A DNA stretch of 64,000 nucleotides, from positions 62,001 through 126,000 of the forward strand of contig JAIXOR010000021.1 in assembly GCA_027486655.1 (NCBI GenBank). Reading direction: 5' to 3'. Within the stretch, counting starts at the first letter, position 1. The number at the start of each line of letters is the position of its first letter. The notes below the pieces were generated by a model. That model did no database searches. It was not told the DNA's origin and was given only the letters and a program-made list of their open reading frames with translations. This stretch comes from Verrucomicrobiaceae bacterium (GTDB taxonomy: Bacteria; Verrucomicrobiota; Verrucomicrobiia; Verrucomicrobiales; Akkermansiaceae). A program made the translations under genes and the position numbers. Of the stretch, positions 1 to 64,000 are shown in pieces.

Positions 1-94
1 CAGAATGACGATCGTGGACGAGGCGAACTCAGGCATCTCCCCCGCAGTCTGAACCAGCCGCCCGGCTTGGAAAGCCCGAATTCCCCACGGCGCC

Positions 95-1051
95 TCAACC
101 CGCCCCACGACCAAGCGCCGCCACGTGGGCGAGCGCCGCCGCGGCCAGCCCGGCCGGGTTGTAGCCCCCCTCGAGCATCGAGACGAGCCGCCCGCCGCAC
201 CACTTTTCCGCATGGCCGACACAGCGCCGCGTCATTTCCGCGAAATCCGCGTCCGTCCAACGCAAGCCGCCGATCGGGTCATGTTCGCGGGCATCGAATC
301 CCGCGGAAATCAGCAAAAATTCCGGCTGAAACGCGTCGATCGCCGGCGTGATCCATTCGTCCCAGGCCGCCAACGCCACCTCGCCCCCGGAATTCGCGGG
401 CAGCGGGAGATTCAGCGTGAACCCCTCCCCCGCCCCCCGGCCGCGCTCGGTGGCCGGGCCTGTGAAGGGGTAAATGTCCTTCTCATGCAGCGAAATGTAG
501 AGCACCTCGGGATCTTCGATGAAAATCTCCTCGGTCCCGTTCCCATGGTGCACATCCCAGTCCAGGATCGCCACTCGCGAAAGCCCGTGCCGCCTCAGGA
601 GATGCACCGCCGCCACCGCCACGTGGTTGAAGATGCAGAACCCCATGCCCCGCGTCGCCGTGGCGTGGTGCCCGGGGGGCCTCACCGCGCAAAACACCGA
701 GTCCAAGTCGCCCCGCATCACCGCATCCACCGCGGCCAACATGGCCCCGCATGCCTCCATGGCCACGTCGTAGCTTTCTTCGCAGATCGCCGTGTCCCCG
801 GTCCGCAGGCGCTCCGCGAAACTCTCGACGTCCTGATAGACCACATCGTGATACCAGGCCTCGTGCACCATCAGCACCTCGGCCACCCCCGCACGCCGGC
901 CGGGAATCCGGATCACCTCCTCCGGCAGCTCCTCCAGCGCCGCACGCAGCACCCGGTAGCGATTGGCCGATTCCGGGTGATGGGGGCCCGTGTCATGCTT
1001 TTCATAAATGGCGTCATAGTGGACGCCCACTTTCCGGGTTGCTGCCGTCAT
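95..1051 (-). CDS. histone deacetylase family (acetoin utilization/acetylpolyamine amidohydrolase-like) protein
   Basis: A 318-aa Zn-dependent deacetylase of the arginase/HDAC fold, predicted to hydrolyse acetyl-lysine, acetylpolyamine or similar amides in the cytoplasm. The family signatures are complete: RPPGHHA near residue 124, the metal-binding DWDVHHGNGT near 163, SAGFDAREHDPIGG with the third metal Asp near 250, and LEGGY near the C-terminus. There is no signal peptide. The start overlaps the stop of the upstream CoA-transferase/GNAT gene by 4 bp, so the two are translationally coupled. A deacetylase next to an acetyltransferase domain suggests an acetylation/deacetylation or acetyl-CoA-related pair, but the substrate cannot be read from sequence. 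Confidence 0.9.
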   Translation of the reverse strand: MTAATRKVGVHYDAIYEKHDTGPHHPESANRYRVLRAALEELPEEVIRIPGRRAGVAEVLMVHEAWYHDVVYQDVESFAERLRTGDTAICEESYDVAMEACGAMLAAVDAVMRGDLDSVFCAVRPPGHHATATRGMGFCIFNHVAVAAVHLLRRHGLSRVAILDWDVHHGNGTEEIFIEDPEVLYISLHEKDIYPFTGPATERGRGAGEGFTLNLPLPANSGGEVALAAWDEWITPAIDAFQPEFLLISAGFDAREHDPIGGLRWTDADFAEMTRRCVGHAEKWCGGRLVSMLEGGYNPAGLAAAALAHVAALGRGAG

Positions 1052-2934
1052 CGATCGATCCGTTGGATGTTTTTCCGGGTGAGAAAGGCCCCACGCGAGC
1101 GCAGGATGCGGTCCACCGGGATTTCAAACCCGCGATCGCCATCGCCACCAGCCTTCGATTCGAGGCCACCCGCGGCAAGAAACAATCCCGCCATCGCCCG
1201 GTTCTCCGGCAGCACGCTGGCCCAGAACCGTCGCACCTTGCGCCGCTTGGCCACAGCCGCCAGCTCGCCCAGCAGGAAGCCCGCCATGCCGAGGTGACGT
1301 TTCTCCTCATGCACGACAAACGCCACCTCCGCCCTGGCCCCGCCCTCTTCGAGGTAATACCGGCCGATCGCCCGCAGTTCCTGCCTGCCCTTGGCCTCCT
1401 CGAACAATCCGAGCGCCACATCCCTCCCCTGGTCCACCGCCGCCAGCTTGTAGGCGGACTCGCCACTCATCCGCTCCCGGTGGTATCCATAGCGCAGCCG
1501 CACCGTCTCCTCATCGTGGGAGTAGAAAAACTCCTGCAATCCCCGCATGTCACTCGGATGCAGCGGCCGCAGCAGATACCGCTCTTTCTGAAATCCCACC
1601 CACACGCTCTCCACCCCGTCGTCCGACACCCCGGTCTCGGTGGGCGGCATCGTGAAAAACCTCGGCAACCACCCACGCGTGCGCGCCCCGGCCAGCAGCG
1701 ACTCCCGGTGATCCGGGTGGGCGATCTCCACCAGCCGCGCCACCCGCTCCCGGATGCTGCGCCCGTGCAGACTCGCCACGCCGAATTCCGTCACCACGTA
1801 ATGCACATCCCCCCGCCCCGTACACACTCCGCTGCCACTCTCCAATCCCGCCACGATCCTCGATCGGCCATCCTCGTCCGAGGTCGAGGTCAGCGCGATG
1901 ATCGGCCGACCGCCCCGGCTCTTGCCAGCCCCGCGGATGAAGTCCTGCAAGGCCCCGATCCCGCCGTAAAACCGGTGCCCGCTTGAGTCCCTCACGACCT
2001 GTCCGGTCAGGTCGATTTCCCGGGCCCCGTTCACCGCCACCATCCGGTCGTTGCGCGCGATCCGCCAGGGATCGTTCACCCAATCGCTCGGGTGCAACTC
2101 GATCTCCGTATTCCCATCCACAAACTGATAGAGCCGCCGGCTTCCCAACACATGGCTCGCCACGATCCGTCCCGGCCGGTAGCTTTTCATCGAAGAATCC
2201 ACCACCCCGCGCTTCACCAGATCCATCAGCGCATCGTTGAACAATCCGCTGTGAATGCCCAAGTGACGGTGCTTGCGCAGCGCGCGCGCCACCGCCTCCG
2301 GCGTGTTGCCCAGCCCGAGCTGGAGCGTCGATCCATCATCGATCAACTGCGCCGCATAACGCCCGATCCGCTCGTGGCGGGCGTCCATCACCGCCTTCTC
2401 CATCTCCGGCAGCGCGGCGGCATGCTCGATGAAGTAATCCACCTCCTTTACCCGGATCCGCGAGTCACCGCAGGTCCGCGGCATCTTCGGGTTGATCTGC
2501 GCCACCACCACCCGCGCCGCCTTCGCGGCCGATTTCACCACGTCCACACTCACGCCAAAGGAACACCACCCCTCCGCATCTGGCGGACTCACCTGCACCA
2601 ACGCCACATCGAGTGGCAGCGGGCCGTTTTCAAACAAGGAAGCCACCTCGGACATCGCACAGGGCGTGTAGTCCGCCTGCCCCCGCTCCACCGCCTCCCG
2701 GATGCTTGGCGTGAGGAAAAACGAATTGGTCCGCAGCACCTCGGAGAACTTCGGATCGATCCAAGGCGTGCCCCCCAGCCCGTGGATGTGCACCAACTCG
2801 ACGTCCATGAAACCCGGAGCCGCCTCCAGCATCGAATCCACCAGCGCAAAGGGCACCGAAGCTCCGCCCCCGATGAACACCCGGCTGCCCGGCCGCACCA
2901 GCCGCGGCCAATCCTCCGCTTTCAGGGGTTTCAT
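1048..2934 (-). CDS. acetyl-CoA hydrolase/transferase fused to a C-terminal GNAT acetyltransferase
   Basis: A 628-aa two-part protein. Residues about 1-440 form the two-lobed acetyl-CoA hydrolase/4-hydroxybutyrate CoA-transferase fold: an N-terminal lobe with FIGGGASVPFAL, a C-terminal lobe with LQLGLGNTPEA, and an NDPWRIARNDRMVAVNGARE..DLTGQV segment typical of the family. Residues about 480-610 form a GNAT domain (YLLRPLHPSDMRGLQEF, then a V-x-x-x-x-R-x-x-G/A-type acetyl-CoA loop around HEEKRHLGMAGFLL). Such fusions are known and are often annotated as CoA-transferase/GNAT. It lies directly upstream of, and overlaps, the HDAC-family gene. The exact acyl-CoA substrate is unknown. Confidence 0.85.
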   Translation of the reverse strand: MKPLKAEDWPRLVRPGSRVFIGGGASVPFALVDSMLEAAPGFMDVELVHIHGLGGTPWIDPKFSEVLRTNSFFLTPSIREAVERGQADYTPCAMSEVASLFENGPLPLDVALVQVSPPDAEGWCSFGVSVDVVKSAAKAARVVVAQINPKMPRTCGDSRIRVKEVDYFIEHAAALPEMEKAVMDARHERIGRYAAQLIDDGSTLQLGLGNTPEAVARALRKHRHLGIHSGLFNDALMDLVKRGVVDSSMKSYRPGRIVASHVLGSRRLYQFVDGNTEIELHPSDWVNDPWRIARNDRMVAVNGAREIDLTGQVVRDSSGHRFYGGIGALQDFIRGAGKSRGGRPIIALTSTSDEDGRSRIVAGLESGSGVCTGRGDVHYVVTEFGVASLHGRSIRERVARLVEIAHPDHRESLLAGARTRGWLPRFFTMPPTETGVSDDGVESVWVGFQKERYLLRPLHPSDMRGLQEFFYSHDEETVRLRYGYHRERMSGESAYKLAAVDQGRDVALGLFEEAKGRQELRAIGRYYLEEGGARAEVAFVVHEEKRHLGMAGFLLGELAAVAKRRKVRRFWASVLPENRAMAGLFLAAGGLESKAGGDGDRGFEIPVDRILRSRGAFLTRKNIQRIDR

Positions 2935-2991
2935 GCCACGAAGCTATCAGAATGCACCGCCCGGCCAATGGAAAACACCGGCTTTCACCGC

Positions 2992-4611
2992 TTACTCCGG
3001 CAGATCCGGATACTCGGGTGCCGCACCGGCATCCGTCACCTCCAACGTCTTCTCAAAAGGATCCCAGCTGGCGATGCCACGCTGCTTCAACCACGCGATC
3101 TGCGGCCTCAGCCGCTGCTCGAAGTCCGCGAAATCCTTCCTCGCCGCCGGCGTCCACGCCGCCTCCGCCAGGGCCACCAAGCGCGGCCAGGTCATGAAGT
3201 CCCGCCTCGCCTGCGTCACCGTCGTTTCCGTCCACAAACAGGCCTGGAGCCCCAGCACGCCCTTTTCCTGCTCCGCCGTAAGACCCAGCGAGGCCGGGAA
3301 CTGATAGACATCGGCCAGCGGATTGATCCCACCCCAGACCCGTCCCACCTTGTGGCCGGGATCCTGCAGGAAATCGAAGTAACAAGGCCGCCGCGGCGTG
3401 AGGATCACCGGATAGCCCGCCGCCAGCGCCTCCTTCAAGACCTGCGGTTTGTCATGGTGCCACCACCAGATCAGCGTCTTGTCCGTCGCAAGACCGCGCG
3501 CCGCGATCTCGTCCCAGCCCCCGGTCTTGAAGCCCAGCCGATCGATCGTTCCCGCCATCCGCCGGTTGAACCAGGCCTCCACCCCGGCAAGATCCTTGAG
3601 CTTTTCACGCTCCATCAACGCCTTCACCTCCGGCAGTTGCGGCCATTTCTTCCAGCCGAAATGCACCTCGTCCCCCCCGAAGTGGATCACCCCGGCCTCC
3701 GGAAACAAGTCCGCCACCTCCGCCAGAATGTCGTCCAGAAACTTCAAAGTCTCCTCCCTCGCCGGATTGAAGGTGAAACGCGGCCACTTCCGTGGATCCC
3801 CCTTCTGCTCGTAACCGCCGCCATCGTGCTCCGGATACGCCGCCACCGCCGCATCCGCGTGACCCGGCATGTCGATCTCCGGAACCACCACCACCGCCCG
3901 CTCCTTCGCATAAGCCACGATCTCCCGGATCTGCTTCTGCGTGTAATACGCCGCCGGTGCCTCCGCCCGCCGATCCGTCTCCGTGCCGCGCCCACCCACC
4001 TTCGCCAGCTTCGGATACTTCAAAATCTCGATTCTCCACCCCGCCGAATCGGTGAGATGCCAATGCAGGCGGTTCAGCTTGTAGCGCGCCATCGCATCGA
4101 TCAACCGCTTCACCCCGTCCACCCCCGTGAAATGACGGGACTCATCCAGCATGAATCCGCGCCAGCCAAACCGCGGTGTGTCCACGATCTCCCGACACGC
4201 GATCTTCAAGGGTCCGCCATCCGTTTTCGGCGCGGCTTCGATCAACTGCACCAGGGTCATCAACCCGTGAACCCGTCCCTCCGGCGTGGCCGCATGCACG
4301 TTCGCCACCTCCGGCGTGATCCTCAAGACATACCCACCTTCCCCCGGCACCGCATGCCCCGGCGGCAGCGAATCCAAACTCAAAAACTGAATCACAGCCC
4401 CCGCATCCGCCGGCGCCATCTTCACCCCGGCCCCTGCCCGATTCAGCGTCTCCAAGAAAAACGGCCCGCCATCCACCGGCACCGCCGCAAAACTCCCGGG
4501 CCGCAGCTCAAGCACTCCCTCCAAAGCCCGCTCCTCCGACGGCAAGGGCACCACCTGCGCCCAAGCGCCACAAATTCCCAACCAAGTCCAGAATGCCAAC
4601 CAACGATTCAT
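2992..4611 (-). CDS. secreted beta-N-acetylhexosaminidase, glycoside hydrolase family 20
   Basis: A 539-aa enzyme that removes terminal N-acetylhexosamine residues from glycans. A signal peptide is visible at the chosen start (MNRWLAFWTWLGICGAWA followed by Q), which points to periplasmic or extracellular action. A GH20b-type N-terminal domain precedes the (beta/alpha)8 barrel. HWHLTDSAGWR and the catalytic Asp-Glu pair in HFGGDEVHFG are present. A longer reading frame upstream runs through the tRNA-Ser gene and is not coding, so the ATG at 4611 is preferred. It is the last chromosomal gene before the tRNA and the accessory region. Confidence 0.9.
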   Translation of the reverse strand: MNRWLAFWTWLGICGAWAQVVPLPSEERALEGVLELRPGSFAAVPVDGGPFFLETLNRAGAGVKMAPADAGAVIQFLSLDSLPPGHAVPGEGGYVLRITPEVANVHAATPEGRVHGLMTLVQLIEAAPKTDGGPLKIACREIVDTPRFGWRGFMLDESRHFTGVDGVKRLIDAMARYKLNRLHWHLTDSAGWRIEILKYPKLAKVGGRGTETDRRAEAPAAYYTQKQIREIVAYAKERAVVVVPEIDMPGHADAAVAAYPEHDGGGYEQKGDPRKWPRFTFNPAREETLKFLDDILAEVADLFPEAGVIHFGGDEVHFGWKKWPQLPEVKALMEREKLKDLAGVEAWFNRRMAGTIDRLGFKTGGWDEIAARGLATDKTLIWWWHHDKPQVLKEALAAGYPVILTPRRPCYFDFLQDPGHKVGRVWGGINPLADVYQFPASLGLTAEQEKGVLGLQACLWTETTVTQARRDFMTWPRLVALAEAAWTPAARKDFADFEQRLRPQIAWLKQRGIASWDPFEKTLEVTDAGAAPEYPDLPE

Positions 4612-4733
4612 CCCACCCACCCTGCGAAACCCCATCCCACGCAGCAAGACGCTTCCGTTTCCACCGCCAAAAAATCCTTCGCAAAAAAGGGATTGCCAAG
4701 CCCCCATCCGCTTTCTAGCGTCCCGCCCTCCAA

Positions 4734-4823
4734 GGGCAGGTGTCAGAGTGGTCGAATGAGCACGCTTGGAAAGCGTGTGTGGCAGAAATGTCACCGAGGG
4801 TTCGAATCCCTCCCTGTCCGCCA
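4734..4823 (+). tRNA. tRNA-Ser (anticodon GGA)
   Basis: A class II tRNA of 90 nt with encoded CCA. The acceptor stem is GGGCAGG (4734-4740) with CCTGTCC; the anticodon stem is CACGC/GCGTG with loop TTGGAAA, placing GGA at 4768-4770. A long variable arm follows, then the T arm GAGGG-TTCGAAT-CCCTC. The discriminator is G and CCA ends at 4823. It lies exactly where the chromosomal block ends and the BREX/prophage DNA begins, so it is a plausible integration site. Confidence 0.97.
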
Positions 4824-5156
4824 TCTTCTTGACTCTGAGTAGGTTGCGCGTTTTTCTTTGATTTCATGGGCGTTATTGCGTTCGTGTTTTTCCCCGTCCT
4901 AGCACTGTTTCGCGCCATTTGCGGGCCGTTTGTGTGGAATCCGTGTGGAATTTCGAGAAATTCTGTCGCGGATATTTGTCTGGTTTTGAATCCCGACAGA
5001 ATCGGGCCATTGCCCAGAATCCGGGAGCTGGCGTGGCTGTTGAGGTTCTCGTCCATCCGTCATACCTCTGCCAGATCGGTGCCGCCGATCAAGGGCGTTT
5101 CGGCCGGAGATCTCAGCCATTTGCTGTTTAGTTGGTTTCGATACTTGCTCTCGAAT
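4824..5156. other. non-coding stretch between tRNA-Ser and brxA with an inverted and a direct repeat
   Basis: No convincing gene is seen. The stretch carries a 9-bp inverted repeat, ATTCTGTCG at 4960-4968 and CGACAGAAT at 4994-5002, separated by 25 bp. It also has a tandem GTGTGGAAT at 4932-4940 and 4943-4951. Repeats of this kind next to a tRNA 3' end are what arm-type integrase sites look like, but no integrase is present on this side and this is only a suggestion. Translations on either strand look non-coding. Confidence 0.45.
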
Positions 5157-5888
5157 TCATTTCACCCTCTTCAACCGGTAGCCACCGTAGTCGCTTTTCG
5201 TCAAAGAGAGCCTGCTGGATTGGGCGATCATCAAGATCGGGTTTTCCGCGAGTTTGGCAGGGAATAGGCATGGTGACCCGAGCGTCGATTCAGCGAGAGC
5301 GTCTTCCTCGCTGGATGCGATGAGAACTGCTTCGGCAAGGTGTGAAATCATTCCCGGTGAAATCACATTGATCGGCTGCGGTTGCGAATAAATCCCCGTG
5401 CGGGCCCCCTTGGCGATCAGCCCCCAGTCCATGAGCGTCCTGACGACGCGTGTGACCGCGAAACTGACCGTGTCTCTTTGCCCCAGCTCTTCTCGACAAC
5501 GTCTTTTGAGTTGATCCATGGAACACTGATCCTGAAGGCGAAGTAAACGCCCCGCGTGCCCCGCCACGACGGCGAAGAAAGGATAGGTCGCAAGAAGCAT
5601 CGCATAGTGAACCAGAACACGTTCGTTCCCTGTGGCGTCCTTTAAGATCGACAACGCATTGTTCCGAAAATCACCAAGCTCGCGGCGCGGAATCACCCAA
5701 GTGGTCATCAAAATTGCCAGCCGCTTGTAACGACTGCTCTTTTTGGATGTGGTATTTACTGCGATCGTTTGGCCCAGCAGTTGGTCAAGGCATTCCCGGA
5801 TCTCGTTCGTAGTGTGACCTTCCGCCACGAGACGTGCCGCGGCTTCCATCCATGAGAGTTCAATGGGCTGACTAAATCCAATTTGCAT
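5157..5888 (-). CDS. brxA: BREX system protein BrxA (DUF1819-like)
   Basis: A 243-aa protein at the end of the BREX operon, immediately after and overlapping pglZ. In type 3 BREX the gene order ends with pglZ-brxA, and this protein has the expected size for BrxA, a small DNA-binding-fold protein needed for phage exclusion. The N-terminus (ELSWMEAAARLVAEGHTTNEIRECLDQLL) and the later helical SRYKRLAILMTTWV/LVHYAMLLATYPFFAVVAGH segments fit the DUF1819 family by eye. The assignment rests mainly on position and size, and the sequence motifs are soft. Transcription is with the whole operon from the brxF side. Confidence 0.75.
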   Translation of the reverse strand: MQIGFSQPIELSWMEAAARLVAEGHTTNEIRECLDQLLGQTIAVNTTSKKSSRYKRLAILMTTWVIPRRELGDFRNNALSILKDATGNERVLVHYAMLLATYPFFAVVAGHAGRLLRLQDQCSMDQLKRRCREELGQRDTVSFAVTRVVRTLMDWGLIAKGARTGIYSQPQPINVISPGMISHLAEAVLIASSEEDALAESTLGSPCLFPAKLAENPILMIAQSSRLSLTKSDYGGYRLKRVK

Positions 5889-7867
5889 TACTTGAGACTG
5901 AGTTGACTTGTGATTTCAACGAACGGGACCAGCACTTCCTCTACCGAAATGCCGCCGTGACAAATCCGCGAAGCTCCCCTGTCGAAAAATGCTTCATTCG
6001 GCGGGGCAAAAAGCGGGAGCATTTTCGGAGGCAAGCCAGCCGGTGTCCACGGGAGCGATCCTGGGACCGTGGCGGTGGAATTGGTGCGCAACGTTTCATC
6101 CGGGTAAATTCTCACTCGTTCTCCCCTTACCTCAGCCAAGACTCCTTCGTTGGGGCTACCGATGCCTTTGGCTGGCGTGTTTCCATGGTCCGAGGTGACA
6201 GCCACATGGAATCCTGCTTCCAGCAATATTCTAACCAATGTAGTCAGTGTTCCTTTCTCCTGCCAGATACGGACGGATGAATGAAGTTGATTGGGCCCGA
6301 GGACGATTCCGTGAACGACCTCGTCCACTGCGGTCAATACGATTCCCAAGGCCTCGGTGCTGCTCAGCGAAGGCAGCAGGGTCTGCCAGTCTGCGTCTTC
6401 TGCTTTGGAGGTGATCTTGACGTAACTGGACTTATGCTCTGGAACGCCATGATCGCTCCAAAATGCCTTCCAATGGTCCGGCTCTTTACTTGTCGTCTCG
6501 ATGGAGGGGCCGAAGAAGAAAGGAATCTTTCCGGCAAAGATGGCTTGCCGCGAAATCGGAGTCAGTGTCGGAATCCAGGCAAACGCGGACCTTTCGGCAA
6601 AGCTCCAAGTTGGATTGCTGTTCGATATGCCTTTCCGTAGATAATCCCATTGTTCAAGCGAAAGGCCATCGACCACGATCAGCGCCACGGGTTGCTTCTG
6701 TTCCTCTCGGATTCGAGCCAAATACCTTGGGATGTGATGCACCATCACCGGCGGGTAAGGTGATTGCGAGGCCAGCGTCGAATAACGTTCTTGAAGCCAG
6801 TCGGTGAAACGAGCGTCGACGGTTGCCTTGATTGCATCCAAATTCCCGGTTCGTGGAATTCCCAGTCGCTCCGCTTCGATGGACAAGGCGTTGAACTCGG
6901 ACCAGCGAAAGGCAAAGCTTTGCCAAATGCTGGATGCCGCGTTTGGAGAGGGAAGCTCGCTGCTCAATAATTCCGCTATTTTTGTTAGCCTGCGGTTGAG
7001 AGTCGCCACGGGATCACTCTCCAAGCCTAGCTGCATCCACGCAGGGGAAGGCAGTCCATCGATGTCATGTTGAACTGGCGTCAAGAGACCTTCAGCGAAG
7101 TAGTTATCCAGATAAACGCGCACATCCTCGTGATCGAATGGCAGATTCAAGTCTCCGGGCGTAAAATCACGCACGACACTCGAAATGTGGTTCTTCACGA
7201 ACTTCGGCCATTGCTCTTGGAGGAACTGCAGGAATGCGACTCTTTGTCCAACAATCTTGCCGAGCGGCCACCCCTGAAATGCGTTATTCGGGCGGAGAAT
7301 CTCCACCACGCGCTCTGCGAAAGCGGGCGGCAGATCTCTCTGCAAGTAATGGTGCCTCAGCATGGCCCGTAACAAATCCTTGGCGGTCCAAGTGTGCTTG
7401 GGGAGGCAGTCAAAGACGTGATCGAGGATGAAATCCATCGTCCCCCGGTCGCCCAGCACGTTCCCGCCATGGGAGATCTGAGCTTGATAGAGCTGATCCC
7501 ATTCCGCCGGTTTCAGCAGTTGTACGATGGGGTAGCTGAGGTTAGGGAAAATCTGTGGGAGACGAAAATCAAGTGTTCGCCCTACCTTGAGAAGATCGAA
7601 TGGCAGATGCCGAAGTGAATCCGATTCCGCCCGCAGGGCCACCACGAGTTCCGTGCTCTGTCCGGCATCCCATAGGCTTCTGTATTTGGATTCATAAGCA
7701 TAACGGAAAGCGATGGGATCATCGAAGGTAATGAGTTCAAAACCTCGCTGCCTGATGCCGGTTTGGATGCTTTCCTCAATCAGAAGGCCATCCGGGTCGG
7801 CGACCAGCGTCAGCCGCGAAAGCTCCGGCGTGAACTCCTTCAAAATGTGATCGCGCCAATCAGCCAT
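5888..7867 (-). CDS. pglZ: BREX alkaline-phosphatase-superfamily protein PglZ
   Basis: A 659-aa core BREX protein. The PglZ domain lies in the C-terminal half: the metal-binding VVDGLS at residues 398-403 and a second metal site at SDHGN (559-563) are typical of the alkaline phosphatase/nucleotide pyrophosphatase fold. The N-terminal half is the helical extension seen in BREX PglZ proteins. PglZ binds BrxB/PglX-type partners and is required for both methylation and phage exclusion in characterised BREX systems. The start overlaps the helicase stop by 8 bp, and its stop overlaps the brxA start, indicating strict translational coupling. Confidence 0.92.
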   Translation of the reverse strand: MADWRDHILKEFTPELSRLTLVADPDGLLIEESIQTGIRQRGFELITFDDPIAFRYAYESKYRSLWDAGQSTELVVALRAESDSLRHLPFDLLKVGRTLDFRLPQIFPNLSYPIVQLLKPAEWDQLYQAQISHGGNVLGDRGTMDFILDHVFDCLPKHTWTAKDLLRAMLRHHYLQRDLPPAFAERVVEILRPNNAFQGWPLGKIVGQRVAFLQFLQEQWPKFVKNHISSVVRDFTPGDLNLPFDHEDVRVYLDNYFAEGLLTPVQHDIDGLPSPAWMQLGLESDPVATLNRRLTKIAELLSSELPSPNAASSIWQSFAFRWSEFNALSIEAERLGIPRTGNLDAIKATVDARFTDWLQERYSTLASQSPYPPVMVHHIPRYLARIREEQKQPVALIVVDGLSLEQWDYLRKGISNSNPTWSFAERSAFAWIPTLTPISRQAIFAGKIPFFFGPSIETTSKEPDHWKAFWSDHGVPEHKSSYVKITSKAEDADWQTLLPSLSSTEALGIVLTAVDEVVHGIVLGPNQLHSSVRIWQEKGTLTTLVRILLEAGFHVAVTSDHGNTPAKGIGSPNEGVLAEVRGERVRIYPDETLRTNSTATVPGSLPWTPAGLPPKMLPLFAPPNEAFFDRGASRICHGGISVEEVLVPFVEITSQLSLK

Positions 7868-10652
7868 GATTTCCTCCTTGCACTTGAATTGTGATCACCG
7901 AGTTGAATTCCGGTAGCGTGTCTTCTGGAGACGGCATGTTGCTTCTCCACTCTCTTTCCTCGTCGGTGATTGCCCGCAGTCGGTGCGCACGGACCGCTTC
8001 CAACCCAACCCGGTCCGCAAGTCTGCGTCTCGCTGCCAACGATTTCTCGCGGCGGGCGGCGTCGGATGCGAGATGGCGGCGATATTCGGCGCAAACTTCA
8101 TTGAAGAGTGGCGTGGCTTCACGCATCGCAAGATTACGAAGCGATGGATTTGGATCGCTATTTCTGCTGGTAGCGTGAATCTCAAATCGTCCCTCGATGA
8201 TCTGTTCCCAGATCCGCTGTGCGGAAGGATGAAGCACTTGTCCGGCTTCGGTGATAAACAACGGCATCAACCGATGTCTCCGCCATTCCCGTCCCTGCAC
8301 CACGATTTGCCACAGCGACCAAGTGCCGGCGAGTGATTGCGGCAGGTCGGGGAGTGTCACTTTCGTGGTCTCTCCTGACTCCAGTTGCAGTGGAATTCGA
8401 TGGCATAGCTCCCGGACTCGGGGATGTTGGAGATCCAAGGGATTTTCTCCGCTTTCCTGTGTGGAGAACTCTTCGGCTGTCCCATCCGGCCATCTGCATT
8501 CAATCTTGCCTGGGCTTTCGGCCCAATGCCCGGCGTTGGATCCCACGTAGGCGGCGGTCATGCGACGCACCCACGGTTGGATGGGGCGGGATCGCATTTC
8601 TTCGATGGCAGCCCCATCCAGAGGAACATCGCCACCCAGCAAACTGCGAGTGCTCACGGCGTCGCTTGCCTTTTCGGATAGGCCCTGTGCCATTTCTCTC
8701 ACTTTGGTTTCAATCGTCTCCGGCTCCAGCAAGGCATCGACATAGAGCTGGTCGAAAAGAGCCTCGGCGTCTGCCGAATCCAGCACATCACTGGTCTTGT
8801 CGATGCCAAGTTCAGTCAGGATCACTGCAAGTTTTTGTTCCAGCACCTCACGCACCCGATATTCCACGGTGTCGGACAGCACTAAATTCAGAGCCTTCAC
8901 CGGATGCGTTTGACCAATGCGATCCACACGGCCGATCCGCTGTTCCATGCGCATGGGGTTCCATGGAATGTCGAAGTTCACCACCACATGGCAGAATTGA
9001 AGGTTCAATCCCTCGCCGCCGGCATCAGTGGAAATGAGCATCTGTGCATTGGAACGGAAGTCTTGCTGCACTCGCTTTCGTTCATCCATGTCCAGCGAGC
9101 CGTTGAGGCGGGCCACGCTGAAGCCTCGGCCGCCAAAGAAATCAGCGAGCATGTCCTGGGTCGGGACGAACTCCGTGAAAATCAAAATCTTCAAATCGGG
9201 ATTCGTCTCCTCTTGCTGAAGCTTGTAAATCCAATCCAGTAATGCTTCAGCCTTGGCATCCGCTCCCATGGCTTCCACATTGCGAGCCGTATCAAGTAGC
9301 ATCGCTACTTCAGCACGCTCGTTCTTCATGGCTTTGAACCGGGTCTTCAGCAGGGTGTCGAGTTGCTCCTGACCGTCCAAGTCACTCCATTCGTCCTCGT
9401 CGAATGCGGGAAAAAACGTCAATTGCTCTTCCGGACCTTTCAGTGCCTCAAGCCTTCGCTCCAATGATACGCGGATGGCTCGGGTTGAACTGGTCACCAG
9501 TCTTTGCATCAGCACGAGTAGAAAGCCGATATGCGTCTTCTTCTCCCGCATCGCCTGATTGTAGCCAAGGCGCACATATTCACTCACCGCCTCATAAAGC
9601 GTCCGCTGTGCAGCATGGCGTTCCGCCCACTCCACAGCCACCATCCTCGTCTGCCTGGGTTGGAAAAGCGGAAGTCCTTCGGCCGTCACTGCGAAGCGTT
9701 TTTCGGTGCGGATGACATAGGGCTTTACCGATTCGCGGCTGATGCTTGCCTCGTCCATGAAGGACTCCGGATCGAGCAGTGAAATCAGCCGTCGGAATCC
9801 ATCGGACTTGCCTTGGTGCGGGGTGGCGGAAAGCAGCAGCAGGTAGGGCGATGCTTCTCCAAGTCCCCGCCCAAGTTTGTAACGGGCCACTTGATCGGTC
9901 GCGCCGCCCAGACGGTGGGACTCATCCACCACCACCAGGTCCCAGCCAGCGCATATCAGGTCATCGAAACGTTCTTGATTGTATTCAGCCACCTTTTGCG
10001 CCGACCAGCCCTTGCGCTTGTCCATCGGTTTCACGGAATCGAGCGGGCAAATCACCTGATCGAATGTACGCCAAGGGTTCGCGCTTTCACCATACCGATC
10101 ACCGCCACCGATACCAAGTCGCCGAAGCGACTTCAGATCGTCTGGCATTAGAAGCCGGAAGTTCTCGCTGAAATGCACGTCCATTTCACTCACCCATTGC
10201 TGGCATAGACCCTTTGGTGCGACCACCAATACTCGCCTCACGAGGCCACGCATTTTTAACTCCCGAATGATGAGTCCAGCTTCAATGGTCTTTCCGAGTC
10301 CGACCTCGTCCGCTAGCAAAAACCGCACACGTTCGCCAGCAACAGCCGTCTGAAGCGCTCGGATTTGATGAGGAAGAGGAATGACGCGGGATGCAGCGGG
10401 AGCCAGCAGCGTATTGTGGTTGAGACAGTCTGCGAGCTTCGCCGCAGTGGAAACGTAGATCAAGTAATCTCGGTCATTTGATCGTTGAGCACTGCTCATC
10501 GGTGCAAGACGATCCATGGCTACCCGAACCACTGTGTCCTGCTGCGGCAACCACACCCGTGCGAATCGACGGCCCCAAACCTCTTCTACGTCAACCACCT
10601 TGCATGGCTGACGGTGATCAAGGCTGTAGTTCCATGTCAGGTTACCTTCCAC
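7860..10652 (-). CDS. brxHII: BREX SF2/SNF2-type helicase BrxHII
   Basis: A large helicase of about 930 aa, diagnostic of type 3 BREX. It has an N-terminal SH3-like segment, then the ATPase core with DEVGLGKT near residue 115, VVVDESHR near 240, LLSATPHQGK, and the C-terminal lobe motifs STDAGGEGLNL and MEQRIGRVDRIGQ. These are the RapA/SNF2 double-stranded DNA translocase signatures. The start is uncertain. An ATG at 10802 would overlap the upstream gene by 161 bp, whereas a GTG at 10652 gives an 11-bp overlap like the other junctions in this operon, so I chose the GTG. Confidence 0.88.
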   Translation of the reverse strand: MEGNLTWNYSLDHRQPCKVVDVEEVWGRRFARVWLPQQDTVVRVAMDRLAPMSSAQRSNDRDYLIYVSTAAKLADCLNHNTLLAPAASRVIPLPHQIRALQTAVAGERVRFLLADEVGLGKTIEAGLIIRELKMRGLVRRVLVVAPKGLCQQWVSEMDVHFSENFRLLMPDDLKSLRRLGIGGGDRYGESANPWRTFDQVICPLDSVKPMDKRKGWSAQKVAEYNQERFDDLICAGWDLVVVDESHRLGGATDQVARYKLGRGLGEASPYLLLLSATPHQGKSDGFRRLISLLDPESFMDEASISRESVKPYVIRTEKRFAVTAEGLPLFQPRQTRMVAVEWAERHAAQRTLYEAVSEYVRLGYNQAMREKKTHIGFLLVLMQRLVTSSTRAIRVSLERRLEALKGPEEQLTFFPAFDEDEWSDLDGQEQLDTLLKTRFKAMKNERAEVAMLLDTARNVEAMGADAKAEALLDWIYKLQQEETNPDLKILIFTEFVPTQDMLADFFGGRGFSVARLNGSLDMDERKRVQQDFRSNAQMLISTDAGGEGLNLQFCHVVVNFDIPWNPMRMEQRIGRVDRIGQTHPVKALNLVLSDTVEYRVREVLEQKLAVILTELGIDKTSDVLDSADAEALFDQLYVDALLEPETIETKVREMAQGLSEKASDAVSTRSLLGGDVPLDGAAIEEMRSRPIQPWVRRMTAAYVGSNAGHWAESPGKIECRWPDGTAEEFSTQESGENPLDLQHPRVRELCHRIPLQLESGETTKVTLPDLPQSLAGTWSLWQIVVQGREWRRHRLMPLFITEAGQVLHPSAQRIWEQIIEGRFEIHATSRNSDPNPSLRNLAMREATPLFNEVCAEYRRHLASDAARREKSLAARRRLADRVGLEAVRAHRLRAITDEEREWRSNMPSPEDTLPEFNSVITIQVQGGNHG

Positions 10653-11691
10653 TGGGCTGAGGAATGTGAAAATCGTCGTGAGGATGGGAAATCCAGGAAA
10701 GTTCAATAATTCCGCCAGCGCCTTTCCAATAGTGCAGATGCACATCACTTGCCACGTCCCGTCTCCATGCGCCAAATGTGCCGCTAGTCTTTTGTGGCGC
10801 ACCCCCGCCTGCCCCCGTCCGTATGGGATGTGTCAATTTTTCATTGATACCCTCGTAGGCATCAACGATTGCCTCCAAAATGTTTGAAGCTAATCCTGAC
10901 TTCAATTGACCAACCCCTTGGGCACGACTTAGAAACTCAGCTCCAATTCGAATGCGTGGCAGATCCATCCAATCAACATCTATGCCACGCGATATTCGAC
11001 TTCCGAAGATAGCCAATTTAATGAAAAGGCGCATGCTATCCTCGTTCGAGGTCTGAAAAAGTTCACCCCAGTTGCAACTCGAAACGTAGTCCGAGAGATT
11101 CGAACAAACAGTCACATTACCGGCGACAGACTTTGGCAGGACCCCTAAGGACGTCAGATCATCCCGTGTATGTTCGATGTCATGAAGCTCGAAATGACCA
11201 GACACCTGGGTCGTGCCAACCGATGCTTGCAAAGCAAAGCCGATATTCGATGTGCTACACTGGCAGTGATTAAGAACAACCAGGGTTGCAAGATTTTCTT
11301 CCGCCTCCATGCTAGAGTTTTTGAGAGAGGGAATCTCGGGGATGTTTGGCGAGAAAACTGGTTTGTCATGGTACACATCTTTTACCGCAACAAAGTCTTG
11401 GAAGCACGGCTCATATCTGAAGAAACCTTCGCAGAAATCCTTCAGAGTCTTCAAATCGTATTCAATAATCCCTTTTGATTGCAGACAGTTCCTGAGTTCG
11501 CTGGCTAGCGGATAAGCATTGTCATCCATAAGCCGCTGTTGGGCGTGGCGACTGATTGTGACTGTGGATCCCTTCTCCTTGGCAAAGGCGCTCCATTCAA
11601 GAAGCCTTTCAACATAAGCTCGAAAGGTTTCAGCGCTGGCGGAGGTCTCTGGAGGTGCTAGCAGCCTTGGATCAAGCGTGATGCTAGCCAT
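10642..11691 (-). CDS. unknown partner of the DUF3696 ATPase inside the BREX operon
   Basis: A 349-aa protein I do not recognise. The start at ATG 11691 overlaps the ATPase stop by 8 bp, so the two genes form one translational unit. The N-terminal part is helical (SAETFRAYVERLLEWSAFAKEKG). The C-terminus has FGAWRRDVASDVHLHYWKG, with clustered His, Asp, Arg and Trp residues that could form an active site; this is a guess. ABC-type ATPases that act in defence (PARIS AriA, OLD/GajA-type systems) are typically followed by an effector gene, so this protein may be the effector. It is not one of the canonical BREX-3 components. Confidence 0.8.
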   Translation of the reverse strand: MASITLDPRLLAPPETSASAETFRAYVERLLEWSAFAKEKGSTVTISRHAQQRLMDDNAYPLASELRNCLQSKGIIEYDLKTLKDFCEGFFRYEPCFQDFVAVKDVYHDKPVFSPNIPEIPSLKNSSMEAEENLATLVVLNHCQCSTSNIGFALQASVGTTQVSGHFELHDIEHTRDDLTSLGVLPKSVAGNVTVCSNLSDYVSSCNWGELFQTSNEDSMRLFIKLAIFGSRISRGIDVDWMDLPRIRIGAEFLSRAQGVGQLKSGLASNILEAIVDAYEGINEKLTHPIRTGAGGGAPQKTSGTFGAWRRDVASDVHLHYWKGAGGIIELSWISHPHDDFHIPQPSGR

Positions 11692-13573
11692 TTTCTGCCT
11701 CCTTTTGCTGCTGTTTCCGCTTCCGGGTTGCCTCTCGGATAATCTTTTCAGACTCGGCTTGGGATTGATCGAAGAATCCCTCCGGCCAGTCAAGAATAGC
11801 ACCGTATTCATTCACAACGATGGGCCTGAACGACGATTGGCTACCTGCCTTCTCGGCAAAGTAAATTTGAATGGTCTCCACCAACTGGCTCCCTTCGGCC
11901 GCTGCCGCACGAAAACGAAGGCGATTGATTAGATATTCGCTGTGGGTCTCAAGGACGCACTGCTTGCCGAGCATTGCCATGGCGAGGAAGAAATCGGCAA
12001 GCCTCTCTTGAACCATTGGATGAAGGTGCAGTTCGGGTTGTTCGAAAATTAACATGGTATCCGGCTCCGCTAGAAGGCACGAAACGACGATGGGAAGCAC
12101 TTGGCTAACGCCAACTCCGACATGCGTCAAATCATGGGGCTTATCACCGTCGTGCAGACAAACCTGCATTTCATGCCCGGTCTTTCCACGGTCCGCGGTT
12201 TCAAGCGAAGTAGCGACGCCCAAGTATTCAAGCCACTCGCTTACAGCAAAATTCAAACTTCTACGACTCCGCTTCGGCACAATTCGGGGCATTTTGAAGT
12301 TTTGCGGAGAGAGATAATCAACGACTTGATCACGGTGAATATGAAACACTGCCGCCGTGTGCTCTCCCTTGAGGCCTACATCATTAGGATCTACATTTGA
12401 GACAAGAGGGTAAATTGCTTTCGGTTCATCGCGAAGTGGACCTAGATACTTAACCTGGTTTGAAAACCAGGTCCGTGTATATTTGCAAGCACCCTCAACG
12501 TCATCTGGAAGTTGTACAACATGCCGGAATACTGCGCCATTCGTCTCCGCTGACATTATTGCTTCAAGCTCAAGCCTGAGGGCATCTTCATTCTCCACAG
12601 GTTTCACCCTGGCCCTTTGAGATAAACGAACTCTTCTATTGTAGCCCTCTATTTCTTGGAGCTTAATCTGTCGACCCGTAGAAATCTGATCTTCGAGCCA
12701 CTTGGCAAGAGGATGATCAGATTTCAAATTCTCACGGATCACCCGTAGAAGAGGCGCTTCCAAGACAGCCTCTGCGAGTTGGGGAAAACCTGATCGGTTT
12801 GAATAGAACTTGGGGTCCCCGGAAAGTGCCCGCATTATTGCCTCAACATTTACCTGGACGGTATCAAACTTACCAACGGTTTGGGATGGAAGAAAGTGCT
12901 TTAGGAATACTCCGTCATTCTCGTGAGGAAACCAACGGAGTTGCTGGCTTTCTTCAGTTTGATCATCATACGTAACACAAAGTGCCTGATTGTCCAATCT
13001 CTGAAACCGAGGTGAAGCAGCCTCAGTCATTTCACCGTCAATGCCGGCATCTTGCGAGTTTCTCGGATTCAATCCAATTGCTATTGGTCGGAGTGTTCCA
13101 TCCGAGGTCCGAATCAATGCCTGTAGTGAGAGAGCTTTCAAAGCAGGCTGCAATTGCATGACCTCCGGTGTGGCACCACCTGAAATCACATCAAACGAAA
13201 GTTCGCAAGCTGTTCCACGGATCATATCTTCGTTATCGTAAAAGTAACGAAGTGCCGGCAGGGAACTTCGTCTCCGCATTTCGCCTGTTTGGGATTCAAT
13301 CGCCTGAAGTTCCCACCCGACAGTAATTTCATTGGCCTCGCTATCTTGGCTCTTGATGTCTCTGAATTCACCAAGCTTCACTAGGTCCCCGTTCAGAACT
13401 ACTGGATGCTGAGTGACTCTGCTCGCAAGGGTCTGCGCTACCAAAAGAATTGATTGCAAAACAGTACTCTTGCCGCTGCTATTTGCGCCTGCGAAGATGG
13501 TGAGGGGTTTAAACTCAAGTTCCGTTTCTTGCCGGATGGCCTTGAAGTTAAAAAGTTTCCATTTGGTAAGCAT
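11684..13573 (-). CDS. AAA/ABC-type ATPase with C-terminal DUF3696, nested in the BREX operon
   Basis: A 629-aa SMC/RecF-like ATPase. The N-terminus begins directly with the ABC fold (WKLFNFKAI) and Walker A GANSSGKST at residues 29-37. The signature-like VGVGVSQVLPIV and Walker B LIFEQPELHLHP lie at about 490-520. HSEYLINR and WPEGFFDQ at the C-terminus are the DUF3696 hallmarks. No TOPRIM nuclease domain is visible. It sits between pglXI and brxHII, where the canonical BREX-3 order has nothing, and is coupled to the next gene. It is likely a sensor/regulatory ATPase of an embedded defence cassette. Confidence 0.9.
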   Translation of the reverse strand: MLTKWKLFNFKAIRQETELEFKPLTIFAGANSSGKSTVLQSILLVAQTLASRVTQHPVVLNGDLVKLGEFRDIKSQDSEANEITVGWELQAIESQTGEMRRRSSLPALRYFYDNEDMIRGTACELSFDVISGGATPEVMQLQPALKALSLQALIRTSDGTLRPIAIGLNPRNSQDAGIDGEMTEAASPRFQRLDNQALCVTYDDQTEESQQLRWFPHENDGVFLKHFLPSQTVGKFDTVQVNVEAIMRALSGDPKFYSNRSGFPQLAEAVLEAPLLRVIRENLKSDHPLAKWLEDQISTGRQIKLQEIEGYNRRVRLSQRARVKPVENEDALRLELEAIMSAETNGAVFRHVVQLPDDVEGACKYTRTWFSNQVKYLGPLRDEPKAIYPLVSNVDPNDVGLKGEHTAAVFHIHRDQVVDYLSPQNFKMPRIVPKRSRRSLNFAVSEWLEYLGVATSLETADRGKTGHEMQVCLHDGDKPHDLTHVGVGVSQVLPIVVSCLLAEPDTMLIFEQPELHLHPMVQERLADFFLAMAMLGKQCVLETHSEYLINRLRFRAAAAEGSQLVETIQIYFAEKAGSQSSFRPIVVNEYGAILDWPEGFFDQSQAESEKIIREATRKRKQQQKEAENG

Positions 13574-13585
13574 GAACAGTCCTTT

Positions 13586-16438
13586 CTATTGATCCACTCC
13601 GGCACGGGTGCAGGCGTTGCTGTGCCACATGAGGAGCTTAGGGTCTTCTTGAATGACGATTTCTGGAATTTTAGCAGCGACGGCGATGATGGTTTGATAG
13701 TCCTTTTCCTGCCATGACTTCTTAAAACCGGCACGTAGAGCCTCGATGCGGAACTTTTTGATTTTTCGCTCCTTACTGTTGCGATAGTTGTCGAAGTCAC
13801 GGAGAAGATCACGCTCGCGAACCTTTTCCAGGTCAGCCGCTTTATTCGGGTCGGGAACATACCACCGGTCGTTTGCTTTCGATATTAACGCAGCTGATTC
13901 TTTCTCAAGATTTCGCAGTTCTTTCCAATTTGTTGAAAGATAAGCGTGAATTTGTTCTGGCACTGGCCCATTGCCATTATAGCGGAGGAAGTTCTGTTCC
14001 AGCAATGTGGTTAGCTCCAACATCTGCTCGTTTTTGCTGTATCCCCCCAATTGTTGCATGAACTGCGGATTGATTTCGGCAGCAGATTGAGGCTTTTCCT
14101 TCAATAGATGCCGCAACCACTGGATTGCTGTGGCCTCGTCAGATACAAATAGATCTATTTGTCTGAGTTTGGATGCAGTTAAGCGTTTGCGATCATATTC
14201 AAGTGCTTGCTCCGACAGAAAATACATTTCGTCGCGACAAGAAAATTTTTGATCCATGCCAGCGAAGAATTCGTTTGCGCTCATCGGCACCATAACACCT
14301 CTGCGGATGTGGAACGCCACCATACGGTCAAAAAGCAGATAGTTTAGTCTTTCAACTACAACCTCAACTTCCCCGTCTTTCGCGACAAAAATTGGCAGCT
14401 GCCGCAGGTGGTTTCGAACGAAATCCCAAACACCTTCTGTGGTGCCAGATTCCAGCTTGAATCGCTCAACGAGCGCAGTCGCTGGCTTGTAAGCAGAGAT
14501 GACCAAATCCTGTTTTACGAGTTTCTGGATTGCCTGCTTGTAGGTCTCTTGTTGTTTGTCCAATGTCCGGACATCCGCTACCACAAATCCCGCTTGCTCC
14601 AGCCCATCTTGAATCGCCATCCAGACATTGTTGCTGGAGTTATGGAACTCAATGGTGATCCATCTCCCCGCTTTCAAAGCACGATAGAGTTCTCGGAAAG
14701 CCGATGCCATAAGTGACTGGTAATCGTGCAAGCTCCGCTGGCGTCCCTTGTCCATTACCGCTTCCTCTTCACGATGACTGAGGACTTTTAGCCATGATTC
14801 CCAGAAGAAATTCAATTCAGAATAGTGAAGATTATTACCAAACGGAGGATCGATGAAGATGTAATCAAGGCTATCATTAGGGAGCGCCTGAATGTTCGTT
14901 GTCGATTGGCAAGTCACCAGTGATTGGCCTCGAACTCCGGGCATTGATAGTTTTGCTAAGCGTTTCAATTTATTAGTCATCGAATACCTAGGCGAAACTT
15001 CGGAAATAAGCGAGCCAACGAAAAGTGTTCCTGAAAAGTAACGATTTACCTGAGAGAAATGATTCGCCGAGTAACGGTTCATTTTAGTGAATCCAAGGTT
15101 ACTTCCTTGCATGAAAAATCTGACAAAGGGAATTGGCTTCCCTTTCAGTTTTTCCCAAAGAAATGCGAATGCGGCGAGTGAACGGCGGAAATAGAAATGA
15201 TGTAGGTGTGTGATGCCCTTCAGGTGATAGCCATCCTTTCCCTTCCGCTCTCCTTCAAGCATTTCAAATGTCGGGAACCATTCCTTGATCTCGAAGCCTT
15301 CAATGCGATTAAAGACTTCTAGGTCATAAGCATCAGGTTTCTTCTCAAATCGCTTACCTGCATATTCGTAGCTAATGAGAACGGGCTTGTATCGGACGAG
15401 CTTATGTGTGGTGTTTCGAGGCTTATCGAAATAGGAGTCCCACAGTCTTGTGAGTCCCTTCTTGTTGAGTGTTGCGGAACAATGAGGACAAGGGAATTGA
15501 TCCTGAACGCCATTAGTAACGGAGTTCACAGCTTCGTCATAATATACTATTTCGGCTGCACAGTGTGGGCACGAGAAAACCTCGCTCCACACGGTGAAGT
15601 TAATTTCCCCCATTCCATCTTCGGTCGTATGGCGCGTTTGGTACATCCAACCAAGTTCGCTCCCAACTTCCTTTAGAATTTTTTTCGCCTCACGTTCGAA
15701 ATCTTTGGTCTCGACCGGAGCATTATAATTATAAGAAATAAAGGTCGCCGCTGTAGAGAGGTCGTTCAGGATCACGCGACGTGATCCGAGTGTTGAAAAC
15801 GGAACCCATGATTTCTTTCCATCTTTATCGGTTTCTTCTGATAAAATGGTGCCATCGGCTGTCACTTTGTAGCCAAGAGAAGTGACAATCGCAGCGTTTG
15901 CACAAAATTGAGCGGCCACACCGGTCATTCCAGTACCACAAAAACCATCGAAAACCAAATCCCCCGGTTTGGTGTAGTGGAGGATGTACCGCATGATGGC
16001 GCGGTGTGGCACTTTGGTGTGGTAGCTATGAGCATTGTAGATCGCATCGGTCTTCCCTTCGCTCACATCAGCAGCAAATGGCTCACATTGATACGTGCTA
16101 TCTGCGGTATCTGGTGTGCCGTAGCACTTAACAAAATCACCAATCCAGGGATTTGGGCATGCTGTGTAATACGGAGGATCAGAAATCGCTAAAATGTCTT
16201 CGTCTTTTCCAACTGGGAATCCTTCAGTTTTTCGGAACTCGGGGTCTTTCAGTTTCTCCGCTAAAAGACCAAGGAAGTGCTCCCTGCGTGCCGAATCGTT
16301 AGGAAAGGCGATGCCAAGGCATTCTACAGGAAGTTTGGCTCGTTCCTTTTGTGCCTCTTGAAAGGACTTTTCCAACATGTCAGTCTGCTCTTCTTGAAAG
16401 AGACCAGGCACAGAAGTTGGTTTGGAATTGCGAGGCAT
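13586..16438 (-). CDS. pglXI: BREX adenine-specific DNA methyltransferase PglXI
   Basis: A 950-aa N6-adenine methyltransferase of type 3 BREX that would mark host DNA at a non-palindromic site. The catalytic SDPPYY lies at residues 86-91, ahead of the SAM-binding FDGFCGTGMTG at 163-173, so the motif order is permuted. A second IDPPFGNN appears near residue 555. A Cys4 zinc-ribbon-like insertion (CPHC..CPHC, about 290-325) is visible. The base composition appears lower in GC than the flanking chromosome and phage, consistent with an imported operon. It is 12 bp upstream of the DUF3696 ATPase gene. Confidence 0.92.
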   Translation of the reverse strand: MPRNSKPTSVPGLFQEEQTDMLEKSFQEAQKERAKLPVECLGIAFPNDSARREHFLGLLAEKLKDPEFRKTEGFPVGKDEDILAISDPPYYTACPNPWIGDFVKCYGTPDTADSTYQCEPFAADVSEGKTDAIYNAHSYHTKVPHRAIMRYILHYTKPGDLVFDGFCGTGMTGVAAQFCANAAIVTSLGYKVTADGTILSEETDKDGKKSWVPFSTLGSRRVILNDLSTAATFISYNYNAPVETKDFEREAKKILKEVGSELGWMYQTRHTTEDGMGEINFTVWSEVFSCPHCAAEIVYYDEAVNSVTNGVQDQFPCPHCSATLNKKGLTRLWDSYFDKPRNTTHKLVRYKPVLISYEYAGKRFEKKPDAYDLEVFNRIEGFEIKEWFPTFEMLEGERKGKDGYHLKGITHLHHFYFRRSLAAFAFLWEKLKGKPIPFVRFFMQGSNLGFTKMNRYSANHFSQVNRYFSGTLFVGSLISEVSPRYSMTNKLKRLAKLSMPGVRGQSLVTCQSTTNIQALPNDSLDYIFIDPPFGNNLHYSELNFFWESWLKVLSHREEEAVMDKGRQRSLHDYQSLMASAFRELYRALKAGRWITIEFHNSSNNVWMAIQDGLEQAGFVVADVRTLDKQQETYKQAIQKLVKQDLVISAYKPATALVERFKLESGTTEGVWDFVRNHLRQLPIFVAKDGEVEVVVERLNYLLFDRMVAFHIRRGVMVPMSANEFFAGMDQKFSCRDEMYFLSEQALEYDRKRLTASKLRQIDLFVSDEATAIQWLRHLLKEKPQSAAEINPQFMQQLGGYSKNEQMLELTTLLEQNFLRYNGNGPVPEQIHAYLSTNWKELRNLEKESAALISKANDRWYVPDPNKAADLEKVRERDLLRDFDNYRNSKERKIKKFRIEALRAGFKKSWQEKDYQTIIAVAAKIPEIVIQEDPKLLMWHSNACTRAGVDQ

Positions 16439-16452
16439 AATGGTTTCTTGGA

Positions 16453-19400
16453 TTAAGGACGGATGATGATACGAACTTTCGACGCATCTGTTCCTTTGGT
16501 GAGGGAGCCAAGGAAAGTATCGAAGCGGTCCTTTACGTCCTGCACGGTCGCAGGGGCATTCCCGAGAGCAGCCGCGAGATCAGTGACACTGAGTTCGATG
16601 CCTTTTAGGCCAGCTAGTGCATCGCGAATGGCAGCAAGAAAAGCTGCGGTGATTTCGTCAGGTAATGTCTTAGCTGCGAGAAAATCGGAGACAAGTTTCT
16701 GCGCGTCCTTCTGGAGTAGTTTCCGATTTTGCGCAGCAGTGGGGTCTTCCAGATCGGAAAGAAGACGTTTGGTCCATGCGGTGACGAGGTTGTCGAGTTC
16801 GTCGTCAAGTTTCGCCAATCGGGCATCGGCGGATTCGACAATCTGTTCGGAGGCCGGGAGGAATGCGCAGTGCGGGCAGACGGGGCTATCCTTGAGTTCG
16901 TCTTCTGTGAGGGACCAGCAACTTCGGATGTCGGCCAGACGGTGCTGGAGATCGGCAAGTTGGCTGCTGGAAAGTGTCTCAATGGTGACGAGCTTCTTCA
17001 GTTGCTGAAGCCGTGGATCGGATAGTAATGCTGCCTTCTTCTTGTCTCCTGATGCTCCGAGTCGGGCCTTGGTATGAAGGACGATATAGGCCTTGATATA
17101 ATCGCGCTTCAGATCGCCCAGTTGTTTTGCCGTCTGTGTGCGAAAGGTAGCCGAGTTGCGTTCGGCAGGTTTGGCGAGTTTTTCAATGATGACCGCCCTG
17201 TTGGTCTGGAGGTTTCCAATCCATGGATGTTCCGCAGGGAGAATGGTTTCAGCATGGGCAAGATAGCTGGAGACCGGGCCAAGATCCGTCGCAAGCGACT
17301 GCAGGGATGCCACCGCATCAAGTGCTTTCAGGTTCTGCTCCTGGGCTTCGACCTCGGGGACTCCATGTTTGAAGTTTTTAAGCTGTCCCGGATTTTTGTA
17401 TCCTTGGACAGATTCAAAGAAGGTTTTTGCGTCATCAAGCTTCGTCTTGATGGCGGAAAGCTCGCTTTCGGACAACAGTGGCTTGCCGAATAGCGAAGGA
17501 GGATTCTCCATCTGATGGCGAACGGTCACCAGTTTCTCCACTGTCTGCTGGACTCGGAGCGCAAGAGTTTGGATCGGCTCCGATTTGCCATCCTTGATGA
17601 GCTGAACATTGCCCGCCCCTTCGCCCAGAATCTCGAACAACCGACGTAATGCAGGTTCGTTCCAGTCTTTGGGTTGTTCGATGTGCTTGAAGTGAATCAG
17701 TTCCTCGACCGGTGTGGTAACGAGTTTGTCCATCTTGCCGGCATCGAGCTTGTCGCCCGGGATGGCGATGACGATCTCGCCGTGATAGACGAGTGCGCCA
17801 AGGAGAACGGCAACCCATTGCGGTTCCAGCCGGGCACCATCCTTGTCCATGTATTCCACGCCTTCATCTTCTTCAATGATTTCGTTTCGATTGACCACCT
17901 GCCCGTGGCCCTTGGCCTTGAGTTTTGTCAAAATCGTCGTCGCATACTTGGAATTCATCGGAGCAACGCGATCACCATCGAGTAGCCCCAATGCATCCAG
18001 GACAGCGACAGCTTGTTGGGACTTGGTGCCGCCACGCATCCAGCGAAGTGCGTCCTGTGCCGCTTGACTGATATTGCTCGAAGTGATGAGCACGGAGAAT
18101 GCCGGGTGATCCGGTGCCTGCTCTTCAAAACTCTGGGCGAGGCAGACGGAACCGATTAGATTGATGAGATCCCGGGTGGCCATGTTGGCCATCTGGCCGA
18201 TGGTCTGGCCTTTTAGCCAGTCCATGAGAGATTTGGTTTTGCCCTGATAGGTGACTTCGAAGGCTTTTGTCATGTTTTCCCGGAGCCAGCGATTTACATC
18301 CTTGATGAAACCATTGGCCTTGGATTCATAGACGTTCTTTGTCGAACCGGACGCGGTGGAAGCCTGCTCTGTGGCGGCGGCGAATTTGCGAAGGGAAGCC
18401 TCGAAATCGGCGTCCATCCCGGTGAGCTTGAAGAAGACTTCATCGCTGACTTTGCCATCTTTATAGTTCGGTGGATCGAATGGAGGAATGAAGAAGAGAT
18501 AGAAATCCCGAGACGGAACAGCGGTTGAGCGCTGGTTGGGTGCGCCAAAGAACAGGTAGCCAAGTTTGCAGGCTTTGCGTTCGCGCCATTCCAACTCGTG
18601 CTGCCAGATACGGAAACCGGTGACGTAGGTCTGGTCGGTGCATTCCATGACCCGCTTCAGGGCCTCGTAGTAATAGCGGTCGAGCTGGTCTTTGGAGAGT
18701 AACTCGGCCTTGCGATCAATGTAGGCGTCGTAATCGTCGGTCTTTTTCAGATCGAGGTAATACTGACCGTTTTCGGCGTTCACGGAAATGAACTGGCTGT
18801 TGACGGTGTTGACAATATCTTTGAGTGCCGACTGAACGGTGACTAGAAGGTCTTCCGATGGTTCGCCACCAAGTTCAGCCACGGTGGGGTCATACAGGCA
18901 TAGCCCATCTCGTAATGCTTCCGGTTTCACGCCGATTGGTGTGAAGATGTCGCCCGATGCCAGGCGCTGGATGGACAGCGCGTGGATCAGCTGCCTTGCC
19001 ATCCCCTTGTTCTGCTTCTGCGTGAAATTGGTTTCGATTTTGCCTTCGAGAGTCTGGCTGCATTCCAGCACCTGGCGCACGTCGGGGATGGATCGGAAGG
19101 AGGGATTCTTTGTGATAGATTCCCAATAGGTGTCGTAGGATATTAAACCCGGTGCGTCCTCGGGAACGTCGTCCTTGAGACGGCGCTTCATCGCGAATGA
19201 AAGTGATTTGAGGATCTCGCGCTTTTCGATGACCTTGAGTTCCTCGAAAGTGGCGATGAATTCAGGATGGATGGGAAAGAGTGAAACGAACTCATCCATG
19301 CGCTCGGTCATGCCGTCGTAGAAAGGCGCGAACTTGATGAGGTGTTCCCGGATGAGGCTTTGTTGTTCGGCATTTTTCCGAAGCAGACGGTGTGAAACCA

Positions 19401-20157
19401 CGTAGCGGATGTCGTTCCGGGCGATGAGAACCTGAACGAACCGCTCCTGCACACGTCGAACGGAATCGGAAACGAAGGAAAAGACCGGATTGTCGAAGAG
19501 CGCCTGCTGGATGCCAGCCATGAATCGGAAATTCAGGCTGGAACAGACTTCGCCGATGACGCGGAGGAAATTCAGGTCACGGACGACGGCCTGGCCGTCA
19601 CGTCCCCGCAGGTAGTCGAGAAGTTCGTCAACGACGAGCAGCAACCCTTGATCCGGATATTTGGCCGCGAACTTGCCCATCATGTCCTCGAAACAGCTCT
19701 TCCAGTTTTTGATTTGGTCCTTCGGCGGAAAGCTGTAAGCGACTCCCCAACCAGCTAGCGATTCTTCCAGGTAGGAGCAAATAAAGTCGCTGAAATCCAT
19801 TTCCGTCGCCAGCTCTGTGCGGATGACTTTGAATTTTCCGGCGATGGCAGCGGCAGCTTCGGCCACTTTATGGTTGGTTAGACTGGCCGCGAGGTCACCA
19901 CGTTCCGCCACGGCGGAGATGACCGACATAAGGTGAGATTTACCGGTGCCGTAATTGCCCACGATCAGCATTCCCTTGGGATCGTAGGACTTCTCAAACT
20001 GGAGCTGAGGAATGATCATCCCTGTGAGGGTGTCCTGCATCTGGTCGGAAATCACGTAGGAGGAGACAAGGCGTGCCGCCTCGCTGGCAGCATCCGCGTT
20101 CCGGAGCTGCACAACCGATTCAATGGGGTCAAACTGGATGAGATCCTCGTATTTCAT
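16453..20157 (-). CDS. brxC: BREX P-loop ATPase BrxC/PglY
   Basis: A 1234-aa AAA+ ATPase, a core BREX component needed for exclusion. Walker A GNYGTGKS is at residues 67-74 and Walker B LLLVVDELLDYL at about 172-183. A long helical C-terminal half ends with a CPHC pair near residue 1100 that may bind zinc. Size and architecture match BrxC/PglY of type 3. It starts 5 bp after the brxF stop and is followed by pglXI after 14 bp, so it lies within one operon. Confidence 0.92.
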   Translation of the reverse strand: MKYEDLIQFDPIESVVQLRNADAASEAARLVSSYVISDQMQDTLTGMIIPQLQFEKSYDPKGMLIVGNYGTGKSHLMSVISAVAERGDLAASLTNHKVAEAAAAIAGKFKVIRTELATEMDFSDFICSYLEESLAGWGVAYSFPPKDQIKNWKSCFEDMMGKFAAKYPDQGLLLVVDELLDYLRGRDGQAVVRDLNFLRVIGEVCSSLNFRFMAGIQQALFDNPVFSFVSDSVRRVQERFVQVLIARNDIRYVVSHRLLRKNAEQQSLIREHLIKFAPFYDGMTERMDEFVSLFPIHPEFIATFEELKVIEKREILKSLSFAMKRRLKDDVPEDAPGLISYDTYWESITKNPSFRSIPDVRQVLECSQTLEGKIETNFTQKQNKGMARQLIHALSIQRLASGDIFTPIGVKPEALRDGLCLYDPTVAELGGEPSEDLLVTVQSALKDIVNTVNSQFISVNAENGQYYLDLKKTDDYDAYIDRKAELLSKDQLDRYYYEALKRVMECTDQTYVTGFRIWQHELEWRERKACKLGYLFFGAPNQRSTAVPSRDFYLFFIPPFDPPNYKDGKVSDEVFFKLTGMDADFEASLRKFAAATEQASTASGSTKNVYESKANGFIKDVNRWLRENMTKAFEVTYQGKTKSLMDWLKGQTIGQMANMATRDLINLIGSVCLAQSFEEQAPDHPAFSVLITSSNISQAAQDALRWMRGGTKSQQAVAVLDALGLLDGDRVAPMNSKYATTILTKLKAKGHGQVVNRNEIIEEDEGVEYMDKDGARLEPQWVAVLLGALVYHGEIVIAIPGDKLDAGKMDKLVTTPVEELIHFKHIEQPKDWNEPALRRLFEILGEGAGNVQLIKDGKSEPIQTLALRVQQTVEKLVTVRHQMENPPSLFGKPLLSESELSAIKTKLDDAKTFFESVQGYKNPGQLKNFKHGVPEVEAQEQNLKALDAVASLQSLATDLGPVSSYLAHAETILPAEHPWIGNLQTNRAVIIEKLAKPAERNSATFRTQTAKQLGDLKRDYIKAYIVLHTKARLGASGDKKKAALLSDPRLQQLKKLVTIETLSSSQLADLQHRLADIRSCWSLTEDELKDSPVCPHCAFLPASEQIVESADARLAKLDDELDNLVTAWTKRLLSDLEDPTAAQNRKLLQKDAQKLVSDFLAAKTLPDEITAAFLAAIRDALAGLKGIELSVTDLAAALGNAPATVQDVKDRFDTFLGSLTKGTDASKVRIIIRP

Positions 20158-20162
20158 GAAAA

Positions 20163-20633
20163 TTAGGCAGCGGCTGTGGGAGAAAGGTTGACGATCAAAA
20201 GGTCGTCAGCAGGGAAACGGCGGTATTCTGGGTGTTGCGACTCAGCGTAGATCAAATGGCCATCCTCAATAACGCCGGGGAAAGACGCAACAATGGTGCG
20301 GTTTCGGGACGCCTGTTTCAAGCAAGCCAAGGGATCAAGCTGGAGGGAAGTATCGAAAAGCAGCTCAATGTTATCGAGAACGACCGGGGATGCTGGAGCC
20401 GAGCCGATCAAATCGGAGAGCAACCGAGGGCCATCCAAAGGTCGGCGACGTAGCGGCAGATCCAGCATTGCGGCGCTCAACGCCAAATTGACGTTGTGGA
20501 TGGGCTGATTCAAGGCCTTCAAATGGTTGGTTTTGCCCGTTCCAGCCGGCCCCACGACAAGAACAAGCCTGTGGTACAGGCTTTCTGCACTCTCAGCAGC
20601 CTGGATTAGCTCGGATTCTTGCGTTGAAGGCAT
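20163..20633 (-). CDS. brxF: BREX-3 small ATPase BrxF
   Basis: A 156-aa small P-loop protein, the marker of type 3 BREX and the first gene of that operon order. Walker A is GPAGTGKT at residues 28-35 and a Walker-B-like PVVLDNIELLFD follows near residue 90. ATG 20633 is preferred over an upstream in-frame ATG at 20699 because the extra residues do not resemble the family. It is the promoter-proximal gene of the BREX operon; the upstream 335 bp would hold the promoter. Confidence 0.88.
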   Translation of the reverse strand: MPSTQESELIQAAESAESLYHRLVLVVGPAGTGKTNHLKALNQPIHNVNLALSAAMLDLPLRRRPLDGPRLLSDLIGSAPASPVVLDNIELLFDTSLQLDPLACLKQASRNRTIVASFPGVIEDGHLIYAESQHPEYRRFPADDLLIVNLSPTAAA

Positions 20634-20968
20634 TGGGGATGAACAGCGGACGCCATGAGAAAAGCGGAAATTTGGATAAGGGTGAAGGGTAAACAGCAAA
20701 ATCTGCGTCAGATTGGCGCAGGGGATTTGGGCGGGGGCGGAGCTCAGCCGTTTTGAGAGCGCGTCAAAGTCGCCAAATGCTCGAAAACACGGAATTCATG
20801 GCGAATTTGACGAGGATCTGGGATCAGATTGATGGAGAAAAAGCAGTCGGCACGCGGGGAATTCCGTCTCATAACAGCGCCATTGTAGCTGATGGGGTCG
20901 GACAAATGTGGGGGCAGGGTCCAAATTCCTGAATTTTTTTCGATGGTCTGCTGGCCGACGTCCGATGC
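20634..20968. other. non-coding region upstream of brxF
   Basis: A 335-bp gap between brxF and the end of the next operon. It should contain the BREX promoter reading leftward. On the minus strand a TACAAT-like hexamer is visible near 20887-20892, but no convincing -35 box at proper spacing was found. No open frame looks coding. An A/T run at 20930-20940 just after the 20969 gene might belong to its terminator; no strong hairpin was found. Confidence 0.4.
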
Positions 20969-21985
20969 TCATGGCCCTCCGCCGAGTAGCTTCGGGTGGA
21001 TGCGAATCTGGAAGATCGGGACGAAGGCTCCGGCGGACTTGCGAAAGGGGTTTCCGGGCAGCGGCACAAGCGTCCGGAGGAGCGTTTGAAGCCGCTGAAA
21101 CGCCTTGGAAACCCGGTCGTAATCCGGTGAGGAACCGTGCGGGTTTCTCCATTCACCTTTGGCGGCGAGGGTCATGAGGATGCCAAGCGGGTGTTCCGGG
21201 CCCAGTTGGTTGCGCTTCGAGAACGAGTGTGCGCCTTCCTGGCCTGGAGCTTTGAGGTGGATGGTCTGGTTGCCGGCGATCTCGATACGAACTTGGCTCC
21301 AGGTCAGGCCGTTGCCGGCGTGGAGCACGGCCCGGATTCTGGGTTGGGCAGGCCCGCGCGGTTTGATGATGGCGGGCAGTGGCACCTTGACTGCCGGTTG
21401 CGCCTCGATCTTGGCAAGACGTTCCGTAAGATCGACGAATTCGAGGTGGTTGCGGACCCGCAATGCCTCCATTTCCACCGTAAACCAACGAGAAGTAGGG
21501 AAAAGGACGGTGGATTCGGTGCGTGAGGAGAGTTCGCGGAACAGCCCATGGTAGTCGCCGAGGTGGCCGGGCGGCAGAAAGAGGAGCACCGCGCTGACGT
21601 GGCCGAAGGGGTCTTGGCTTGAGCCGATGCGGCGGAGAATTCCCTGATTTTCCCAAGCGCCGTAATCGAAATCAATGATGTTCGCCAAGGCCTGGGCGAT
21701 GGCATCCCAACGCGGCTGCATTTCCGCCACGTCCGCCGCCTTGAACGGAATCGGCGGCACGTCACCATAGTCATCCACCGCCACGAAATCCTCGTCGCCA
21801 TCCACCATCAGTTCGAGCATCCGCAGCGGGGGTCTCGGGTCGATGACACGCCGTCCCGGATTTCCGGTTGGTTTCAGAAATGAGACGCAGGTCTCCCAAT
21901 CGTCGCCGAGGTGATGCCGCCAATTGCAGAGCGCCGAGCCAGAGGCCCCAAGTGCCTCAAGCGCTTTCCAGAATGATGGTCTCAT
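20969..21985 (-). CDS. unknown protein, second gene of a two-gene operon beside BREX
   Basis: A 338-aa protein I do not recognise. Start ATG 21985 overlaps the end of the preceding gene by 29 bp, so translation is coupled. The protein has no membrane segment or signal peptide. It is rich in aromatic and acidic residues, with a central SAVLLFLPPGHLGDYHGLFREL segment. A proline-rich stretch (VPLPAIIKPRGPAQP) links to a C-terminal half containing GNPFRKSAGAF. No P-loop, nuclease or helix-turn-helix motif is evident. Its location suggests either an accessory BREX factor or an independent defence or regulatory pair. Confidence 0.75.
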   Translation of the reverse strand: MRPSFWKALEALGASGSALCNWRHHLGDDWETCVSFLKPTGNPGRRVIDPRPPLRMLELMVDGDEDFVAVDDYGDVPPIPFKAADVAEMQPRWDAIAQALANIIDFDYGAWENQGILRRIGSSQDPFGHVSAVLLFLPPGHLGDYHGLFRELSSRTESTVLFPTSRWFTVEMEALRVRNHLEFVDLTERLAKIEAQPAVKVPLPAIIKPRGPAQPRIRAVLHAGNGLTWSQVRIEIAGNQTIHLKAPGQEGAHSFSKRNQLGPEHPLGILMTLAAKGEWRNPHGSSPDYDRVSKAFQRLQTLLRTLVPLPGNPFRKSAGAFVPIFQIRIHPKLLGGGP

Positions 21986-23111
21986 GGCTGTGATTGGAAA
22001 AACCGCGCTCGGCGAGCCACGGTTCGATGGCTTCATCAAGGTGAAGACCGGAAATCTTGTCGCGGTGTGGGCTGAGGATCACGGGCACGAGGCGGCGCTT
22101 TGCCGCGATCTTGAAATCGATTCGAGCCTCCAGAAGGATGGCGCTTCGAAGGAGTGACGGGCTCAATTCCGCGATACCGGCGAAGATGTTGCCTCGGGTG
22201 ATGAGCACCTGGTTGCCGCAGGGCAGCTCGATCTTGATCCACGCCAGATCGGCATACTGGATGCGCGATGCGGGGTCGCATTTGAGGATAGACGGGCCTT
22301 CCCGCAGCGGTTCGAGCGAGTAGCGCTTGGAGTGAACGAGGGCGTTGGAGGACGCGTGGAAGACCGCGCCGAATGCCTGGCGATACAACTCCTGCAAACG
22401 GCGGCCGATGCCTGAAATCTGCCATTCGCCGGTGAGGTGGCGGTAGTGGGCGACGTCCACCCGCTCGGGACGGAGGATTTTTGATGACGAACTGCCATCC
22501 TCGTCAAAAACGCCTATGCGCTTGAGCAGGTCGCCGTGCCGAATGACGAACGAAGTGCCGCTTGGCTCCACGCGAACGTGGATGCGGCAGATCCCGGATC
22601 GGGCGTTTTCCTCAAACCACGGACCGAGCAGACTTTCTAACTGAGCGATGCGATGCTCGTTGGAAGGCAGGAACTTCAAGACAGGGTTATGGGTGAATGA
22701 TGCCAGTGAGCGCTTCGCTTGCAGAGCCTGACGGTCGAACTCCCGCCAGGCGATGTCCGGCGCGTGGATGAGAATCTTGACCGCCAGATCCTCATCGCTG
22801 TCGTCATTTTCTCTCAGGCGCTTGACGAGCGCTTCATAGCCGTCCTCAAAATTGATGCCGCTCTGGGGATCGGAAACGAGATCTAATAGTTCCAAGCGTT
22901 CGACGAGTTCGGATGGAGTGGATTCTACCGGCGACGTGATGACCGACACGATTTCGTCGAGAATAGGTTTCTGAGCGTCGAGGCAATTCAGCGGGGCACC
23001 CCGCGCTGCGAAGTAAGCGGCGAAGGGGGAAAGCAGGGACAAGACGCTCGACGGTTTCAGGTTGGAAAGAACGCCAGGGCGGACAATGCGGGGAGTGCGG
23101 ATCGAAGGCAT
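21957..23111 (-). CDS. unknown protein, first gene of a two-gene operon beside BREX
   Basis: A 384-aa protein with no family I can name. The start is taken at ATG 23111 (MPSIRTPRIVRPG); an in-frame ATG at 23138 is also possible. The first third is helical and acidic (ELVERLELLDLV, LVKRLRENDDSDEDLA). The middle has alternating beta-like segments (ICRIHVRVEPSGTSFVIRHGDLL). The end has RRLVPVILSPHRD and WLAERGFSNHSHE. It is transcribed divergently from the phage recombination genes across a region with two palindromic candidate operators, and is followed by an overlapping partner gene. Confidence 0.75.
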   Translation of the reverse strand: MPSIRTPRIVRPGVLSNLKPSSVLSLLSPFAAYFAARGAPLNCLDAQKPILDEIVSVITSPVESTPSELVERLELLDLVSDPQSGINFEDGYEALVKRLRENDDSDEDLAVKILIHAPDIAWREFDRQALQAKRSLASFTHNPVLKFLPSNEHRIAQLESLLGPWFEENARSGICRIHVRVEPSGTSFVIRHGDLLKRIGVFDEDGSSSSKILRPERVDVAHYRHLTGEWQISGIGRRLQELYRQAFGAVFHASSNALVHSKRYSLEPLREGPSILKCDPASRIQYADLAWIKIELPCGNQVLITRGNIFAGIAELSPSLLRSAILLEARIDFKIAAKRRLVPVILSPHRDKISGLHLDEAIEPWLAERGFSNHSHETIILESA

Positions 23112-23442
23112 ACGCGGCGAGTGATTAAGTGTTCTCATGAACAAAAAAATGCGTGCCTTGGGAACCCGAAAATTTGAACCCACGGAAAATGAACCCCTTG
23201 AGTGAATTCGGGATGTTTCGGAAACCCAAAACATTATTCAGGATGCCCGGTGGGCACGCCAAAAACCAGACGGTTTTTGGGATTTTCGGACATGTCCGGA
23301 ACCGAGACTGAAAAATCTCCGAAATTTTTACCATTGTAAATCAATGGTTTGAGGGATTCCCGGACACTTTTCCGGACTGTTTCCGGACATGTCCGGGCAA
23401 GGGGGTGACGGCGGCCAATTGACACCCCGCCGCATTCGCCAG
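23112..23442. promoter_or_regulatory. divergent regulatory region with two CGGACATGTCCG palindromes
   Basis: A 331-bp intergenic region between two divergently oriented operons. The perfect palindrome CGGACATGTCCG occurs at 23287-23298, and the longer CCGGACATGTCCGG at 23383-23396, about 97 bp apart. Degenerate half-sites (CCCGGACAC, TCCGGACTG) lie between them at about 23360-23378. The area between is AT-rich, as expected for promoters. The layout looks like a dimeric repressor with two operators controlling both directions; the repressor itself is not identified. A GTTGAC-like element (TTGACA at 23419-23424) precedes the rightward start. Confidence 0.6.
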
Positions 23443-24462
23443 ATGCAAACCAACACCAAATCCACCAATCCCCTGACCATCCGCCGGGGCCGAATCCCCC
23501 GACCTCAGAAGGTCGTCATCTACGGACCCGAAGGCGTCGGCAAATCGACGCTCGCCGGCCAGACACCGGACCCCGTCTTCCTCGATACCGAGGGCGGCAC
23601 CCACCACCTCGATGTCGCCCGCTTCGATGCAGTGGCGACTTGGGAGGAAATCACCGCCGCCGTCACCCAACTCGCGAAGGCGGATCATCCGTTCAAGACG
23701 CTGGTCGTGGACACCGCGGACTGGTTGGAAAAGCGGTTGGCCGAGCACCTGTGCCGGAAGTCCAATAAGGACTCAATCGAAGATTTCGGCTACGGCAAAG
23801 GCTGGGTCATTCTCACCGAAGAGTTCGCCCGATTCCTCAACTCGCTCGATGGCCTGCTTGCCCGCGGGATGCACGTCGTTTTCCTGGCTCACGCGACGGT
23901 GAAGAAATTCGAGGCTCCCGACCAGGCGGGCAGCTACGACCGCTTCGAACTGAAACTGAGCAAATCGGTCGCTCCGCTGCTCAAGGAATGGGCAGACGTG
24001 GTGCTATTCGCCAACTACGTCACCAAGGTCGCCGAGAAGGACAACGGCAAGATGCGCGGCGTCGGCGGCAAGGAGCGTGTGCTCTTCGCCACTCATACGG
24101 CGGCCTATGACGCGAAAAACCGCCATGGTCTTCCGGACAAACTTCCGTTCACCATCGAGGCCCTGGCCCCGGTGTTCGGCGCGGTGGCGGAGTCGGGGGG
24201 CTCCGTCGCCGCGAAACCGGAAGCCGCAGAACCGGCACCTTCGTTGACCGACCGAGTCTTCGCCGCATTCCAGCACATGGCGGACATGGCCAACGTGGTC
24301 GATTTCTTGGTCGCCCGCGGCCAGCTCGGCTACACGCAGGAAGGGCAGCTGGAATCCATCGACAATCTGGATCCGGCATACGCCGCCCGGATGCTGGGTG
24401 AGCCTGATCGTTTCGTCGCCGCTGTGGCGGAATGGGTCAAGGAGAAGGAGGGAACGCCGTGA
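23443..24462 (+). CDS. phage AAA ATPase, Sak4/RecA-like nucleotide-binding protein
   Basis: A 339-aa protein of the phage nucleotide-binding (AAA_24) type, related to Sak4-like single-strand annealing/recombination ATPases. Walker A GPEGVGKS is at residues 28-35. TLVVDTADWLEKRL near residue 85 acts as the Walker B region, and VVFLAHATVKKF near 145 resembles a sensor strand. ATG 23443 is chosen because TTGACA lies 18 nt upstream, the same spacing class as other phage starts here. An in-frame ATG at 23389 would begin inside the palindrome. It is the first gene of the rightward early operon. Confidence 0.85.
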   Translation: MQTNTKSTNPLTIRRGRIPRPQKVVIYGPEGVGKSTLAGQTPDPVFLDTEGGTHHLDVARFDAVATWEEITAAVTQLAKADHPFKTLVVDTADWLEKRLAEHLCRKSNKDSIEDFGYGKGWVILTEEFARFLNSLDGLLARGMHVVFLAHATVKKFEAPDQAGSYDRFELKLSKSVAPLLKEWADVVLFANYVTKVAEKDNGKMRGVGGKERVLFATHTAAYDAKNRHGLPDKLPFTIEALAPVFGAVAESGGSVAAKPEAAEPAPSLTDRVFAAFQHMADMANVVDFLVARGQLGYTQEGQLESIDNLDPAYAARMLGEPDRFVAAVAEWVKEKEGTP

Positions 24463-25460
24463 GCGCCCTTCGTCCATCCAACCTGCCGAAGCTCGCGGTG
24501 TGCCCGTGCTACGAGAGCAATCCTGTGGCCGGCCCCGCTGCCGAGCGCGGCACCCTGCTAGACACCGCGTTCCGCGCCGAATTGCTCGGACTCGAAGAAC
24601 GCTTCGTGATCGCCAATAAGCTGACGGCTGACGAGATCGCTGCTGTTTCCTGGTCGGTCTCGATGGTGCGGGCGATGTCGGGCCGCGAGCGCGTTCTTGC
24701 CCGCGAGGACGACTGCCGGGTGAAGATCCTCAATCTCACCGGCACGGCGGATGCCATCGTTCCGATGAAGTTCACCCACTTCGATCTGAAGACCGGTGCG
24801 CGGCGGAACTACCGCGAGCAGATGGCGGCCTACGCGCTCGGCTTGATGGGCGCGCACTTCGCCTCGTCGTGGACGGCTCACTTGTTGTTCTGCGACCAGC
24901 GGGAAATCGAGACGCACAAGTTCACCTACGAGGAGGCGCACGCCATCGTCGATCAGGTCGTGAAATCATTCCACGATCCGGCGAAGAAGCCCAATCCGTG
25001 TGAATACTGCGGCTGGTGCGCCAAGGCGGATACCTGTCCGGCGCGGCTGGCGATGGTCGGTGAGACATTGACAGTCACGGAACCCGGCTTCGATTTCGAC
25101 GCGCTGCTCGCTGATCCGGAAAAGCTCGGACGATTTCTAGCTGCCAGCGCGGTGGTCGAGGACTTCCGCGAGCGGGCGAAGAAGATCGCCACCGAGCGAC
25201 TCAAGACCGGCGGCGTGGTCCCCGGCTGGAAGCTCGTCACGCGCAAGGGCAGCGAGTTCGTCGATTGCGAAACCGTCGGCCACCACATCCAGCGCATGGG
25301 TTTCGGCCCGGTGCTCAATGCGTACGGCAATCTATCAGCCGCCAAGTTCCGCGACCTGTGGAGCCAGCGCATGCCCAGCGAAAAACCATTCCCGGAAGAA
25401 GCGGTGAAGCACGCCGCGCCCTCCACCTATCTCAAACAATCCAAAACCAAACCAAACTAA
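24459..25460 (+). CDS. PD-(D/E)XK exonuclease, Cas4/RecB-like
   Basis: A 333-aa phage nuclease. The GTG start at 24459 overlaps the upstream stop (GTGA) and has GGAGG-type purines upstream. Nuclease core: GTADA (about 95-99) and FDLKTG (108-113), i.e. the D-x-K catalytic pair. The C-terminal Cys cluster NPCEYCGWCAKADTCPAR, with Cys15/Cys17 near the N-terminus, suggests a Cas4/AddB-type iron-sulfur cluster. With the Sak4-like ATPase and the SSB-like gene it forms a recombination module. Confidence 0.85.
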   Translation: MSALRPSNLPKLAVCPCYESNPVAGPAAERGTLLDTAFRAELLGLEERFVIANKLTADEIAAVSWSVSMVRAMSGRERVLAREDDCRVKILNLTGTADAIVPMKFTHFDLKTGARRNYREQMAAYALGLMGAHFASSWTAHLLFCDQREIETHKFTYEEAHAIVDQVVKSFHDPAKKPNPCEYCGWCAKADTCPARLAMVGETLTVTEPGFDFDALLADPEKLGRFLAASAVVEDFRERAKKIATERLKTGGVVPGWKLVTRKGSEFVDCETVGHHIQRMGFGPVLNAYGNLSAAKFRDLWSQRMPSEKPFPEEAVKHAAPSTYLKQSKTKPN

Positions 25461-25464
25461 CATC

Positions 25465-25890
25465 ATGCCCTCATACACCGCATCCACACCGACCGAACGC
25501 CCCGATTTCGTTGATCCTGGCGACTATCAGGTCGAAGTCATCGACGCCATCGAGACGGTTTCCAAGACCGGCCACGAGATGATCGAACTCAAGCTCCGGA
25601 CATCCGCTGGCAGCTACCTCTACGATTTCCTCGTCTTCATCCCGACCGCCTTCTGGAAGATCGACAGCTTCCGCGCCGCAACCGGCGAGAAGGTTTCACC
25701 AGAGGAGGACGTCGAAATCACCGCTGATGACCTGATCGGTCGCACCGGCAAGGCCCGCCTCAGCGTCGAGGAATACAACGGAAAGAAGAGCAACAAGGTC
25801 GCCGCGTGGCTGCCTGAAAAGCCCGGTGAATCCACCGCGCCGAAGTCCACCGCGAAACCAGCACCCCGCAAATCCAATGAACCGTTCTAA
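25465..25890 (+). CDS. SSB-like/DUF669-type phage protein
   Basis: A 141-aa protein with a compact beta-rich domain (PGDYQVEVIDAIETVSKTGHEMIELKLRT, YDFLVFIPTAFWKIDSF) similar by eye to DUF669 proteins that accompany phage recombinases. A low-complexity Ala/Pro/Lys linker and a short NEPF tail follow. The hydrophobic tip resembles SSB C-terminal tails, though it has only one acidic residue. It starts 4 bp after the nuclease and is probably an ssDNA-binding accessory. Confidence 0.7.
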   Translation: MPSYTASTPTERPDFVDPGDYQVEVIDAIETVSKTGHEMIELKLRTSAGSYLYDFLVFIPTAFWKIDSFRAATGEKVSPEEDVEITADDLIGRTGKARLSVEEYNGKKSNKVAAWLPEKPGESTAPKSTAKPAPRKSNEPF

Positions 25891-26080
25891 GCGAAAACCC
25901 AAGGGTGCAAGCCTCATTCTCGGCGAGGGCATGTCTCCTGAGAAAATGGGAATCATGGTGGAGCGGGTCATTTGGCACGGCCCGCGGCCGAAGCGCTTGA
26001 TCATCGGTGGCAAGGTCATCGGCACGTTTTGCGAGAGGATTTCGTTGAATCTCCCTGTCAAAGAAAGGAGGGGCGTATGA
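25877..26080 (+). CDS. small basic phage protein
   Basis: A 67-aa protein starting within the last codons of the SSB-like gene (ATG 25877) and ending over the helicase start. It is highly basic (MNRSKRKPKGASLILGEGMSPEKMG..RPKRLIIGG), with no named domain. The tight packing of overlapping ends on both sides supports a real gene. It may bind DNA. Confidence 0.55.
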   Translation: MNRSKRKPKGASLILGEGMSPEKMGIMVERVIWHGPRPKRLIIGGKVIGTFCERISLNLPVKERRGV

Positions 26081-27597
26081 ACGAATCTCCCAAAATGGGC
26101 CTCCGCGCCTATCAGATGAAAGCCCGGCAGGAGATCCACAAGGGCTTTGAGGACTTCGACCGCCAGCTCGGCGTGCTCCCAACCGGTGGCGGCAAGACCA
26201 TTTTGTTCAGCCGCTTGGCGCAGGACTATCAGCCGCAGCGCACGTTGATCCTCGCCCATCGCGAGGAACTCATCACCCAGGCGGTGGACAAGCTCCGCAG
26301 TTCCACCGGCCTCGAAGCTCAAGTGGAGATGGGCGATGACCGTGCGTCACTCGATGCCCCAGTCGTGGTGGCATCGGTGCAGACGCTCATGCGTGAAAAA
26401 CGTCGCGAGCGGTGGCCGCGGGACCACTTCGGCCTGGTGGTTGTCGATGAGGCGCACCACGCCTTGGCCGACAGCTATCTCAACACGCTGGGTCATTTCC
26501 ACGATCACGCGAAAGTGTTAGGCGTCACCGCGACGCCTGACCGTGGGGACAAAAAGAACCTCGGTCGCTACTTCGAGAACATCGCCTGCGAAATCAGCCT
26601 GCTCGAATTGATCCAGCAAGGATGGCTCGCACCGATCAAGGTGAAGACCGTGCCGCTTGGCATGGATCTCCGGGGCGTGCGCACCACGGCGGGAGATTTC
26701 AATGCAGATGACCTCGGCCATGCGCTCGAACCATATCTCGAACAAATCGCGGATGTGTTGGTCGAACACCGGCACCGCAAGACGCTCGTGTTCCTGCCGC
26801 TCATCGCGGTGTCGAAACGCTTCGCGGAAATCTGCCGCGAGCGTGGGTTGTTAGCCGAACACATCGACGGGCAGACCACCGAGCGGCAAGCGACGTTGGA
26901 GCGGTTCCGCAAGGATGAGATCCGCGTGTTGACCAACGCGATGCTGCTCACCGAAGGATATGACGAACCGTCGATTGATTGCGTCGTGTGCCTGCGGCCG
27001 ACCAAGGTGCGGGCGCTGTATTCGCAGATCATCGGACGCGGCACCCGGATGTATGGCGGCAAGGACCACTTGCTGGTGCTCGATTTCCTCTGGCAGGCCG
27101 AGGAACACAGCCTGATGCGGCCGGCCAACCTGATCGCCGAAGACGAGGCGGATGCGAAGGCTCTCACGGAAAAGCTCGGTGGCGAGGGCGATCTCGAAGA
27201 AGCCCGCGAGGAAGTGAATGCGGATCGCACCCGATCACTCACCGAGCGACTCAGCCAGAACCGGACCCGGCGCGGCAGCGTGCTCGATCCCCTGGAGCTC
27301 GCCGTCACGCTCAACGAAGCCGCCCTGGCGGAATACGTTCCGACCATGGCGTGGCAGGCGCAGTCCCCCACGTCCAAGCAGCTCGATGTGCTGCAGAAGT
27401 TCGGCCTCGATACCATGGGTGTGCTGAGCAAGGGGCACGCCTCGCTGCTGCTAGACCGGCTGATCACTCGCCGAAAGCTCGGTCTGGCGACGCCGAAACA
27501 AGTCCGGGTGATGCGCCGCTACGGCCATGGCCGCCCGGAAACCGCCACGTTCGAGGAGGCCAAGCAGTTCCTCGATGCCCAGTTTGCCAACCGCTGA
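26077..27597 (+). CDS. phage DEAD/DEAH-box SF2 helicase (SSL2/UvsW-like)
   Basis: A 506-aa superfamily 2 helicase. Motif I is TGGGKT (36-41), motif II DEAHH near 131, motif III GVTATPDRGD, and QIIGRGTRMYGG forms motif VI. The start at 26077 is supported by the clear Shine-Dalgarno AAAGGAGG 6-13 nt upstream, one of the few strong SDs in the prophage. It is likely to remodel replication or recombination intermediates. Confidence 0.9.
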   Translation: MNESPKMGLRAYQMKARQEIHKGFEDFDRQLGVLPTGGGKTILFSRLAQDYQPQRTLILAHREELITQAVDKLRSSTGLEAQVEMGDDRASLDAPVVVASVQTLMREKRRERWPRDHFGLVVVDEAHHALADSYLNTLGHFHDHAKVLGVTATPDRGDKKNLGRYFENIACEISLLELIQQGWLAPIKVKTVPLGMDLRGVRTTAGDFNADDLGHALEPYLEQIADVLVEHRHRKTLVFLPLIAVSKRFAEICRERGLLAEHIDGQTTERQATLERFRKDEIRVLTNAMLLTEGYDEPSIDCVVCLRPTKVRALYSQIIGRGTRMYGGKDHLLVLDFLWQAEEHSLMRPANLIAEDEADAKALTEKLGGEGDLEEAREEVNADRTRSLTERLSQNRTRRGSVLDPLELAVTLNEAALAEYVPTMAWQAQSPTSKQLDVLQKFGLDTMGVLSKGHASLLLDRLITRRKLGLATPKQVRVMRRYGHGRPETATFEEAKQFLDAQFANR

Positions 27598-27612
27598 ACA
27601 CTCACCCACAAG

Positions 27613-29631
27613 ATGCCAAAATACCGATCCACCGGGCTATCGCTGCCCCGGCGCACCCTCGACTACCTGCAACGCGGGGCTGCCGAGGGCATGCGCAACG
27701 CCGAACTCTTCGATGCGACCTGCCAGTTCCGTGACGCCGGCCACCCGCTGGAAGACACGGAAGCGCAGTTGTTAGCCCGCGCACTGGCCGACGGGCTGAC
27801 CGAATCCGAGGCGCGCCATACCATCCGCTCGGTCTATGCACGGACCTCCAGGGAACCGCTCGGTGCGTCCGGGCCATTGCCTGCCGCGCCGTCACCCGCG
27901 CCACGGCGTACCACGCCCGCGCCGGTCCACCGCGAGCGATCCACCATGGCGCTGCCGGTCACCATCGAGGATGGCTTTGTTAGGCTCATCGACGCGTGCT
28001 TCCAACCGGATGAGTTCGTCGCCATCTCCCCGGCGGCGGAAAACGAAGAGGGCGGAATCGTTCCCCGCCGTGGTGTCACGCTCACAGCCACCGAATGGAA
28101 ATCGAAGGTGGCGGCCAAGGGCGGCATCGACCGTGTGTTCGGCACCAAGCTCGGGTTGTTCCTGCGCATCAATCCGATGGCCAAGGGCGGGGCGAAAAAC
28201 GAGGATGTGACCGCGTTCCGCCATGTGCTGGTCGAGTTCGACCGCGACGAGGCCGGCAAGCCGATTCCCAAAGAGGAGCAATATCACGCGGTCGTCGCCA
28301 GCGGCATGCCGGTCGCGGCCTTGATCGACTCAGGCAACAAGAGTCTGCACGCCTGGATCCGGGTCGATGCGCCCGACGAGAAGGAATACAAGCGCCGGGT
28401 CGAAATCATCTGGGAATGGTTTTCAGGGATCAACCTGGATAAGCAGAACCGGAATCCATCACGCCTGTCGCGTTGTCCCGACGGCTGGCGCACGGTCGAT
28501 GGTCAGCCCCATCGGCAGACTCTTCTCTCGCTGGAATTCGGCGCGGAGTCGTGGACGGCATGGGAGGCGGCGCACTCGAATTCCGATCTGCCTCCGATTC
28601 TCCCCGGCCATGCGTTTATGGGCCAGCCGGAGCCTGAACCGCCGCAGCTCGTCGATGGCATTCTCCACCAAGGAGCGAAAATGGTGTTAGGTGGCCCGTC
28701 GAAGGCGCGCAAAAGCTGGTCATTGATCGACCTCATGCTCTCGGTTTCCACCGGCTCGCCGTGGTGGGGATTTCCAACGCGTCCCGGTCGTGCCCTCTAT
28801 CTGAACTTCGAGCTTCCACCGTTCGCGCTCCAATACCGAATCACCCGGATCGCAGCGGCAAAGGACATTTCCGACTTCACCGGCTTCGACATCTGGAACC
28901 TCCGCGGCCATGCCACCGACTTTTCCGCGCTCATCCCCAAAATCCTCGGGCGTATCCGCGACACCGGTTATTCGCTGATCCTGATCGACCCGATTTACAA
29001 GGGCCTCGGCGCACGGAACGAAAACGACGCCGGCGACATCGCCAGCCTGCTCAATGAAGTCGAGCAACTGGCGGCGAAGTCCGGAGCCGCAGCCGTCTTC
29101 GGCGCGCACTTTTCCAAGGGCAACCAGGCGGGCAAAGAGTCCATCGACCGGATTGGCGGCTCGGGTGTGTTCGCTCGTGACCCCGATGTCATTCTAACCA
29201 TGACGCCCCACGAGGAAGACGACGCCCACGTCATCGACCTCACGTTGCGCGCCCTGCCACCCGTGAAGCCGTTCGTCGTCCGCTGGTGCGAGTCGATCTT
29301 CATCACCGACCGCAACGCTGATCCTGCCCAGCTCAAAGCTCCCCAGGGCAATGCCAAGAGCGAGAAGGCGAAGGCCACCTACAAGATGGGCAGCGCTGCA
29401 GATCGCTACGCCAGCGCCGTCGAAACCATGCCTCCGCTCGCCAATGGCAAGGTCCCCCAGGAGTCCGCCGTGCTGGCGTATGTCTCCGACCGGATCGCCG
29501 AGGTCGAGGGCGACTGCACGCTCAAGGAAGCACAGCGCGTCTTCTACTGCCTCGCCAACATGAAGAAGGGATCACCCTTCGTTTTCGACAAAGCAACTCG
29601 CCTGTGGAGGGGGCAGCGCCATGGAATTTGA
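27613..29631 (+). CDS. phage primase-like protein fused to RepA-type AAA ATPase
   Basis: A 672-aa replication protein. An N-terminal PriCT-like helical region (about 5-75) is followed by a segment reminiscent of archaeo-eukaryotic primases (HVLVEFDRDEAGKP..ALIDSGNKSLHAWIRVD). A RepA/AAA_25 motor follows with Walker A GGPSKARKS at residues 360-368 and LILIDPIYKGLGARNENDAGD as Walker B. It probably primes and unwinds at the phage origin. TTTGAACC repeats begin at its stop codon, suggesting an adjacent origin. Confidence 0.8.
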   Translation: MPKYRSTGLSLPRRTLDYLQRGAAEGMRNAELFDATCQFRDAGHPLEDTEAQLLARALADGLTESEARHTIRSVYARTSREPLGASGPLPAAPSPAPRRTTPAPVHRERSTMALPVTIEDGFVRLIDACFQPDEFVAISPAAENEEGGIVPRRGVTLTATEWKSKVAAKGGIDRVFGTKLGLFLRINPMAKGGAKNEDVTAFRHVLVEFDRDEAGKPIPKEEQYHAVVASGMPVAALIDSGNKSLHAWIRVDAPDEKEYKRRVEIIWEWFSGINLDKQNRNPSRLSRCPDGWRTVDGQPHRQTLLSLEFGAESWTAWEAAHSNSDLPPILPGHAFMGQPEPEPPQLVDGILHQGAKMVLGGPSKARKSWSLIDLMLSVSTGSPWWGFPTRPGRALYLNFELPPFALQYRITRIAAAKDISDFTGFDIWNLRGHATDFSALIPKILGRIRDTGYSLILIDPIYKGLGARNENDAGDIASLLNEVEQLAAKSGAAAVFGAHFSKGNQAGKESIDRIGGSGVFARDPDVILTMTPHEEDDAHVIDLTLRALPPVKPFVVRWCESIFITDRNADPAQLKAPQGNAKSEKAKATYKMGSAADRYASAVETMPPLANGKVPQESAVLAYVSDRIAEVEGDCTLKEAQRVFYCLANMKKGSPFVFDKATRLWRGQRHGI

Positions 29632-29692
29632 ACCCGTCATTTCAACAGGGTTTGAACCTCGGGTGCAAATTGGTTTGAACCCATTTGAACCC
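29627..29692 (+). repeat. four TTTGAACC iteron-like direct repeats
   Basis: TTTGAACC occurs at 29627, 29651, 29674 and 29684 (start positions), spaced 24, 23 and 10 bp. An opposite-strand copy (GGGTTCAAA) lies just before the 29863 start, and related GGGTTCAAA/GGGTTCA copies at 31236-31252. The location directly after the primase/RepA-like gene suggests replication-initiator or regulator sites. Confidence 0.55.
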
Positions 29693-29718
29693 GTCCAATC
29701 TAACAGCCTAGGTCGGGT

Positions 29719-29803
29719 TATAGTAAGGCACCTTACTATAATGCTTATGGTTTACCTAAAGGTAAACAGAGCGCGAATCGGTAAACCGAGATTCGCGCGC
29801 TCT
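29719..29803. promoter_or_regulatory. cluster of three palindromes upstream of the 29863 gene
   Basis: Three inverted repeats lie in a row. TATAGTAAGG/CCTTACTATA at 29719-29740 is a perfect 10-bp pair with a 2-bp spacer. GTTTACCT/AGGTAAAC at 29750-29767 is a perfect 8-bp pair. GCGCGAATC/GATTCGCGC at 29771-29798 has an 11-bp spacer. None is followed by a T run, so operators are more likely than terminators. GGTAAAC is repeated inside the third hairpin loop. Confidence 0.55.
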
Positions 29804-29862
29804 GGTTCACCCTTGAGGGAACCAGCGCCATCAGCTTTAGATCGGCTGAAAGGGGGTTCAAA

Positions 29863-30411
29863 ATGAACTCCGACGACTACGCCAAAAAGCAGACGAAACG
29901 GGATGCCCAATACGAACGGGACTACGAGGCATGGGTGAAGTCCATGACCCTCGACGAACGTCGGCAGGCGGAGAAGCTCGGACTGCTCAAACCCTGCCTG
30001 CAACGACATGGCAACGGTGCGCCGGATCACGACATGGCCGACTCACCTGCGGCCAGCCACACGCCGGACATCGCGGCATTGGTCGATCACGACGACGAAG
30101 TCACGGAAACCCACGCCATGGGGAGTGCGACGGAGATCCTGCGTCGCCTGGTTGCCGACATCGTCTCGGAGGACAACACCCGCCTCACCATCGACTGCCT
30201 CTCGATTGCCCTGGGCCTGCGGGTCTATGCCGGCGACAGCATGACCCATATCGCCAAGCGCCACGGCATTACCCGGGCCGCTGTCTCGAAGCGCTGCGTT
30301 GACATCACCGAGAGGCTGAAACTGCCACCATCCCGAGCTATGCGCAGCGAGAAGGCACGCAACATCTATCAGCGCTCACAACTCAAACGATACCGCTCAC
30401 AAAAATCATGA
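29863..30411 (+). CDS. phage helix-turn-helix regulator
   Basis: A 182-aa protein with a C-terminal helix-turn-helix: DSMTHIAKRHGITRAAVSKRCVDI at about 126-149, similar to sigma-70 region 4 or small-terminase HTHs. The N-terminus is charged (DYAKKQTKRDAQYERDYEAWVK). It lies immediately after the iteron/palindrome region and overlaps the next gene by 4 bp (ATGA). It is probably an early regulator acting on the nearby palindromes (inference). Confidence 0.7.
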   Translation: MNSDDYAKKQTKRDAQYERDYEAWVKSMTLDERRQAEKLGLLKPCLQRHGNGAPDHDMADSPAASHTPDIAALVDHDDEVTETHAMGSATEILRRLVADIVSEDNTRLTIDCLSIALGLRVYAGDSMTHIAKRHGITRAAVSKRCVDITERLKLPPSRAMRSEKARNIYQRSQLKRYRSQKS

Positions 30412-31013
30412 ACATGCTCGCCATTCACGACCCAAAGTTTTCGATCACACCCACCGGAATTCAATTCAACGAGGACCTGAGCTTCGACGAATGGGACGCA
30501 CTCGGCCAGAAACTCGCACCTATCGGCAAGTCCATCGGGTTCATCATCGGAGACTGGATCAACTACGGCGAAAGTCGATGGGGCAACAAATATGAGGAAG
30601 CTCTTGGACGCACGGGACTCGCCTACACCACACTGGCTCACTACGCTTATGTCGCCCGCCGGGTCCAATTTTGTTTCCGGAAACAAAATTTGGATTACAC
30701 CATCCACGCCACGGTCGCGAAAATCAAAGACCCTGCCGAGCAACAACACTGGCTCGATATGGCCGACAAGCACAGTCTCGGCAAGCGCCGCCTCCAGAAG
30801 TCGATCAACTTCGGCAGACTCGCCACTGAGGAGGAGGTCCAGGGCGATCCTGCCGACAAGGGAGTCATCACCCACCTTGCTCTCATCAATCGACTCATCC
30901 GCTGGTGGAAGCAAACCACTGCCGACGATCCGGTCGATCAGTGGGACGAGGAACAGCGCGAGAACGTGAAGAAGGACTTCAAGCTGGTCCTCGACATTTA
31001 CGAGGCGCTCTAA
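30408..31013 (+). CDS. LmbU-like phage regulator
   Basis: A 201-aa protein. Residues about 22-125 (LSFDEWDALGQKL..GFIIGDWINYGESRWGNKYEEAL..GLAYTTLAHYAYVARRV..HATVAKIKDPAEQQHWLD) match my memory of the LmbU-type regulator pattern of GDW..G, Y..A, T-L-x-x-Y-A-x-V-A-x-R, and an H-x-x-V-A motif. Members bind DNA and act as positive regulators. Translationally coupled to the preceding HTH gene. The family assignment is by eye only. Confidence 0.65.
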   Translation: MNMLAIHDPKFSITPTGIQFNEDLSFDEWDALGQKLAPIGKSIGFIIGDWINYGESRWGNKYEEALGRTGLAYTTLAHYAYVARRVQFCFRKQNLDYTIHATVAKIKDPAEQQHWLDMADKHSLGKRRLQKSINFGRLATEEEVQGDPADKGVITHLALINRLIRWWKQTTADDPVDQWDEEQRENVKKDFKLVLDIYEAL

Positions 31014-31018
31014 CCAAA

Positions 31019-31091
31019 CGCAGGGAGGGACGGTCCCAGGCGAGCCTCATACCCTCGCCCTCTGCGGGTTCAATTCCCGCCCCTGCAACCA
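31019..31091 (+). tRNA. tRNA-like gene with CAT anticodon and short D arm (fMet-like)
   Basis: A 73-nt sequence ending in encoded CCA. Acceptor CGCAGGG with CCCTGCA leaves a C1-A72 mismatch, the hallmark of initiator tRNA. T arm GCGGG-TTCAATT-CCCGC is perfect. A GGCGAG/CTCGCC stem encloses CCTCATACC with CAT at 31048-31050, so the canonical 31-39 pair would be C-C. The D arm collapses to GGGA-CGG-TCCC, 4 nt short of a normal tRNA. It could be a functional phage tRNA-Met variant, a degenerate tRNA, or a tRNA mimic. Confidence 0.55.
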
Positions 31092-31103
31092 CTCACGATC
31101 ACC

Positions 31104-31331
31104 ATGCCCCTCAACGCCACGACGCCAATCCACAGGGTTACACGCATGCTCCGCGAAGGAGCGCGGCTGATAGCAGTGCAACAAGGGCAAACCAGCATCG
31201 ACGTGACGCCAGACATCATCGCCATGCTGGACGGGGTTCAAACGGGTTCAGATGGATTCGAACCCATCAAGGAATCTATTGAACCCGAGACAGTCGGCAG
31301 GGAGGTCCGCACCCGTGTCCATTTCCCGTGA
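31104..31331 (+). CDS. small hypothetical phage protein
   Basis: A 75-aa protein starting 12 bp after the tRNA-like gene. It has the regular VTRMLREGARLIAVQQGQTSIDVTPDIIAMLDG segment and no known domain. The coding strand and spacing fit the operon. Two GGGTTCAAA/GGGTTCA repeats lie inside it, so overlap with a regulatory region is possible. Confidence 0.5.
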   Translation: MPLNATTPIHRVTRMLREGARLIAVQQGQTSIDVTPDIIAMLDGVQTGSDGFEPIKESIEPETVGREVRTRVHFP

Positions 31332-31394
31332 AATGTGCCATCGCGACTTCCCACATAACGGATCGTCGGGACGTTGACTCCAGGTGCCAGAGAA

Positions 31395-31757
31395 ATGGCT
31401 CAATCCAAGTTGGAATCAAGGTTTCTCTTCCTCTGGCGCGTTGCGCAAGGTCCTCCCCTGGAGCGGGAAGTTCAGTTTCATACTTCCCGTCGGTGGCGCG
31501 CCGACTTCGCACACATCGAAAGCCGGACCCTGATCGAAATCGAGGGCGGAATCTTCATGGCGAAAGGTGGCCGGCACACTCGCGGAGCGGGTTACGCCAA
31601 TGACGCCGAGAAGTATCTCGAAGCCGTTTTGGCGGGCTGGACGGTCATCCGCCTAACCGAACGCCAGCTCGACCTGGACTTCATCGAGCGGATCGTCGGG
31701 TGGATCAATACTCTTCCGGCAGCATCACACACGTCGATTGGCGACCAGCTTCCGTGA
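31395..31757 (+). CDS. PD-(D/E)XK/VSR-like endonuclease
   Basis: A 120-aa nuclease. REVQFHTSRRWRADFAHIESRTLIEIEGG gives the catalytic D (WRADF) followed by E-x-E (IEIEGG), as in VSR/DUF559-type small nucleases common in phages. TVIRLTERQLDLDFIERIVGWI at the C-terminus is also typical. ATG 31395 is chosen because GTTGACT lies 15 nt upstream, matching other phage starts. A TTG at 31374 within that element is less likely. It converges with the next, minus-strand gene (53-bp tail overlap). Confidence 0.75.
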   Translation: MAQSKLESRFLFLWRVAQGPPLEREVQFHTSRRWRADFAHIESRTLIEIEGGIFMAKGGRHTRGAGYANDAEKYLEAVLAGWTVIRLTERQLDLDFIERIVGWINTLPAASHTSIGDQLP

Positions 31758-31983
31758 TGATGTAGATCCGCCGACCGCCACCTAGCTTGTAATGGCTCAG
31801 GATGCGGTCGCCGTGGGTCAGGGCATCCTCGTTCGCCTGCTTGTCCTCGTCGCAGAGGTCACCCCAATCGCCGCAGTGGTGGCGGTGCATGTAGGATGCC
31901 AGGTCGATGCCGAGTGCCATTGCTCCGGGAGTCGCCACGGTCTGCCCCAGCGGGAAGCGTGGTTCCATGATTCGGTATGCCAT
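31705..31983 (-). CDS. small hypothetical protein of the minus-strand amidoligase cluster
   Basis: A 92-aa protein with a conserved-looking TPGAMALGIDLASYMHRHHCGDWGDLCDEDKQANEDAL block rich in His, Cys, Asp and Trp, then RIYIITEAGRQSTCVMLPEEY. I know such small proteins from plasmids and prophages but not a function. It lies 6 bp after the next minus-strand gene upstream, so it belongs to the same small leftward operon. Confidence 0.7.
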   Translation of the reverse strand: MAYRIMEPRFPLGQTVATPGAMALGIDLASYMHRHHCGDWGDLCDEDKQANEDALTHGDRILSHYKLGGGRRIYIITEAGRQSTCVMLPEEY

Positions 31984-31989
31984 GGCCGT

Positions 31990-32268
31990 TCAGTCGTTGG
32001 TGGTTCCCCATTCCGGGTGGCGCTTGCCGGTGGCGATCAGGCCGGAGGCGAGCATGTCTTCGACCAGCGCCTTGGGCGGCCAGGCGCGATGCGGTTTGCC
32101 GGTCTGCATCTTCGATGCCCGTGCGGTGGCTCGGCAGTAGGACGGCAGGTCGGCTTCCGGGTTGAAGCTGTCCTGGCGGAGCTTGGTCATCAGGTCGGTG
32201 GCATCGGCGGCGGAGAACGTCGCCCCGTCGATGGTGTGGTATTCGGTGTTCATGGTTTCGTTTGGCAT
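31990..32268 (-). CDS. small hypothetical protein next to amidoligase
   Basis: A 92-aa protein (MPNETMNTEYHTIDGATFSAADATDLMTKLRQDSF..), with an alternative start at ATG 32253. It begins 8 bp after the amidoligase stop. The N-terminal half resembles phage proteins of the 'DATDLMTKLR' type without a known role. It could be a partner or substrate of the amidoligase (inference from adjacency only). Confidence 0.65.
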   Translation of the reverse strand: MPNETMNTEYHTIDGATFSAADATDLMTKLRQDSFNPEADLPSYCRATARASKMQTGKPHRAWPPKALVEDMLASGLIATGKRHPEWGTTND

Positions 32269-32276
32269 GGTGGAAA

Positions 32277-33083
32277 TCAGGCGGCGAGCTTCTTTGCCCG
32301 CTCAGTGTAGAATTTGGTGAGGCCCTTGGCGTCGATGGCTTGGAAGAACCACTTCATGCGGTTCATCCCGAGGCCGGTGTCCACCGGGCGGTTGCGGACG
32401 GTGGCGGCGGCTTCGGCGGCGTCGAACAGTCGGGCCATCAAACGCACCCAGTTGGTGATCTTGGCGGGATCGGTGGTTCCCGAGTGGTGACGGACTTCCA
32501 GCGTTTGATGGCGGAAGTAGGATTGGATGTTCAGCTTCCGATAGCGGCAGGGATAGAGTTGTTTCATCTGATCCATGTTCTTGCAGGCGTCGATCTTCTG
32601 ATAGACCCGGAAGCACTGGCCCCGGTGGTCCTCGCTGTCGGAGATGCCGCCTTCAAGATTGGTGCGGCAGTAGGTGTTGTTATTGCCCCGGCGCGACTGC
32701 GGTTGGAAGGCGTCGAGAACGTCCTCGAATTTGAGCCAGAGTTTGAAGAGGTTCTTCACCGCTTTGAGATTCATCGAGCGGGCATCGAAGTGGACGTGGA
32801 GTCCGCACCGCCTATCCACTTGGGCACCAGCGGCTTCGAGTGCGGCGGCGGCGATGCGGACTTCCTCGATACCGGCCTCGCCTTCGAGAACCGGTGAGAC
32901 TAGTTCCAAACCGCAGGAGCCGTCGGTGATGATCTTCCAATATGGCGTGGTGTCGTGAGTGTAGTAGGAGGATTCGACCCGGATGCCTGCGGCTCTCAGG
33001 CTCATGACGGCCTGCTCTTTGGTGATGGTGGAGAGGAATTCAATCTCGACTCCGAAGCGGCGGGACATGGTCGGCGTTGTCAT
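32277..33083 (-). CDS. putative amidoligase (glutamine-synthetase-fold)
   Basis: A 268-aa enzyme of the amidoligase_2 type, ATP-dependent ligases of the COOH-NH2/GS fold that form amide or peptide bonds. Visible signatures are RRFGVEIEFLS at the N-terminus, KIITDGSCGLELVSPVLEGE with the catalytic acidic residues, CGLHVHFDARS, and LEVRHHSGTTDPAKITNWVRL. The start at ATG 33083 gives MTTPTMSRRFGVEIEF; an upstream in-frame ATG at 33173 seems spurious. It is the promoter-proximal gene of a three-gene leftward operon within a rightward prophage. Confidence 0.85.
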   Translation of the reverse strand: MTTPTMSRRFGVEIEFLSTITKEQAVMSLRAAGIRVESSYYTHDTTPYWKIITDGSCGLELVSPVLEGEAGIEEVRIAAAALEAAGAQVDRRCGLHVHFDARSMNLKAVKNLFKLWLKFEDVLDAFQPQSRRGNNNTYCRTNLEGGISDSEDHRGQCFRVYQKIDACKNMDQMKQLYPCRYRKLNIQSYFRHQTLEVRHHSGTTDPAKITNWVRLMARLFDAAEAAATVRNRPVDTGLGMNRMKWFFQAIDAKGLTKFYTERAKKLAA

Positions 33084-33152
33084 GGGTAATATCTGCCATG
33101 GTGCCACCTCACGTCCATGGCTAAGTGGAGTTAGAGGAAAAAAGACAGAATC

Positions 33153-33258
33153 GGCACGCATCGTGGCACCCATGATTCATGCCAATCCTTTGTCTGATAG
33201 ACGGTGCGTAATAACGCCATGTTGGCACGCATCGTGTGACTCAAAACACATGCCAATC
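33153..33258. repeat. two copies of a composite element in the 33-kb divergent region
   Basis: GGCACGCATCGTG-N12-CATGCCAATC occurs at 33153-33187 and again at 33224-33258, with identical internal spacing. In the second copy TTGGCA and TGCCAA form an inverted repeat. The pair lies between the leftward amidoligase operon and the rightward ligase gene, where regulators of both directions would bind. Confidence 0.6.
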
Positions 33259-33281
33259 GCGAGTCCGATTTGCCGCGAAAG

Positions 33282-33333
33282 AAAGACGAAAAATGACATG
33301 GACTCAAGTTGTCAGACTGGCAGATGAGGGATG
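33282..33333 (+). promoter_or_regulatory. duplicated leader element, copy 1 (before ligase)
   Basis: This segment is strongly similar to 34854-34905. Shared blocks are AAAGACGAAAAA, GACATGGAC, TCAGAC and GGCAGATGAGGGATG, with only the central 8 bp diverged. Both copies end with GAGGG, a Shine-Dalgarno-like sequence, at a gene start. This could be a common promoter plus ribosome-binding leader or an anti-termination site. Confidence 0.55.
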
Positions 33334-34110
33334 ATGAAAGCAAACACACCGAACCTAACAACGAAGCCGCCGATGTTGGCGAAAAATTGGGACAAGACCA
33401 TGCGGCCGGAAGGCTGGTGGATGTCAGAGAAACTCGACGGAGTCCGCGCCATTTGGGACGGCGAACATTTCCGCTCACGGGGCGGCAACATCTTCCACGC
33501 CCCGGCATGGTTCAAAGCGGGACTGCCCGCCCTGCCGTTGGACGGCGAGCTATTCGTCGGGCGAGGGAAGTTCAACGACGCGGTGAGCATCGTTCGGTCG
33601 ATGACCGCCGACTGGTCGCCAGTTAGGTATTTGGTCTTTGATGTCCAAGCCGACGGCCCGACCGAAGACCGGCAACGCACGTTGCTGGCCCTGCAACTCC
33701 CCGGCCATGTCTCGATAGTCGAGCAGGTGCTCTGTCAGTCCGACGACGCCCTGCTTGATTTCGAGCGTTCCATCCTCAACGGCAAGGGCGAGGGCGTCAT
33801 GCTCCGGGCCCCGCGTTCACCCTACGAATTCAAGCGGTCTGGCCACCTCCGCAAGCTCAAGCGGTTCATCGACGACGAGGCCACCGTGATCGGCCACCAG
33901 GACGGCGAAGGCAAACACGAAGGACGACTCGGAGCGCTGGTCTGCCAACTCCGGGATGGAACGACGTTCCGCGCCGGGTCCGGGTTCACCGACGCTGAAA
34001 GGGAAACCCCGCCGCCCATCGGTGCCATCGTGACTGTCCGTTACTTCGAACTGACTCCTGATGGAGTCCCGCGATTCCCAACATTCCTTGCCGTCCGCAA
34101 CTACGAATAG
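33331..34110 (+). CDS. ATP-dependent DNA ligase (minimal type)
   Basis: A 259-aa minimal ATP-dependent ligase. The adenylation motif KLDGVR (34-39, Lys34 nucleophile) is followed by DGELFVGRGKF (motif III), GEGVMLRAP (motif IV) and RKLKRF (motif V). A small OB-fold domain follows. There is no signal peptide, so it is cytoplasmic and seals nicks during phage replication or recombination. Two adjacent ATGs (33331, 33334) are possible; GAGGG abuts them. Confidence 0.9.
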   Translation: MMKANTPNLTTKPPMLAKNWDKTMRPEGWWMSEKLDGVRAIWDGEHFRSRGGNIFHAPAWFKAGLPALPLDGELFVGRGKFNDAVSIVRSMTADWSPVRYLVFDVQADGPTEDRQRTLLALQLPGHVSIVEQVLCQSDDALLDFERSILNGKGEGVMLRAPRSPYEFKRSGHLRKLKRFIDDEATVIGHQDGEGKHEGRLGALVCQLRDGTTFRAGSGFTDAERETPPPIGAIVTVRYFELTPDGVPRFPTFLAVRNYE

Positions 34111-34137
34111 AACCCAACAACCAAACACTGAGATCCC

Positions 34138-34839
34138 ATGAAATCCGAATCCGACATCCTCGATAAAATCCGCAAGCTCCTGCGACTGGCCGACCGCTCC
34201 CGCGGCTCCACCGAGAACGAAGCCAAGGTGGCGCTCGCCAAGGCACAGGAATTAATGACCCGCCACAACATCGACTCGGCGCTGCTCCGCATGGAACGCG
34301 GCGAATCCGGCGGCGGGTCGTTCACCGTCAACAAGGGCAAAGTCGATCTGCCGAAGACTCTCAACCCCGCGGACATCATGATCCTGTCGCTGCTCCAGTC
34401 GCACTTCAACGTGAAGACGATCCTGATGCCCGATGGCCGGGGAACACCAGTGGACATCATCGGTGCCGCCGCCGACATCGACTTTGCCATCTATGCCTTC
34501 AACTTCCTGCGGCAGACATTCTTCCGCTGTTGGAACGAGTTCAAGCGGACCCATGCCAACCCGGACAAGGCATCTTACTACCGGGGCCTGCGCGATGGTC
34601 TAAACGCCGAACTCAAAGCGGCGAAGCAACGGGCCGAACAATCCTACGCCAGCGACCAGCGCCAGGCATACGGACTGGTCGTCGTGGACCAGCAGGCGGT
34701 CATCACCCGCTACGTCGAGGACCATTACGGCAAGCTCCGCAATCGCAACACCCGTTCACGCCGCCTGCATTCCGGCAGCTATGTCGCCGGGGAAACCAAA
34801 GGCCGGACCATCCAAATCAACCGCCCGCTTCCGTCATGA
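34138..34839 (+). CDS. DUF2786 family phage protein
   Basis: A 233-aa protein. Residues about 6-45 (ILDKIRKLLRLADRSRGSTENEAKVALAKAQELMTRHNID) are the DUF2786 signature, and the remaining part resembles the C-terminal DUF7168-like region. Such proteins are widespread in phages and plasmids; their function is unknown. It follows the ligase by 27 bp. Confidence 0.8.
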   Translation: MKSESDILDKIRKLLRLADRSRGSTENEAKVALAKAQELMTRHNIDSALLRMERGESGGGSFTVNKGKVDLPKTLNPADIMILSLLQSHFNVKTILMPDGRGTPVDIIGAAADIDFAIYAFNFLRQTFFRCWNEFKRTHANPDKASYYRGLRDGLNAELKAAKQRAEQSYASDQRQAYGLVVVDQQAVITRYVEDHYGKLRNRNTRSRRLHSGSYVAGETKGRTIQINRPLPS

Positions 34840-34853
34840 AAACCATCCAACAA

Positions 34854-34905
34854 AAAGACGAAAAAAGACATGGACGCGCCCAATCAGACGGGCAGATGAG
34901 GGATG
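34854..34905 (+). promoter_or_regulatory. duplicated leader element, copy 2
   Basis: Second copy of the element at 33282-33333, overlapping the gap between the DUF2786 gene and the small gene at 34908. GAGGG (34898-34902) stands 5 nt before ATG 34908, giving a good SD spacing here. Confidence 0.55.
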
Positions 34906-34907
34906 CT

Positions 34908-35138
34908 ATGACAACCGCATCCATTCCTAACAACTGCCTGACCAAGGCGATGCAGCAAGGCATTCGCGGACTTGAGAAAAACGGCTTCACCGCCCGGCGC
35001 ATCCTGCCGGTCGATCCGAGGGCCGGCATCCATGCCCGCGAGTTCCGCGCCGACTTCGCCAAGCAAACCAAAACCGGACTGCTGGCGTTCAGCGTCCGGA
35101 TCGACACCGACGGCAACGTCACCAACACCAAACCATAA
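34908..35138 (+). CDS. small hypothetical phage protein
   Basis: A 76-aa protein (MTTASIPNNCLTKAMQQGIRGLEKNGFTARRILPVDPRAG..). ATG 34908 is chosen over the in-frame ATG 34896 because of the GAGGG spacing. It has an alpha/beta pattern with FRADFAKQTKTGLLAFSVRID, and no domain is known. The leader element repeats that of the ligase gene. Confidence 0.55.
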   Translation: MTTASIPNNCLTKAMQQGIRGLEKNGFTARRILPVDPRAGIHAREFRADFAKQTKTGLLAFSVRIDTDGNVTNTKP

Positions 35139-35145
35139 CACCACC

Positions 35146-35664
35146 ATGAACAAACTGTATTGGATCGTCTGCGACGACAAGGAAACCAACGTATTTGAAG
35201 GCCGCTATCAGGGTCGCACCCGAGGCGAAGCCTTGAAATTCCTCAAGCAGTCCATCGGGCGTAAGACGCTCAACGGACTGGTCTTCACCATCACCGAAAT
35301 CCCGGTGCCACTGATCCGCGAGATCGTCGCGGAAATCCTCGCCGGAGGCGATGGCGGCAACGTCGCGCCCGCCGCGAACATCGTGCCGCTCACCCGTCCA
35401 GCGACTGAGGCCAGCCCGGGACGTTACGACGCGTTCGCTGACACGGCTGACCCTGAACCAACGCCTGTGGAGGCCACGCCACCCAAGGCGAAGGAATCCA
35501 AGCCCGTCAAGAAGGTCGGCAATCCCGGCCTCGGTGATGAGCACTGGTCGCAAGTCCGGGCCCATTGGGAGGAATGCCGCAGCGTGAAGCAAACCGCCGA
35601 GCACTTCGGCCTGTCGCCCAACACGCTCAAAACCCGCATCCGCAGGGAGGGCTGGAACAAATGA
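35146..35664 (+). CDS. hypothetical protein with C-terminal helix-turn-helix
   Basis: A 172-aa protein. The N-terminal 60 residues are a small alpha/beta domain. A Pro/Lys-rich linker follows. The C-terminus WSQVRAHWEECRSVKQTAEHFGLSPNTLKTRIRREGW is a clear helix-turn-helix. Possibly a phage regulator. ATGA overlap with the next gene. Confidence 0.65.
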   Translation: MNKLYWIVCDDKETNVFEGRYQGRTRGEALKFLKQSIGRKTLNGLVFTITEIPVPLIREIVAEILAGGDGGNVAPAANIVPLTRPATEASPGRYDAFADTADPEPTPVEATPPKAKESKPVKKVGNPGLGDEHWSQVRAHWEECRSVKQTAEHFGLSPNTLKTRIRREGWNK

Positions 35665-35996
35665 GCGCGCCCGACTGGAAACCGACCGTCGGTGACGGCG
35701 CGACCGTCTGCCACTACTCCGACCGAACCGCCTGCACGGTGATCCGCGTCAGCCCCAGCGGCAAGACCGTCTGGATGCAGGAGGACAGCACCGTTCTAGA
35801 CGGATGGAAACCCGAGTTCGTCGCCGGGGGCTTCGCCGGCCATTGCGTAAACAACTCCGAGCAGCGGTATGTCTATCAGCGTAATCCGCAGGGTGCGATT
35901 CATCGCGCCAGCGTCCGCAAGGACGGCAAACTCCGCACCACCAACGGCGAACGGGTTGTTTCCGGTCGCCATCACTTCCACGACTACAACTTCTGA
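35661..35996 (+). CDS. hypothetical phage protein
   Basis: A 111-aa protein with beta-rich repeats (DGATVCHYSDRTACTVIRVSPSGKTVWMQED). The ending RVVSGRHHFHDYNF is recurrent in phage proteins of this kind, whose function is unknown. Both ends overlap their neighbours by 1-4 bp, which supports the gene call. Confidence 0.65.
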   Translation: MSAPDWKPTVGDGATVCHYSDRTACTVIRVSPSGKTVWMQEDSTVLDGWKPEFVAGGFAGHCVNNSEQRYVYQRNPQGAIHRASVRKDGKLRTTNGERVVSGRHHFHDYNF

Positions 35997-36235
35997 TGAA
36001 GGTCGCAGTCGAAAAATACCGCAAACCCGATGGCTACGCCACGCGCTACTGGTCGGTGATCGTTGATGGCGAACTGCTCGCCGTCACCCTCTACCGCAAA
36101 GGCGCGGTGGCCGTAGCCCGGGCCATCACCAACCCAATCCCACATTCGTATGTCTCGATCCTTGAAGATTCTCCCAACCCCGCCGCCACGCCCCGCAAGC
36201 CCACCGCTGGCGTGGCGACCTACCGGACCCGATGA
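35996..36235 (+). CDS. small hypothetical phage protein
   Basis: A 79-aa protein beginning on the last base of the previous stop codon. The core KPDGYATRYWSVIVDGELLAVTLYRKGAVAVARAIT is a plausible beta-alpha unit. The 3' 86 bp overlap the start of the AAA gene in another frame, so one of the two starts or ends may need adjustment. Confidence 0.5.
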   Translation: MKVAVEKYRKPDGYATRYWSVIVDGELLAVTLYRKGAVAVARAITNPIPHSYVSILEDSPNPAATPRKPTAGVATYRTR

Positions 36236-36818
36236 CCTCTGCGGCCCAGCCGCCACGGTCGCCAACCGCCTCGTCGCCAAAGCCCGCAAGCTCCACGACG
36301 ATCCTGCCGTCCCGGTAAAAATCCTGCTCTACGGCCCGCCCGGTGTCGGCAAGACCAGCATCGCCGACATGGTGGCCGACGCATTGGCAGGCACCCGTTT
36401 CGCAGTCGAGGAATTCAACGGCAAGCTCGTCACCGTCGAGGTGGTCAAGCAATGGATGTCCAGCCTCGGCACCTGCTCGCTGTTCGGCGTCTATGCCGTT
36501 CGGATCATCAACGAAATGGACCGCTGCACGCGGGATGCACAGGACCTGCTTCTGAGCTACCTCGACCGCCTGCCACCGGATCGCGCCGTGATCGGCACCA
36601 GCAATCTACAACTCGACCTGCTCACCGAGCGGTTCCAGACGCGATTCCAGTCGATCAAACTCGCCGCTCCGTCCACCGAGGAAATTGCAGCAATGCTGCG
36701 CCGCCACTGGCCCGTCGATGAAGCGACATCCCTGCGGATCGCGGTCGGCAGCGGCGGATGCGTCCGGGCCGCACTGGCCGATCTGGAATCCTGGCTGGAT
36801 GCGGAGGGGTTGTCATGA
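36150..36818 (+). CDS. AAA+ ATPase, clamp-loader/RarA-like
   Basis: A 222-aa AAA+ protein. Walker A is GPPGVGKTS near residue 63, the Walker-B-like VRIINEMDRC is near 115, sensor 1 is AVIGTSN near 146, and the Arg-containing LLTERFQTRFQSIKL resembles the arginine-finger region. The size is like the ATPase core of a clamp loader or RarA without the C-terminal domain. It is probably a replication accessory. The long overlap with the upstream gene makes the N-terminal 25 residues uncertain. Confidence 0.75.
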   Translation: MSRSLKILPTPPPRPASPPLAWRPTGPDDLCGPAATVANRLVAKARKLHDDPAVPVKILLYGPPGVGKTSIADMVADALAGTRFAVEEFNGKLVTVEVVKQWMSSLGTCSLFGVYAVRIINEMDRCTRDAQDLLLSYLDRLPPDRAVIGTSNLQLDLLTERFQTRFQSIKLAAPSTEEIAAMLRRHWPVDEATSLRIAVGSGGCVRAALADLESWLDAEGLS

Positions 36819-37060
36819 AAGCGCGTCTCCAACGGCTGTCATTCGACCGTCGCGGTCGCCTCGCACGCGCCGTGTTCCGCTTCCGCTCTCCGGACATGCG
36901 ACAGGAAACCCCGGTCACGGTGGAATGGCGTGATGTGGCCGGCAGCCGCGAATGGTTCGCTCTCGGATGGTGCCCGCCCGATGCGTGGAAGGAAATCCTC
37001 CCGCTGCTCGCGCAAGTCACCCATGCCGTTGACACGATCCAAACCGGCGATGACGGATGA
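36815..37060 (+). CDS. small hypothetical phage protein
   Basis: An 81-aa protein starting at ATG 36815 in an ATGA overlap with the AAA gene. The compact sequence (LQRLSFDRRGRLARAVFRFRSPDMRQETPVTVEW..) has no known domain. Its 3' end carries GTTGACAC in frame (Val-Asp-Thr) 15 nt before the ParB start at 37050. Confidence 0.55.
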   Translation: MKARLQRLSFDRRGRLARAVFRFRSPDMRQETPVTVEWRDVAGSREWFALGWCPPDAWKEILPLLAQVTHAVDTIQTGDDG

Positions 37061-37706
37061 TTCTCCCAAAGCCCGCACTCTCGCCAATGGCATCGAAGTC
37101 TGGTGCAGCTTCGACAAGCTCGTGCCGGTGGGCGAGTTGAAGCCCAACCCGCGCAACCCGAACACCCATCCGCAGCGGCAGATCGAATTGCTCGCCAAAA
37201 ACATCCGCTATTTCGGATGGCGGCAGACGATCACGGTTTCCAATCTCACCGGCCTGATCGTTTCCGGCCACGGCCGTCTGATGGCCGCCAAGCACCTCGG
37301 CGTCGAAGTCGTGCCGGTGGACTATCAGGACTTCGCCAGCGAGAACGACGAACTCGCCGTGCTGGTGGCAGATAACCGGTTGGCCGAACTTTCCACGGTC
37401 GATCTCAACGAACTCGAAAAAATCGCGAGCGAGTGGAAGGCCATCGACTTCGATACGATCCTTGCGGGTTTCGAGCCTGCCGACATCGAGGGCCTGCTCA
37501 ATCCGGGTGGCAATGACGATGACGAGGATGACGACGACCGCCACGACAAGGAACTCGACAAGAGCGACGTCACCGTCGCGGTCGGCCTCTATCGGTTCCG
37601 CATCACCCAGGAAGAATTCATCGCGTGGTGCGACCGCGTGAAACAAGACGCCGGTTTCGACAAGGAAAGCGTGCTCAACGAAATCCGCAGCCGCCTCGGA
37701 CTATGA
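37050..37706 (+). CDS. ParB-like nuclease domain protein
   Basis: A 218-aa protein with an N-terminal ParB/Srx domain: VPVGELKPNPRNPNTHPQRQIELLAKNIRYFGWRQTITVSN..LIVSGHGRLMAAKHLGVEVVPV, the classic N-P-R-x-N and G-H-x-R motifs. An acidic linker (NDDDEDDDDRHD) precedes a C-terminal region. In phages these often act with methyltransferases or terminases near packaging genes. GTTGACA lies 15 nt upstream of ATG 37050, inside the preceding gene. Confidence 0.85.
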   Translation: MTDDSPKARTLANGIEVWCSFDKLVPVGELKPNPRNPNTHPQRQIELLAKNIRYFGWRQTITVSNLTGLIVSGHGRLMAAKHLGVEVVPVDYQDFASENDELAVLVADNRLAELSTVDLNELEKIASEWKAIDFDTILAGFEPADIEGLLNPGGNDDDEDDDDRHDKELDKSDVTVAVGLYRFRITQEEFIAWCDRVKQDAGFDKESVLNEIRSRLGL

Positions 37707-39217
37707 ACATCATTCTCGAATCCATCGACGCCGTTAGACCCTCGACCTACAACCCACGGTCGGCGGTTGCCGAGCGGCTTGACCTGATCGAGCTATCACT
37801 CCGCAAGCTCGGCTTCATCGCCCCGATCTTTGCCGACTCGGACGGTGAAATCCTTTCCGGCCACCAGCGCCACCTCGTCGCCTCGCGCATGGGTGCCACC
37901 CACGTCCCAGTGTTCCGCACCAAGGCGCTTGATCTCGACCAGCGCAAGGCGCTCAACATCGTGTTCAACCGGGCGACCAACGATTTCGATTTCAACAGTA
38001 CGCCCAGCAGAGTCACCAGCGAGTTGCAATCGCTGGACATCCAAGCGCTCGCCGCTCGCATTCCCGACAAGGAAGTCGGCAGCGACGGATTCTTGCGCTG
38101 CCTCAAGCCCGCGGAAGTCGCAGTCAAGGATCTCTGCAAAGTGAACTCGGGCCGCTGGATCCAGTATGCCCGCAACCTCGCACGCACGCTGCATCGCCAC
38201 GGCATCCTCATGCCAATCGTCTGCCGCGAGGACCTCACCGTCATCAACGGCATCGGCAGGTTGGAAATGCTCGCCGAAAAGGGCGCGGCGTTCGCGCCGG
38301 TCGTGTTCGTTACCGAAGAGGAAGCCGAATTCGCCCGGGCCATGATGAATCTGCTCTCGATGGATTTCGACATCCACACGCGCTATGCCGACATGCTGCG
38401 CTTCAACTCGTTCCGCCGCGCACGCCGCGTGAGGCGTGAGCTTGGCAACGGATTCATCTTCGCCACGCACGGCGCGAAGCCGTGCAAGGATTTCGACATC
38501 GGCAAGGCATCCGACAAGGCGCGGTGGGTGAAGGAACACGGCACGACCATTCTGGACTTCGGTGCCGGCCACCTGACGGAAACCTTCCTGCTGCGCCAGG
38601 CCGGGATCGACTGCACGCCATTCGAGCCGTATCGCCTCGGACCAGGGGGCATCAACAAGGCGGAGAGCGTGGAACTGGCACGCGCCTTTCTAGCAGAAGT
38701 CGCAGCGGGCAAGGAGTGGACCAGCATCTTCATCGCCAGCGTGCTGAACTCCGTGCCGTTCCGTGAAGACCGCGAACATATCGCCTGCCTGTGTTCCGCC
38801 CTGTGCAAGCCGTTCACCAAAGTCTATGCCTGTGCATCGTCCGCAGGTGAATCCGGCTGGCGACAGGTCAATGGCAAGGCGTTCATGAACGAATCCAACG
38901 CGGGCAATATCGCGTTCCGCCTCGACTACGAACCGGGCATCCGAATCGGCGATTTTCAGGACAAACCGAAGGTCCAGAAGTATCACACCGTTTCGGAGTT
39001 CCGCGACCTGTTCGGCACTTTCTTCCGCTCGGTGAAGGTCGATGATTTTTCCAACAACATCAACGCGGCCTGCGCGTCGGCGCGTCCGGTTGATCCCAAC
39101 AAACTGCGTGCCGCCATCGAGTTTGAATTCGATCTGCCCTATCCGGACGGCACGCGCATGGATCTCGTGAAATGCGCCATGGACTCTTTCTCCCAACGTC
39201 TTCAGATTACCCTATGA
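37703..39217 (+). CDS. ParB-like domain fused to a Rossmann methyltransferase-like domain
   Basis: A 504-aa protein. Residues about 5-75 form a ParB domain (VRPSTYNPRS..FIAPIFADSDGEILSGHQRHLVASRMG). A second ParB-like unit at about 155-225 has VKDLCKVNSGRWIQ..ILMPIVCREDLTVINGIGRLEMLAE. Residues about 285-480 resemble a class I SAM-binding fold (TTILDFGAGHLTETFLLRQAG). Starts by ATGA overlap with the preceding ParB gene. Such fusions are plausible DNA- or nucleotide-modifying factors; the activity is not known. Confidence 0.75.
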   Translation: MNIILESIDAVRPSTYNPRSAVAERLDLIELSLRKLGFIAPIFADSDGEILSGHQRHLVASRMGATHVPVFRTKALDLDQRKALNIVFNRATNDFDFNSTPSRVTSELQSLDIQALAARIPDKEVGSDGFLRCLKPAEVAVKDLCKVNSGRWIQYARNLARTLHRHGILMPIVCREDLTVINGIGRLEMLAEKGAAFAPVVFVTEEEAEFARAMMNLLSMDFDIHTRYADMLRFNSFRRARRVRRELGNGFIFATHGAKPCKDFDIGKASDKARWVKEHGTTILDFGAGHLTETFLLRQAGIDCTPFEPYRLGPGGINKAESVELARAFLAEVAAGKEWTSIFIASVLNSVPFREDREHIACLCSALCKPFTKVYACASSAGESGWRQVNGKAFMNESNAGNIAFRLDYEPGIRIGDFQDKPKVQKYHTVSEFRDLFGTFFRSVKVDDFSNNINAACASARPVDPNKLRAAIEFEFDLPYPDGTRMDLVKCAMDSFSQRLQITL

Positions 39218-39666
39218 TCATACTGCTAGATCTCAATTACACGCTGGTGGCGAACTCGCCCAAGCACGGCACCACGCCCGAGCGCATGGAGAAACGATTG
39301 GCCAATGAGCAATATCGCCAGTGGCTGGTGGAGCTCGTGCGGCCTCACACTGTCGTTCTCATTACCGCCCGCCCGGAAACCTGGACGATCAAGACGCTTG
39401 ACCGCATCGAGGAGCAAACCGGCTGGCGACCGCAGGACGCGTGCTTTGCGCCCAAAGGTTGGTGGAATCCCCCGGCGATCAAAGAGCATCTGCTGAAAAA
39501 GGACGTGTTCCCGGTTCACGGCGATGACGCCCGCTACCTAGCCATTGAGAGCAACCCTCGGACTCGCGAGATGTATGCGAAGTTCTCCATTCCCTGCTTA
39601 TGGGTGACGGCGGAAGGCACCTGCCTGACCGAAGGAACGCGGATCGTCAAACGCCTGCCGCGTTGA
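39214..39666 (+). CDS. HAD-like phage protein
   Basis: A 150-aa protein. The N-terminal ILLDLNYTLV is a HAD motif I in which the second Asp of DxDxT is Asn. VLITARPETW is motif II-like, and VHGDDARYLAIESNPRTR corresponds to the acidic motif IV region. The Asn suggests altered or lost phosphotransfer. Starts by ATGA overlap. It may be a nucleotidase-like or purely binding protein. Confidence 0.65.
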   Translation: MIILLDLNYTLVANSPKHGTTPERMEKRLANEQYRQWLVELVRPHTVVLITARPETWTIKTLDRIEEQTGWRPQDACFAPKGWWNPPAIKEHLLKKDVFPVHGDDARYLAIESNPRTREMYAKFSIPCLWVTAEGTCLTEGTRIVKRLPR

Positions 39667-39682
39667 CATCCGCCACGCGGGC

Positions 39683-40405
39683 ATGAATGAAGCCCAACGT
39701 GATGAGGTGATTCCACGCGGAGCCTGGCAGTTCGATCAGGAAGTGACCGCAGTGTTCGACGACATGCTCCAGCGGAGCATCCCGCAATACAACGCAATGC
39801 GCATGGTGACCTTCGAGGTGGGTCGGCGCTTCGTGCAACCCGGCACCGCCATCATCGACATGGGATGCTCACGCGGTCAGGCGCTCCTTCCCTTCGTTTC
39901 CAACTTCGGTACGGCCAACGATTACATCGGCCTGGAGATCAGCGAACCGATGATCGAGGCGGCGCGGGAGAACTTCAACTATCACCAGCACGGCAATCGC
40001 GTCAGCATCCAGTCTGCCGACCTGCGCCACGAGTTCCCTGGTGTGACTTCCAGCCTCGTGCTCTCGGTGCTGACGCTCCAGTTCACACCCATCGAATACC
40101 GCCAGCAGATCATTCGCCGCGTCTTCGATTCGCTGGCTCCAGGCGGTGCCTTCATCCTGGTGGAGAAGGTTCTCGGTGCCACCGCCAAGCTTGATGAGGC
40201 GTTCGTGAATCTCTTCCTCCAGATCAAGCGGGAGAACGGCTATTCCGAAAGCCAGATCGACCGCAAGCGGCTGTCACTCGAAGGCGTGCTGGTGCCGGTG
40301 ACTGCCCGCTGGAACGAGGAGCTTCTCCATCAGGAAGGTTTCACGTCGGTCGATTGCTTTTGGCGGCACCTGAACTTCGCCGGGTGGGTGGCGGTGAAAC
40401 CATGA
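39683..40405 (+). CDS. CmoA-like SAM-dependent methyltransferase
   Basis: A 240-aa protein very similar in pattern to CmoA (carboxy-SAM synthase for tRNA wobble cmo5U), with FDQEVTAVFDDMLQRSIPQYNAMRM at the N-terminus, SAM-binding IIDMGCSRGQALLPF, and LVLSVLTLQFTPIEYRQQIIRRVFDSLAPGGAFILVEKV. The length is close to the usual 247 aa. It stands directly before the terminase genes. GTTGACA precedes the ATG by 14 nt. A role in tRNA modification of the infected host is possible; a distinct methyltransferase is also possible. Confidence 0.8.
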   Translation: MNEAQRDEVIPRGAWQFDQEVTAVFDDMLQRSIPQYNAMRMVTFEVGRRFVQPGTAIIDMGCSRGQALLPFVSNFGTANDYIGLEISEPMIEAARENFNYHQHGNRVSIQSADLRHEFPGVTSSLVLSVLTLQFTPIEYRQQIIRRVFDSLAPGGAFILVEKVLGATAKLDEAFVNLFLQIKRENGYSESQIDRKRLSLEGVLVPVTARWNEELLHQEGFTSVDCFWRHLNFAGWVAVKP

Positions 40406-41013
40406 GCCAAGGGAATTCGACATCACCCGTGTTGCCAGCCGATGTCGCGGAGAAGATCCTCGACGCGGATTTTCAAAACGTCGTTCGCAAGGTGGCTGCG
40501 GGCAAGCCGCTCACCGTGGCCGAGCGGGCGCGCATCGAGTCTCGGGCGGCCGGCAGCGAGGAATCGCTCGCCTATGCTAAAACCCTGGTCGAACTCGCCG
40601 CCGTGTTAGGCGTGACTCGCAGGACGCTCACCACCTGGCAGAAGATGGAAGGTTCTCCGAAGCCGCTCTCGAATGGCTTGTGGCCTGTGGCCGACTGGCG
40701 TGAGTTCGTGAGACTGCGAGGCTTGAAAGCGGGCAAAGTGCCGGTCGGCAATGAAGAAGCACTCAAGGCCCGCAAGTTACTCGCGGAGGTCGAGGAGCGT
40801 GAACTTCGCATCGCCGTGAAAAAAGGCGAATACGTTCCGATCTATCAGGTGCAAAGCGAATGGATAGGCCTGGTCGCCCAAGCGACATCCATCCTCCGGG
40901 CCAAATTTGAAAATGAGCTTCCGCCCATCCTATCAGGACTCGACGCCACCGGCATCCAACGGGAATGCCGCAAGGCAATCGACGAGGTTCTTCGCTGCCT
41001 CCACGAATCATGA
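40402..41013 (+). CDS. terminase small subunit (Nu1-like)
   Basis: A 203-aa protein with an HTH (LVELAAVLGVTRRTLTTWQKMEGSPKPLSNGLWPVADWREFVRLRG) as in lambda Nu1/DUF1441-type small terminases, followed by a helical linker (EALKARKLLAEVEERELRIAVKKGEYVPI) to the large subunit. It binds the packaging site. Starts by ATGA overlap with the methyltransferase and ends by ATGA overlap with the large subunit. Confidence 0.85.
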   Translation: MSQGNSTSPVLPADVAEKILDADFQNVVRKVAAGKPLTVAERARIESRAAGSEESLAYAKTLVELAAVLGVTRRTLTTWQKMEGSPKPLSNGLWPVADWREFVRLRGLKAGKVPVGNEEALKARKLLAEVEERELRIAVKKGEYVPIYQVQSEWIGLVAQATSILRAKFENELPPILSGLDATGIQRECRKAIDEVLRCLHES

Positions 41014-42830
41014 GTGCTCTCAAGCAAATCTGGCGCGAAGCGTGGCAACCGCCCGACCGCAGGCCGCCGTGGGAATGGTGTGAGGATCACATCGAGGGCA
41101 TTCCGTATTCACCGAACCCGGGACGCTTCCGGTCGGAGAACTCGCCGTGGATTCGCGAGGTCATGGAATCGTTGGTCGATCCACGCATCCGGCTTGTTTC
41201 GATTATCGCTTCGGTTCAGTCGTCGAAGACCACGGCTCCGGAGCTGACGCTCTGCTACATCATCACCAACCTTCCCGGGCCGACGCTCTGGCTCGACCAG
41301 ACCGACGAGGATGCTCGCGATTATTCCGAAGCACGGCTCCAGAAACTTTTCGACCAATGCCAGCCGGTGGCGCGGCTCATGCCCACCGGCATCCACCGCC
41401 ACAAGCGCAAGAACAACGCCATCCACTTCAACAACGGCATGGTGCTGTGGATTCTGGGGGCGCACAACAAGACCAACCTGCAGCGCCGGTCGATCCGCTG
41501 GTTGGTCGGTGACGAAACATGGCGCTGGCCGGAAGGTCACATGGCGGAAGCCGAGGCCCGCGTCACCGCATTCGGCTGGCTCGGCAAGTGCATCTTCATG
41601 AGCCAGGGCGGCGAGGAGGATGACGACACCCACCGGAAATTCCTCACCACCGACCAGCGTGAGTGGACGTTTGCCTGCCCGGAATGCGGTCACCGCCAGG
41701 CATTCAAATGGGAATGCGTCGAGTGGAGCAAATCGGCCAGGGATGAATTCGGCGATTGGGATTTCGACGAAGTCCGGCGCACCACCGCCATGCGCTGCGA
41801 GTCGTGCAACCACTACTTCAACGATGGCGAGCGCACCCGCCGCGAACTCAATGCCACCGGGGCATTCGTCGCGAAGAATCCCAAGGCGTCGAAGGAGAAT
41901 GTCGGATTCCATTGGAATGCCCTTTGCGCGATGAGCTGGGGCCAACTCGCTGAACTCTATCTGCGGGCGAAGACAGCGGCGCGGAAGGGCGACGTGTCGT
42001 TGCTCCAGCAGTTCTATCAAAAGCGGCTCGGCCTGCCGTGGCGTGAATACGTCGAGGATTACAAACTCGAAATCACCAAGTCCGGTTACAAGCGCGGCGA
42101 GACATGGGAAGAGGAAGGCGCGATTGATCCAAAAACCGGTCGCATCCTCGCCGCTCCATTGCCTGAGCGCACCGGCCTGATCCCACTCCGTTTCATCACG
42201 GTGGATTGCCAGATGGATCACCTGTTCCTGGTAGTCCGCTCGTGGTCGGCCGAGGGATCAAGCCGCCTGATGTGGAACGAGCGAATTCTGACATTCACCG
42301 ACATCGACGTGATCCAGGAACGCTTCGACGTGCATCCAAGTCTCGTGTTCCTCGACGCCGGCTATGCGACCTACGACGTCTATCGGGAATGCGCCAAGCG
42401 CGGCTGGGTGGCGCTTATCGGCGACCGCCGCCCGGTCTATGCCCACAAGGGGCGCGACGGCAAAACCGTCCAACGATTCTATTCGCCACGCCGCAAGGTG
42501 GTGCTTTCGCATAAGCAGTCCTGCCACGTCCACTACTGGAGCAACCTCAACATCAAGGACACGCTGGCCCGCCTCCGTCGCAATCAGGACGCGTCCCAAG
42601 GTCCGACGTGGGAAGTGCCCGACGACATCGACGACGACTATCTCGCCCAAATGGAAAGCGAGCAGCGGATCAAGGAAAAGGGCCAGTGGATGTGGAAGCA
42701 GATCGGTTCCCGCCCCAATCACTACCTGGACTGCGAGGCGGAACAGGCTGCTGCCGCCACCATGCTCAAGATCGTCGGGCGCGAGGCTGCGGCGGCACTG
42801 CCCGTTGACAGCGCGGACGGGGAGTCATGA
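41010..42830 (+). CDS. terminase large subunit, GpA family
   Basis: A 606-aa ATPase/nuclease of the lambda GpA family. The N-terminal ATPase has the deviant Walker A IIASVQSSKT at 65-74 and the adenine-binding region WLDQTDEDA. A Cys4 zinc element (FACPECGH..CESCNHYF, about 228-275) is characteristic of GpA. The nuclease domain begins near TVDCQMDHLF (about 397) with further Asp residues at VFLDAGYAT. It indicates cos-type packaging as in lambda (family knowledge). Confidence 0.92.
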   Translation: MSALKQIWREAWQPPDRRPPWEWCEDHIEGIPYSPNPGRFRSENSPWIREVMESLVDPRIRLVSIIASVQSSKTTAPELTLCYIITNLPGPTLWLDQTDEDARDYSEARLQKLFDQCQPVARLMPTGIHRHKRKNNAIHFNNGMVLWILGAHNKTNLQRRSIRWLVGDETWRWPEGHMAEAEARVTAFGWLGKCIFMSQGGEEDDDTHRKFLTTDQREWTFACPECGHRQAFKWECVEWSKSARDEFGDWDFDEVRRTTAMRCESCNHYFNDGERTRRELNATGAFVAKNPKASKENVGFHWNALCAMSWGQLAELYLRAKTAARKGDVSLLQQFYQKRLGLPWREYVEDYKLEITKSGYKRGETWEEEGAIDPKTGRILAAPLPERTGLIPLRFITVDCQMDHLFLVVRSWSAEGSSRLMWNERILTFTDIDVIQERFDVHPSLVFLDAGYATYDVYRECAKRGWVALIGDRRPVYAHKGRDGKTVQRFYSPRRKVVLSHKQSCHVHYWSNLNIKDTLARLRRNQDASQGPTWEVPDDIDDDYLAQMESEQRIKEKGQWMWKQIGSRPNHYLDCEAEQAAAATMLKIVGREAAAALPVDSADGES

Positions 42831-43204
42831 ACAACGTCACCATCCTCCGTCTCCTCACCGCCGTGGCTTCCGGTCTTTCGACTCTCGCCGCTCTCGATCT
42901 GGCCGGCATCGCCCAGATGTTCGATCCCACCACCGCCAAATACCTGCTCGCTGTGGGTCCCGCCGCGCTTGCGGTGAAGGAGCTCGTCGTCGTGCTTGGC
43001 GATCTCTTCGACGACGGCAAGCCCAACAAATCGTTCAAGGTCGGTGTCTTTTGCTTCGCGTTGGCAATTCTAACGTTTCCGTTCCTCGTGTCCTGCACCA
43101 CGCCGCCCGCCATCACCGGCGAGTTCATCAGCAAGGACGGACAAATCAAGGTCCACCCTGACGGCCACTTTGAAATCATCGTCGAGCCACGCACCGGCAA
43201 GTGA
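42827..43204 (+). CDS. small membrane protein with lipobox-like motif, putative holin/spanin
   Basis: A 125-aa protein directly before the endolysin. Three hydrophobic segments are visible: LLTAVASGLSTLAALDL, YLLAVGPAALAVKELVVVLG and FCFALAILTFPFLVSC. The last ends in LVSC followed by TTPP, which reads as a lipobox. The soluble tail (GEFISKDGQIKVHPDGHFEIIVEP) would lie in the periplasm. It may be a holin or an unusual holin-spanin combination. GTTGACA lies 16 nt before the ATG, in frame inside the terminase gene. Confidence 0.65.
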   Translation: MNNVTILRLLTAVASGLSTLAALDLAGIAQMFDPTTAKYLLAVGPAALAVKELVVVLGDLFDDGKPNKSFKVGVFCFALAILTFPFLVSCTTPPAITGEFISKDGQIKVHPDGHFEIIVEPRTGK

Positions 43205-43230
43205 ACCTGGATCCCAAGGAGCCACGAACC

Positions 43231-43809
43231 ATGAGCGCGACGCTTTGGACAAGAATCCAGAAATTCCTCGGAATCACAGCCGATGGAATTCCGGGAAATC
43301 AGACCGCTCAGGCCGTGGCAGCCAGACTTGGAATTGATGCCGCCACACCAGCGGCCACTCCATCCAGTGCCACCATTGATCCGCGATCCGCAGCCAACAT
43401 AGCCACCCTCAAGCCCGAGGCGCAAATGAAAGCCCGCGAGTGGCTGCTCAAGTGCCTGGAGGCGGGTATCAATGTAAAGATCATCACCGGCACACGAACC
43501 TATCAGGAGCAGGCCGCGCTTTACGCAAAGGGCCGCACGGCACCGGGTCCTAAAGTGACCAACGCGCCACCCGGATACTCATGGCACAACTTCGGCGTTG
43601 GCTGGGATTTCGTCGTCTTCGACGCCAACGACCAACCATTGTGGGAAAGCCCGCTTATGGAACGCTGCGGACGAATTGCCGAGTCGCTTGGACTCGAATG
43701 GGGCGGCAGTTGGAAGAGCTTTCAAGACATCCCTCACATTCAGCTCAAACAAGACTGCACCTTGGCTGAAGCGCGGCAAATGGTCAGTTCGGGGAAATGG
43801 TGGAGTTGA
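43231..43809 (+). CDS. endolysin, M15-type peptidoglycan endopeptidase
   Basis: A 192-aa lysis enzyme. The N-terminal 35 residues resemble a peptidoglycan-binding repeat (IQKFLGITADGIPGNQTAQAVAARLG). The C-terminal M15/VanY-like domain has TGTRTYQEQAALYAKGR, SWHNFGVGWDFVVF (Zn His and Asp) and FQDIPHIQL (Zn His). There is no signal peptide. The start at ATG 43231 follows AAGGAG by 9 nt; a GTG at 43201 in frame is an alternative. Confidence 0.88.
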   Translation: MSATLWTRIQKFLGITADGIPGNQTAQAVAARLGIDAATPAATPSSATIDPRSAANIATLKPEAQMKAREWLLKCLEAGINVKIITGTRTYQEQAALYAKGRTAPGPKVTNAPPGYSWHNFGVGWDFVVFDANDQPLWESPLMERCGRIAESLGLEWGGSWKSFQDIPHIQLKQDCTLAEARQMVSSGKWWS

Positions 43810-43833
43810 TCGCGTTGACACCCACCGCCGTGC

Positions 43834-44094
43834 ATGGCCCGCGGACTCTTCATCACCGGATTCACAGTTTCAGAGGTGCTCGCCATCCAGCAGCGGGCGA
43901 AGGACATGCTCCTCGAAGGCAAGACGATCATGAGCTGGAACGACGCGGACACTTCCACCGCCAAGCAGTTCACCATGCCCGTCGATCAGGTGCTTGAGGA
44001 ATGCGGCCACGCACTCCGCATCCTCGACCCGGCCACTTACGGCAGGCCGCGCATCGCCGCCGCATCCTTCATCTCCGGCTATCTCCCGAAATGA
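43834..44094 (+). CDS. gpW-like head-tail joining protein
   Basis: An 86-aa protein at the position of lambda gpW, between lysis/terminase and portal genes. The helical FTVSEVLAIQQRAKDMLLEGKTIMSWND..VLEECGHAL fits gpW-type proteins, which join head and tail. The start is preceded by GTTGACA with a 13-nt gap. It ends by ATGA overlap with the portal gene. Confidence 0.7.
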   Translation: MARGLFITGFTVSEVLAIQQRAKDMLLEGKTIMSWNDADTSTAKQFTMPVDQVLEECGHALRILDPATYGRPRIAAASFISGYLPK

Positions 44095-45536
44095 TCCGCC
44101 TCAAACACATCGCCATGCGTTGGCTGCCGCCGGTCTTTCTTCCGAAAGCATGGAGCTCTCCATTCGAAGCGGCGAACTGGTCGTCGAGGAGGGGATTGGT
44201 CCCCGGATTCGCTCCGACCGATGCGCGGCTGGAACTCACACCGGGAGTCCGCTCCGAGCTGGTCCGCAAGTCGCGTTACCTCCACAAAAACAGCGGCTTC
44301 ATGCGCGAGCTGGTCGCCAACATGGCGATTTATTCCACCGGCGACGGCATCCGCGTCCAGGCACAGTCGCCCAAACCGGAATGGAACCGTGCAGCCGAGG
44401 AATACTTTTCCCTGTGGGCCGCCCGCTGCGAAATCACGCGCCGGTTTTCGTTTGAAGAATGCCAGGCGCTCGTCTGCCGGGGCATGGACATCGACGGCGA
44501 ATACTTCGTCCACAAGACCCGCGATGCCGATGGCGAACCGCGAATCCAGTTGATCGAATCCCACCGCGTCGGCGACCAGTTCGGATCGAAAGACACCATC
44601 GACGGCGTGGGACTCGATGAATGGGGAGCGCCGGTGTTCTATCGGATCTTCGAGGACGATAGCAAATCCCGCGATCTGCCATCGGAGGCAGTGCTGCATA
44701 TCCACGAGCCGGAATGGGCGGGCGGTGTGCGCTCGCATCCGACGATCCAGCATTCGATCAACCACGTCCTCGATGAGATCGAACTGCTCGCCCTGGAGAA
44801 ACATGCGGTGAAGGACAACGCCGATGTTTCCCGCATTCTGAAAACCGCCCGAGGTGAAATCGACGACAACGGTGACTTCGTGGTCGGCGGGCCCGGAACC
44901 AACAATGATCCGAGTGATCCGGTTTCGTTGCAGAAGATCGTCGGCGGCAAGTTGGTGGCACTCAAACCCGACGAGTCGCTCGAAAGCTTCCAGTCGAACC
45001 GCCCGTCACCCACGTTCACCGGATTTCTGGAACACCTGCGACGTGATGCGGCACTCGGCGTGATCCCGTTCGAATTCGCTGCCGATTCCAGCAAGATCGG
45101 CGGCGCGGGTGTGCGTCTGATCGTGGCCAAGGCGGATCGCCGGTTCTCGTTTCGCCAGATGATTCTCGAACGCCGCTTGATCCGCCCGGTGTGGACCTAC
45201 GTGATCGGCGACGCGATCAACCGTGGACTTCTGCCGCCCATGGCCGGGTGGTGGAAGATTTCCTCCGTGCCGCCAAAGCGTGTGACCGTCGATGCCGGAC
45301 GCGAAGCCCAACAGAACCGCGCCGACGTGGAGATGGGACTCAAGACTCTATCAGACCACTTCCAGGAACTCGGTGCCGACTTCGGCGAGGAAATCGAACG
45401 CCGTGCCAGCGATGCGAAGATGATTCTCGAAACGGCGCTCAAATACGGCGTGCCGGTTGAGATGCTCTGGAAACCGTCCGGCGCGGCGTTGACACCGCAG
45501 ACCGGGCGTGAGTCCGCTCCTCTTTCAAAACAGTGA
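44091..45536 (+). CDS. phage portal protein, lambda gpB family
   Basis: A 481-aa portal protein. LRKS-type start of the core (RSELVRKSRYLHKNSGFMRELVANMAIYSTGDGIRVQ), then FSFEECQALVCRGMDIDGEYFVHKT, HEPEWAGGVRSHPTIQHSINHVLDEIELLALEKHAVK and FLEHLRRDAALGVIPFEFAADSSKIGGAGVRLIVAKADRRFSFRQ, all typical of lambda-family portals. The dodecameric ring forms the DNA entry vertex. ATG 44091 by ATGA overlap; its end overlaps the protease start by 29 bp. Confidence 0.9.
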   Translation: MIRLKHIAMRWLPPVFLPKAWSSPFEAANWSSRRGLVPGFAPTDARLELTPGVRSELVRKSRYLHKNSGFMRELVANMAIYSTGDGIRVQAQSPKPEWNRAAEEYFSLWAARCEITRRFSFEECQALVCRGMDIDGEYFVHKTRDADGEPRIQLIESHRVGDQFGSKDTIDGVGLDEWGAPVFYRIFEDDSKSRDLPSEAVLHIHEPEWAGGVRSHPTIQHSINHVLDEIELLALEKHAVKDNADVSRILKTARGEIDDNGDFVVGGPGTNNDPSDPVSLQKIVGGKLVALKPDESLESFQSNRPSPTFTGFLEHLRRDAALGVIPFEFAADSSKIGGAGVRLIVAKADRRFSFRQMILERRLIRPVWTYVIGDAINRGLLPPMAGWWKISSVPPKRVTVDAGREAQQNRADVEMGLKTLSDHFQELGADFGEEIERRASDAKMILETALKYGVPVEMLWKPSGAALTPQTGRESAPLSKQ

Positions 45537-46791
45537 ATGGCTGATCCAGCCGGAAGCCCTGCGCTCGATGGCGGCGGCAGCTCGTTCGTTTCGTGATCGC
45601 GGCGGCGTGCTGCCCCAATCGTCTGCATCCAATCCGCTGCTCAATGTCGAGGACGGCATCGGCACGGTGTCGATTGAAGGTCCGATCCTGCGCAAGCCGG
45701 ACATCTTCGCCCGCGTGCTGATGGGCGCGACGGACTCGGAGGAAATTGGTGCCGCCATCCGCGAGGCAGGCCAGCGCGACGACGTCCGGGCCGTGTTTCT
45801 CAACATCGACTCACCGGGCGGCACCGTGCTTGGCACGCCGGAATTGGCCAATGCGGTTGCCTCGCTCAACGAACGCAAACCCGTCTATGCGTTCTCGTCC
45901 GGCCTGATGGCATCGGCGGCCTACTGGATCGCCAGCCAGGCCCGCGCCATCTATGCAACGCCATCCGCCCAGATCGGATCTATCGGAGTGGTCCAGGCGG
46001 TGATCGACGATTCCGCCGCGCTCGATAAGGAGGGGATCAAGGTGGAGGTGTTTTCCGTTGGGAAATACAAGGCCATTGGCGCACCCGGAACACCGCTAAC
46101 AGACGACCAGCGGGAATTGATCCGCACGAATCTGGCCGAAATCGCACAGGACTTTCACGCGGCGGTGCTGTCGCGTGGTCGCGCCATCCCGGCAGAGGCG
46201 ATGGAAGGACAGACCTTCAGCGGTCGCCAGGCCCAGCGATTGAATCTGGCGGGCATGGTCCCGGATCGCGCCGAAGCGATGCGCCGACTCCGCGTCTATC
46301 ACACGTCGGTTGACACGGAATCCCGTGCCATGAGCACCGCTCTCGAAGACCAACTCGCCGAAGCCCGCACCCAGGTCACCGACCTCCAGCGGAATTACCA
46401 AGCACAGACCGACCTTCTCACCGAAGCGTCCACCAACCTCGATTCACTTCGTGGCGAGGTGGAACTGCTTTCCGCTGAAATCGACACCCTCAAAGCCGAA
46501 CGCGATTCGGCGAAGGGCGACGCCACCGCGCTGCAGACCCGCATCGCCGATCTCCAGGCGTCGCAGGCCGATTTCGACCGGCGCGTCCAGACCGAGGTCG
46601 CACGGGTCGTGGCCTCCACCGGCACCACGCTTCCGGCCCGCGTCACTCCCGCAGGCGACGACAACGTCCTGCCACAGAACGCCACCCTGGATGACATGGT
46701 CGCCCATTACGACCGCCTCGTCACCCAGCGCCGCCCGGAAGAGGCCGCAGCCTTCTTCCAACAGAACCTCGCCAAACACTTCACCCGCTAA
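45508..46791 (+). CDS. S49-family head maturation protease with C-terminal scaffold domain
   Basis: A 427-aa protein analogous to lambda gpC/Nu3. The S49 (SppA-like) protease covers about 1-270: NIDSPGGTVLG oxyanion region, nucleophile Ser136 in GLMASAAYW, and general-base Lys186/188 in VGKYKAIG. Residues 275-390 form a long coiled coil (LEDQLAEARTQVTDLQRNYQ..) typical of a scaffold. The GTG start at 45508 lies within the portal gene and has TTGACA 13 nt upstream. An internal ATG at 46330 would release the scaffold alone. Confidence 0.9.
   Translation: MSPLLFQNSEWLIQPEALRSMAAAARSFRDRGGVLPQSSASNPLLNVEDGIGTVSIEGPILRKPDIFARVLMGATDSEEIGAAIREAGQRDDVRAVFLNIDSPGGTVLGTPELANAVASLNERKPVYAFSSGLMASAAYWIASQARAIYATPSAQIGSIGVVQAVIDDSAALDKEGIKVEVFSVGKYKAIGAPGTPLTDDQRELIRTNLAEIAQDFHAAVLSRGRAIPAEAMEGQTFSGRQAQRLNLAGMVPDRAEAMRRLRVYHTSVDTESRAMSTALEDQLAEARTQVTDLQRNYQAQTDLLTEASTNLDSLRGEVELLSAEIDTLKAERDSAKGDATALQTRIADLQASQADFDRRVQTEVARVVASTGTTLPARVTPAGDDNVLPQNATLDDMVAHYDRLVTQRRPEEAAAFFQQNLAKHFTR
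46310..46332 (+). promoter_or_regulatory. TTGACA element and internal start codon inside the protease gene
   Basis: TTGACA at 46310-46315 stands 14 nt before ATG 46330 in the protease reading frame (Val-Asp-Thr...Met-Ser). The same arrangement precedes most late genes of this phage, so this is a candidate internal initiation signal. Confidence 0.55.
46330..46791 (+). CDS. nested scaffold protein (Nu3-like) from internal start
   Basis: A 153-aa product in the same frame as the protease, starting MSTALEDQL. It is almost entirely coiled coil up to about residue 95, then a Pro/Gly linker and a short capsid-binding-like C-terminus (DDMVAHYDRLVTQRRPEEAAAFFQQNLAKHF). Lambda makes Nu3 from an internal start of gene C in the same way (established). 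Here it is inferred from the domain boundary and the upstream TTGACA element. Confidence 0.55.
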   Translation: MSTALEDQLAEARTQVTDLQRNYQAQTDLLTEASTNLDSLRGEVELLSAEIDTLKAERDSAKGDATALQTRIADLQASQADFDRRVQTEVARVVASTGTTLPARVTPAGDDNVLPQNATLDDMVAHYDRLVTQRRPEEAAAFFQQNLAKHFTR

Positions 46792-46797
46792 TCCACC

Positions 46798-47694
46798 ATG
46801 TCTAACACCAACGCCACGGTTAATTCCGCCATCATCGCCCAGACCGCGCTCAACACGCTGCTGGCCCGCTTTCCCTTGCTCGGACAAATCGCCACCGACT
46901 TCAGTGCGGCGAGCGTGAAGTTCAACCAGGACATCGTCACGCACATCGTCACGCCAACCGTCGCCCGTGATTTCAATCCGGTGACCGGTTACGTTCCTGA
47001 CGACCAGGCACAGGTGGATGTCAGCGTGAAAATCGACAAGCACGCCTATGCGGGCTACGCGATCACCGACGTCGAACGCTCGACCAGCCAGATCGACCTC
47101 AACCAGCGTTACGCCGACAAGGTGGCCTATGCGCTCGGTCGGAAAGTCTGCGACGACATGATGGCTCTCATCATCAACGCCAACTTCACTAACAAGACCG
47201 ACATCGCGGTGGCCGGCTTCAGCCGCAACACGGTGGTGGACATCGGCACCAAGCTCAACAAGCGGTTCATTCCGGACATGGGCCGTTTCATGTTCGTCAA
47301 CTCTGACTACTACAACGCCCTGCAAAAGGATGAGGCACTCTACAAAGCCTACATCACTCCCGCGGCAAGCAACGTGGTGGTTTCCGGCACGCTGCCGGAC
47401 GTGAACGGATTCACCGTCATCGAATATGCCGCCTTGCCAGAGAATGGCGAACGGCTTGTCGGCTTCGCAGGCATCCGCGAGGGACTGATCATGGCCGCCC
47501 GCGTGCCGGATGTGCCTGCCAATACCGGCGACACCGTCATCCGCGTCGTCACCGATCCGCGCACCGGTCTTTCCGTCCAGGTCCGCGACCGCTACGACGG
47601 CCGCCTCGGCAAGCAGGAGGTGAGCTTCACGCTCATGTATGGCTTCGCCACTGGCAGCAAGCCGGTCCTCGAACGCATCACCCGCCCGGCGTAA
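46798..47694 (+). CDS. major capsid protein
   Basis: A 298-aa major capsid protein of the HK97 fold, by position directly after the protease/scaffold. Visible features are the E-loop/P-domain-like stretches VTGYVPDDQAQVDVSVKIDKHAYAGYAITDVERSTSQIDL and the RYADKVAYALGRKVCDDMM spine helix. A long helical N-terminus probably contacts the scaffold. It is followed by a terminator hairpin at 47725-47752. Confidence 0.85.
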   Translation: MSNTNATVNSAIIAQTALNTLLARFPLLGQIATDFSAASVKFNQDIVTHIVTPTVARDFNPVTGYVPDDQAQVDVSVKIDKHAYAGYAITDVERSTSQIDLNQRYADKVAYALGRKVCDDMMALIINANFTNKTDIAVAGFSRNTVVDIGTKLNKRFIPDMGRFMFVNSDYYNALQKDEALYKAYITPAASNVVVSGTLPDVNGFTVIEYAALPENGERLVGFAGIREGLIMAARVPDVPANTGDTVIRVVTDPRTGLSVQVRDRYDGRLGKQEVSFTLMYGFATGSKPVLERITRPA

Positions 47695-47724
47695 GCATTC
47701 TTTTGGGTCCGTTTGCATAACACT

Positions 47725-47752
47725 CACCCTCTCCGGGAAACCAGAGGGGGTG
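47725..47752 (+). terminator. hairpin after the major capsid gene
   Basis: CACCCTCT (47725-47732) pairs with AGAGG..GTG (47743-47752, two extra G) around CCGGGAAACC, followed by TTTA. It resembles the hairpin at 50431-50454 on the far side of the cargo insertion, including the central GGGAAA. Confidence 0.55.
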
Positions 47753-47912
47753 TTTATGCAGCTTTTGCACGAATCGTTCATGACCAACTTTCTCCTTGCG
47801 TGATTGACGGGGGCGGGTAGATGAGAACCCTAACAACGGTAGTTCGATTGGCAGACAGAGGTAGAACTCTAGTCCCATCGCTGCTGGTCGGCTTCCCATC
47901 TCGTCCGGAATC

Positions 47913-48515
47913 ATGAGCACACGCATCACGCTTTCCTTCCTGTCCATGGTCGGAGTTCTTCAAGCCGAGATCGACTCGGGTGGAGGCCGGGCGACCATCG
48001 GCTCAATGACCAATCAGGCCTCGCTCGGCTCCGCCTTTGCCACTGGGACCTTTTCTGTGGGGAGCGCCACCAACCACTCCGGTCTGGTCGAGGTGCTCTA
48101 TCCCGGAGCCATTCCAGGAGCGGATGGCAATGCCAACGGGATCGCGGATTCCTGGGAGCAGCAGTATTTCCCGGGTCAGTCGGTCAATCCGAATGGGGAT
48201 GCAGACGGTGACGGGGTTTCGAACCTGCTGGAGTATCTGGCGGGGACTAATCCCACGCTGCGGTCGTCCGCTTTCAAGCCGATTGGAACCCTGACAGGCA
48301 ACACCTACAGCATGCCTCTCCAGACGGTCACTGGCCGGAACTACAAGGTCTGGGTCTCGCGTGATCTGAGCAACTGGACGCTGCGGGAGACCCTCACGGG
48401 TGACGGCACGCAGAAGATCTTCAGCTTCGACGAGACCGCCATCACCAGTGGCCCTCTGTATTCCGCCACCCATCCATCCCATTACTTTTTCCGGGTTCAG
48501 GTCGTCATTCCCTGA
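47913..48515 (+). CDS. secreted protein with thrombospondin-type-3-like repeat (cargo)
   Basis: A 200-aa protein. The N-terminus (MSTRITLSFLSMVGVLQAEID) looks like a short signal peptide. Residues about 65-100 hold DGNANGIADSWEQQYFPGQSVNPNGDADGDGVSNLLEYLAGTNP, the Asp-rich calcium-binding repeat common in Verrucomicrobia exported proteins. The rest is beta-rich. It lies between capsid and connector genes, where phages normally have none, so it is cargo. A short frame 47821-47916 ends in ATGA overlap with it. Confidence 0.7.
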   Translation: MSTRITLSFLSMVGVLQAEIDSGGGRATIGSMTNQASLGSAFATGTFSVGSATNHSGLVEVLYPGAIPGADGNANGIADSWEQQYFPGQSVNPNGDADGDGVSNLLEYLAGTNPTLRSSAFKPIGTLTGNTYSMPLQTVTGRNYKVWVSRDLSNWTLRETLTGDGTQKIFSFDETAITSGPLYSATHPSHYFFRVQVVIP

Positions 48516-48554
48516 TCCATCTATTTTCAATCGTTCACCCTACTTCGCCTAGTC

Positions 48555-49877
48555 ATGAATCGCACCCTACTCACCTCAGCCATCTGCACGCTGGCAGGAG
48601 CCCTGATCGCTTCTGCGGATGTGCCTAGTCTCATCAATTACCAAGGCCGTCTCACGGATTCCAGTGGGGCACCGGTCACCGGCAGCAAGACTTTCGCCAT
48701 CAGCATCTACGATGCTGCCACCGCAGGAAATCTGCTCTACTCGGAATCGATTGGCGCGGTGACCCTGGATTCCAATGGGGTCTACAGCTTCCAGTTCGGA
48801 AATGCTGGAACCAGCAACACGCAGGTGACGGAGACCATCGGCACCACGGCGGGTTCCACGCTGACCTACACCAAGACACTTTCGAACACTCCGGTCCTTG
48901 CGAATTCCATCACAGTCACGGACGGCACGAACTCGTGGAGCCAGTCGGTGGGTAATCCGGGCGTGGGCGCGACGGCGACAGCCAATACGATTGTAGGCTT
49001 CGTGATCGGAGCCACGATCACCAATGGAGGTTCCGGTTACACCAGTGCTCCTGCGGTGACCATTACCGGGGCTGGAACAGGCGCAACTGCCACGGCAACG
49101 CTTACGGGTGACGTGGTGACGGGTATCACAATCAACAGTGCCGGAAGTGGCTACACGGGAGCGGTGACCATCACGATTGCTCCGCCGGTCATTCCTTTCC
49201 GCGTGGATTACAGCAGCGGCGCGATTACTGCCACTTATTCTCCAGCACCTGCGGCAGGAAGAACGATCACAGCCACCTACCGCTATGGCACGAGCGGAAT
49301 CACCGGGGCTCTGAGCAGTGGCGCGGAGCACTGGATGGCCATCAGCGTGGATGGAGTTACGCAGGGAACTCGGCAGCGGGTTTTGGCAGTGCCGTTTTCG
49401 GCATATGCTAAAGTGGCATCAACAGCAGAGAAATTGGCGCCGCAAACTATAAAATGGAGGCCTGAAATTTTTTCAACATATCAAAACGGAAGTGGATCTT
49501 CTACATTGCCATTTGGAGGAGCAAATAACAATAACGGAATACGTGGAGAATGCGTTATACCTCAACCAATAAGCTCGCTGAATTCATTGTATTTTAAGTA
49601 TGCAATGGGAAGAGGTTATTATTCAAATGGTGGGGCAGATCTCGACATTAGCATTATTGAGAATAAGGAAGATGGGTCGGAGGCAATCGTATTCAAAGAA
49701 GTTACAAGAATGCTGCCGACCGATCCAGCTGCGCCCGGAATGCAAAGTAAAATATCCAATTTGAGCCTGGATTTTAATAGCTCCTCATTCTACAAGATCA
49801 GGGTTTCGATGAGTATATCGTGGTCGGCTTCGGTCAATCTTTTGGATGTTGTTCTAACTGGCAAGACGTCAATTTAA
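48555..49877 (+). CDS. secreted Ser/Thr/Gly-rich repeat protein with AT-rich C-terminal domain (cargo)
   Basis: A 440-aa protein. The signal peptide is MNRTLLTSAICTLAGALIASA; a 'LINYQGRLTDSSGAPV' domain follows that I associate with Verrucomicrobia surface proteins. It contains GSGYTSAPAVTITGAGTGATATATL and a related GSGYTGAVTITIAPP repeat. From about 49430 onward the DNA becomes clearly AT-rich (residues about 290-440), so the C-terminal domain comes from a different source. It may be a surface or tail-displayed recognition domain (inference). Confidence 0.7.
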   Translation: MNRTLLTSAICTLAGALIASADVPSLINYQGRLTDSSGAPVTGSKTFAISIYDAATAGNLLYSESIGAVTLDSNGVYSFQFGNAGTSNTQVTETIGTTAGSTLTYTKTLSNTPVLANSITVTDGTNSWSQSVGNPGVGATATANTIVGFVIGATITNGGSGYTSAPAVTITGAGTGATATATLTGDVVTGITINSAGSGYTGAVTITIAPPVIPFRVDYSSGAITATYSPAPAAGRTITATYRYGTSGITGALSSGAEHWMAISVDGVTQGTRQRVLAVPFSAYAKVASTAEKLAPQTIKWRPEIFSTYQNGSGSSTLPFGGANNNNGIRGECVIPQPISSLNSLYFKYAMGRGYYSNGGADLDISIIENKEDGSEAIVFKEVTRMLPTDPAAPGMQSKISNLSLDFNSSSFYKIRVSMSISWSASVNLLDVVLTGKTSI

Positions 49878-50152
49878 AATTAGTCGAAATAGCATCTGAA
49901 TGGGTCGGTCCTCGCGAATTCGAATCTGTAAGCCGTATTGCTCCATGATCATCCTTTGCCTGTTACTTGGATGAAACGCCGATGGGGTTCGTCTCTAAAG
50001 GGGGCGGTTCCGAAAATCCAGTGTTCGCGCGTAAGCGCTCCACGGACCACCCGTTCCCAAGCCGACGGTAAAGGCGATAGGAAGGCATGAAAGCTATTCC
50101 GGCGGTGCTTTTTCTGTGGACCGTTCTGAAAGCAGGGAGCGCATTCTCGTCG

Positions 50153-50425
50153 GTAAGCGGTCAATCGTGGGCCACTATCCTTTCCCTGGCATCACCAGCA
50201 TACATACCCCTGTATGCAACCTATGCCATCCGACCTTGCCTCCGAGTCCTCCATCATCCGCAATGGCAGTGATGGTCGTCTTCGCTATTCGCCAACCCAG
50301 CGCCAGGACTTGCTCGACGCCTTTGTCCGCAGCGGCCTGAGTGCCATGAGCTTCTCCCGCCAGCACGGCGTCCACTATCAGACCTTCATCGCCTGGCTGA
50401 GCAAGGGCAGTTTGGCCAATCTTAA
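50153..50425 (+). mobile_element. IS66-family remnant: left end plus truncated tnpA
   Basis: GTAAGCGG at 50153 resembles the conserved outer end of IS66-family inverted repeats. The frame from ATG 50214 encodes RYSPTQRQDLLDAFVRSGLSAMSFSRQHGVHYQTFIAWL, the HTH region of the IS66 accessory protein TnpA. The frame breaks off near 50420 and runs into phage DNA. tnpB, tnpC and the right end are missing, so the element is dead. Confidence 0.65.
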
Positions 50426-50430
50426 AGTAT

Positions 50431-50454
50431 CCTCTCTCGGGAAATCGGGAGAGG
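50431..50454 (+). terminator. hairpin before the connector gene
   Basis: CCTCTCTC (50431-50438) pairs with GGGAGAGG (50447-50454), one T-G pair, loop GGGAAATC, followed by GTGTTT. It is probably the original capsid-gene terminator, separated from the capsid gene by the 2.7-kb cargo. Confidence 0.55.
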
Positions 50455-50484
50455 GTGTTTCATTTTTGACAGCGCAGCATTGGC

Positions 50485-50796
50485 ATGAGCCTAGAATCGG
50501 AAATCCTCGCTGACATACGGCAGCTTCTATCAGAGCATGGAGTGAAAGCGCGGTGGAAGGGCATCGGCCTGCTCGTGCTCGTCAGCCGCGTTCGCAATGA
50601 CCAGCAGATCGACATGGGCGGTTTCTTGGATTCACCGGATCTAAGCCTGCGCGTGCCGAAGCAGGCATTCCTCGGCGTATTACCGAAGTTCGGTGAACGC
50701 ATCGAGGTGGACGGTTCCGAATACCGGATCTCTCAGGTTTCCAGTCATCCGCGCTCGCCCTTGCTCACCCTCAGCCTCTCCACCACCGATGAGTGA
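50485..50796 (+). CDS. head-tail connector/stopper protein
   Basis: A 103-aa protein at the first position after the head genes. SLESEILADIRQLLSEHGVKARWKG and a small beta domain (VPKQAFLGVLPKFGERIEVDGSEYRISQVSSHPRSPLLTLSL) fit phage head-tail joining proteins of the lambda FII/gp-ATPase-like class by size and order. TTGACA lies 13 nt before the ATG. Confidence 0.6.
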   Translation: MSLESEILADIRQLLSEHGVKARWKGIGLLVLVSRVRNDQQIDMGGFLDSPDLSLRVPKQAFLGVLPKFGERIEVDGSEYRISQVSSHPRSPLLTLSLSTTDE

Positions 50797-51571
50797 CGTG
50801 CGTTTTACCGCCAAGATGAAGGGCGGCAGCGACGTGGCGAGGTTGCTCAATCGCTATCCGGAAAAGGTGGGCCGCACCATGGAATCGCTGGTGAAGCAGG
50901 AAGCCCGCGGACTCGCCGTCGAACTGGCACGCAATACGCGGCCCTTTGGATTCTCGGAGAAGGCAAAAAAGTTGGGCGAGCGTGCGGTGGCCAAGGACAT
51001 CAGCGGCGTGTTCGCTCTGCCATCCGCCGCCTTCGAGGAAATCCGCAAGTCCGACCCGGGAGCGGCAGACAGGTTTTGGTCGAACATCCAGAACCGGCGA
51101 TTCTCCAGGGCCGAAACTGCGCTTCGGTCGTCGAGCTCCGGCTGGAAGGATCTAACCGTCGGGCGTCTCGATCCAAAGCTTCACAAGTGGGGGCAACTGG
51201 GTGGCGACAAGCCGAAGCAGATCGTCACCAGCAGCAAGGCGCTCGATACCTACATCGCCAAGATCCAGAAGCGCGTCGGCTTCGCCAAAGGCACATGGAT
51301 CAACGCGGCAAAGGCCATCGGTGGCCGAGTTCGCGGTTCCGTTCAATGGGTGACCCGTCACAAGCAGTCCCCTGGAACAGCCACCGTAAAGACCGGCGAC
51401 AAGGCATCTGTCACTCTCATCAACAAGCTCGATTACATCGAAGAGGTTTCCACCTACACCGGAATCAACCTCGCGCTTCAAGTGGCTGCAGGGCGGCTGC
51501 GGAAAGCGTTGTTCACGTCATTGACGAAGATCAACGACAAGGCGAACCGATCCTTCCGGAAAGCGGGTTGA
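50789..51571 (+). CDS. minor tail/tail-completion protein (gp10/gpZ-like)
   Basis: A 260-aa basic protein starting at ATG 50789 inside the end of the connector gene. KMKGGSDVARLLNRYPEKVGRTMESLVKQEARGLAVELARNTRPFG matches the pattern of HK97 gp10/lambda gpZ-type tail completion proteins. It ends in GTTGACT, the element before the next gene. Confidence 0.65.
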   Translation: MSDVRFTAKMKGGSDVARLLNRYPEKVGRTMESLVKQEARGLAVELARNTRPFGFSEKAKKLGERAVAKDISGVFALPSAAFEEIRKSDPGAADRFWSNIQNRRFSRAETALRSSSSGWKDLTVGRLDPKLHKWGQLGGDKPKQIVTSSKALDTYIAKIQKRVGFAKGTWINAAKAIGGRVRGSVQWVTRHKQSPGTATVKTGDKASVTLINKLDYIEEVSTYTGINLALQVAAGRLRKALFTSLTKINDKANRSFRKAG

Positions 51572-51589
51572 CTCGCATTCACGGTCAAG

Positions 51590-52021
51590 ATGCCCAACCT
51601 GATCGAAGACCGCTTATCATCACTTCTGGCCGAGTGGATCGACACCAACCGGCCCGAGGAGTTTCCGGATTCAACCGCCCTGCCAATTCATGTCGCCCGC
51701 CGCGATGAAATCCGCTCCCGCCCTTGCGTGGTTCTCAATCCATCCGAAGCAAAGCCGATTCCAGCCATGCCCCACACCGCCCGCGTGAAGCTCGACGTGC
51801 ATCTGTTTTCCCAAGTGGACGACACGCCCGCCGAAACGCACGCGGAATGGGCCGGAAAGCTAGTGGCATTGCTCGGCGGCAAGGCGGCAATCCAGGCGGC
51901 ATTGGATTCCGACACCTTTGTTCTTCATGACCTGCTAGAACGCGAAAGCGTGACCACGCCGGACGAAGCGCGAGGACGTGAATCGGTTCTCAGTTACGAG
52001 GCAGTGGTGTCGGCGATCTGA
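51590..52021 (+). CDS. tail terminator-like protein
   Basis: A 143-aa protein in the lambda gpU position, between tail completion and tail tube. LIEDRLSSLLAEWIDTN at the N-terminus, VKLDVHLFSQVDDTPAETHAEWAGKLVALL in the middle and SYEAVVSAI at the end are typical of tail terminators. TTGACT-N16-ATG with an inverted TTGAC/GTCAA pair lies upstream. Confidence 0.65.
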   Translation: MPNLIEDRLSSLLAEWIDTNRPEEFPDSTALPIHVARRDEIRSRPCVVLNPSEAKPIPAMPHTARVKLDVHLFSQVDDTPAETHAEWAGKLVALLGGKAAIQAALDSDTFVLHDLLERESVTTPDEARGRESVLSYEAVVSAI

Positions 52022-52048
52022 CGCGGTTGACACGCCACACGCGGTCAA

Positions 52049-52432
52049 ATGGCCGCGACTTTCCTTGGCATCACCGGCAACTGGGGCATCCCCCAGGATG
52101 AAGCTGGCATCATCATCACCGACTTGTCCTTCGACTACTCCAACCAGGAGAAAATGGTTTTGGACAAGGGCGGTGAAATCATCGGCCTCGCGCTCTATCA
52201 GGAGAAGGTCGAAATCAAGCTATCGGGCCTCGTGAAGAAAACCGGCCCATTCACCGGCAAGATCGGCGCGGCCCTCACGCTCGCCAATGCGATGCCGGCC
52301 CACATGCAGGCCAGCGGCGGCACCACGGTCATCAAACAGATCAGCCGCGCCCTCAACAACGAGGACTTCGAGAAAATCGACATCACCGCCACCAACTATC
52401 CGCTGGTCGTTTCCGGTGGTGGTGGATCGTGA
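52049..52432 (+). CDS. major tail tube protein
   Basis: A 127-aa protein in the gpV position just before the tail chaperones. Beta-rich (GIIITDLSFDYSNQEKMVLDKGGEIIGLALYQEKVEIKLSGLVKK), as expected of tail tube subunits. Upstream, TTGAC and GTCAA form an inverted repeat immediately before the ATG (52027-52048). Confidence 0.65.
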   Translation: MAATFLGITGNWGIPQDEAGIIITDLSFDYSNQEKMVLDKGGEIIGLALYQEKVEIKLSGLVKKTGPFTGKIGAALTLANAMPAHMQASGGTTVIKQISRALNNEDFEKIDITATNYPLVVSGGGGS

Positions 52433-52460
52433 ACCAACCTTTTCAACCTGATATACCGAT

Positions 52461-52862
52461 ATGAACTCCATCACCCACATTTCATCTACCGCCACCAGCA
52501 ACACCTGCCTCGCCGCCGCCTTGACGGCAGTTGGCATCCCGCTCGCCGAGAAACCCTTCGTCCGCGTTGTCGGCGATGGCATCCGTGGCGAGCGCACCGT
52601 TTGGTTCTTCGAGCCGCAGAGCGCGGACAATCGTTTCCAGACCAAGGAACTCATCGAAGCGTGGAACGACGATGGATGGCACCTCGCCAACCCGGAGCAT
52701 CCGTTCGCCTACATCAAGTGCGCCCTGCTCAACCGCCAGCGTCTCGTGGACAAGGTGAAGCAGGACGTGCCTCTCGCCTGTGTGAAACGCCGGGGCAAAA
52801 TCGCCTTCATCCCGCTCGATGCCTCACCCGACACTGAAGAAATGTTCCTTCGTTACCTCTGA
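52461..52862 (+). CDS. hypothetical phage protein in the tail operon
   Basis: A 133-aa protein of unknown function. TCLAAALTAVGIPLAEKPFVRVVGDGIRGERTVWFFEP followed by TKELIEAWNDDGWHLANPEHPFAYIKCALLNRQRLVDKVKQ reads as a soluble alpha/beta protein. It lies between the tail tube and the chaperone genes. Confidence 0.65.
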   Translation: MNSITHISSTATSNTCLAAALTAVGIPLAEKPFVRVVGDGIRGERTVWFFEPQSADNRFQTKELIEAWNDDGWHLANPEHPFAYIKCALLNRQRLVDKVKQDVPLACVKRRGKIAFIPLDASPDTEEMFLRYL

Positions 52863-52868
52863 GATCCC

Positions 52869-53288
52869 ATGAACGACATCGACCGCCAAACTCTTCTATC
52901 AACCGCCTTCCACGAAGCGGAAACCATCGTCGGAGGCTACGCCATGCGCCCGCTCAATTTGGCGAGCTACGACGTGCTGCTCCGGACCGGAAACCCGCTG
53001 GTAAGGGGAGAAATGCCTGCGGACGGCACCCCCGATTTCACGTCGTCGATCATGGGTTTTGTCTTTGCCCACTGCGCACCGTGGCCGGAAGTCGTGCGGG
53101 CATCATTCAACGACCAAGGATTCCGCGAATCCGCCCTGATCTTCTGCGGTGGACTCACCCCAGCCGATTTCCAGACCGCGTTCAAGCGCCTCGAAGAACA
53201 AAGCCGGGAACTGGAGGCGGCCCAGGTCGAGACCATGGGGGACATCGGCGGAAAAAAGCCCCTCCCTGCGACGAACCCGGATTCCTAG
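52869..53288 (+). CDS. tail assembly chaperone, gpG-like
   Basis: A 139-aa helical acidic protein at the standard position before the tape measure. Near its end the codons GGA AAA AAG contain the slippery heptamer A-AAA-AAG, so ribosomes can shift into the overlapping downstream frame to make a longer product. Confidence 0.75.
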   Translation: MNDIDRQTLLSTAFHEAETIVGGYAMRPLNLASYDVLLRTGNPLVRGEMPADGTPDFTSSIMGFVFAHCAPWPEVVRASFNDQGFRESALIFCGGLTPADFQTAFKRLEEQSRELEAAQVETMGDIGGKKPLPATNPDS

Positions 53289-53506
53289 CCGCCCAGGTGT
53301 TCGCCGTCGCCGCAGAAACCGGGTGGTCCGAGGAGCGGATTCTGTTCATGCCACTGGCTCGGTTGGCGCAGTATCAGCACTGCCTGTTGCGGCGGAATGG
53401 GGTGCGGACGGGGTGGAGTAGTATCGGACAGGAGCTGGTCGGACTCAGCGATCAGTTGGAGGCCTTGCGGGTGCAGTTTGGTGGACCGCTAGTCAGAATA
53501 GATTGA
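52869..53506 (+). CDS. tail assembly chaperone G-T fusion by -1 frameshift
   Basis: After slippage at 53252-53258 translation continues in the -1 frame as APPCDEPGFLAAQVFAVAAETGWSEERILFMPLARLAQYQHCLLRR, ending at 53506 (about 212 aa in total). The T part has no good start codon of its own near the junction, which supports frameshifting as in lambda G/GT (established for lambda). The ratio of products normally matters for tape-measure loading. Confidence 0.7.
53252..53258 (+). promoter_or_regulatory. programmed -1 frameshift site A-AAA-AAG
   Basis: The heptamer is in the correct register (GGA AAA AAG) and is the same as the Escherichia coli dnaX slippery site. The -1 frame stays open upstream and downstream. 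A GC-rich stretch (GCCCCTCCC) follows; a defined stimulatory structure was not resolved. Confidence 0.7.
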
Positions 53507-53726
53507 AGCGAATGCATGATGAACTAATTCCGGCTCAATTTGAGTTGTCCGCTCGTTGTGCATCTCGAATTGCCGTAGTCACCGGCGAAGCGATCCGTCC
53601 AGAGATTCCTCTGGTTAAGGTCAAGCAGACATTGTAGATTACCCTGCGGCAGCCAGTCTGCTGATGGGGGTATCCGCCCGAGCCTGTGAACAAAGGAACT
53701 TCAACCCTGACACCCAGTGGCAAATC

Positions 53727-54275
53727 ATGAATGAGTGCGCATCAGCAACCACCCCCTGCAATCTATTAGCCGACTACTCGATATTCGATCAAACGCTTGC
53801 CAAAGAAATGGCGATTGCTTTAACAGCTGACGATATTGTTAATTCAAGTGATTTCTGTATCGGTATTCCGTTAGTAAAAGAAGTTGAAATTCTTAGTATT
53901 AACGATTATCTATCTTCCTTGAGTCAGAAGGTCGGATTGTATCACCTATGGGTCGATTCTGGAGAAAATTGCCCGGATCACAAGCTGCACAAGATGATTT
54001 GTGTTTACGTCGGTAAGGGTATTGTAGGCACTAGAATTAGAAGTCACATCAAAGAAAAGTGGCCGGAGTCTGAAATGATTTACATTACGTTCTTTGAATG
54101 CAAAAATCGTATAGCCAAGTATCTAGAACAGCTCTTTTTGGATACCTACGGATTCTACCTAAATGAGTATGAAAATTCCGGAGGGGATTACTTGTATGGG
54201 CTATGGGACGATCATCGCTACGACAATGGAACAGAGACTCAGCGATTGGGGGACATTCTAGTAACAAGATTGTAG
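53727..54275 (+). CDS. GIY-YIG family nuclease (cargo)
   Basis: A 182-aa protein of visibly lower GC than its surroundings. The GIY-YIG core is VGLYHLWV (GIY-like, 70-72), ICVYVGKG (YIG-like, 94-96), then R103, H107 and catalytic Glu134 in KYLEQLF, and Asn in LNEYENSGG. ATG 53727 is preferred over ATG 53664. It is inserted between the tail chaperones and the tape measure and followed by its own terminator. It may be a homing-type or defensive nuclease. Confidence 0.7.
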   Translation: MNECASATTPCNLLADYSIFDQTLAKEMAIALTADDIVNSSDFCIGIPLVKEVEILSINDYLSSLSQKVGLYHLWVDSGENCPDHKLHKMICVYVGKGIVGTRIRSHIKEKWPESEMIYITFFECKNRIAKYLEQLFLDTYGFYLNEYENSGGDYLYGLWDDHRYDNGTETQRLGDILVTRL

Positions 54276-54342
54276 CCAAAAATCGAAAATTGAGGTTGAT
54301 TGGCAGGTGATGACTCTGCCCCCTCGAATAAACTGGAGGATT

Positions 54343-54375
54343 GAATACACTTGGGATTTTGCCCCAAGTGTATTC
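54343..54375. terminator. strong hairpin terminator after the GIY-YIG cargo gene
   Basis: GAATACACTTGGG (54343-54355) pairs perfectly with CCCAAGTGTATTC (54363-54375) around a 7-nt loop and is followed by TGTTTT. It lies between convergent genes and may work in both directions. Confidence 0.75.
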
Positions 54376-54393
54376 TGTTTTCGGTGCTTCAGA

Positions 54394-54645
54394 TCAGTCT
54401 AATGTGATCGAAACGCGCGTTTCATTTGGGTCTAGCGAGCCCACTATTTCAATGGATGCCGCTCCAGGAAAGAGCATCCACTGAGGTTTGCCGAATGTCT
54501 GCGGGTAGCCGATTCCATCTTCTTCATGCCATCGGCAAGCCAGGCTGAAATTGGCACTTCCTTCCCAATGGCCACGTGCGATTGCGAATCCACCCTTGTT
54601 GTAAACGATGTCGTGGACGCTGAATTTACTAGTACTTGCTATCAT
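54394..54645 (-). CDS. small unknown cargo protein
   Basis: An 83-aa protein on the minus strand, opposite to all surrounding late genes. It reads MIASTSKFSVHDIVYNKGGFAIARGHWEGSANFSLACRWHEEDG..IEIVGSLDPNETRVSITLD, a compact beta-rich sequence without a recognised family. Opposite orientation plus the adjacent terminator is typical of morons expressed from the prophage. Confidence 0.55.
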   Translation of the reverse strand: MIASTSKFSVHDIVYNKGGFAIARGHWEGSANFSLACRWHEEDGIGYPQTFGKPQWMLFPGAASIEIVGSLDPNETRVSITLD

Positions 54646-54818
54646 ATAACTACTTTCGTTATCTTTGTTGTTGTTGGCTTGGAGGCTTTTGGTTGCAACT
54701 TCGCGACCCTAAGACTCTCCAGACGGAGAAGCCCTACTTCGAAGCGCCTGGGAGATCAAGAATGATTTTTGAGAACCATGTGGAATGGCTCCGAATCGGT
54801 TGACTCGACCCCCGGCGC

Positions 54819-56567
54819 ATGAGCGCCCTGACAGTCACCCTTGGAGCCGACATCACCGCCTTGAAGCGGGCCATGGCCGGTGCCACGGAACTCGTCGGTG
54901 CGTCGGCCCGCCGCATGAGCAAATTGACCGGCGCAGGTCTGGCGGGACTCGGCAAAGGTGGGGCTGCAGCACTCAGCCAGGGATTCTCGGTCGCGGGTGT
55001 CGCACTCAAGGCGGGCATCGGCGCAGCTCTGGCAGGTGGCGCAGCAGCGATGGGCGTCGGGGTGAAGGCCGTCACTTCCGCCGCCGACTTCGAGCAGACA
55101 AAGGTCGCGTTCTCCACCCTGATCGGTGATGCGGCCAAGGCGGAAGAAACACTCGCGAAACTCCGCGAACTCGGTGCCCAGACGCCGTTTGAATTCCCCG
55201 AACTGGCGGATGCCGGCCGAAAGCTGATCGCATTCGGTGAGAATGCCGACACCGTGCCTGAAACCCTGCGACGAATCGGCGACATCTCTGCTGGTATCCA
55301 GGCACCGATCAACGAAATCGCGGAAATCTACGGCAAGGCGCGAGTCCAGGGACGGCTTTTCGGTGAGGACATCAACCAGCTCACAGGCCGGGGCATTCCG
55401 ATCATCGGCGAGCTGGCGAAACAGTTCGGCGTTTCGGATTCTCAGGTGAAGAAACTGGTCGAATCCGGACAGGTTGGATTTCCGCAGGTCGAGAAGGCGT
55501 TCATTTCTCTCACGTCCCAAGGCGGCAAGTTCTCGGGCATGATGGAAGCGCAGAGCAAGACCACTAATGGCTTGTTTTCCACGCTCAAGGACACGGTCAA
55601 CGAGGTGTTTCTATCACTCGGCCAACCGATCAACGATGCGATCCGCCCCCTGGTTGCCGAAGCCATCGGCCTAGTGTCCAAACTCACGCCCCTAGCGGTC
55701 GAGGCGGGCAATCGGATCAAGGACGCGATCATGTTCATCATCACCGCGTTCAAGAGCGGCCAGATTCTCGACCTCGTGGCGTCATCGCTGAAACTTGCCT
55801 TCGCCATCGGCATCAACACGCTGGTCAATGGCTTCCGGTTGGCGGTTGAGTTTTTCTGGAACCTCATTACCGACGGCGCGATGTGGAAGAGCCTCGGCAC
55901 GACCTTGCTCGGACTGGTGGCCGGCTTCGGCGCGGCTTTGCTCAATGCGTTCCAGACGCCCATCGTCTATCTCCAGGCGGGCATGGAATGGGTGGTGGCC
56001 CATCTGCTCAAGGGACTGCTCAAAATCCCCGGCATGGCCGACCTGCTAGGCTTCGATGAAAGCGCAGTGGAAACCAACTTCGGCAAGATCCTCAAGGACC
56101 GGAAGGAAACAGGCGCGGAGTTGTTCGGCTTCAACATGAAAGACCTCGCCAAACAGGCGGATGATCTTATGTCGTCTGGAGCACCGGCCCTCGGCGAACG
56201 GGTTGCGGAAGCGGCTCGGAAGGCTGGCGAATCCACCAGCGCTGAACTCATCGACACCACGGGCTTGCGCGACAGCTTCGGCAAGGTGGTCGCCTCGATC
56301 CGTGATTCCATGCCGAAGCCCGAAGTCGTGAAGCAGGCGGCAACCGCAGCAGCGCAGACCAAGAACACGCCCATGATCGACAAGGAATCCCATCTCGCCC
56401 CCGTCGTCACGTCTCTCGGCAAGGTCGGTGGCGGCGGATACTCGTCCGGCACGCTCGACGCCCAGCGCGAGAACAACAAGCTGACGAGTGAGACAAACCG
56501 GATTCTGCGGGACATGAGCGAGCGTATGAAACCAGGCACAGGCAAGTTCGTCCCCGCATTCGGTTGA
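54819..56567 (+). CDS. tail tape measure protein
   Basis: A 582-aa protein. It has the N-terminal LTVTLGADITALKRAMAGATELVGASARRMSKLT start, the TMP_N-like region with FEQTKVAFSTLIGDAAKAEETLAKLRELGAQTPFEFPELADAGRKLIAFG, and hydrophobic segments around 310-400. The length is short and predicts a tail of moderate length. TTGACT-N13-ATG precedes it. It is cut off from the chaperones by 1.3 kb of cargo. Confidence 0.85.
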   Translation: MSALTVTLGADITALKRAMAGATELVGASARRMSKLTGAGLAGLGKGGAAALSQGFSVAGVALKAGIGAALAGGAAAMGVGVKAVTSAADFEQTKVAFSTLIGDAAKAEETLAKLRELGAQTPFEFPELADAGRKLIAFGENADTVPETLRRIGDISAGIQAPINEIAEIYGKARVQGRLFGEDINQLTGRGIPIIGELAKQFGVSDSQVKKLVESGQVGFPQVEKAFISLTSQGGKFSGMMEAQSKTTNGLFSTLKDTVNEVFLSLGQPINDAIRPLVAEAIGLVSKLTPLAVEAGNRIKDAIMFIITAFKSGQILDLVASSLKLAFAIGINTLVNGFRLAVEFFWNLITDGAMWKSLGTTLLGLVAGFGAALLNAFQTPIVYLQAGMEWVVAHLLKGLLKIPGMADLLGFDESAVETNFGKILKDRKETGAELFGFNMKDLAKQADDLMSSGAPALGERVAEAARKAGESTSAELIDTTGLRDSFGKVVASIRDSMPKPEVVKQAATAAAQTKNTPMIDKESHLAPVVTSLGKVGGGGYSSGTLDAQRENNKLTSETNRILRDMSERMKPGTGKFVPAFG

Positions 56568-57038
56568 CGCATCGAGGGTCATACGGTGAAATCATGAGCA
56601 CTAGAACATGCGCTTCGAACCGATCACTTATTCGAAACTGAATTCCCGTCAGCAGGAAACCTACAATTTTCACAAGGTCGCAGGAATTCTGGCCGATTAT
56701 GGTTTCACCTCGATCCGTCTTTCAGATGATTGGGAGGGAGCCGATTTTATTGCGCAGCACATCGACGGGTCATCGTTTCTGAAAGTCCAGCTCAAGGGGC
56801 GACTATCGTTCAGCAAGAAATACGTGGGTAAGGATCTTTGGATCTGCTTCATGCATGAAAATCAGGTGATTCTCTATCCACACGATCAAGCTTTGGAGAA
56901 TTTCTCCAGAGAGGGCAGGATCACCAATACTGACGCATGGAATGAAGGTGGGAACTATCACTTCCCATATCTTGGAAAAGAGGTTCTCGATTTGATTGAG
57001 GAGTTTCGGATTCGACCGGTTCAAACCTTCGGTTGACG
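56559..57038 (+). repeat. 11-bp direct repeats TTCGGTTGACG flanking a cargo gene
   Basis: TTCGGTTGACG occurs at 56559-56569 (the end of the tape measure gene) and 57028-57038 (the end of the cargo gene), 469 bp apart. Removing one repeat plus the intervening DNA would restore a clean tape-measure stop followed by TTGACG-N16-ATG of the next tail gene. Confidence 0.65.
56608..57036 (+). CDS. PD-(D/E)XK-like cargo protein
   Basis: A 142-aa protein. DDWEGADFIAQHIDGSSFLKVQLKGRLSF gives Asp46, Gln61 and Lys63 in a D-x14-Q-x-K pattern, typical of restriction-type or DUF4365-like PD-(D/E)XK folds where Glu is replaced by Gln. The base composition is more AT-rich than the neighbouring tail genes. It is inserted between the tape measure and the next tail gene. 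It may be a nuclease used for superinfection exclusion (inference). Confidence 0.65.
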   Translation: MRFEPITYSKLNSRQQETYNFHKVAGILADYGFTSIRLSDDWEGADFIAQHIDGSSFLKVQLKGRLSFSKKYVGKDLWICFMHENQVILYPHDQALENFSREGRITNTDAWNEGGNYHFPYLGKEVLDLIEEFRIRPVQTFG

Positions 57039-57054
57039 TCACGTCCCGGCCAAG

Positions 57055-57777
57055 ATGCCGAGACACGTTTCCATTCAGCCGGGCAAACTCTACCCACAGC
57101 CGGATTACAGCCTCAGCGTGGACCGCGAGGGAAAGTGGACGGCCACACAGGTATTCCTCTGCCACCGCAATTCGATCACCCAGGTGATGCCGCGACCGGG
57201 GACGCCGCACCCGGACATTTCGTTCATCTCGGTGGACAACGCCACGGCCCAAGTCAGCGAGGGCGACATCGCTCAGATCACCTGCAACTACGCGGGCACC
57301 GACAACGGCGACAACGATCCTAACAAGACCACCTACACGCTCGGACTTTCGCTTTCGGAGGAGCCGTTGCTGTCCCACAAGAAGCTCCGTGATCTGGACG
57401 CGGACGAAGTGGAGGCGTTGCAGGCCATCATCAGCGGCAAGGACAAGGACGCGGCCGGATCGCCCTACAAGGACAAGGTGAAGAGCGCACTTGGCAAAAA
57501 GGCGCTCGAAAAGATCCAGCGCGGCCAGACCTCCTACTATTCCCCGAAAGTCACCTGGCGGCAGGCCACCGTTCGCAAGGCGTCGGCAGCATCCTCCGAC
57601 GTGCGCAAGATCGGCAAGATCGACGAACCGGACGGCAGGCAACCGACCCTAAGCGACGGACGCAACTGGCTCTACAACGGCGTCACCCAAACCCAGGAGG
57701 GCGGATCCTACCGCATCGAGCGCGAGTGGATCGCCAGCGACCGGGGCGGATGGGACACGGATATTTACACCGACTGA
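57055..57777 (+). CDS. tail protein (hypothetical)
   Basis: A 240-aa protein at the distal-tail position. The N-terminal half is beta-rich (HVSIQPGKLYPQPDYSLSVDREGKWTATQVFLCHRN) and the C-terminal half is helical then beta. WLYNGVTQTQEGGSYRIEREWIASDRGGWDTDIY at the end is a common ending of phage tail proteins. TTGACG lies 16 nt upstream of the ATG. Confidence 0.65.
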   Translation: MPRHVSIQPGKLYPQPDYSLSVDREGKWTATQVFLCHRNSITQVMPRPGTPHPDISFISVDNATAQVSEGDIAQITCNYAGTDNGDNDPNKTTYTLGLSLSEEPLLSHKKLRDLDADEVEALQAIISGKDKDAAGSPYKDKVKSALGKKALEKIQRGQTSYYSPKVTWRQATVRKASAASSDVRKIGKIDEPDGRQPTLSDGRNWLYNGVTQTQEGGSYRIEREWIASDRGGWDTDIYTD

Positions 57778-57782
57778 CCATC

Positions 57783-58379
57783 ATGCGCCTGCCTCCAAAA
57801 AAGCGTCCAGGCAATCCGATCCTTGCCAGCGATTGGAACACGCTCATCGACGCGCTGGCCGCCCGCACCCCGCAACCAGGCTCGGGTGTTGAGTTGGTTT
57901 TCACGTCGGGTGGATTCACCTATCGGGTGCGAAAGACCTCCGCATCGGGTTCGAGTTCCGATGACTGTCCGTTCGGTGAAATTCTCTCGTTCAAGGACGG
58001 CGACACCATCAAGACCGGCATCCGCGGCGGCGTTGTCTATGCAGGCGACAAGGTTTGGAACGTCGATCACAAGGCACTCACCCTCACGGCCACCGGCACC
58101 TTCAAGGTTTGGCTGGAAGTGGGCGTCACCGCCAATGTGGAGGATGGCGTGCTGCTGCCAGGGATCAAGACATCCACCGCGCCGGAATGGAAGCAGGTCA
58201 GTGGCGACGGCCAATATCCAAACCAAACGATCCCGACAGCACCGTCTGGCACTGGCAAGGCGATCATCGCGGCGGGCATCCTCACCATTAAGGACGAGAG
58301 CGCCACGTTCGCCAAGGCGGGCTGCGGTTCTATCAGCATCAACCATTGCCCGGGAATTCTCGGACATACTCGCCTCTGA
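57783..58379 (+). CDS. tail protein (hypothetical)
   Basis: A 198-aa protein. RLPPKKRPGNPILASDWNTLIDALAART at the N-terminus is a motif I know from phage tail and baseplate-like proteins. A beta-rich remainder ends in GCGSISINHCPGIL. It starts 5 bp after the previous stop. Confidence 0.6.
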   Translation: MRLPPKKRPGNPILASDWNTLIDALAARTPQPGSGVELVFTSGGFTYRVRKTSASGSSSDDCPFGEILSFKDGDTIKTGIRGGVVYAGDKVWNVDHKALTLTATGTFKVWLEVGVTANVEDGVLLPGIKTSTAPEWKQVSGDGQYPNQTIPTAPSGTGKAIIAAGILTIKDESATFAKAGCGSISINHCPGILGHTRL

Positions 58380-58383
58380 CGCC

Positions 58384-59694
58384 ATGGCCATCGAAACGCT
58401 CAAGGATTGGAATGACCGGCTGAGTCAGTGCGGTTGCTGCGCGATGCCGGAATGTCCGGCCCCATCGACCCAAAGCCAATACGTCTATCGAACACTGTGC
58501 GCCATGACCGCCAGTCCGAGCGAGTATCACATCGGCAACCCATCACCGAATTTCGACCCCACAAATGGAGGCGTGCCGCTCAAGGAGGCCTATGTCGCCT
58601 ATCAGAAGATGCATGTGACCGATTCGTCGAGTTACAACAACGACTCAGGCAGCGGATCAAGCAGCTACGAAGTTACTCTCTCCAAGAACCCTGAAACATC
58701 AGAGGATAACAAGGTCGGAGTTCCCGCCTACTATTGCAGCAAGACCCGCATCGACGGTTCATGGACATCTCAATACGAAAACAAGAACGGAGACGGCCAC
58801 GTCACGCAGACAGGTTCGGATTCTGGAAGTTGGAATAACGCTCTCGCCACACCATTTGGTGCCACGCCTGGCAACGGCACCTACACTTATCAGACCTTTG
58901 ACGAGGACGGAAACCCGGCAGACAGCGGCTCGGGTGAGTCCCACTGGAGTTACGGTCCGGCCTGGTGGGGCATCTGGGGTGGCAGTTGGTGGAACGTGCC
59001 GGAATCCATCACCACCACCGTCGAGAGCACGGGCCTGAAACACGAAGTCTCGGGATTCGGCCGCACACTCGTTGTTCTGTTTCAGGACGCGCACACTAAG
59101 GAAACAGCATTCGCCGCCATCACCACGCCGGATCCAGCCGACAACGAGTGGTCCAATGGAGGTTCGTCGGCCACCATCGCCTCGTTCGTGGTGGGACGGG
59201 CCGATGAAGCAAACGACGACATGCGGGTCACGGGTGCAGCTCACATGATCGGGCGCTATCGCTGGCGCATTCCGTTCTCCCACAAGGGCGGCAAGTTCAA
59301 GCTCTGGTGGGACGAGGGTTTTTTCACCAAGGAATGGGAGGTGTGGAAAGTGAAGGATGACGCTCACAAGGCTTGGGAAACAGCCCACGCAGCGTGGGAG
59401 CAGTCACAAGAAGTTCCAAAACCACCTGAGCCCGAAGAGCCGGATGCTCCCGGCGAAGAGCCGACCAAGCCAACGCTCACCGCGAAGTCTGTCGAATGGA
59501 CAGGGCCGGGAAATGCCACGGATTACAATCACGCCTCATGGTTCACCGCGTATTCCAACACGGTCAAAGTGCCATCCGCCACTGAAGGTCACACGGAAAT
59601 CTGCAACGTCCGCTTCATTTGCTACGAATCCAAGTTTGGCTCCAAACCACAAGTCCATGAAGACTTCCGCATCTACAATCCCGACGAAGCCTGA
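58384..59694 (+). CDS. large tail-associated protein (hypothetical)
   Basis: A 436-aa protein, rich in Gly, Ser, Trp and Asn. The N-terminus has a Cys-rich CGCCAMPECP stretch that may bind metal. The middle is repetitive and beta-like (GTYTYQTFDEDGNPADSGSGESHWSYGPAWWGIWGGSWW). The C-terminus has a Glu/Pro-rich linker. It is probably part of the distal tail or fibre complex; no family is known to me. Confidence 0.6.
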   Translation: MAIETLKDWNDRLSQCGCCAMPECPAPSTQSQYVYRTLCAMTASPSEYHIGNPSPNFDPTNGGVPLKEAYVAYQKMHVTDSSSYNNDSGSGSSSYEVTLSKNPETSEDNKVGVPAYYCSKTRIDGSWTSQYENKNGDGHVTQTGSDSGSWNNALATPFGATPGNGTYTYQTFDEDGNPADSGSGESHWSYGPAWWGIWGGSWWNVPESITTTVESTGLKHEVSGFGRTLVVLFQDAHTKETAFAAITTPDPADNEWSNGGSSATIASFVVGRADEANDDMRVTGAAHMIGRYRWRIPFSHKGGKFKLWWDEGFFTKEWEVWKVKDDAHKAWETAHAAWEQSQEVPKPPEPEEPDAPGEEPTKPTLTAKSVEWTGPGNATDYNHASWFTAYSNTVKVPSATEGHTEICNVRFICYESKFGSKPQVHEDFRIYNPDEA

Positions 59695-59890
59695 TCCGTT
59701 CGCCGCGTCGCCCGATGCACCGCCCCGCCCGAGAGCTGCCAAGATCCGCATGAAGCTCAAGGGAGCCGACGACGGCCCGGTCTATCAGGGAACGGATTTG
59801 GTGATTCCCTGCGCGACGTGTGGCGGGCGGTTGACAGCGGATCAGGGGCGTGAAGCTCCACGTCGATCTGGAAACCCTGCAACTCATTGA
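59657..59890 (+). CDS. small zinc-knuckle-like phage protein
   Basis: A 77-aa protein that overlaps the ends of both neighbours. A proline-rich N-terminal half is followed by KLKGADDGPVYQGTDLVIPCATCGGRLTADQG with a single C-x-x-C pair. The overlap with the next gene's TTGACA element makes its true extent uncertain. Confidence 0.4.
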   Translation: MKTSASTIPTKPDPFAASPDAPPRPRAAKIRMKLKGADDGPVYQGTDLVIPCATCGGRLTADQGREAPRRSGNPATH

Positions 59891-60671
59891 AGGCCCCGGA
59901 TTCCGCAATCCGATCACTTCGCTGCGCTTCAAACGCGGCGACGCGGCCCAGCTTGAGGTGACATTCCTCGAAGGCGGATCCACGGCAGCCAGCATCGGCA
60001 ACCCGATGGCGCTCGAAATCCAGTTCGGCATCAAGCCGCGCAACCGCTATGACATCGGCTATCTCGTTCACGACTCGGTTTGGACGATGCCGGCCATCGA
60101 CGCGGAGTCGCCCGTCTATCAGTGCTCGCCAAGCTTCAACACGGTGGAACTCGACTCCGCGCTCGGCGTTGGATCTTCCACCGGCACCGAGCTTTCCGAA
60201 ATCACCCTGATGGGGGAAATCACTTGGCGCGAAGGCGATGGCCAACCGACATCCACCCGCACGTTCTTGGTCGTCGTCGAAAACGACGTGAACCGCGGAA
60301 CCGAAGGCGTGCCACAATCCGCTGAACCAGCCTACCCGGCGGCCACCAGTATCGAGATCAAGTCGAACAAGGGTGTGCCGAATGGATACGCCCCGCTCGA
60401 CTCATCCGGCAAGATGCCCGTCGATTATCTTCCTGGGGGCATCGTGATCGACCCGACCATAACCACGCTCACCGGAACCGGCACCAACGCACTCGCCGCC
60501 ATCGTTTCCACCACGCTGCCTTTCGACCGGGTGCTCGGCGTCGTGGTCGGCGGCACGCTCTCGTTCTACCAGATCATCGACGGCACGGACACCAATGCGG
60601 CACCCGGTATCGTCCACCCCAACGACTATGACCCAACCACCAACCCCCGTGTCTGGAAACAAATCCTCTGA
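59850..60671 (+). CDS. tail fibre/baseplate-like protein
   Basis: A 273-aa protein from a GTG start with TTGACA 13 nt upstream. An N-terminal beta domain (KLHVDLETLQLIEGPGFRNPITSLRFKRGD) is followed by a 'VPNGYAPLDSSGKMPVDYLPGG' segment, a motif widely seen in phage tail fibre proteins, and a C-terminal cap domain ending WKQIL. Confidence 0.7.
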   Translation: MKLHVDLETLQLIEGPGFRNPITSLRFKRGDAAQLEVTFLEGGSTAASIGNPMALEIQFGIKPRNRYDIGYLVHDSVWTMPAIDAESPVYQCSPSFNTVELDSALGVGSSTGTELSEITLMGEITWREGDGQPTSTRTFLVVVENDVNRGTEGVPQSAEPAYPAATSIEIKSNKGVPNGYAPLDSSGKMPVDYLPGGIVIDPTITTLTGTGTNALAAIVSTTLPFDRVLGVVVGGTLSFYQIIDGTDTNAAPGIVHPNDYDPTTNPRVWKQIL

Positions 60672-60678
60672 AATCCCC

Positions 60679-61689
60679 ATGAAACCGATTCTAGCCATCC
60701 TCCTTTTCTTGAGTGGCAGTGCGTTCGCCCAGAATGCCGCCGTCACCAAGAACCCATCCAATAACTTCCTGACCGGCGATCTCGTCATGCCGGGTGGCCG
60801 AACCCTGCGCGTGGACGGCACGTTGCAAACGGCGCAAACGCCGATCCTGCTGGGTCGTTCCTACCCCGATGATTGGAACGGCCAATCGGCATTCACTTCG
60901 ATTCTGTCCTCGGATTATGGCTATCACGGATTGCTCTCCCGCACGCAAGGCAACGCGGGCATCGCCGTCATCGGGTTGTCGGAAACCGGTGCCTGTGCGG
61001 GCAAGTTCGTCCAACTCTACAACTTCAGTTCGCCCACGGTGTATCTGGGGCGGGATGCTGCATCGTATCCTTGGTGGTCGCCGCCGACCTCGCCGACACT
61101 GATCGTCAGCACGCCGGCCAACTGGACGGTCACGCCGATTGCCGAGTTCAAAAAGAACCAGAGCGAAGTGGTGCTTTCCATCGGCAGCGACGGCAGCGTG
61201 ACCGCACCGTATCAGCAATACACCGACAGCAACGCGCTCATCACCCAGAGCTTTGCGGGGAATACCTTCATGGCCAAATACGGCGTCACCAACGGAACTG
61301 ACGCAAACGGTGGCGAGGTCGGTGAATACGCTGCGAGTTCCGGGTCCAGCACGTCACTGGTCACGGCCACGGCCAAGACGATCCATTCGCTAACGCTCTC
61401 ACCGGGCGACTGGGACATCGAGGGTGTCGCCACCTACACCAAGGCGGCAACGACCGTCGTCACCTACACCCAACAGGGGATCAGCACGACCAACAACACG
61501 CTCGGCGGCACCGGAACCTTCACCGCAACAGCCGCCGCGATTTCCGATGTGATTCCGTCCGCGTTCATGACGCCCATTGTGCGCCTCAACCTAACCGGCT
61601 ACACCACGATTTACCTCGTCTCCCGCGCCGGGTTCACCACGTCCACCCTCACGGCCACCGGATTCCTCCGCGCCCGCCGTGTCCGTTGA
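60679..61689 (+). CDS. signal-peptide-bearing tail-region protein
   Basis: A 336-aa protein with a clear signal peptide (MKPILAILLFLSGSAFA followed by Q). The mature part is beta-rich and Thr/Ser-rich, with SLTLSPGDWDIEGVATYTKAATTVVTYTQQGIS as in fibre tips. Export by Sec of a phage-encoded structural-type protein is unusual; it may be an infected-cell surface protein or a fibre with a mimicking N-terminus. Confidence 0.65.
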   Translation: MKPILAILLFLSGSAFAQNAAVTKNPSNNFLTGDLVMPGGRTLRVDGTLQTAQTPILLGRSYPDDWNGQSAFTSILSSDYGYHGLLSRTQGNAGIAVIGLSETGACAGKFVQLYNFSSPTVYLGRDAASYPWWSPPTSPTLIVSTPANWTVTPIAEFKKNQSEVVLSIGSDGSVTAPYQQYTDSNALITQSFAGNTFMAKYGVTNGTDANGGEVGEYAASSGSSTSLVTATAKTIHSLTLSPGDWDIEGVATYTKAATTVVTYTQQGISTTNNTLGGTGTFTATAAAISDVIPSAFMTPIVRLNLTGYTTIYLVSRAGFTTSTLTATGFLRARRVR

Positions 61690-61712
61690 CACCTCACCAG
61701 AATCCGACATCC

Positions 61713-62603
61713 ATGAAACCAACACTCGTCATTATGATGGCCGCGGCCTTGCTCGCGGGAAACATCCTCGCTCAAACCACGGAGCCTGCCGACCTGCTGC
61801 AACGCGTCGGCACACTCAACAAACAAACCCTGCCATCGCCCCGCGAGGTGGCAGACACCCTGGTAGCTGCGAAAGCCGCGACACCGACGCCATGGAACGA
61901 GGGCGACAACCTGACCTACGAGCAGAAGTTCCAGAACGAACTCATCGCCGGAACCACGGAGCTCATGGCCCGCAAGGTTTCGTTCGCCACGGCATTCGAC
62001 TATGCCAAGGCCCGTGCGGCGTGGCACCTCGCATACATCTGGGCTGACCGGATGGGAGACCGAGACGAAGCCCTTACTTGCGTGGGGAAGTGGGTGCAGG
62101 CCGCCCCAACCGTGCCTGTCCGCAATGCTGAACTGCTTCACCTGCGGGCGAAATATGGGCAGGATGTTCGGACGGATGTCGAGGTGCTGTTCCGGGACCA
62201 CCGCGATTTGACTCACTACACGGCGTGGCGCTTGGCGGCGGCGTGGCAGAGGTCGGCGGAAAAAGCCGGGGCCCTGAACGCCGAGTCGTTCAACGTCCTG
62301 CTCGCGTCGGCCGTCGATTCCGTCGTCGCCGCAGACAAGCCCCAAACCCGAGTTTCCGCAGTCCTGATGCGCTCGACCACCGGCCAGAATGTGAACTCCG
62401 AAATCATGACCCTGCTCGCAGGCACCCAGGGCACGCTGCCACTCCCACAGGCATCCGCGCTCTTTGACGCGTTTTCCCTCACCACCGCCACCAACGAGGA
62501 AACCCTTGCTTTCTACGACGCACTGCTGCGCTCGGTGGAAGCCAATGCCAAGAGCGCTCCGTTCCTCCGCAAAATCCTCGACCAGAAACTCAAACTCCAA
62601 TGA
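61713..62603 (+). CDS. exported phage protein (hypothetical)
   Basis: A 296-aa protein with signal peptide MKPTLVIMMAAALLAGNILA followed by Q. The mature part is all-helical, with repeat-like segments (FQNELIAGTTELMARKVSFATAFDYAKARAAWHLAYIWADRMGDRDEALTCVGKW) suggesting TPR-like packing. Upstream TTGACA with a 21-nt gap. Its function is unknown. Confidence 0.6.
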   Translation: MKPTLVIMMAAALLAGNILAQTTEPADLLQRVGTLNKQTLPSPREVADTLVAAKAATPTPWNEGDNLTYEQKFQNELIAGTTELMARKVSFATAFDYAKARAAWHLAYIWADRMGDRDEALTCVGKWVQAAPTVPVRNAELLHLRAKYGQDVRTDVEVLFRDHRDLTHYTAWRLAAAWQRSAEKAGALNAESFNVLLASAVDSVVAADKPQTRVSAVLMRSTTGQNVNSEIMTLLAGTQGTLPLPQASALFDAFSLTTATNEETLAFYDALLRSVEANAKSAPFLRKILDQKLKLQ

Positions 62604-63205
62604 AAACGCTCCATTTCATCATGATCGCACTCGCCGTCCTGCCTGTCTCTGCGGAGACGGTGGTAATCAACGGCAAGACTATCGAAATCCCCGACAGTGA
62701 GGTTGGCGGAGTCCTCCAGAACCAGGACATCACCGCGAGGCTCCAAGCCATCAAGGCCCGAATCTATCAGGGAACCGCAGTTGGGCAAAAGGCGAACGTG
62801 CTGCTTGCGAAGATCAACCGCGAGGGTCCCACCAATGAGAACGTCTCGGCCCTCGCGGAACTGGAAAAGAAACTGAGCGAACCCGCCAAACCCGCGAATG
62901 CGCCAGATCCAGCGAAGAGTGATCCCAAGCGCATCGCGTTCAACGTCGCAATCCAGAATGGCTTCGACACCGGCATGGGATTCAAACTCGCCATCGGTGA
63001 TGCCGACCGCAACGCGTTCACCCAGATGCTCGTTCTAATCAACACGGCGAAGGAAAAGGGCGTCATCAACGACAACACGCCCCAAACCGTCGCCGACATC
63101 GAGGGCAAGCCCCACACCGTCACCACCTCCCAGTTCACCGGGCTGATGCTCGCCTACGGTGCCTATTACAAGGGCCTTTGGGACAAGCTCAAGACAGGGA
63201 ATTGA
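62600..63205 (+). CDS. exported phage protein with DUF4376-like end
   Basis: A 201-aa protein with signal peptide MKTLHFIMIALAVLPVSA. NGKTIEIPDSEVGGVLQNQDITARLQAIKARI is followed by a C-terminal DADRNAFTQMLVLINTAKEKGVIND..VADIEGKPHTVTTSQFTGLMLAYGAYY. That C-terminus resembles DUF4376 of phage tail-fibre chaperone-type proteins. Starts by ATGA overlap with the previous gene. Confidence 0.6.
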   Translation: MKTLHFIMIALAVLPVSAETVVINGKTIEIPDSEVGGVLQNQDITARLQAIKARIYQGTAVGQKANVLLAKINREGPTNENVSALAELEKKLSEPAKPANAPDPAKSDPKRIAFNVAIQNGFDTGMGFKLAIGDADRNAFTQMLVLINTAKEKGVINDNTPQTVADIEGKPHTVTTSQFTGLMLAYGAYYKGLWDKLKTGN

Positions 63206-63221
63206 CACCGGCCACAGAACC

Positions 63222-63416
63222 ATGCGCCAGCCCATCAACATCGACTTCGACTACGTTTCCAAGGCCATTGTCGGCATCGCGTCGCCGGTGGTGGGCGTCA
63301 TCACGTCGTTCCAGGAGCAGATCGAATGGCACCTGCGCGTGGCGTCACTGCTTGTCGGCTTGGCCGTGGGCTTGATGTCGCTGGTGGCGATGGCGAGGAA
63401 ACTGCGGCGGAAGTAA
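63222..63416 (+). CDS. small membrane protein, second holin candidate
   Basis: A 64-aa protein with one or two transmembrane segments (AIVGIASPVVGVITSF and VASLLVGLAVGLMSLVAMA) and a basic tail ARKLRRK. This layout fits a small holin or inner-membrane phage protein. TTGACA lies 14 nt before the ATG. It is the last rightward gene, followed by a strong terminator. Confidence 0.6.
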   Translation: MRQPINIDFDYVSKAIVGIASPVVGVITSFQEQIEWHLRVASLLVGLAVGLMSLVAMARKLRRK

Positions 63417-63423
63417 ATCAATG

Positions 63424-63459
63424 AAAAACCCCGGATGGCTTTCACCGTCCGGGGTTTTT
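63424..63459. terminator. bidirectional terminator at the end of the late operon
   Basis: AAAAACCCCGGA (63424-63435) and TCCGGGGTTTTT (63448-63459) form a perfect 12-bp stem with a 12-nt loop. With A run on one side and T run on the other it can stop both the late operon and the leftward xis gene. Confidence 0.85.
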
Positions 63460-63478
63460 CGTTTTGGACTGTTTCGAA

Positions 63479-63676
63479 TCAGGATCGGGCGTCCACCTGA
63501 TAGAGCTTTTTGAGAGCTGCGAGGACTGCTTCGAGCTCGTAGAGGTTGCAGCGCGAGGACACTTTGATACAGGGAATGACCCGCCTAGCAACCCATCCGT
63601 CGATGGTTCGAGGGCTGATCGACAAGCGCTTCGCGAGTTCCTTTTTCTGAATGAGGGTTGGTTCAATAGTATTCAT
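63479..63676 (-). CDS. excisionase/AlpA-like HTH protein
   Basis: A 65-aa MerR-type winged-helix protein: KKELAKRLSISPRTIDGWVARRVIPCIKVSSRCNLYELEAVLAALKKL. Such proteins next to the integrase act as recombination directionality factors or regulators. It is located 2 bp after the integrase stop, in the same transcript. Confidence 0.85.
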   Translation of the reverse strand: MNTIEPTLIQKKELAKRLSISPRTIDGWVARRVIPCIKVSSRCNLYELEAVLAALKKLYQVDARS

Positions 63677-63678
63677 GG

Positions 63679-64000
63679 TTACGCAGCGTTATCCGTGTCA
63701 ATGCGCCGACTACTCCGACGTGCGGCCAACTTCCGCCATCGATCCCGAAGCGCCCAATCCAGCCCGGGTGGCTGCCATCCCTCGGGCGGCATGATCGCGA
63801 ACCACGCCTCGGAGGATTCCTCGGTCACCACCTCCCGGTAGTGACGGAAGATCATTTTCGGTGAGTTGCCAGCCTCCAGAGAAGTCCGAGCGACGTCACC
63901 GGTCTTGGACACGCGATAGCTGATGAACGAGTGTCTGAGGGCATTCTGACGCCATCCGCCGGGGATCTGTGCCTTCACGGCAGTATCGCCCAAGGCACCC
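63679..64000 (-). CDS. tyrosine site-specific integrase, C-terminal part (runs off the window)
   Basis: Only the last 106 or so codons are visible; the frame is open to the window edge. QNALRHSFISYRVSKTGDVARTSLEAGNSPKMIFRHYREVV shows the second catalytic Arg in LRH, the His in FRH and the nucleophilic Tyr in HYREVV. It integrates or excises the prophage. It is at the right end, so one attachment site should lie just beyond 64000. Confidence 0.9.
   Translation of the reverse strand, partial: GALGDTAVKAQIPGGWRQNALRHSFISYRVSKTGDVARTSLEAGNSPKMIFRHYREVVTEESSEAWFAIMPPEGWQPPGLDWALRDRWRKLAARRSSRRIDTDNAA

What the first reader, a model, noticed from the sequence alone, without database searches (positions are those of the whole stretch)
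56559..57038. Single-gene cargo flanked by 11-bp repeats that contain the TTGAC element
TTCGGTTGACG at both ends means the cargo can be removed to give a seamless tape-measure/tail-gene junction. This shows directly that the TTGAC boundaries serve, or have served, as sites of gene gain.
Basis: seen in the sequence. Interest (0 to 1): 0.6.

Follow-up and report, generated by a model that had tools for sequence, protein, structure and literature searches.

The report
Cargo gene beside reused phage start signal
A prophage carries an extra nuclease-like gene at a gene boundary where related phages have nothing or other genes, and the short repeat around it is best read not as a cut-and-paste site but as a duplicated overlap between the end of one gene and a conserved phage-specific 'start here' signal (GTTGAC) of the next.

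Summary
TTCGGTTGACG occurs exactly twice, at the ends of a low-GC 142-aa ORF between the tape-measure gene (TMP) and the next gene (P3). Relatives confirm gene gain: 61 of 76 distinct TMP|P3 junctions are empty, 15 hold inserts. Two relatives carry this same gene there, again between repeats.

The mechanism read from the repeat is not supported. GTTGAC belongs to the downstream gene: it lies 19-23 nt before the start codon of TMP, P3, C3 and C4 in 200 of 202 distinct leaders, precedes a nested start inside the protease gene in 13 of 13 sequences, and is rare before host genes (2 of 243). Inserts gather at these four junctions (82 of 222) and are nearly absent at six others (1 of 225). The right copy is complete in 14 of 14 inserts compared, the left in 5. 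Repeat length is no better within than between inserts (p=0.18). Where stop and GTTGAC do not overlap, the five inserts lack the repeat.

Best reading: a moron-type insert at a start-associated element, probably for translation initiation. The element is the more interesting find.

The parts
54819..56567 (+). Tape measure protein gene (TMP_3), ends TTC GGT TGA
   Evidence: Pfam TMP_3 7.2e-22; PHROG tape measure 6e-71
56559..56569 (+). Left repeat TTCGGTTGACG: last two codons and stop of TMP, plus CG
   Evidence: in the 14 inserts compared the left TTGAC is present in 5
56570..57027 (+). Inserted low-GC segment (insert body without the two repeats)
   Evidence: GC dip; absent from empty relatives
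56608..57036 (+). Cargo ORF, 142 aa, PD-(D/E)XK-fold nuclease-like; its stop lies in the right repeat
   Evidence: AF2 best model pLDDT 89.8; nearest solved folds Hjc Z 8.9, I-Ssp6803I Z 8.1; invariant E17, D46, Q61, K63 in a 17-row alignment
57028..57038 (+). Right repeat TTCGGTTGACG
57032..57037 (+). GTTGAC start element of P3, TTGAC 22 nt before its ATG
   Evidence: 56 of 58 distinct P3 leaders have it
57055..57777 (+). P3, conserved tail-region gene of unknown family
   Evidence: no Pfam family; relatives
54799..54804 (+). GTTGAC element of TMP, TTGAC 19 nt before its ATG
   Evidence: 72 of 72 distinct TMP leaders
53507..54798 (+). Second insert of this prophage, at the C6|TMP junction (203-aa ORF 53664-54275 and 83-aa ORF 54394-54645 minus)
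   Evidence: GC dip; 53 of 63 distinct junctions filled here, 10 empty. Left edge taken as the end of the ORF that closes at 53506
51567..51572 (+). GTTGAC element of C3 (ATG 51590); holds the stop of C2
   Evidence: 36 of 36 distinct leaders; 8 distinct inserts at this junction in relatives
52026..52031 (+). GTTGAC element of C4 (ATG 52049); does not overlap the C3 stop here
   Evidence: 36 of 36 distinct leaders; the five inserts compared here lack repeats
46309..46314 (+). GTTGAC inside the S49 protease gene (45508-46791), before nested in-frame ATG 46330
   Evidence: CGGTTGACA in 13 of 13 distinct sequences aligned over the site, window included; Peptidase_S49
46330..46791 (+). Putative nested scaffold ORF (153 aa, coiled-coil like)
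   Evidence: scaffold role inferred
59830..59835 (+). GTTGAC element of C9 (GTG 59850)
   Evidence: 36 of 37 distinct leaders
45488..45493 (+). GTTGAC before the protease gene (GTG 45508)
61685..61690 (+). GTTGAC before C11 (ATG 61713, 27 nt)
39662..39667 (+). GTTGAC before a tRNA-methyltransferase-like gene (ATG 39683)
42804..42809 (+). GTTGAC before the ORF with ATG 42827, at the end of the terminase gene
31373..31378 (+). GTTGAC before the ORF with ATG 31395

Best explanation
The cargo is a moron-type insert in a siphovirus-like prophage of a probably verrucomicrobial host. It sits at a junction that has taken many different inserts. GTTGAC is a phage-specific start element belonging to the downstream gene, with TTGAC 19-23 nt before the start codon in the gene families surveyed. 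It most likely acts in the mRNA as a signal for ribosomes to start afresh on genes not translationally coupled to the gene before. At TMP|P3 the TMP stop (TTCGG-TTGA) lies inside this element, so an insert can survive only if both functions are kept: a left copy ending TMP and a right copy starting P3. That gives the direct repeat without any recombinase for the sequence. Such junctions gather genes because arbitrary DNA is tolerated just 5' of the element, whereas coupled junctions would be broken. Shown here: the empty site, repeated filling, right-copy retention, near-fixed spacing, nested-start conservation, no repeat where stop and element do not overlap. Inferred: the translational role, the reason why these junctions tolerate inserts, and entry by rare illegitimate or short-homology recombination filtered by selection.
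For: Empty and filled junctions in relatives. GTTGAC in 72/72 TMP, 56/58 P3, 36/36 C3, 36/36 C4 and 36/37 C9 distinct leaders, TTGAC-to-start spacing 19-23 nt; 0 of 163 distinct leaders of C2, C5, C6, C7 and C10. In 18 other phage loci 105 of 123 coding-strand GTTGAC lie 17-27 nt before a start, against 29 of 191 for six control hexamers and 9 of 62 on the other strand. Window: 13 of 17, top hexamer before 43 phage genes (9 of 43), host 2 of 243. Nested start: 13 of 13 keep CGGTTGACA; of 247 Val-Asp codon pairs in 400 distinct genes only 6 are GTT GAC, 4 of them at this site. Right GTTGAC kept in 14 of 14 TMP|P3 inserts, left TTGAC in 5 of 14. Repeats not insert-specific: mean 8.0 within, 7.7 between, p=0.18; C2|C3 5.9 and 5.7, p=0.34; C3|C4 4.2 and 4.6, p=0.93. 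Cargo ORFs do not bring the element in start position: 1 of 131.
Against: Five of 14 TMP|P3 inserts share at least one base, and four at least two, beyond the stop (window 2, L017 3, L104 3, L038 2, L016 1; read), and 7 of 14 right copies keep TTCGG or TTTGG of the TMP end, more than the element alone needs. So a real small duplication at insertion is not excluded in some cases, and the within/between test has low power (14, 8 and 5 inserts). C4|C5 has a 23-33 nt gap in most phages and no GTTGAC, so 'uncoupled genes need it' has an exception. No pairing partner was found: GTCAAC occurs in 1 of 5 same-genus 16S genes (one of the five partial), and the own 16S was not found in the assembly. Junction counts are not corrected for shared descent; an old insert inherited by several phages counts more than once. 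All leaders come from relatives of one phage type. Two distant relatives (L127, L129) lack GTTGAC before P3, and the related capsid's phage P8625 does not show the element.
Confidence: 0.74

Rival explanations
1. One reading: TTCGGTTGAC (or GTTGAC) is itself a recombination or insertion site. Cargo enters by site-specific recombination or by homologous recombination at this short shared boundary sequence, and can leave by recombination between the copies.
For: Inserts lie directly 5' of GTTGAC at four junctions and almost nowhere else among those surveyed (82 of 222 against 1 of 225). The window has an 11-bp perfect repeat, L017 11, L016, L038 and L123 10. TTCGG or TTTGG kept upstream of the right GTTGAC in 7 of 14.
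Against: Repeat length is no better within an insert than between inserts (low power). The five inserts at C3|C4 have no such repeat; left TTGAC is absent in 9 of 14 TMP|P3 and 8 of 8 C2|C3 inserts. Near-fixed spacing to start codons and the nested in-gene copies are not expected of a recombination site. Only 1 of 131 cargo ORFs has GTTGAC in start position.
Confidence: 0.14
2. GTTGAC is a start element, but a transcription one: part of a phage promoter (or a site for a phage transcription factor) serving each unit, rather than a translation signal.
For: TTGAC equals the core of the sigma-70 -35 box (recalled). Independent promoters would explain why genes, even minus-strand ones (L114, L060), can sit between units without silencing the next gene. 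Rarely present before host genes.
Against: Spacing to the start codon is nearly fixed (TMP 19 nt in 71 of 72 leaders), while bases upstream of GTTGAC carry almost no information in TMP leaders. The sigma-70 consensus scan of 56400-57200 reports no hit at the element. A -35 this close to the start codon would place the transcript start inside the gene.
Confidence: 0.28
3. The cargo is a mobile gene of its own: a homing-type PD-(D/E)XK nuclease that cuts the empty TMP|P3 junction, with repeats as halves of its target or a target-site duplication.
For: Fold near I-Ssp6803I (Z 8.1) and Hjc (Z 8.9). The same gene is at the same junction in three phages; the L016 copy is 89% identical although its TMP is only 57% identical to the window's.
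Against: Most other inserts at this junction carry other genes. P3 of L016, as far as its contig shows it (134 residues), is also 85% identical, so TMP exchange explains the contrast equally well. Middling Z values; no cleavage test.
Confidence: 0.08

Closest known systems
Start Associated Sequences (SAS) of Cluster K mycobacteriophages (PMC3203893; passages read); similar motifs in Cluster EF Microbacterium phages (PMC7302621; passages read)
   Same: In Cluster K: a short asymmetric motif before many phage start codons, nearly always in one orientation, absent or rare in the host genomes checked there, on genes of different families, sometimes holding the stop codon of the gene before; role in translation initiation proposed, untested.
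   Different: SAS are 13 bp, typically 3-7 bp before the start and contain the Shine-Dalgarno core, on non-structural genes; GTTGAC is 6 bp, about 20 nt before the start, without Shine-Dalgarno core, and here best documented on structural genes. The passages I read do not link SAS with insertion sites.
18-bp motif of Cluster EC Microbacterium phages such as Quhwah (PMC7302621; passages read)
   Same: One orientation, 21-30 bp before a predicted start codon, in small intergenic regions; one copy stands before an inserted gene.
   Different: Different sequence (TAGaCT[C/A]TaGGTgTaAgC), longer, mostly outside the structural genes, different hosts.
Morons, DNA inserted between genes contiguous in related phages (as described in PMC3029335; passages read)
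   Same: Single-gene or small inserts between conserved genes, absent from relatives; atypical base composition here.
   Different: No plus-strand promoter or terminator of its own was recognised for this cargo by a consensus scan; here the insert sites coincide with a gene-start element.
Island3 gene 68 / Brujita junction (PMC3029335; section 13 read)
   Same: An inserted gene whose 3' end repeats the 3' end of the gene upstream, with an empty relative; recombination at a shared sequence is proposed there.
   Different: About 50-60 bp of repeat there, 11 bp here; here other inserts at the same site suggest the repeat is a consequence of conserved flanks.
PD-(D/E)XK nucleases Hjc (2wcw) and I-Ssp6803I (2ost)
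   Same: Predicted fold and a D...Q-x-K pattern (core assignment recalled, not from a call).
   Different: About 14-20% identity over the aligned part; function not shown.

Membership tests
Moron | Present between two genes that adjoin in related phages | tested here: met
   61 empty, 15 filled distinct TMP|P3 junctions
Moron | Atypical base composition | tested here: met
   GC 0.467 in the insert against about 0.60 around it
Moron | Own promoter and terminator | tested here: inconclusive
   Consensus scan found no plus-strand promoter or terminator (two promoter-like and one terminator-like site, all on the minus strand); host promoter types unknown
Start Associated Sequence (by analogy) | Conserved asymmetric motif at near-constant distance before start codons of several gene families, in one orientation | tested here: met
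Start Associated Sequence (by analogy) | Near-absent from host gene starts | tested here: met
   2 of 243 host genes (the host set is 20 stretches of the own genome plus the left part of the window, and stretch L180 adjoins the prophage). In the same stretches GTTGAC itself is neither rare nor enriched: 121, expected 114 (both strands of 331 kb)
Start Associated Sequence (Cluster K sense) | 3-7 bp before the start with Shine-Dalgarno core | tested here: not met
   TTGAC is 19-23 nt before the start, no AGGAG in it
Transposon with target-site duplication | Insert-specific direct repeat | tested here: not met
   Within-insert repeats no longer than between inserts (low power)
Transposon with target-site duplication | Transposase in the insert | tested here: not met
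   The cargo is the only plus-strand ORF over 100 aa in the insert and has no significant family match
Integron cassette | attC beside the cargo in the prophage | tested here: inconclusive
   A simple pattern found none beside the cargo, but it also missed attC-like hairpins seen by eye at L007 and L011; the cargo ORF runs to the right edge of the insert
PD-(D/E)XK fold | Fold and D...(E/Q)-x-K core | tested here: met
   AF2 model (five models 89.8 to 73.6), fold matches mostly to such nucleases (best Z only 8.9), invariant D46, Q61, K63; which residues form the core is recalled
Homing endonuclease | Cuts the empty allele of its own site | not testable with these tools
   needs protein and DNA

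The most novel reading that the evidence does not exclude
Phages of (probably) Verrucomicrobiota use a translation-start signal unlike Shine-Dalgarno: GTTGAC with its TTGAC 19-23 nt before the start codon, used for genes not coupled to their neighbours and for a nested scaffold start, nearly excluded from in-frame coding sequence elsewhere and not used by host genes. It would be read by a phage-made or phage-modified initiation factor, and by being separable from the gene before it would set where cargo genes can settle.
Probability: 0.45. Interest if true: 0.75.

Novelty: new variant of a known kind. Interest (0 to 1): 0.52.

Why it matters
It explains short repeats around phage cargo without a recombinase, and gives a general test: ask whether a stop codon overlaps a start element of the next gene. 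It also adds to the start-associated phage motifs in print one with no Shine-Dalgarno part, conserved even inside a gene, in a host group whose phages are little studied. If the signal is translational, how a ribosome reads a hexamer about 20 nt upstream becomes directly testable. The junctions are also an easy way to harvest prophage cargo (82 distinct inserts, 131 mechanical ORFs in 99 clusters; some of these ORFs are chance ORFs or reach into flanking genes).

Tried and rejected
Chance: an exact 11-bp repeat within 500 bp is common, so significance rests on position. Recombination site: see rivals; the within- against between-insert comparison gave p=0.18, 0.34 and 0.93. 16S pairing: GTCAAC in 1 of 5 same-genus 16S genes (L186 partial); no 16S was found in the own assembly. 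Phage-coded ribosomal protein bS21 as reader of the element: the genome's only Pfam S21 match lies on another contig (C86). Same element in the named phage with the best related capsid, P8625 (33% identity; three records matched, two of them this phage): GTTGAC is not among its 15 commonest leader hexamers; of its 12 plus-strand copies some lie over stop codons, and by eye none has the 17-27 nt spacing to an annotated start. Host promoter: TTGAC shows no clear peak before 188 host ORFs (largest 5-nt bin 3). Integron origin of the window insert: no attC-like pattern beside it, pattern weak. Family searches for the cargo: no match better than E 0.06 (Pfam), 0.15 (PHROG), 0.11 (NCBIfam), none in PADLOC, 0.65 in PDB sequences. 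Papers: five searches for such an element or such hotspots listed nothing on GTTGAC in these phages, judged from the listed titles and abstract starts only: 20 of 90 papers, 15 of 249, 15 of 24, 15 of 132, 8 of 35; the library holds open-licence papers only. P8625 by name gave two papers, not read.

Limits: loci were fetched by similarity to the window's TMP and P3 (80 kept of 125 for TMP), so frequencies are for close and middling relatives, not all phages. Gene starts in relatives come from tblastn extension. Insert thresholds (60 nt; 300 for C6|TMP; 160 for C8|C9) were mine. In one search leaders whose start codon was not ATG, GTG or TTG were dropped; alignments not spanning the site and identical fragments were dropped. 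L144 (the window's own genome) was dropped from the counts. One search counts C3|C4 inserts as 6 where one search finds 5 distinct insert sequences, so at least one may be double; L092 carries nearly the insert of L058 and was left out. The one C5|C6 insert (L121, 108 nt) has no GTTGAC. C12|C13 has 2 inserts of 15 and its leaders mostly lack GTTGAC (1 of 10 distinct; TTGAC in 6); C8|C9 has 1 of 8 by my threshold. Both were left out of the 222/225 totals, which use C2|C3, C3|C4, C6|TMP, TMP|P3 against C1|C2, C4|C5, C5|C6, P3|C7, C7|C8, C9|C10. The six control hexamers were chosen by hand, and its 18 loci are related to each other.
Full report
What is there. The window holds a prophage: recombination and replication genes, terminase, S49 capsid protease, a weak P22-like coat match, tail genes and a tape-measure gene. 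The host is probably verrucomicrobial: this is recalled from features of same-genus 16S genes and fits the capsid's best match in named phages, Verrucomicrobia phage P8625 (33%). Between the tape-measure gene (TMP, 54819-56567) and a conserved gene of unknown family (P3, 57055-57777) lies a low-GC segment with one 142-aa ORF, bounded by TTCGGTTGACG at 56559-56569 and 57028-57038. Both copies cover a stop codon: TMP ends TTC GGT TGA and so does the cargo.

Is the repeat more than chance? Its length is not: 31 exact 11-bp direct pairs within 500 bp occur in the window. Its place is.

Gene gain is real. Relatives fetched from IMG/VR and from same-genus and same-order genomes show the junction empty, normally 18-19 nt between stop and ATG, or filled. 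On distinct junctions: 15 of 76 filled at TMP|P3, 8 of 38 at C2|C3, 6 of 45 at C3|C4 and 53 of 63 at C6|TMP. Junctions whose downstream gene lacks GTTGAC are nearly untouched: C1|C2 0 of 32, C4|C5 0 of 57, C5|C6 1 of 63, P3|C7 0 of 62, C7|C8 0 of 5, C9|C10 0 of 6. Cargo is diverse: 131 mechanical ORFs of 70 aa or more fall into 99 clusters. At TMP|P3 these include a GNAT protein (L024) with, by eye, a TacA-like ORF beside it, a TacA-like antitoxin in L019, a DprA-type protein with a HAD hydrolase (L041), and an FGE-sulfatase-domain protein (L123). The window's own gene recurs at this junction in L016 (89% identical) and L017 (frameshifted).

What GTTGAC is. Before start codons it is nearly invariant: TMP 72 of 72 distinct leaders, P3 56 of 58, C3 36 of 36, C4 36 of 36, C9 36 of 37, with TTGAC-to-start spacing 19-23 nt. 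C2, C5, C6, C7 and C10 have it in 0 of 163. Upstream of GTTGAC the TMP leaders carry almost no conserved information except at the base just before it, so the unit is GTTGAC, a spacer of nearly fixed length, and a start codon. In 18 other loci 105 of 123 coding-strand copies lie 17-27 nt before a start, against 29 of 191 for six control hexamers and 9 of 62 on the other strand. In the window 13 of 17 do, and it is the top hexamer before 43 phage genes (9), with 2 of 243 host genes. The strongest test is inside the protease gene. An in-frame ATG at 46330 starts a coiled-coil-like 153-aa product, as in nested scaffold genes of other phages (recalled: lambda C/Nu3). CGGTTGACA precedes it in 13 of 13 distinct aligned sequences; in 12 it reads as Val-Asp in the aligned frame, in L124 its TGA is a stop in that frame. 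Of 247 Val-Asp codon pairs in 400 distinct genes only 6 are GTT GAC, and 4 of these are at that site.

What the repeat is. At TMP|P3 and C2|C3 the upstream stop TGA lies inside GTTGAC. An insert there must leave a stop on the left and a whole element on the right. The right GTTGAC is whole in 14 of 14 TMP|P3 inserts compared; the left TTGAC in 5 of 14, and four left copies use another stop codon. At C2|C3 the left TTGAC is kept in 0 of 8. At C3|C4, where the stop normally lies before the element, the five inserts show no such repeat. Pairing left and right ends of different inserts gives repeats as long as pairing those of one insert (7.7 against 8.0, p=0.18), though with so few inserts the test is weak. 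So conserved flanks suffice to explain the repeat. Extra matching in five inserts (window, L016, L017, L038, L104) leaves room for small real duplications. At C6|TMP the empty form overlaps too: in L099 the gene frame before TMP appears to run through GTTGAC to a TGA that overlaps the TMP start (by eye), and L088 and L129 seem to keep an altered copy of that TMP-start region at the left of the insert (by eye).

How it probably works. Genes without GTTGAC typically start within a few bases of the preceding stop or overlap it, except C5; genes with it are not so tightly coupled or are nested. I therefore favour a signal for fresh translation initiation in a host whose genes show little Shine-Dalgarno signal in my rough scan. 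A promoter role remains open. No GTCAAC partner was found in 4 of 5 same-genus 16S genes.

The cargo. AF2 with 17 rows gave pLDDT 89.8 for the best of five models (89.8 to 73.6). Nearest solved folds are the Hjc resolvases (Z 8.9, rmsd 2.9, 102 aligned), SPARDA nuclease (Z 8.2) and I-Ssp6803I (Z 8.1); Foldseek E-values 3e-4 and weaker. Such Z values are middling. Fourteen bacterial homologues (41-56%) lie in organisms of several phyla by their record titles; two (L007, L011) stand between attC-like hairpins by eye, so the gene may also travel as an integron cassette; 3 of the 14 genomes have an integron integrase over the cut-off. In L016 the left GTTGAC stands 17 nt before an ATG in frame with the cargo, the only such case among 131 cargo ORFs.

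Known relatives of the idea. Start Associated Sequences of Cluster K mycobacteriophages and similar motifs of Microbacterium phages are the nearest kind I found; morons and the Island3 gene 68 insertion are the nearest insert cases. GTTGAC differs in sequence, distance, lack of a Shine-Dalgarno core and its link with cargo sites. My paper searches listed no report of it (listings only).

Verdict. Observation confirmed; 'boundaries are sites of gene gain' confirmed; 'the repeats show the mechanism' not supported. The element deserves the attention more than the cargo.

Noticed in passing
window 5888-7867 (-) and 16453-20157 (-): PglZ-domain protein and a DUF6079 1234-aa protein: looks like a BREX-type island (recalled association) on the host side next to the prophage.
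   Followed up: no
window 53664-54275 (+): 203-aa low-GC ORF with a GIY-YIG-like stretch (YVGKG...R) by eye; no significant family hit. Part of the second insert, at C6|TMP.
   Followed up: partly
L017 3851-4277: Copy of the cargo gene broken by a frameshift near its end.
   Followed up: no
L007 4814-5575, L011 1760-2500: Cargo homologues between attC-like hairpins, so possibly integron cassettes (by eye).
   Followed up: partly
L188 (KP792622) 5448, 10772, 15594: Phage P8625: these genes have TGACA about 35 nt before ATG and GATAC or AATAC just before it, perhaps promoters of leaderless mRNAs (by eye).
   Followed up: no
window 49400-49900: Another low-GC dip in the structural region (GC about 0.39-0.45), perhaps a further insert.
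   Followed up: no
L019 5562-5921; L024 5375-5962: TMP|P3 inserts with a TacA-like antitoxin in L019 and a GNAT protein in L024; a TacA-like ORF beside the latter and no GNAT in the former, by eye.
   Followed up: no
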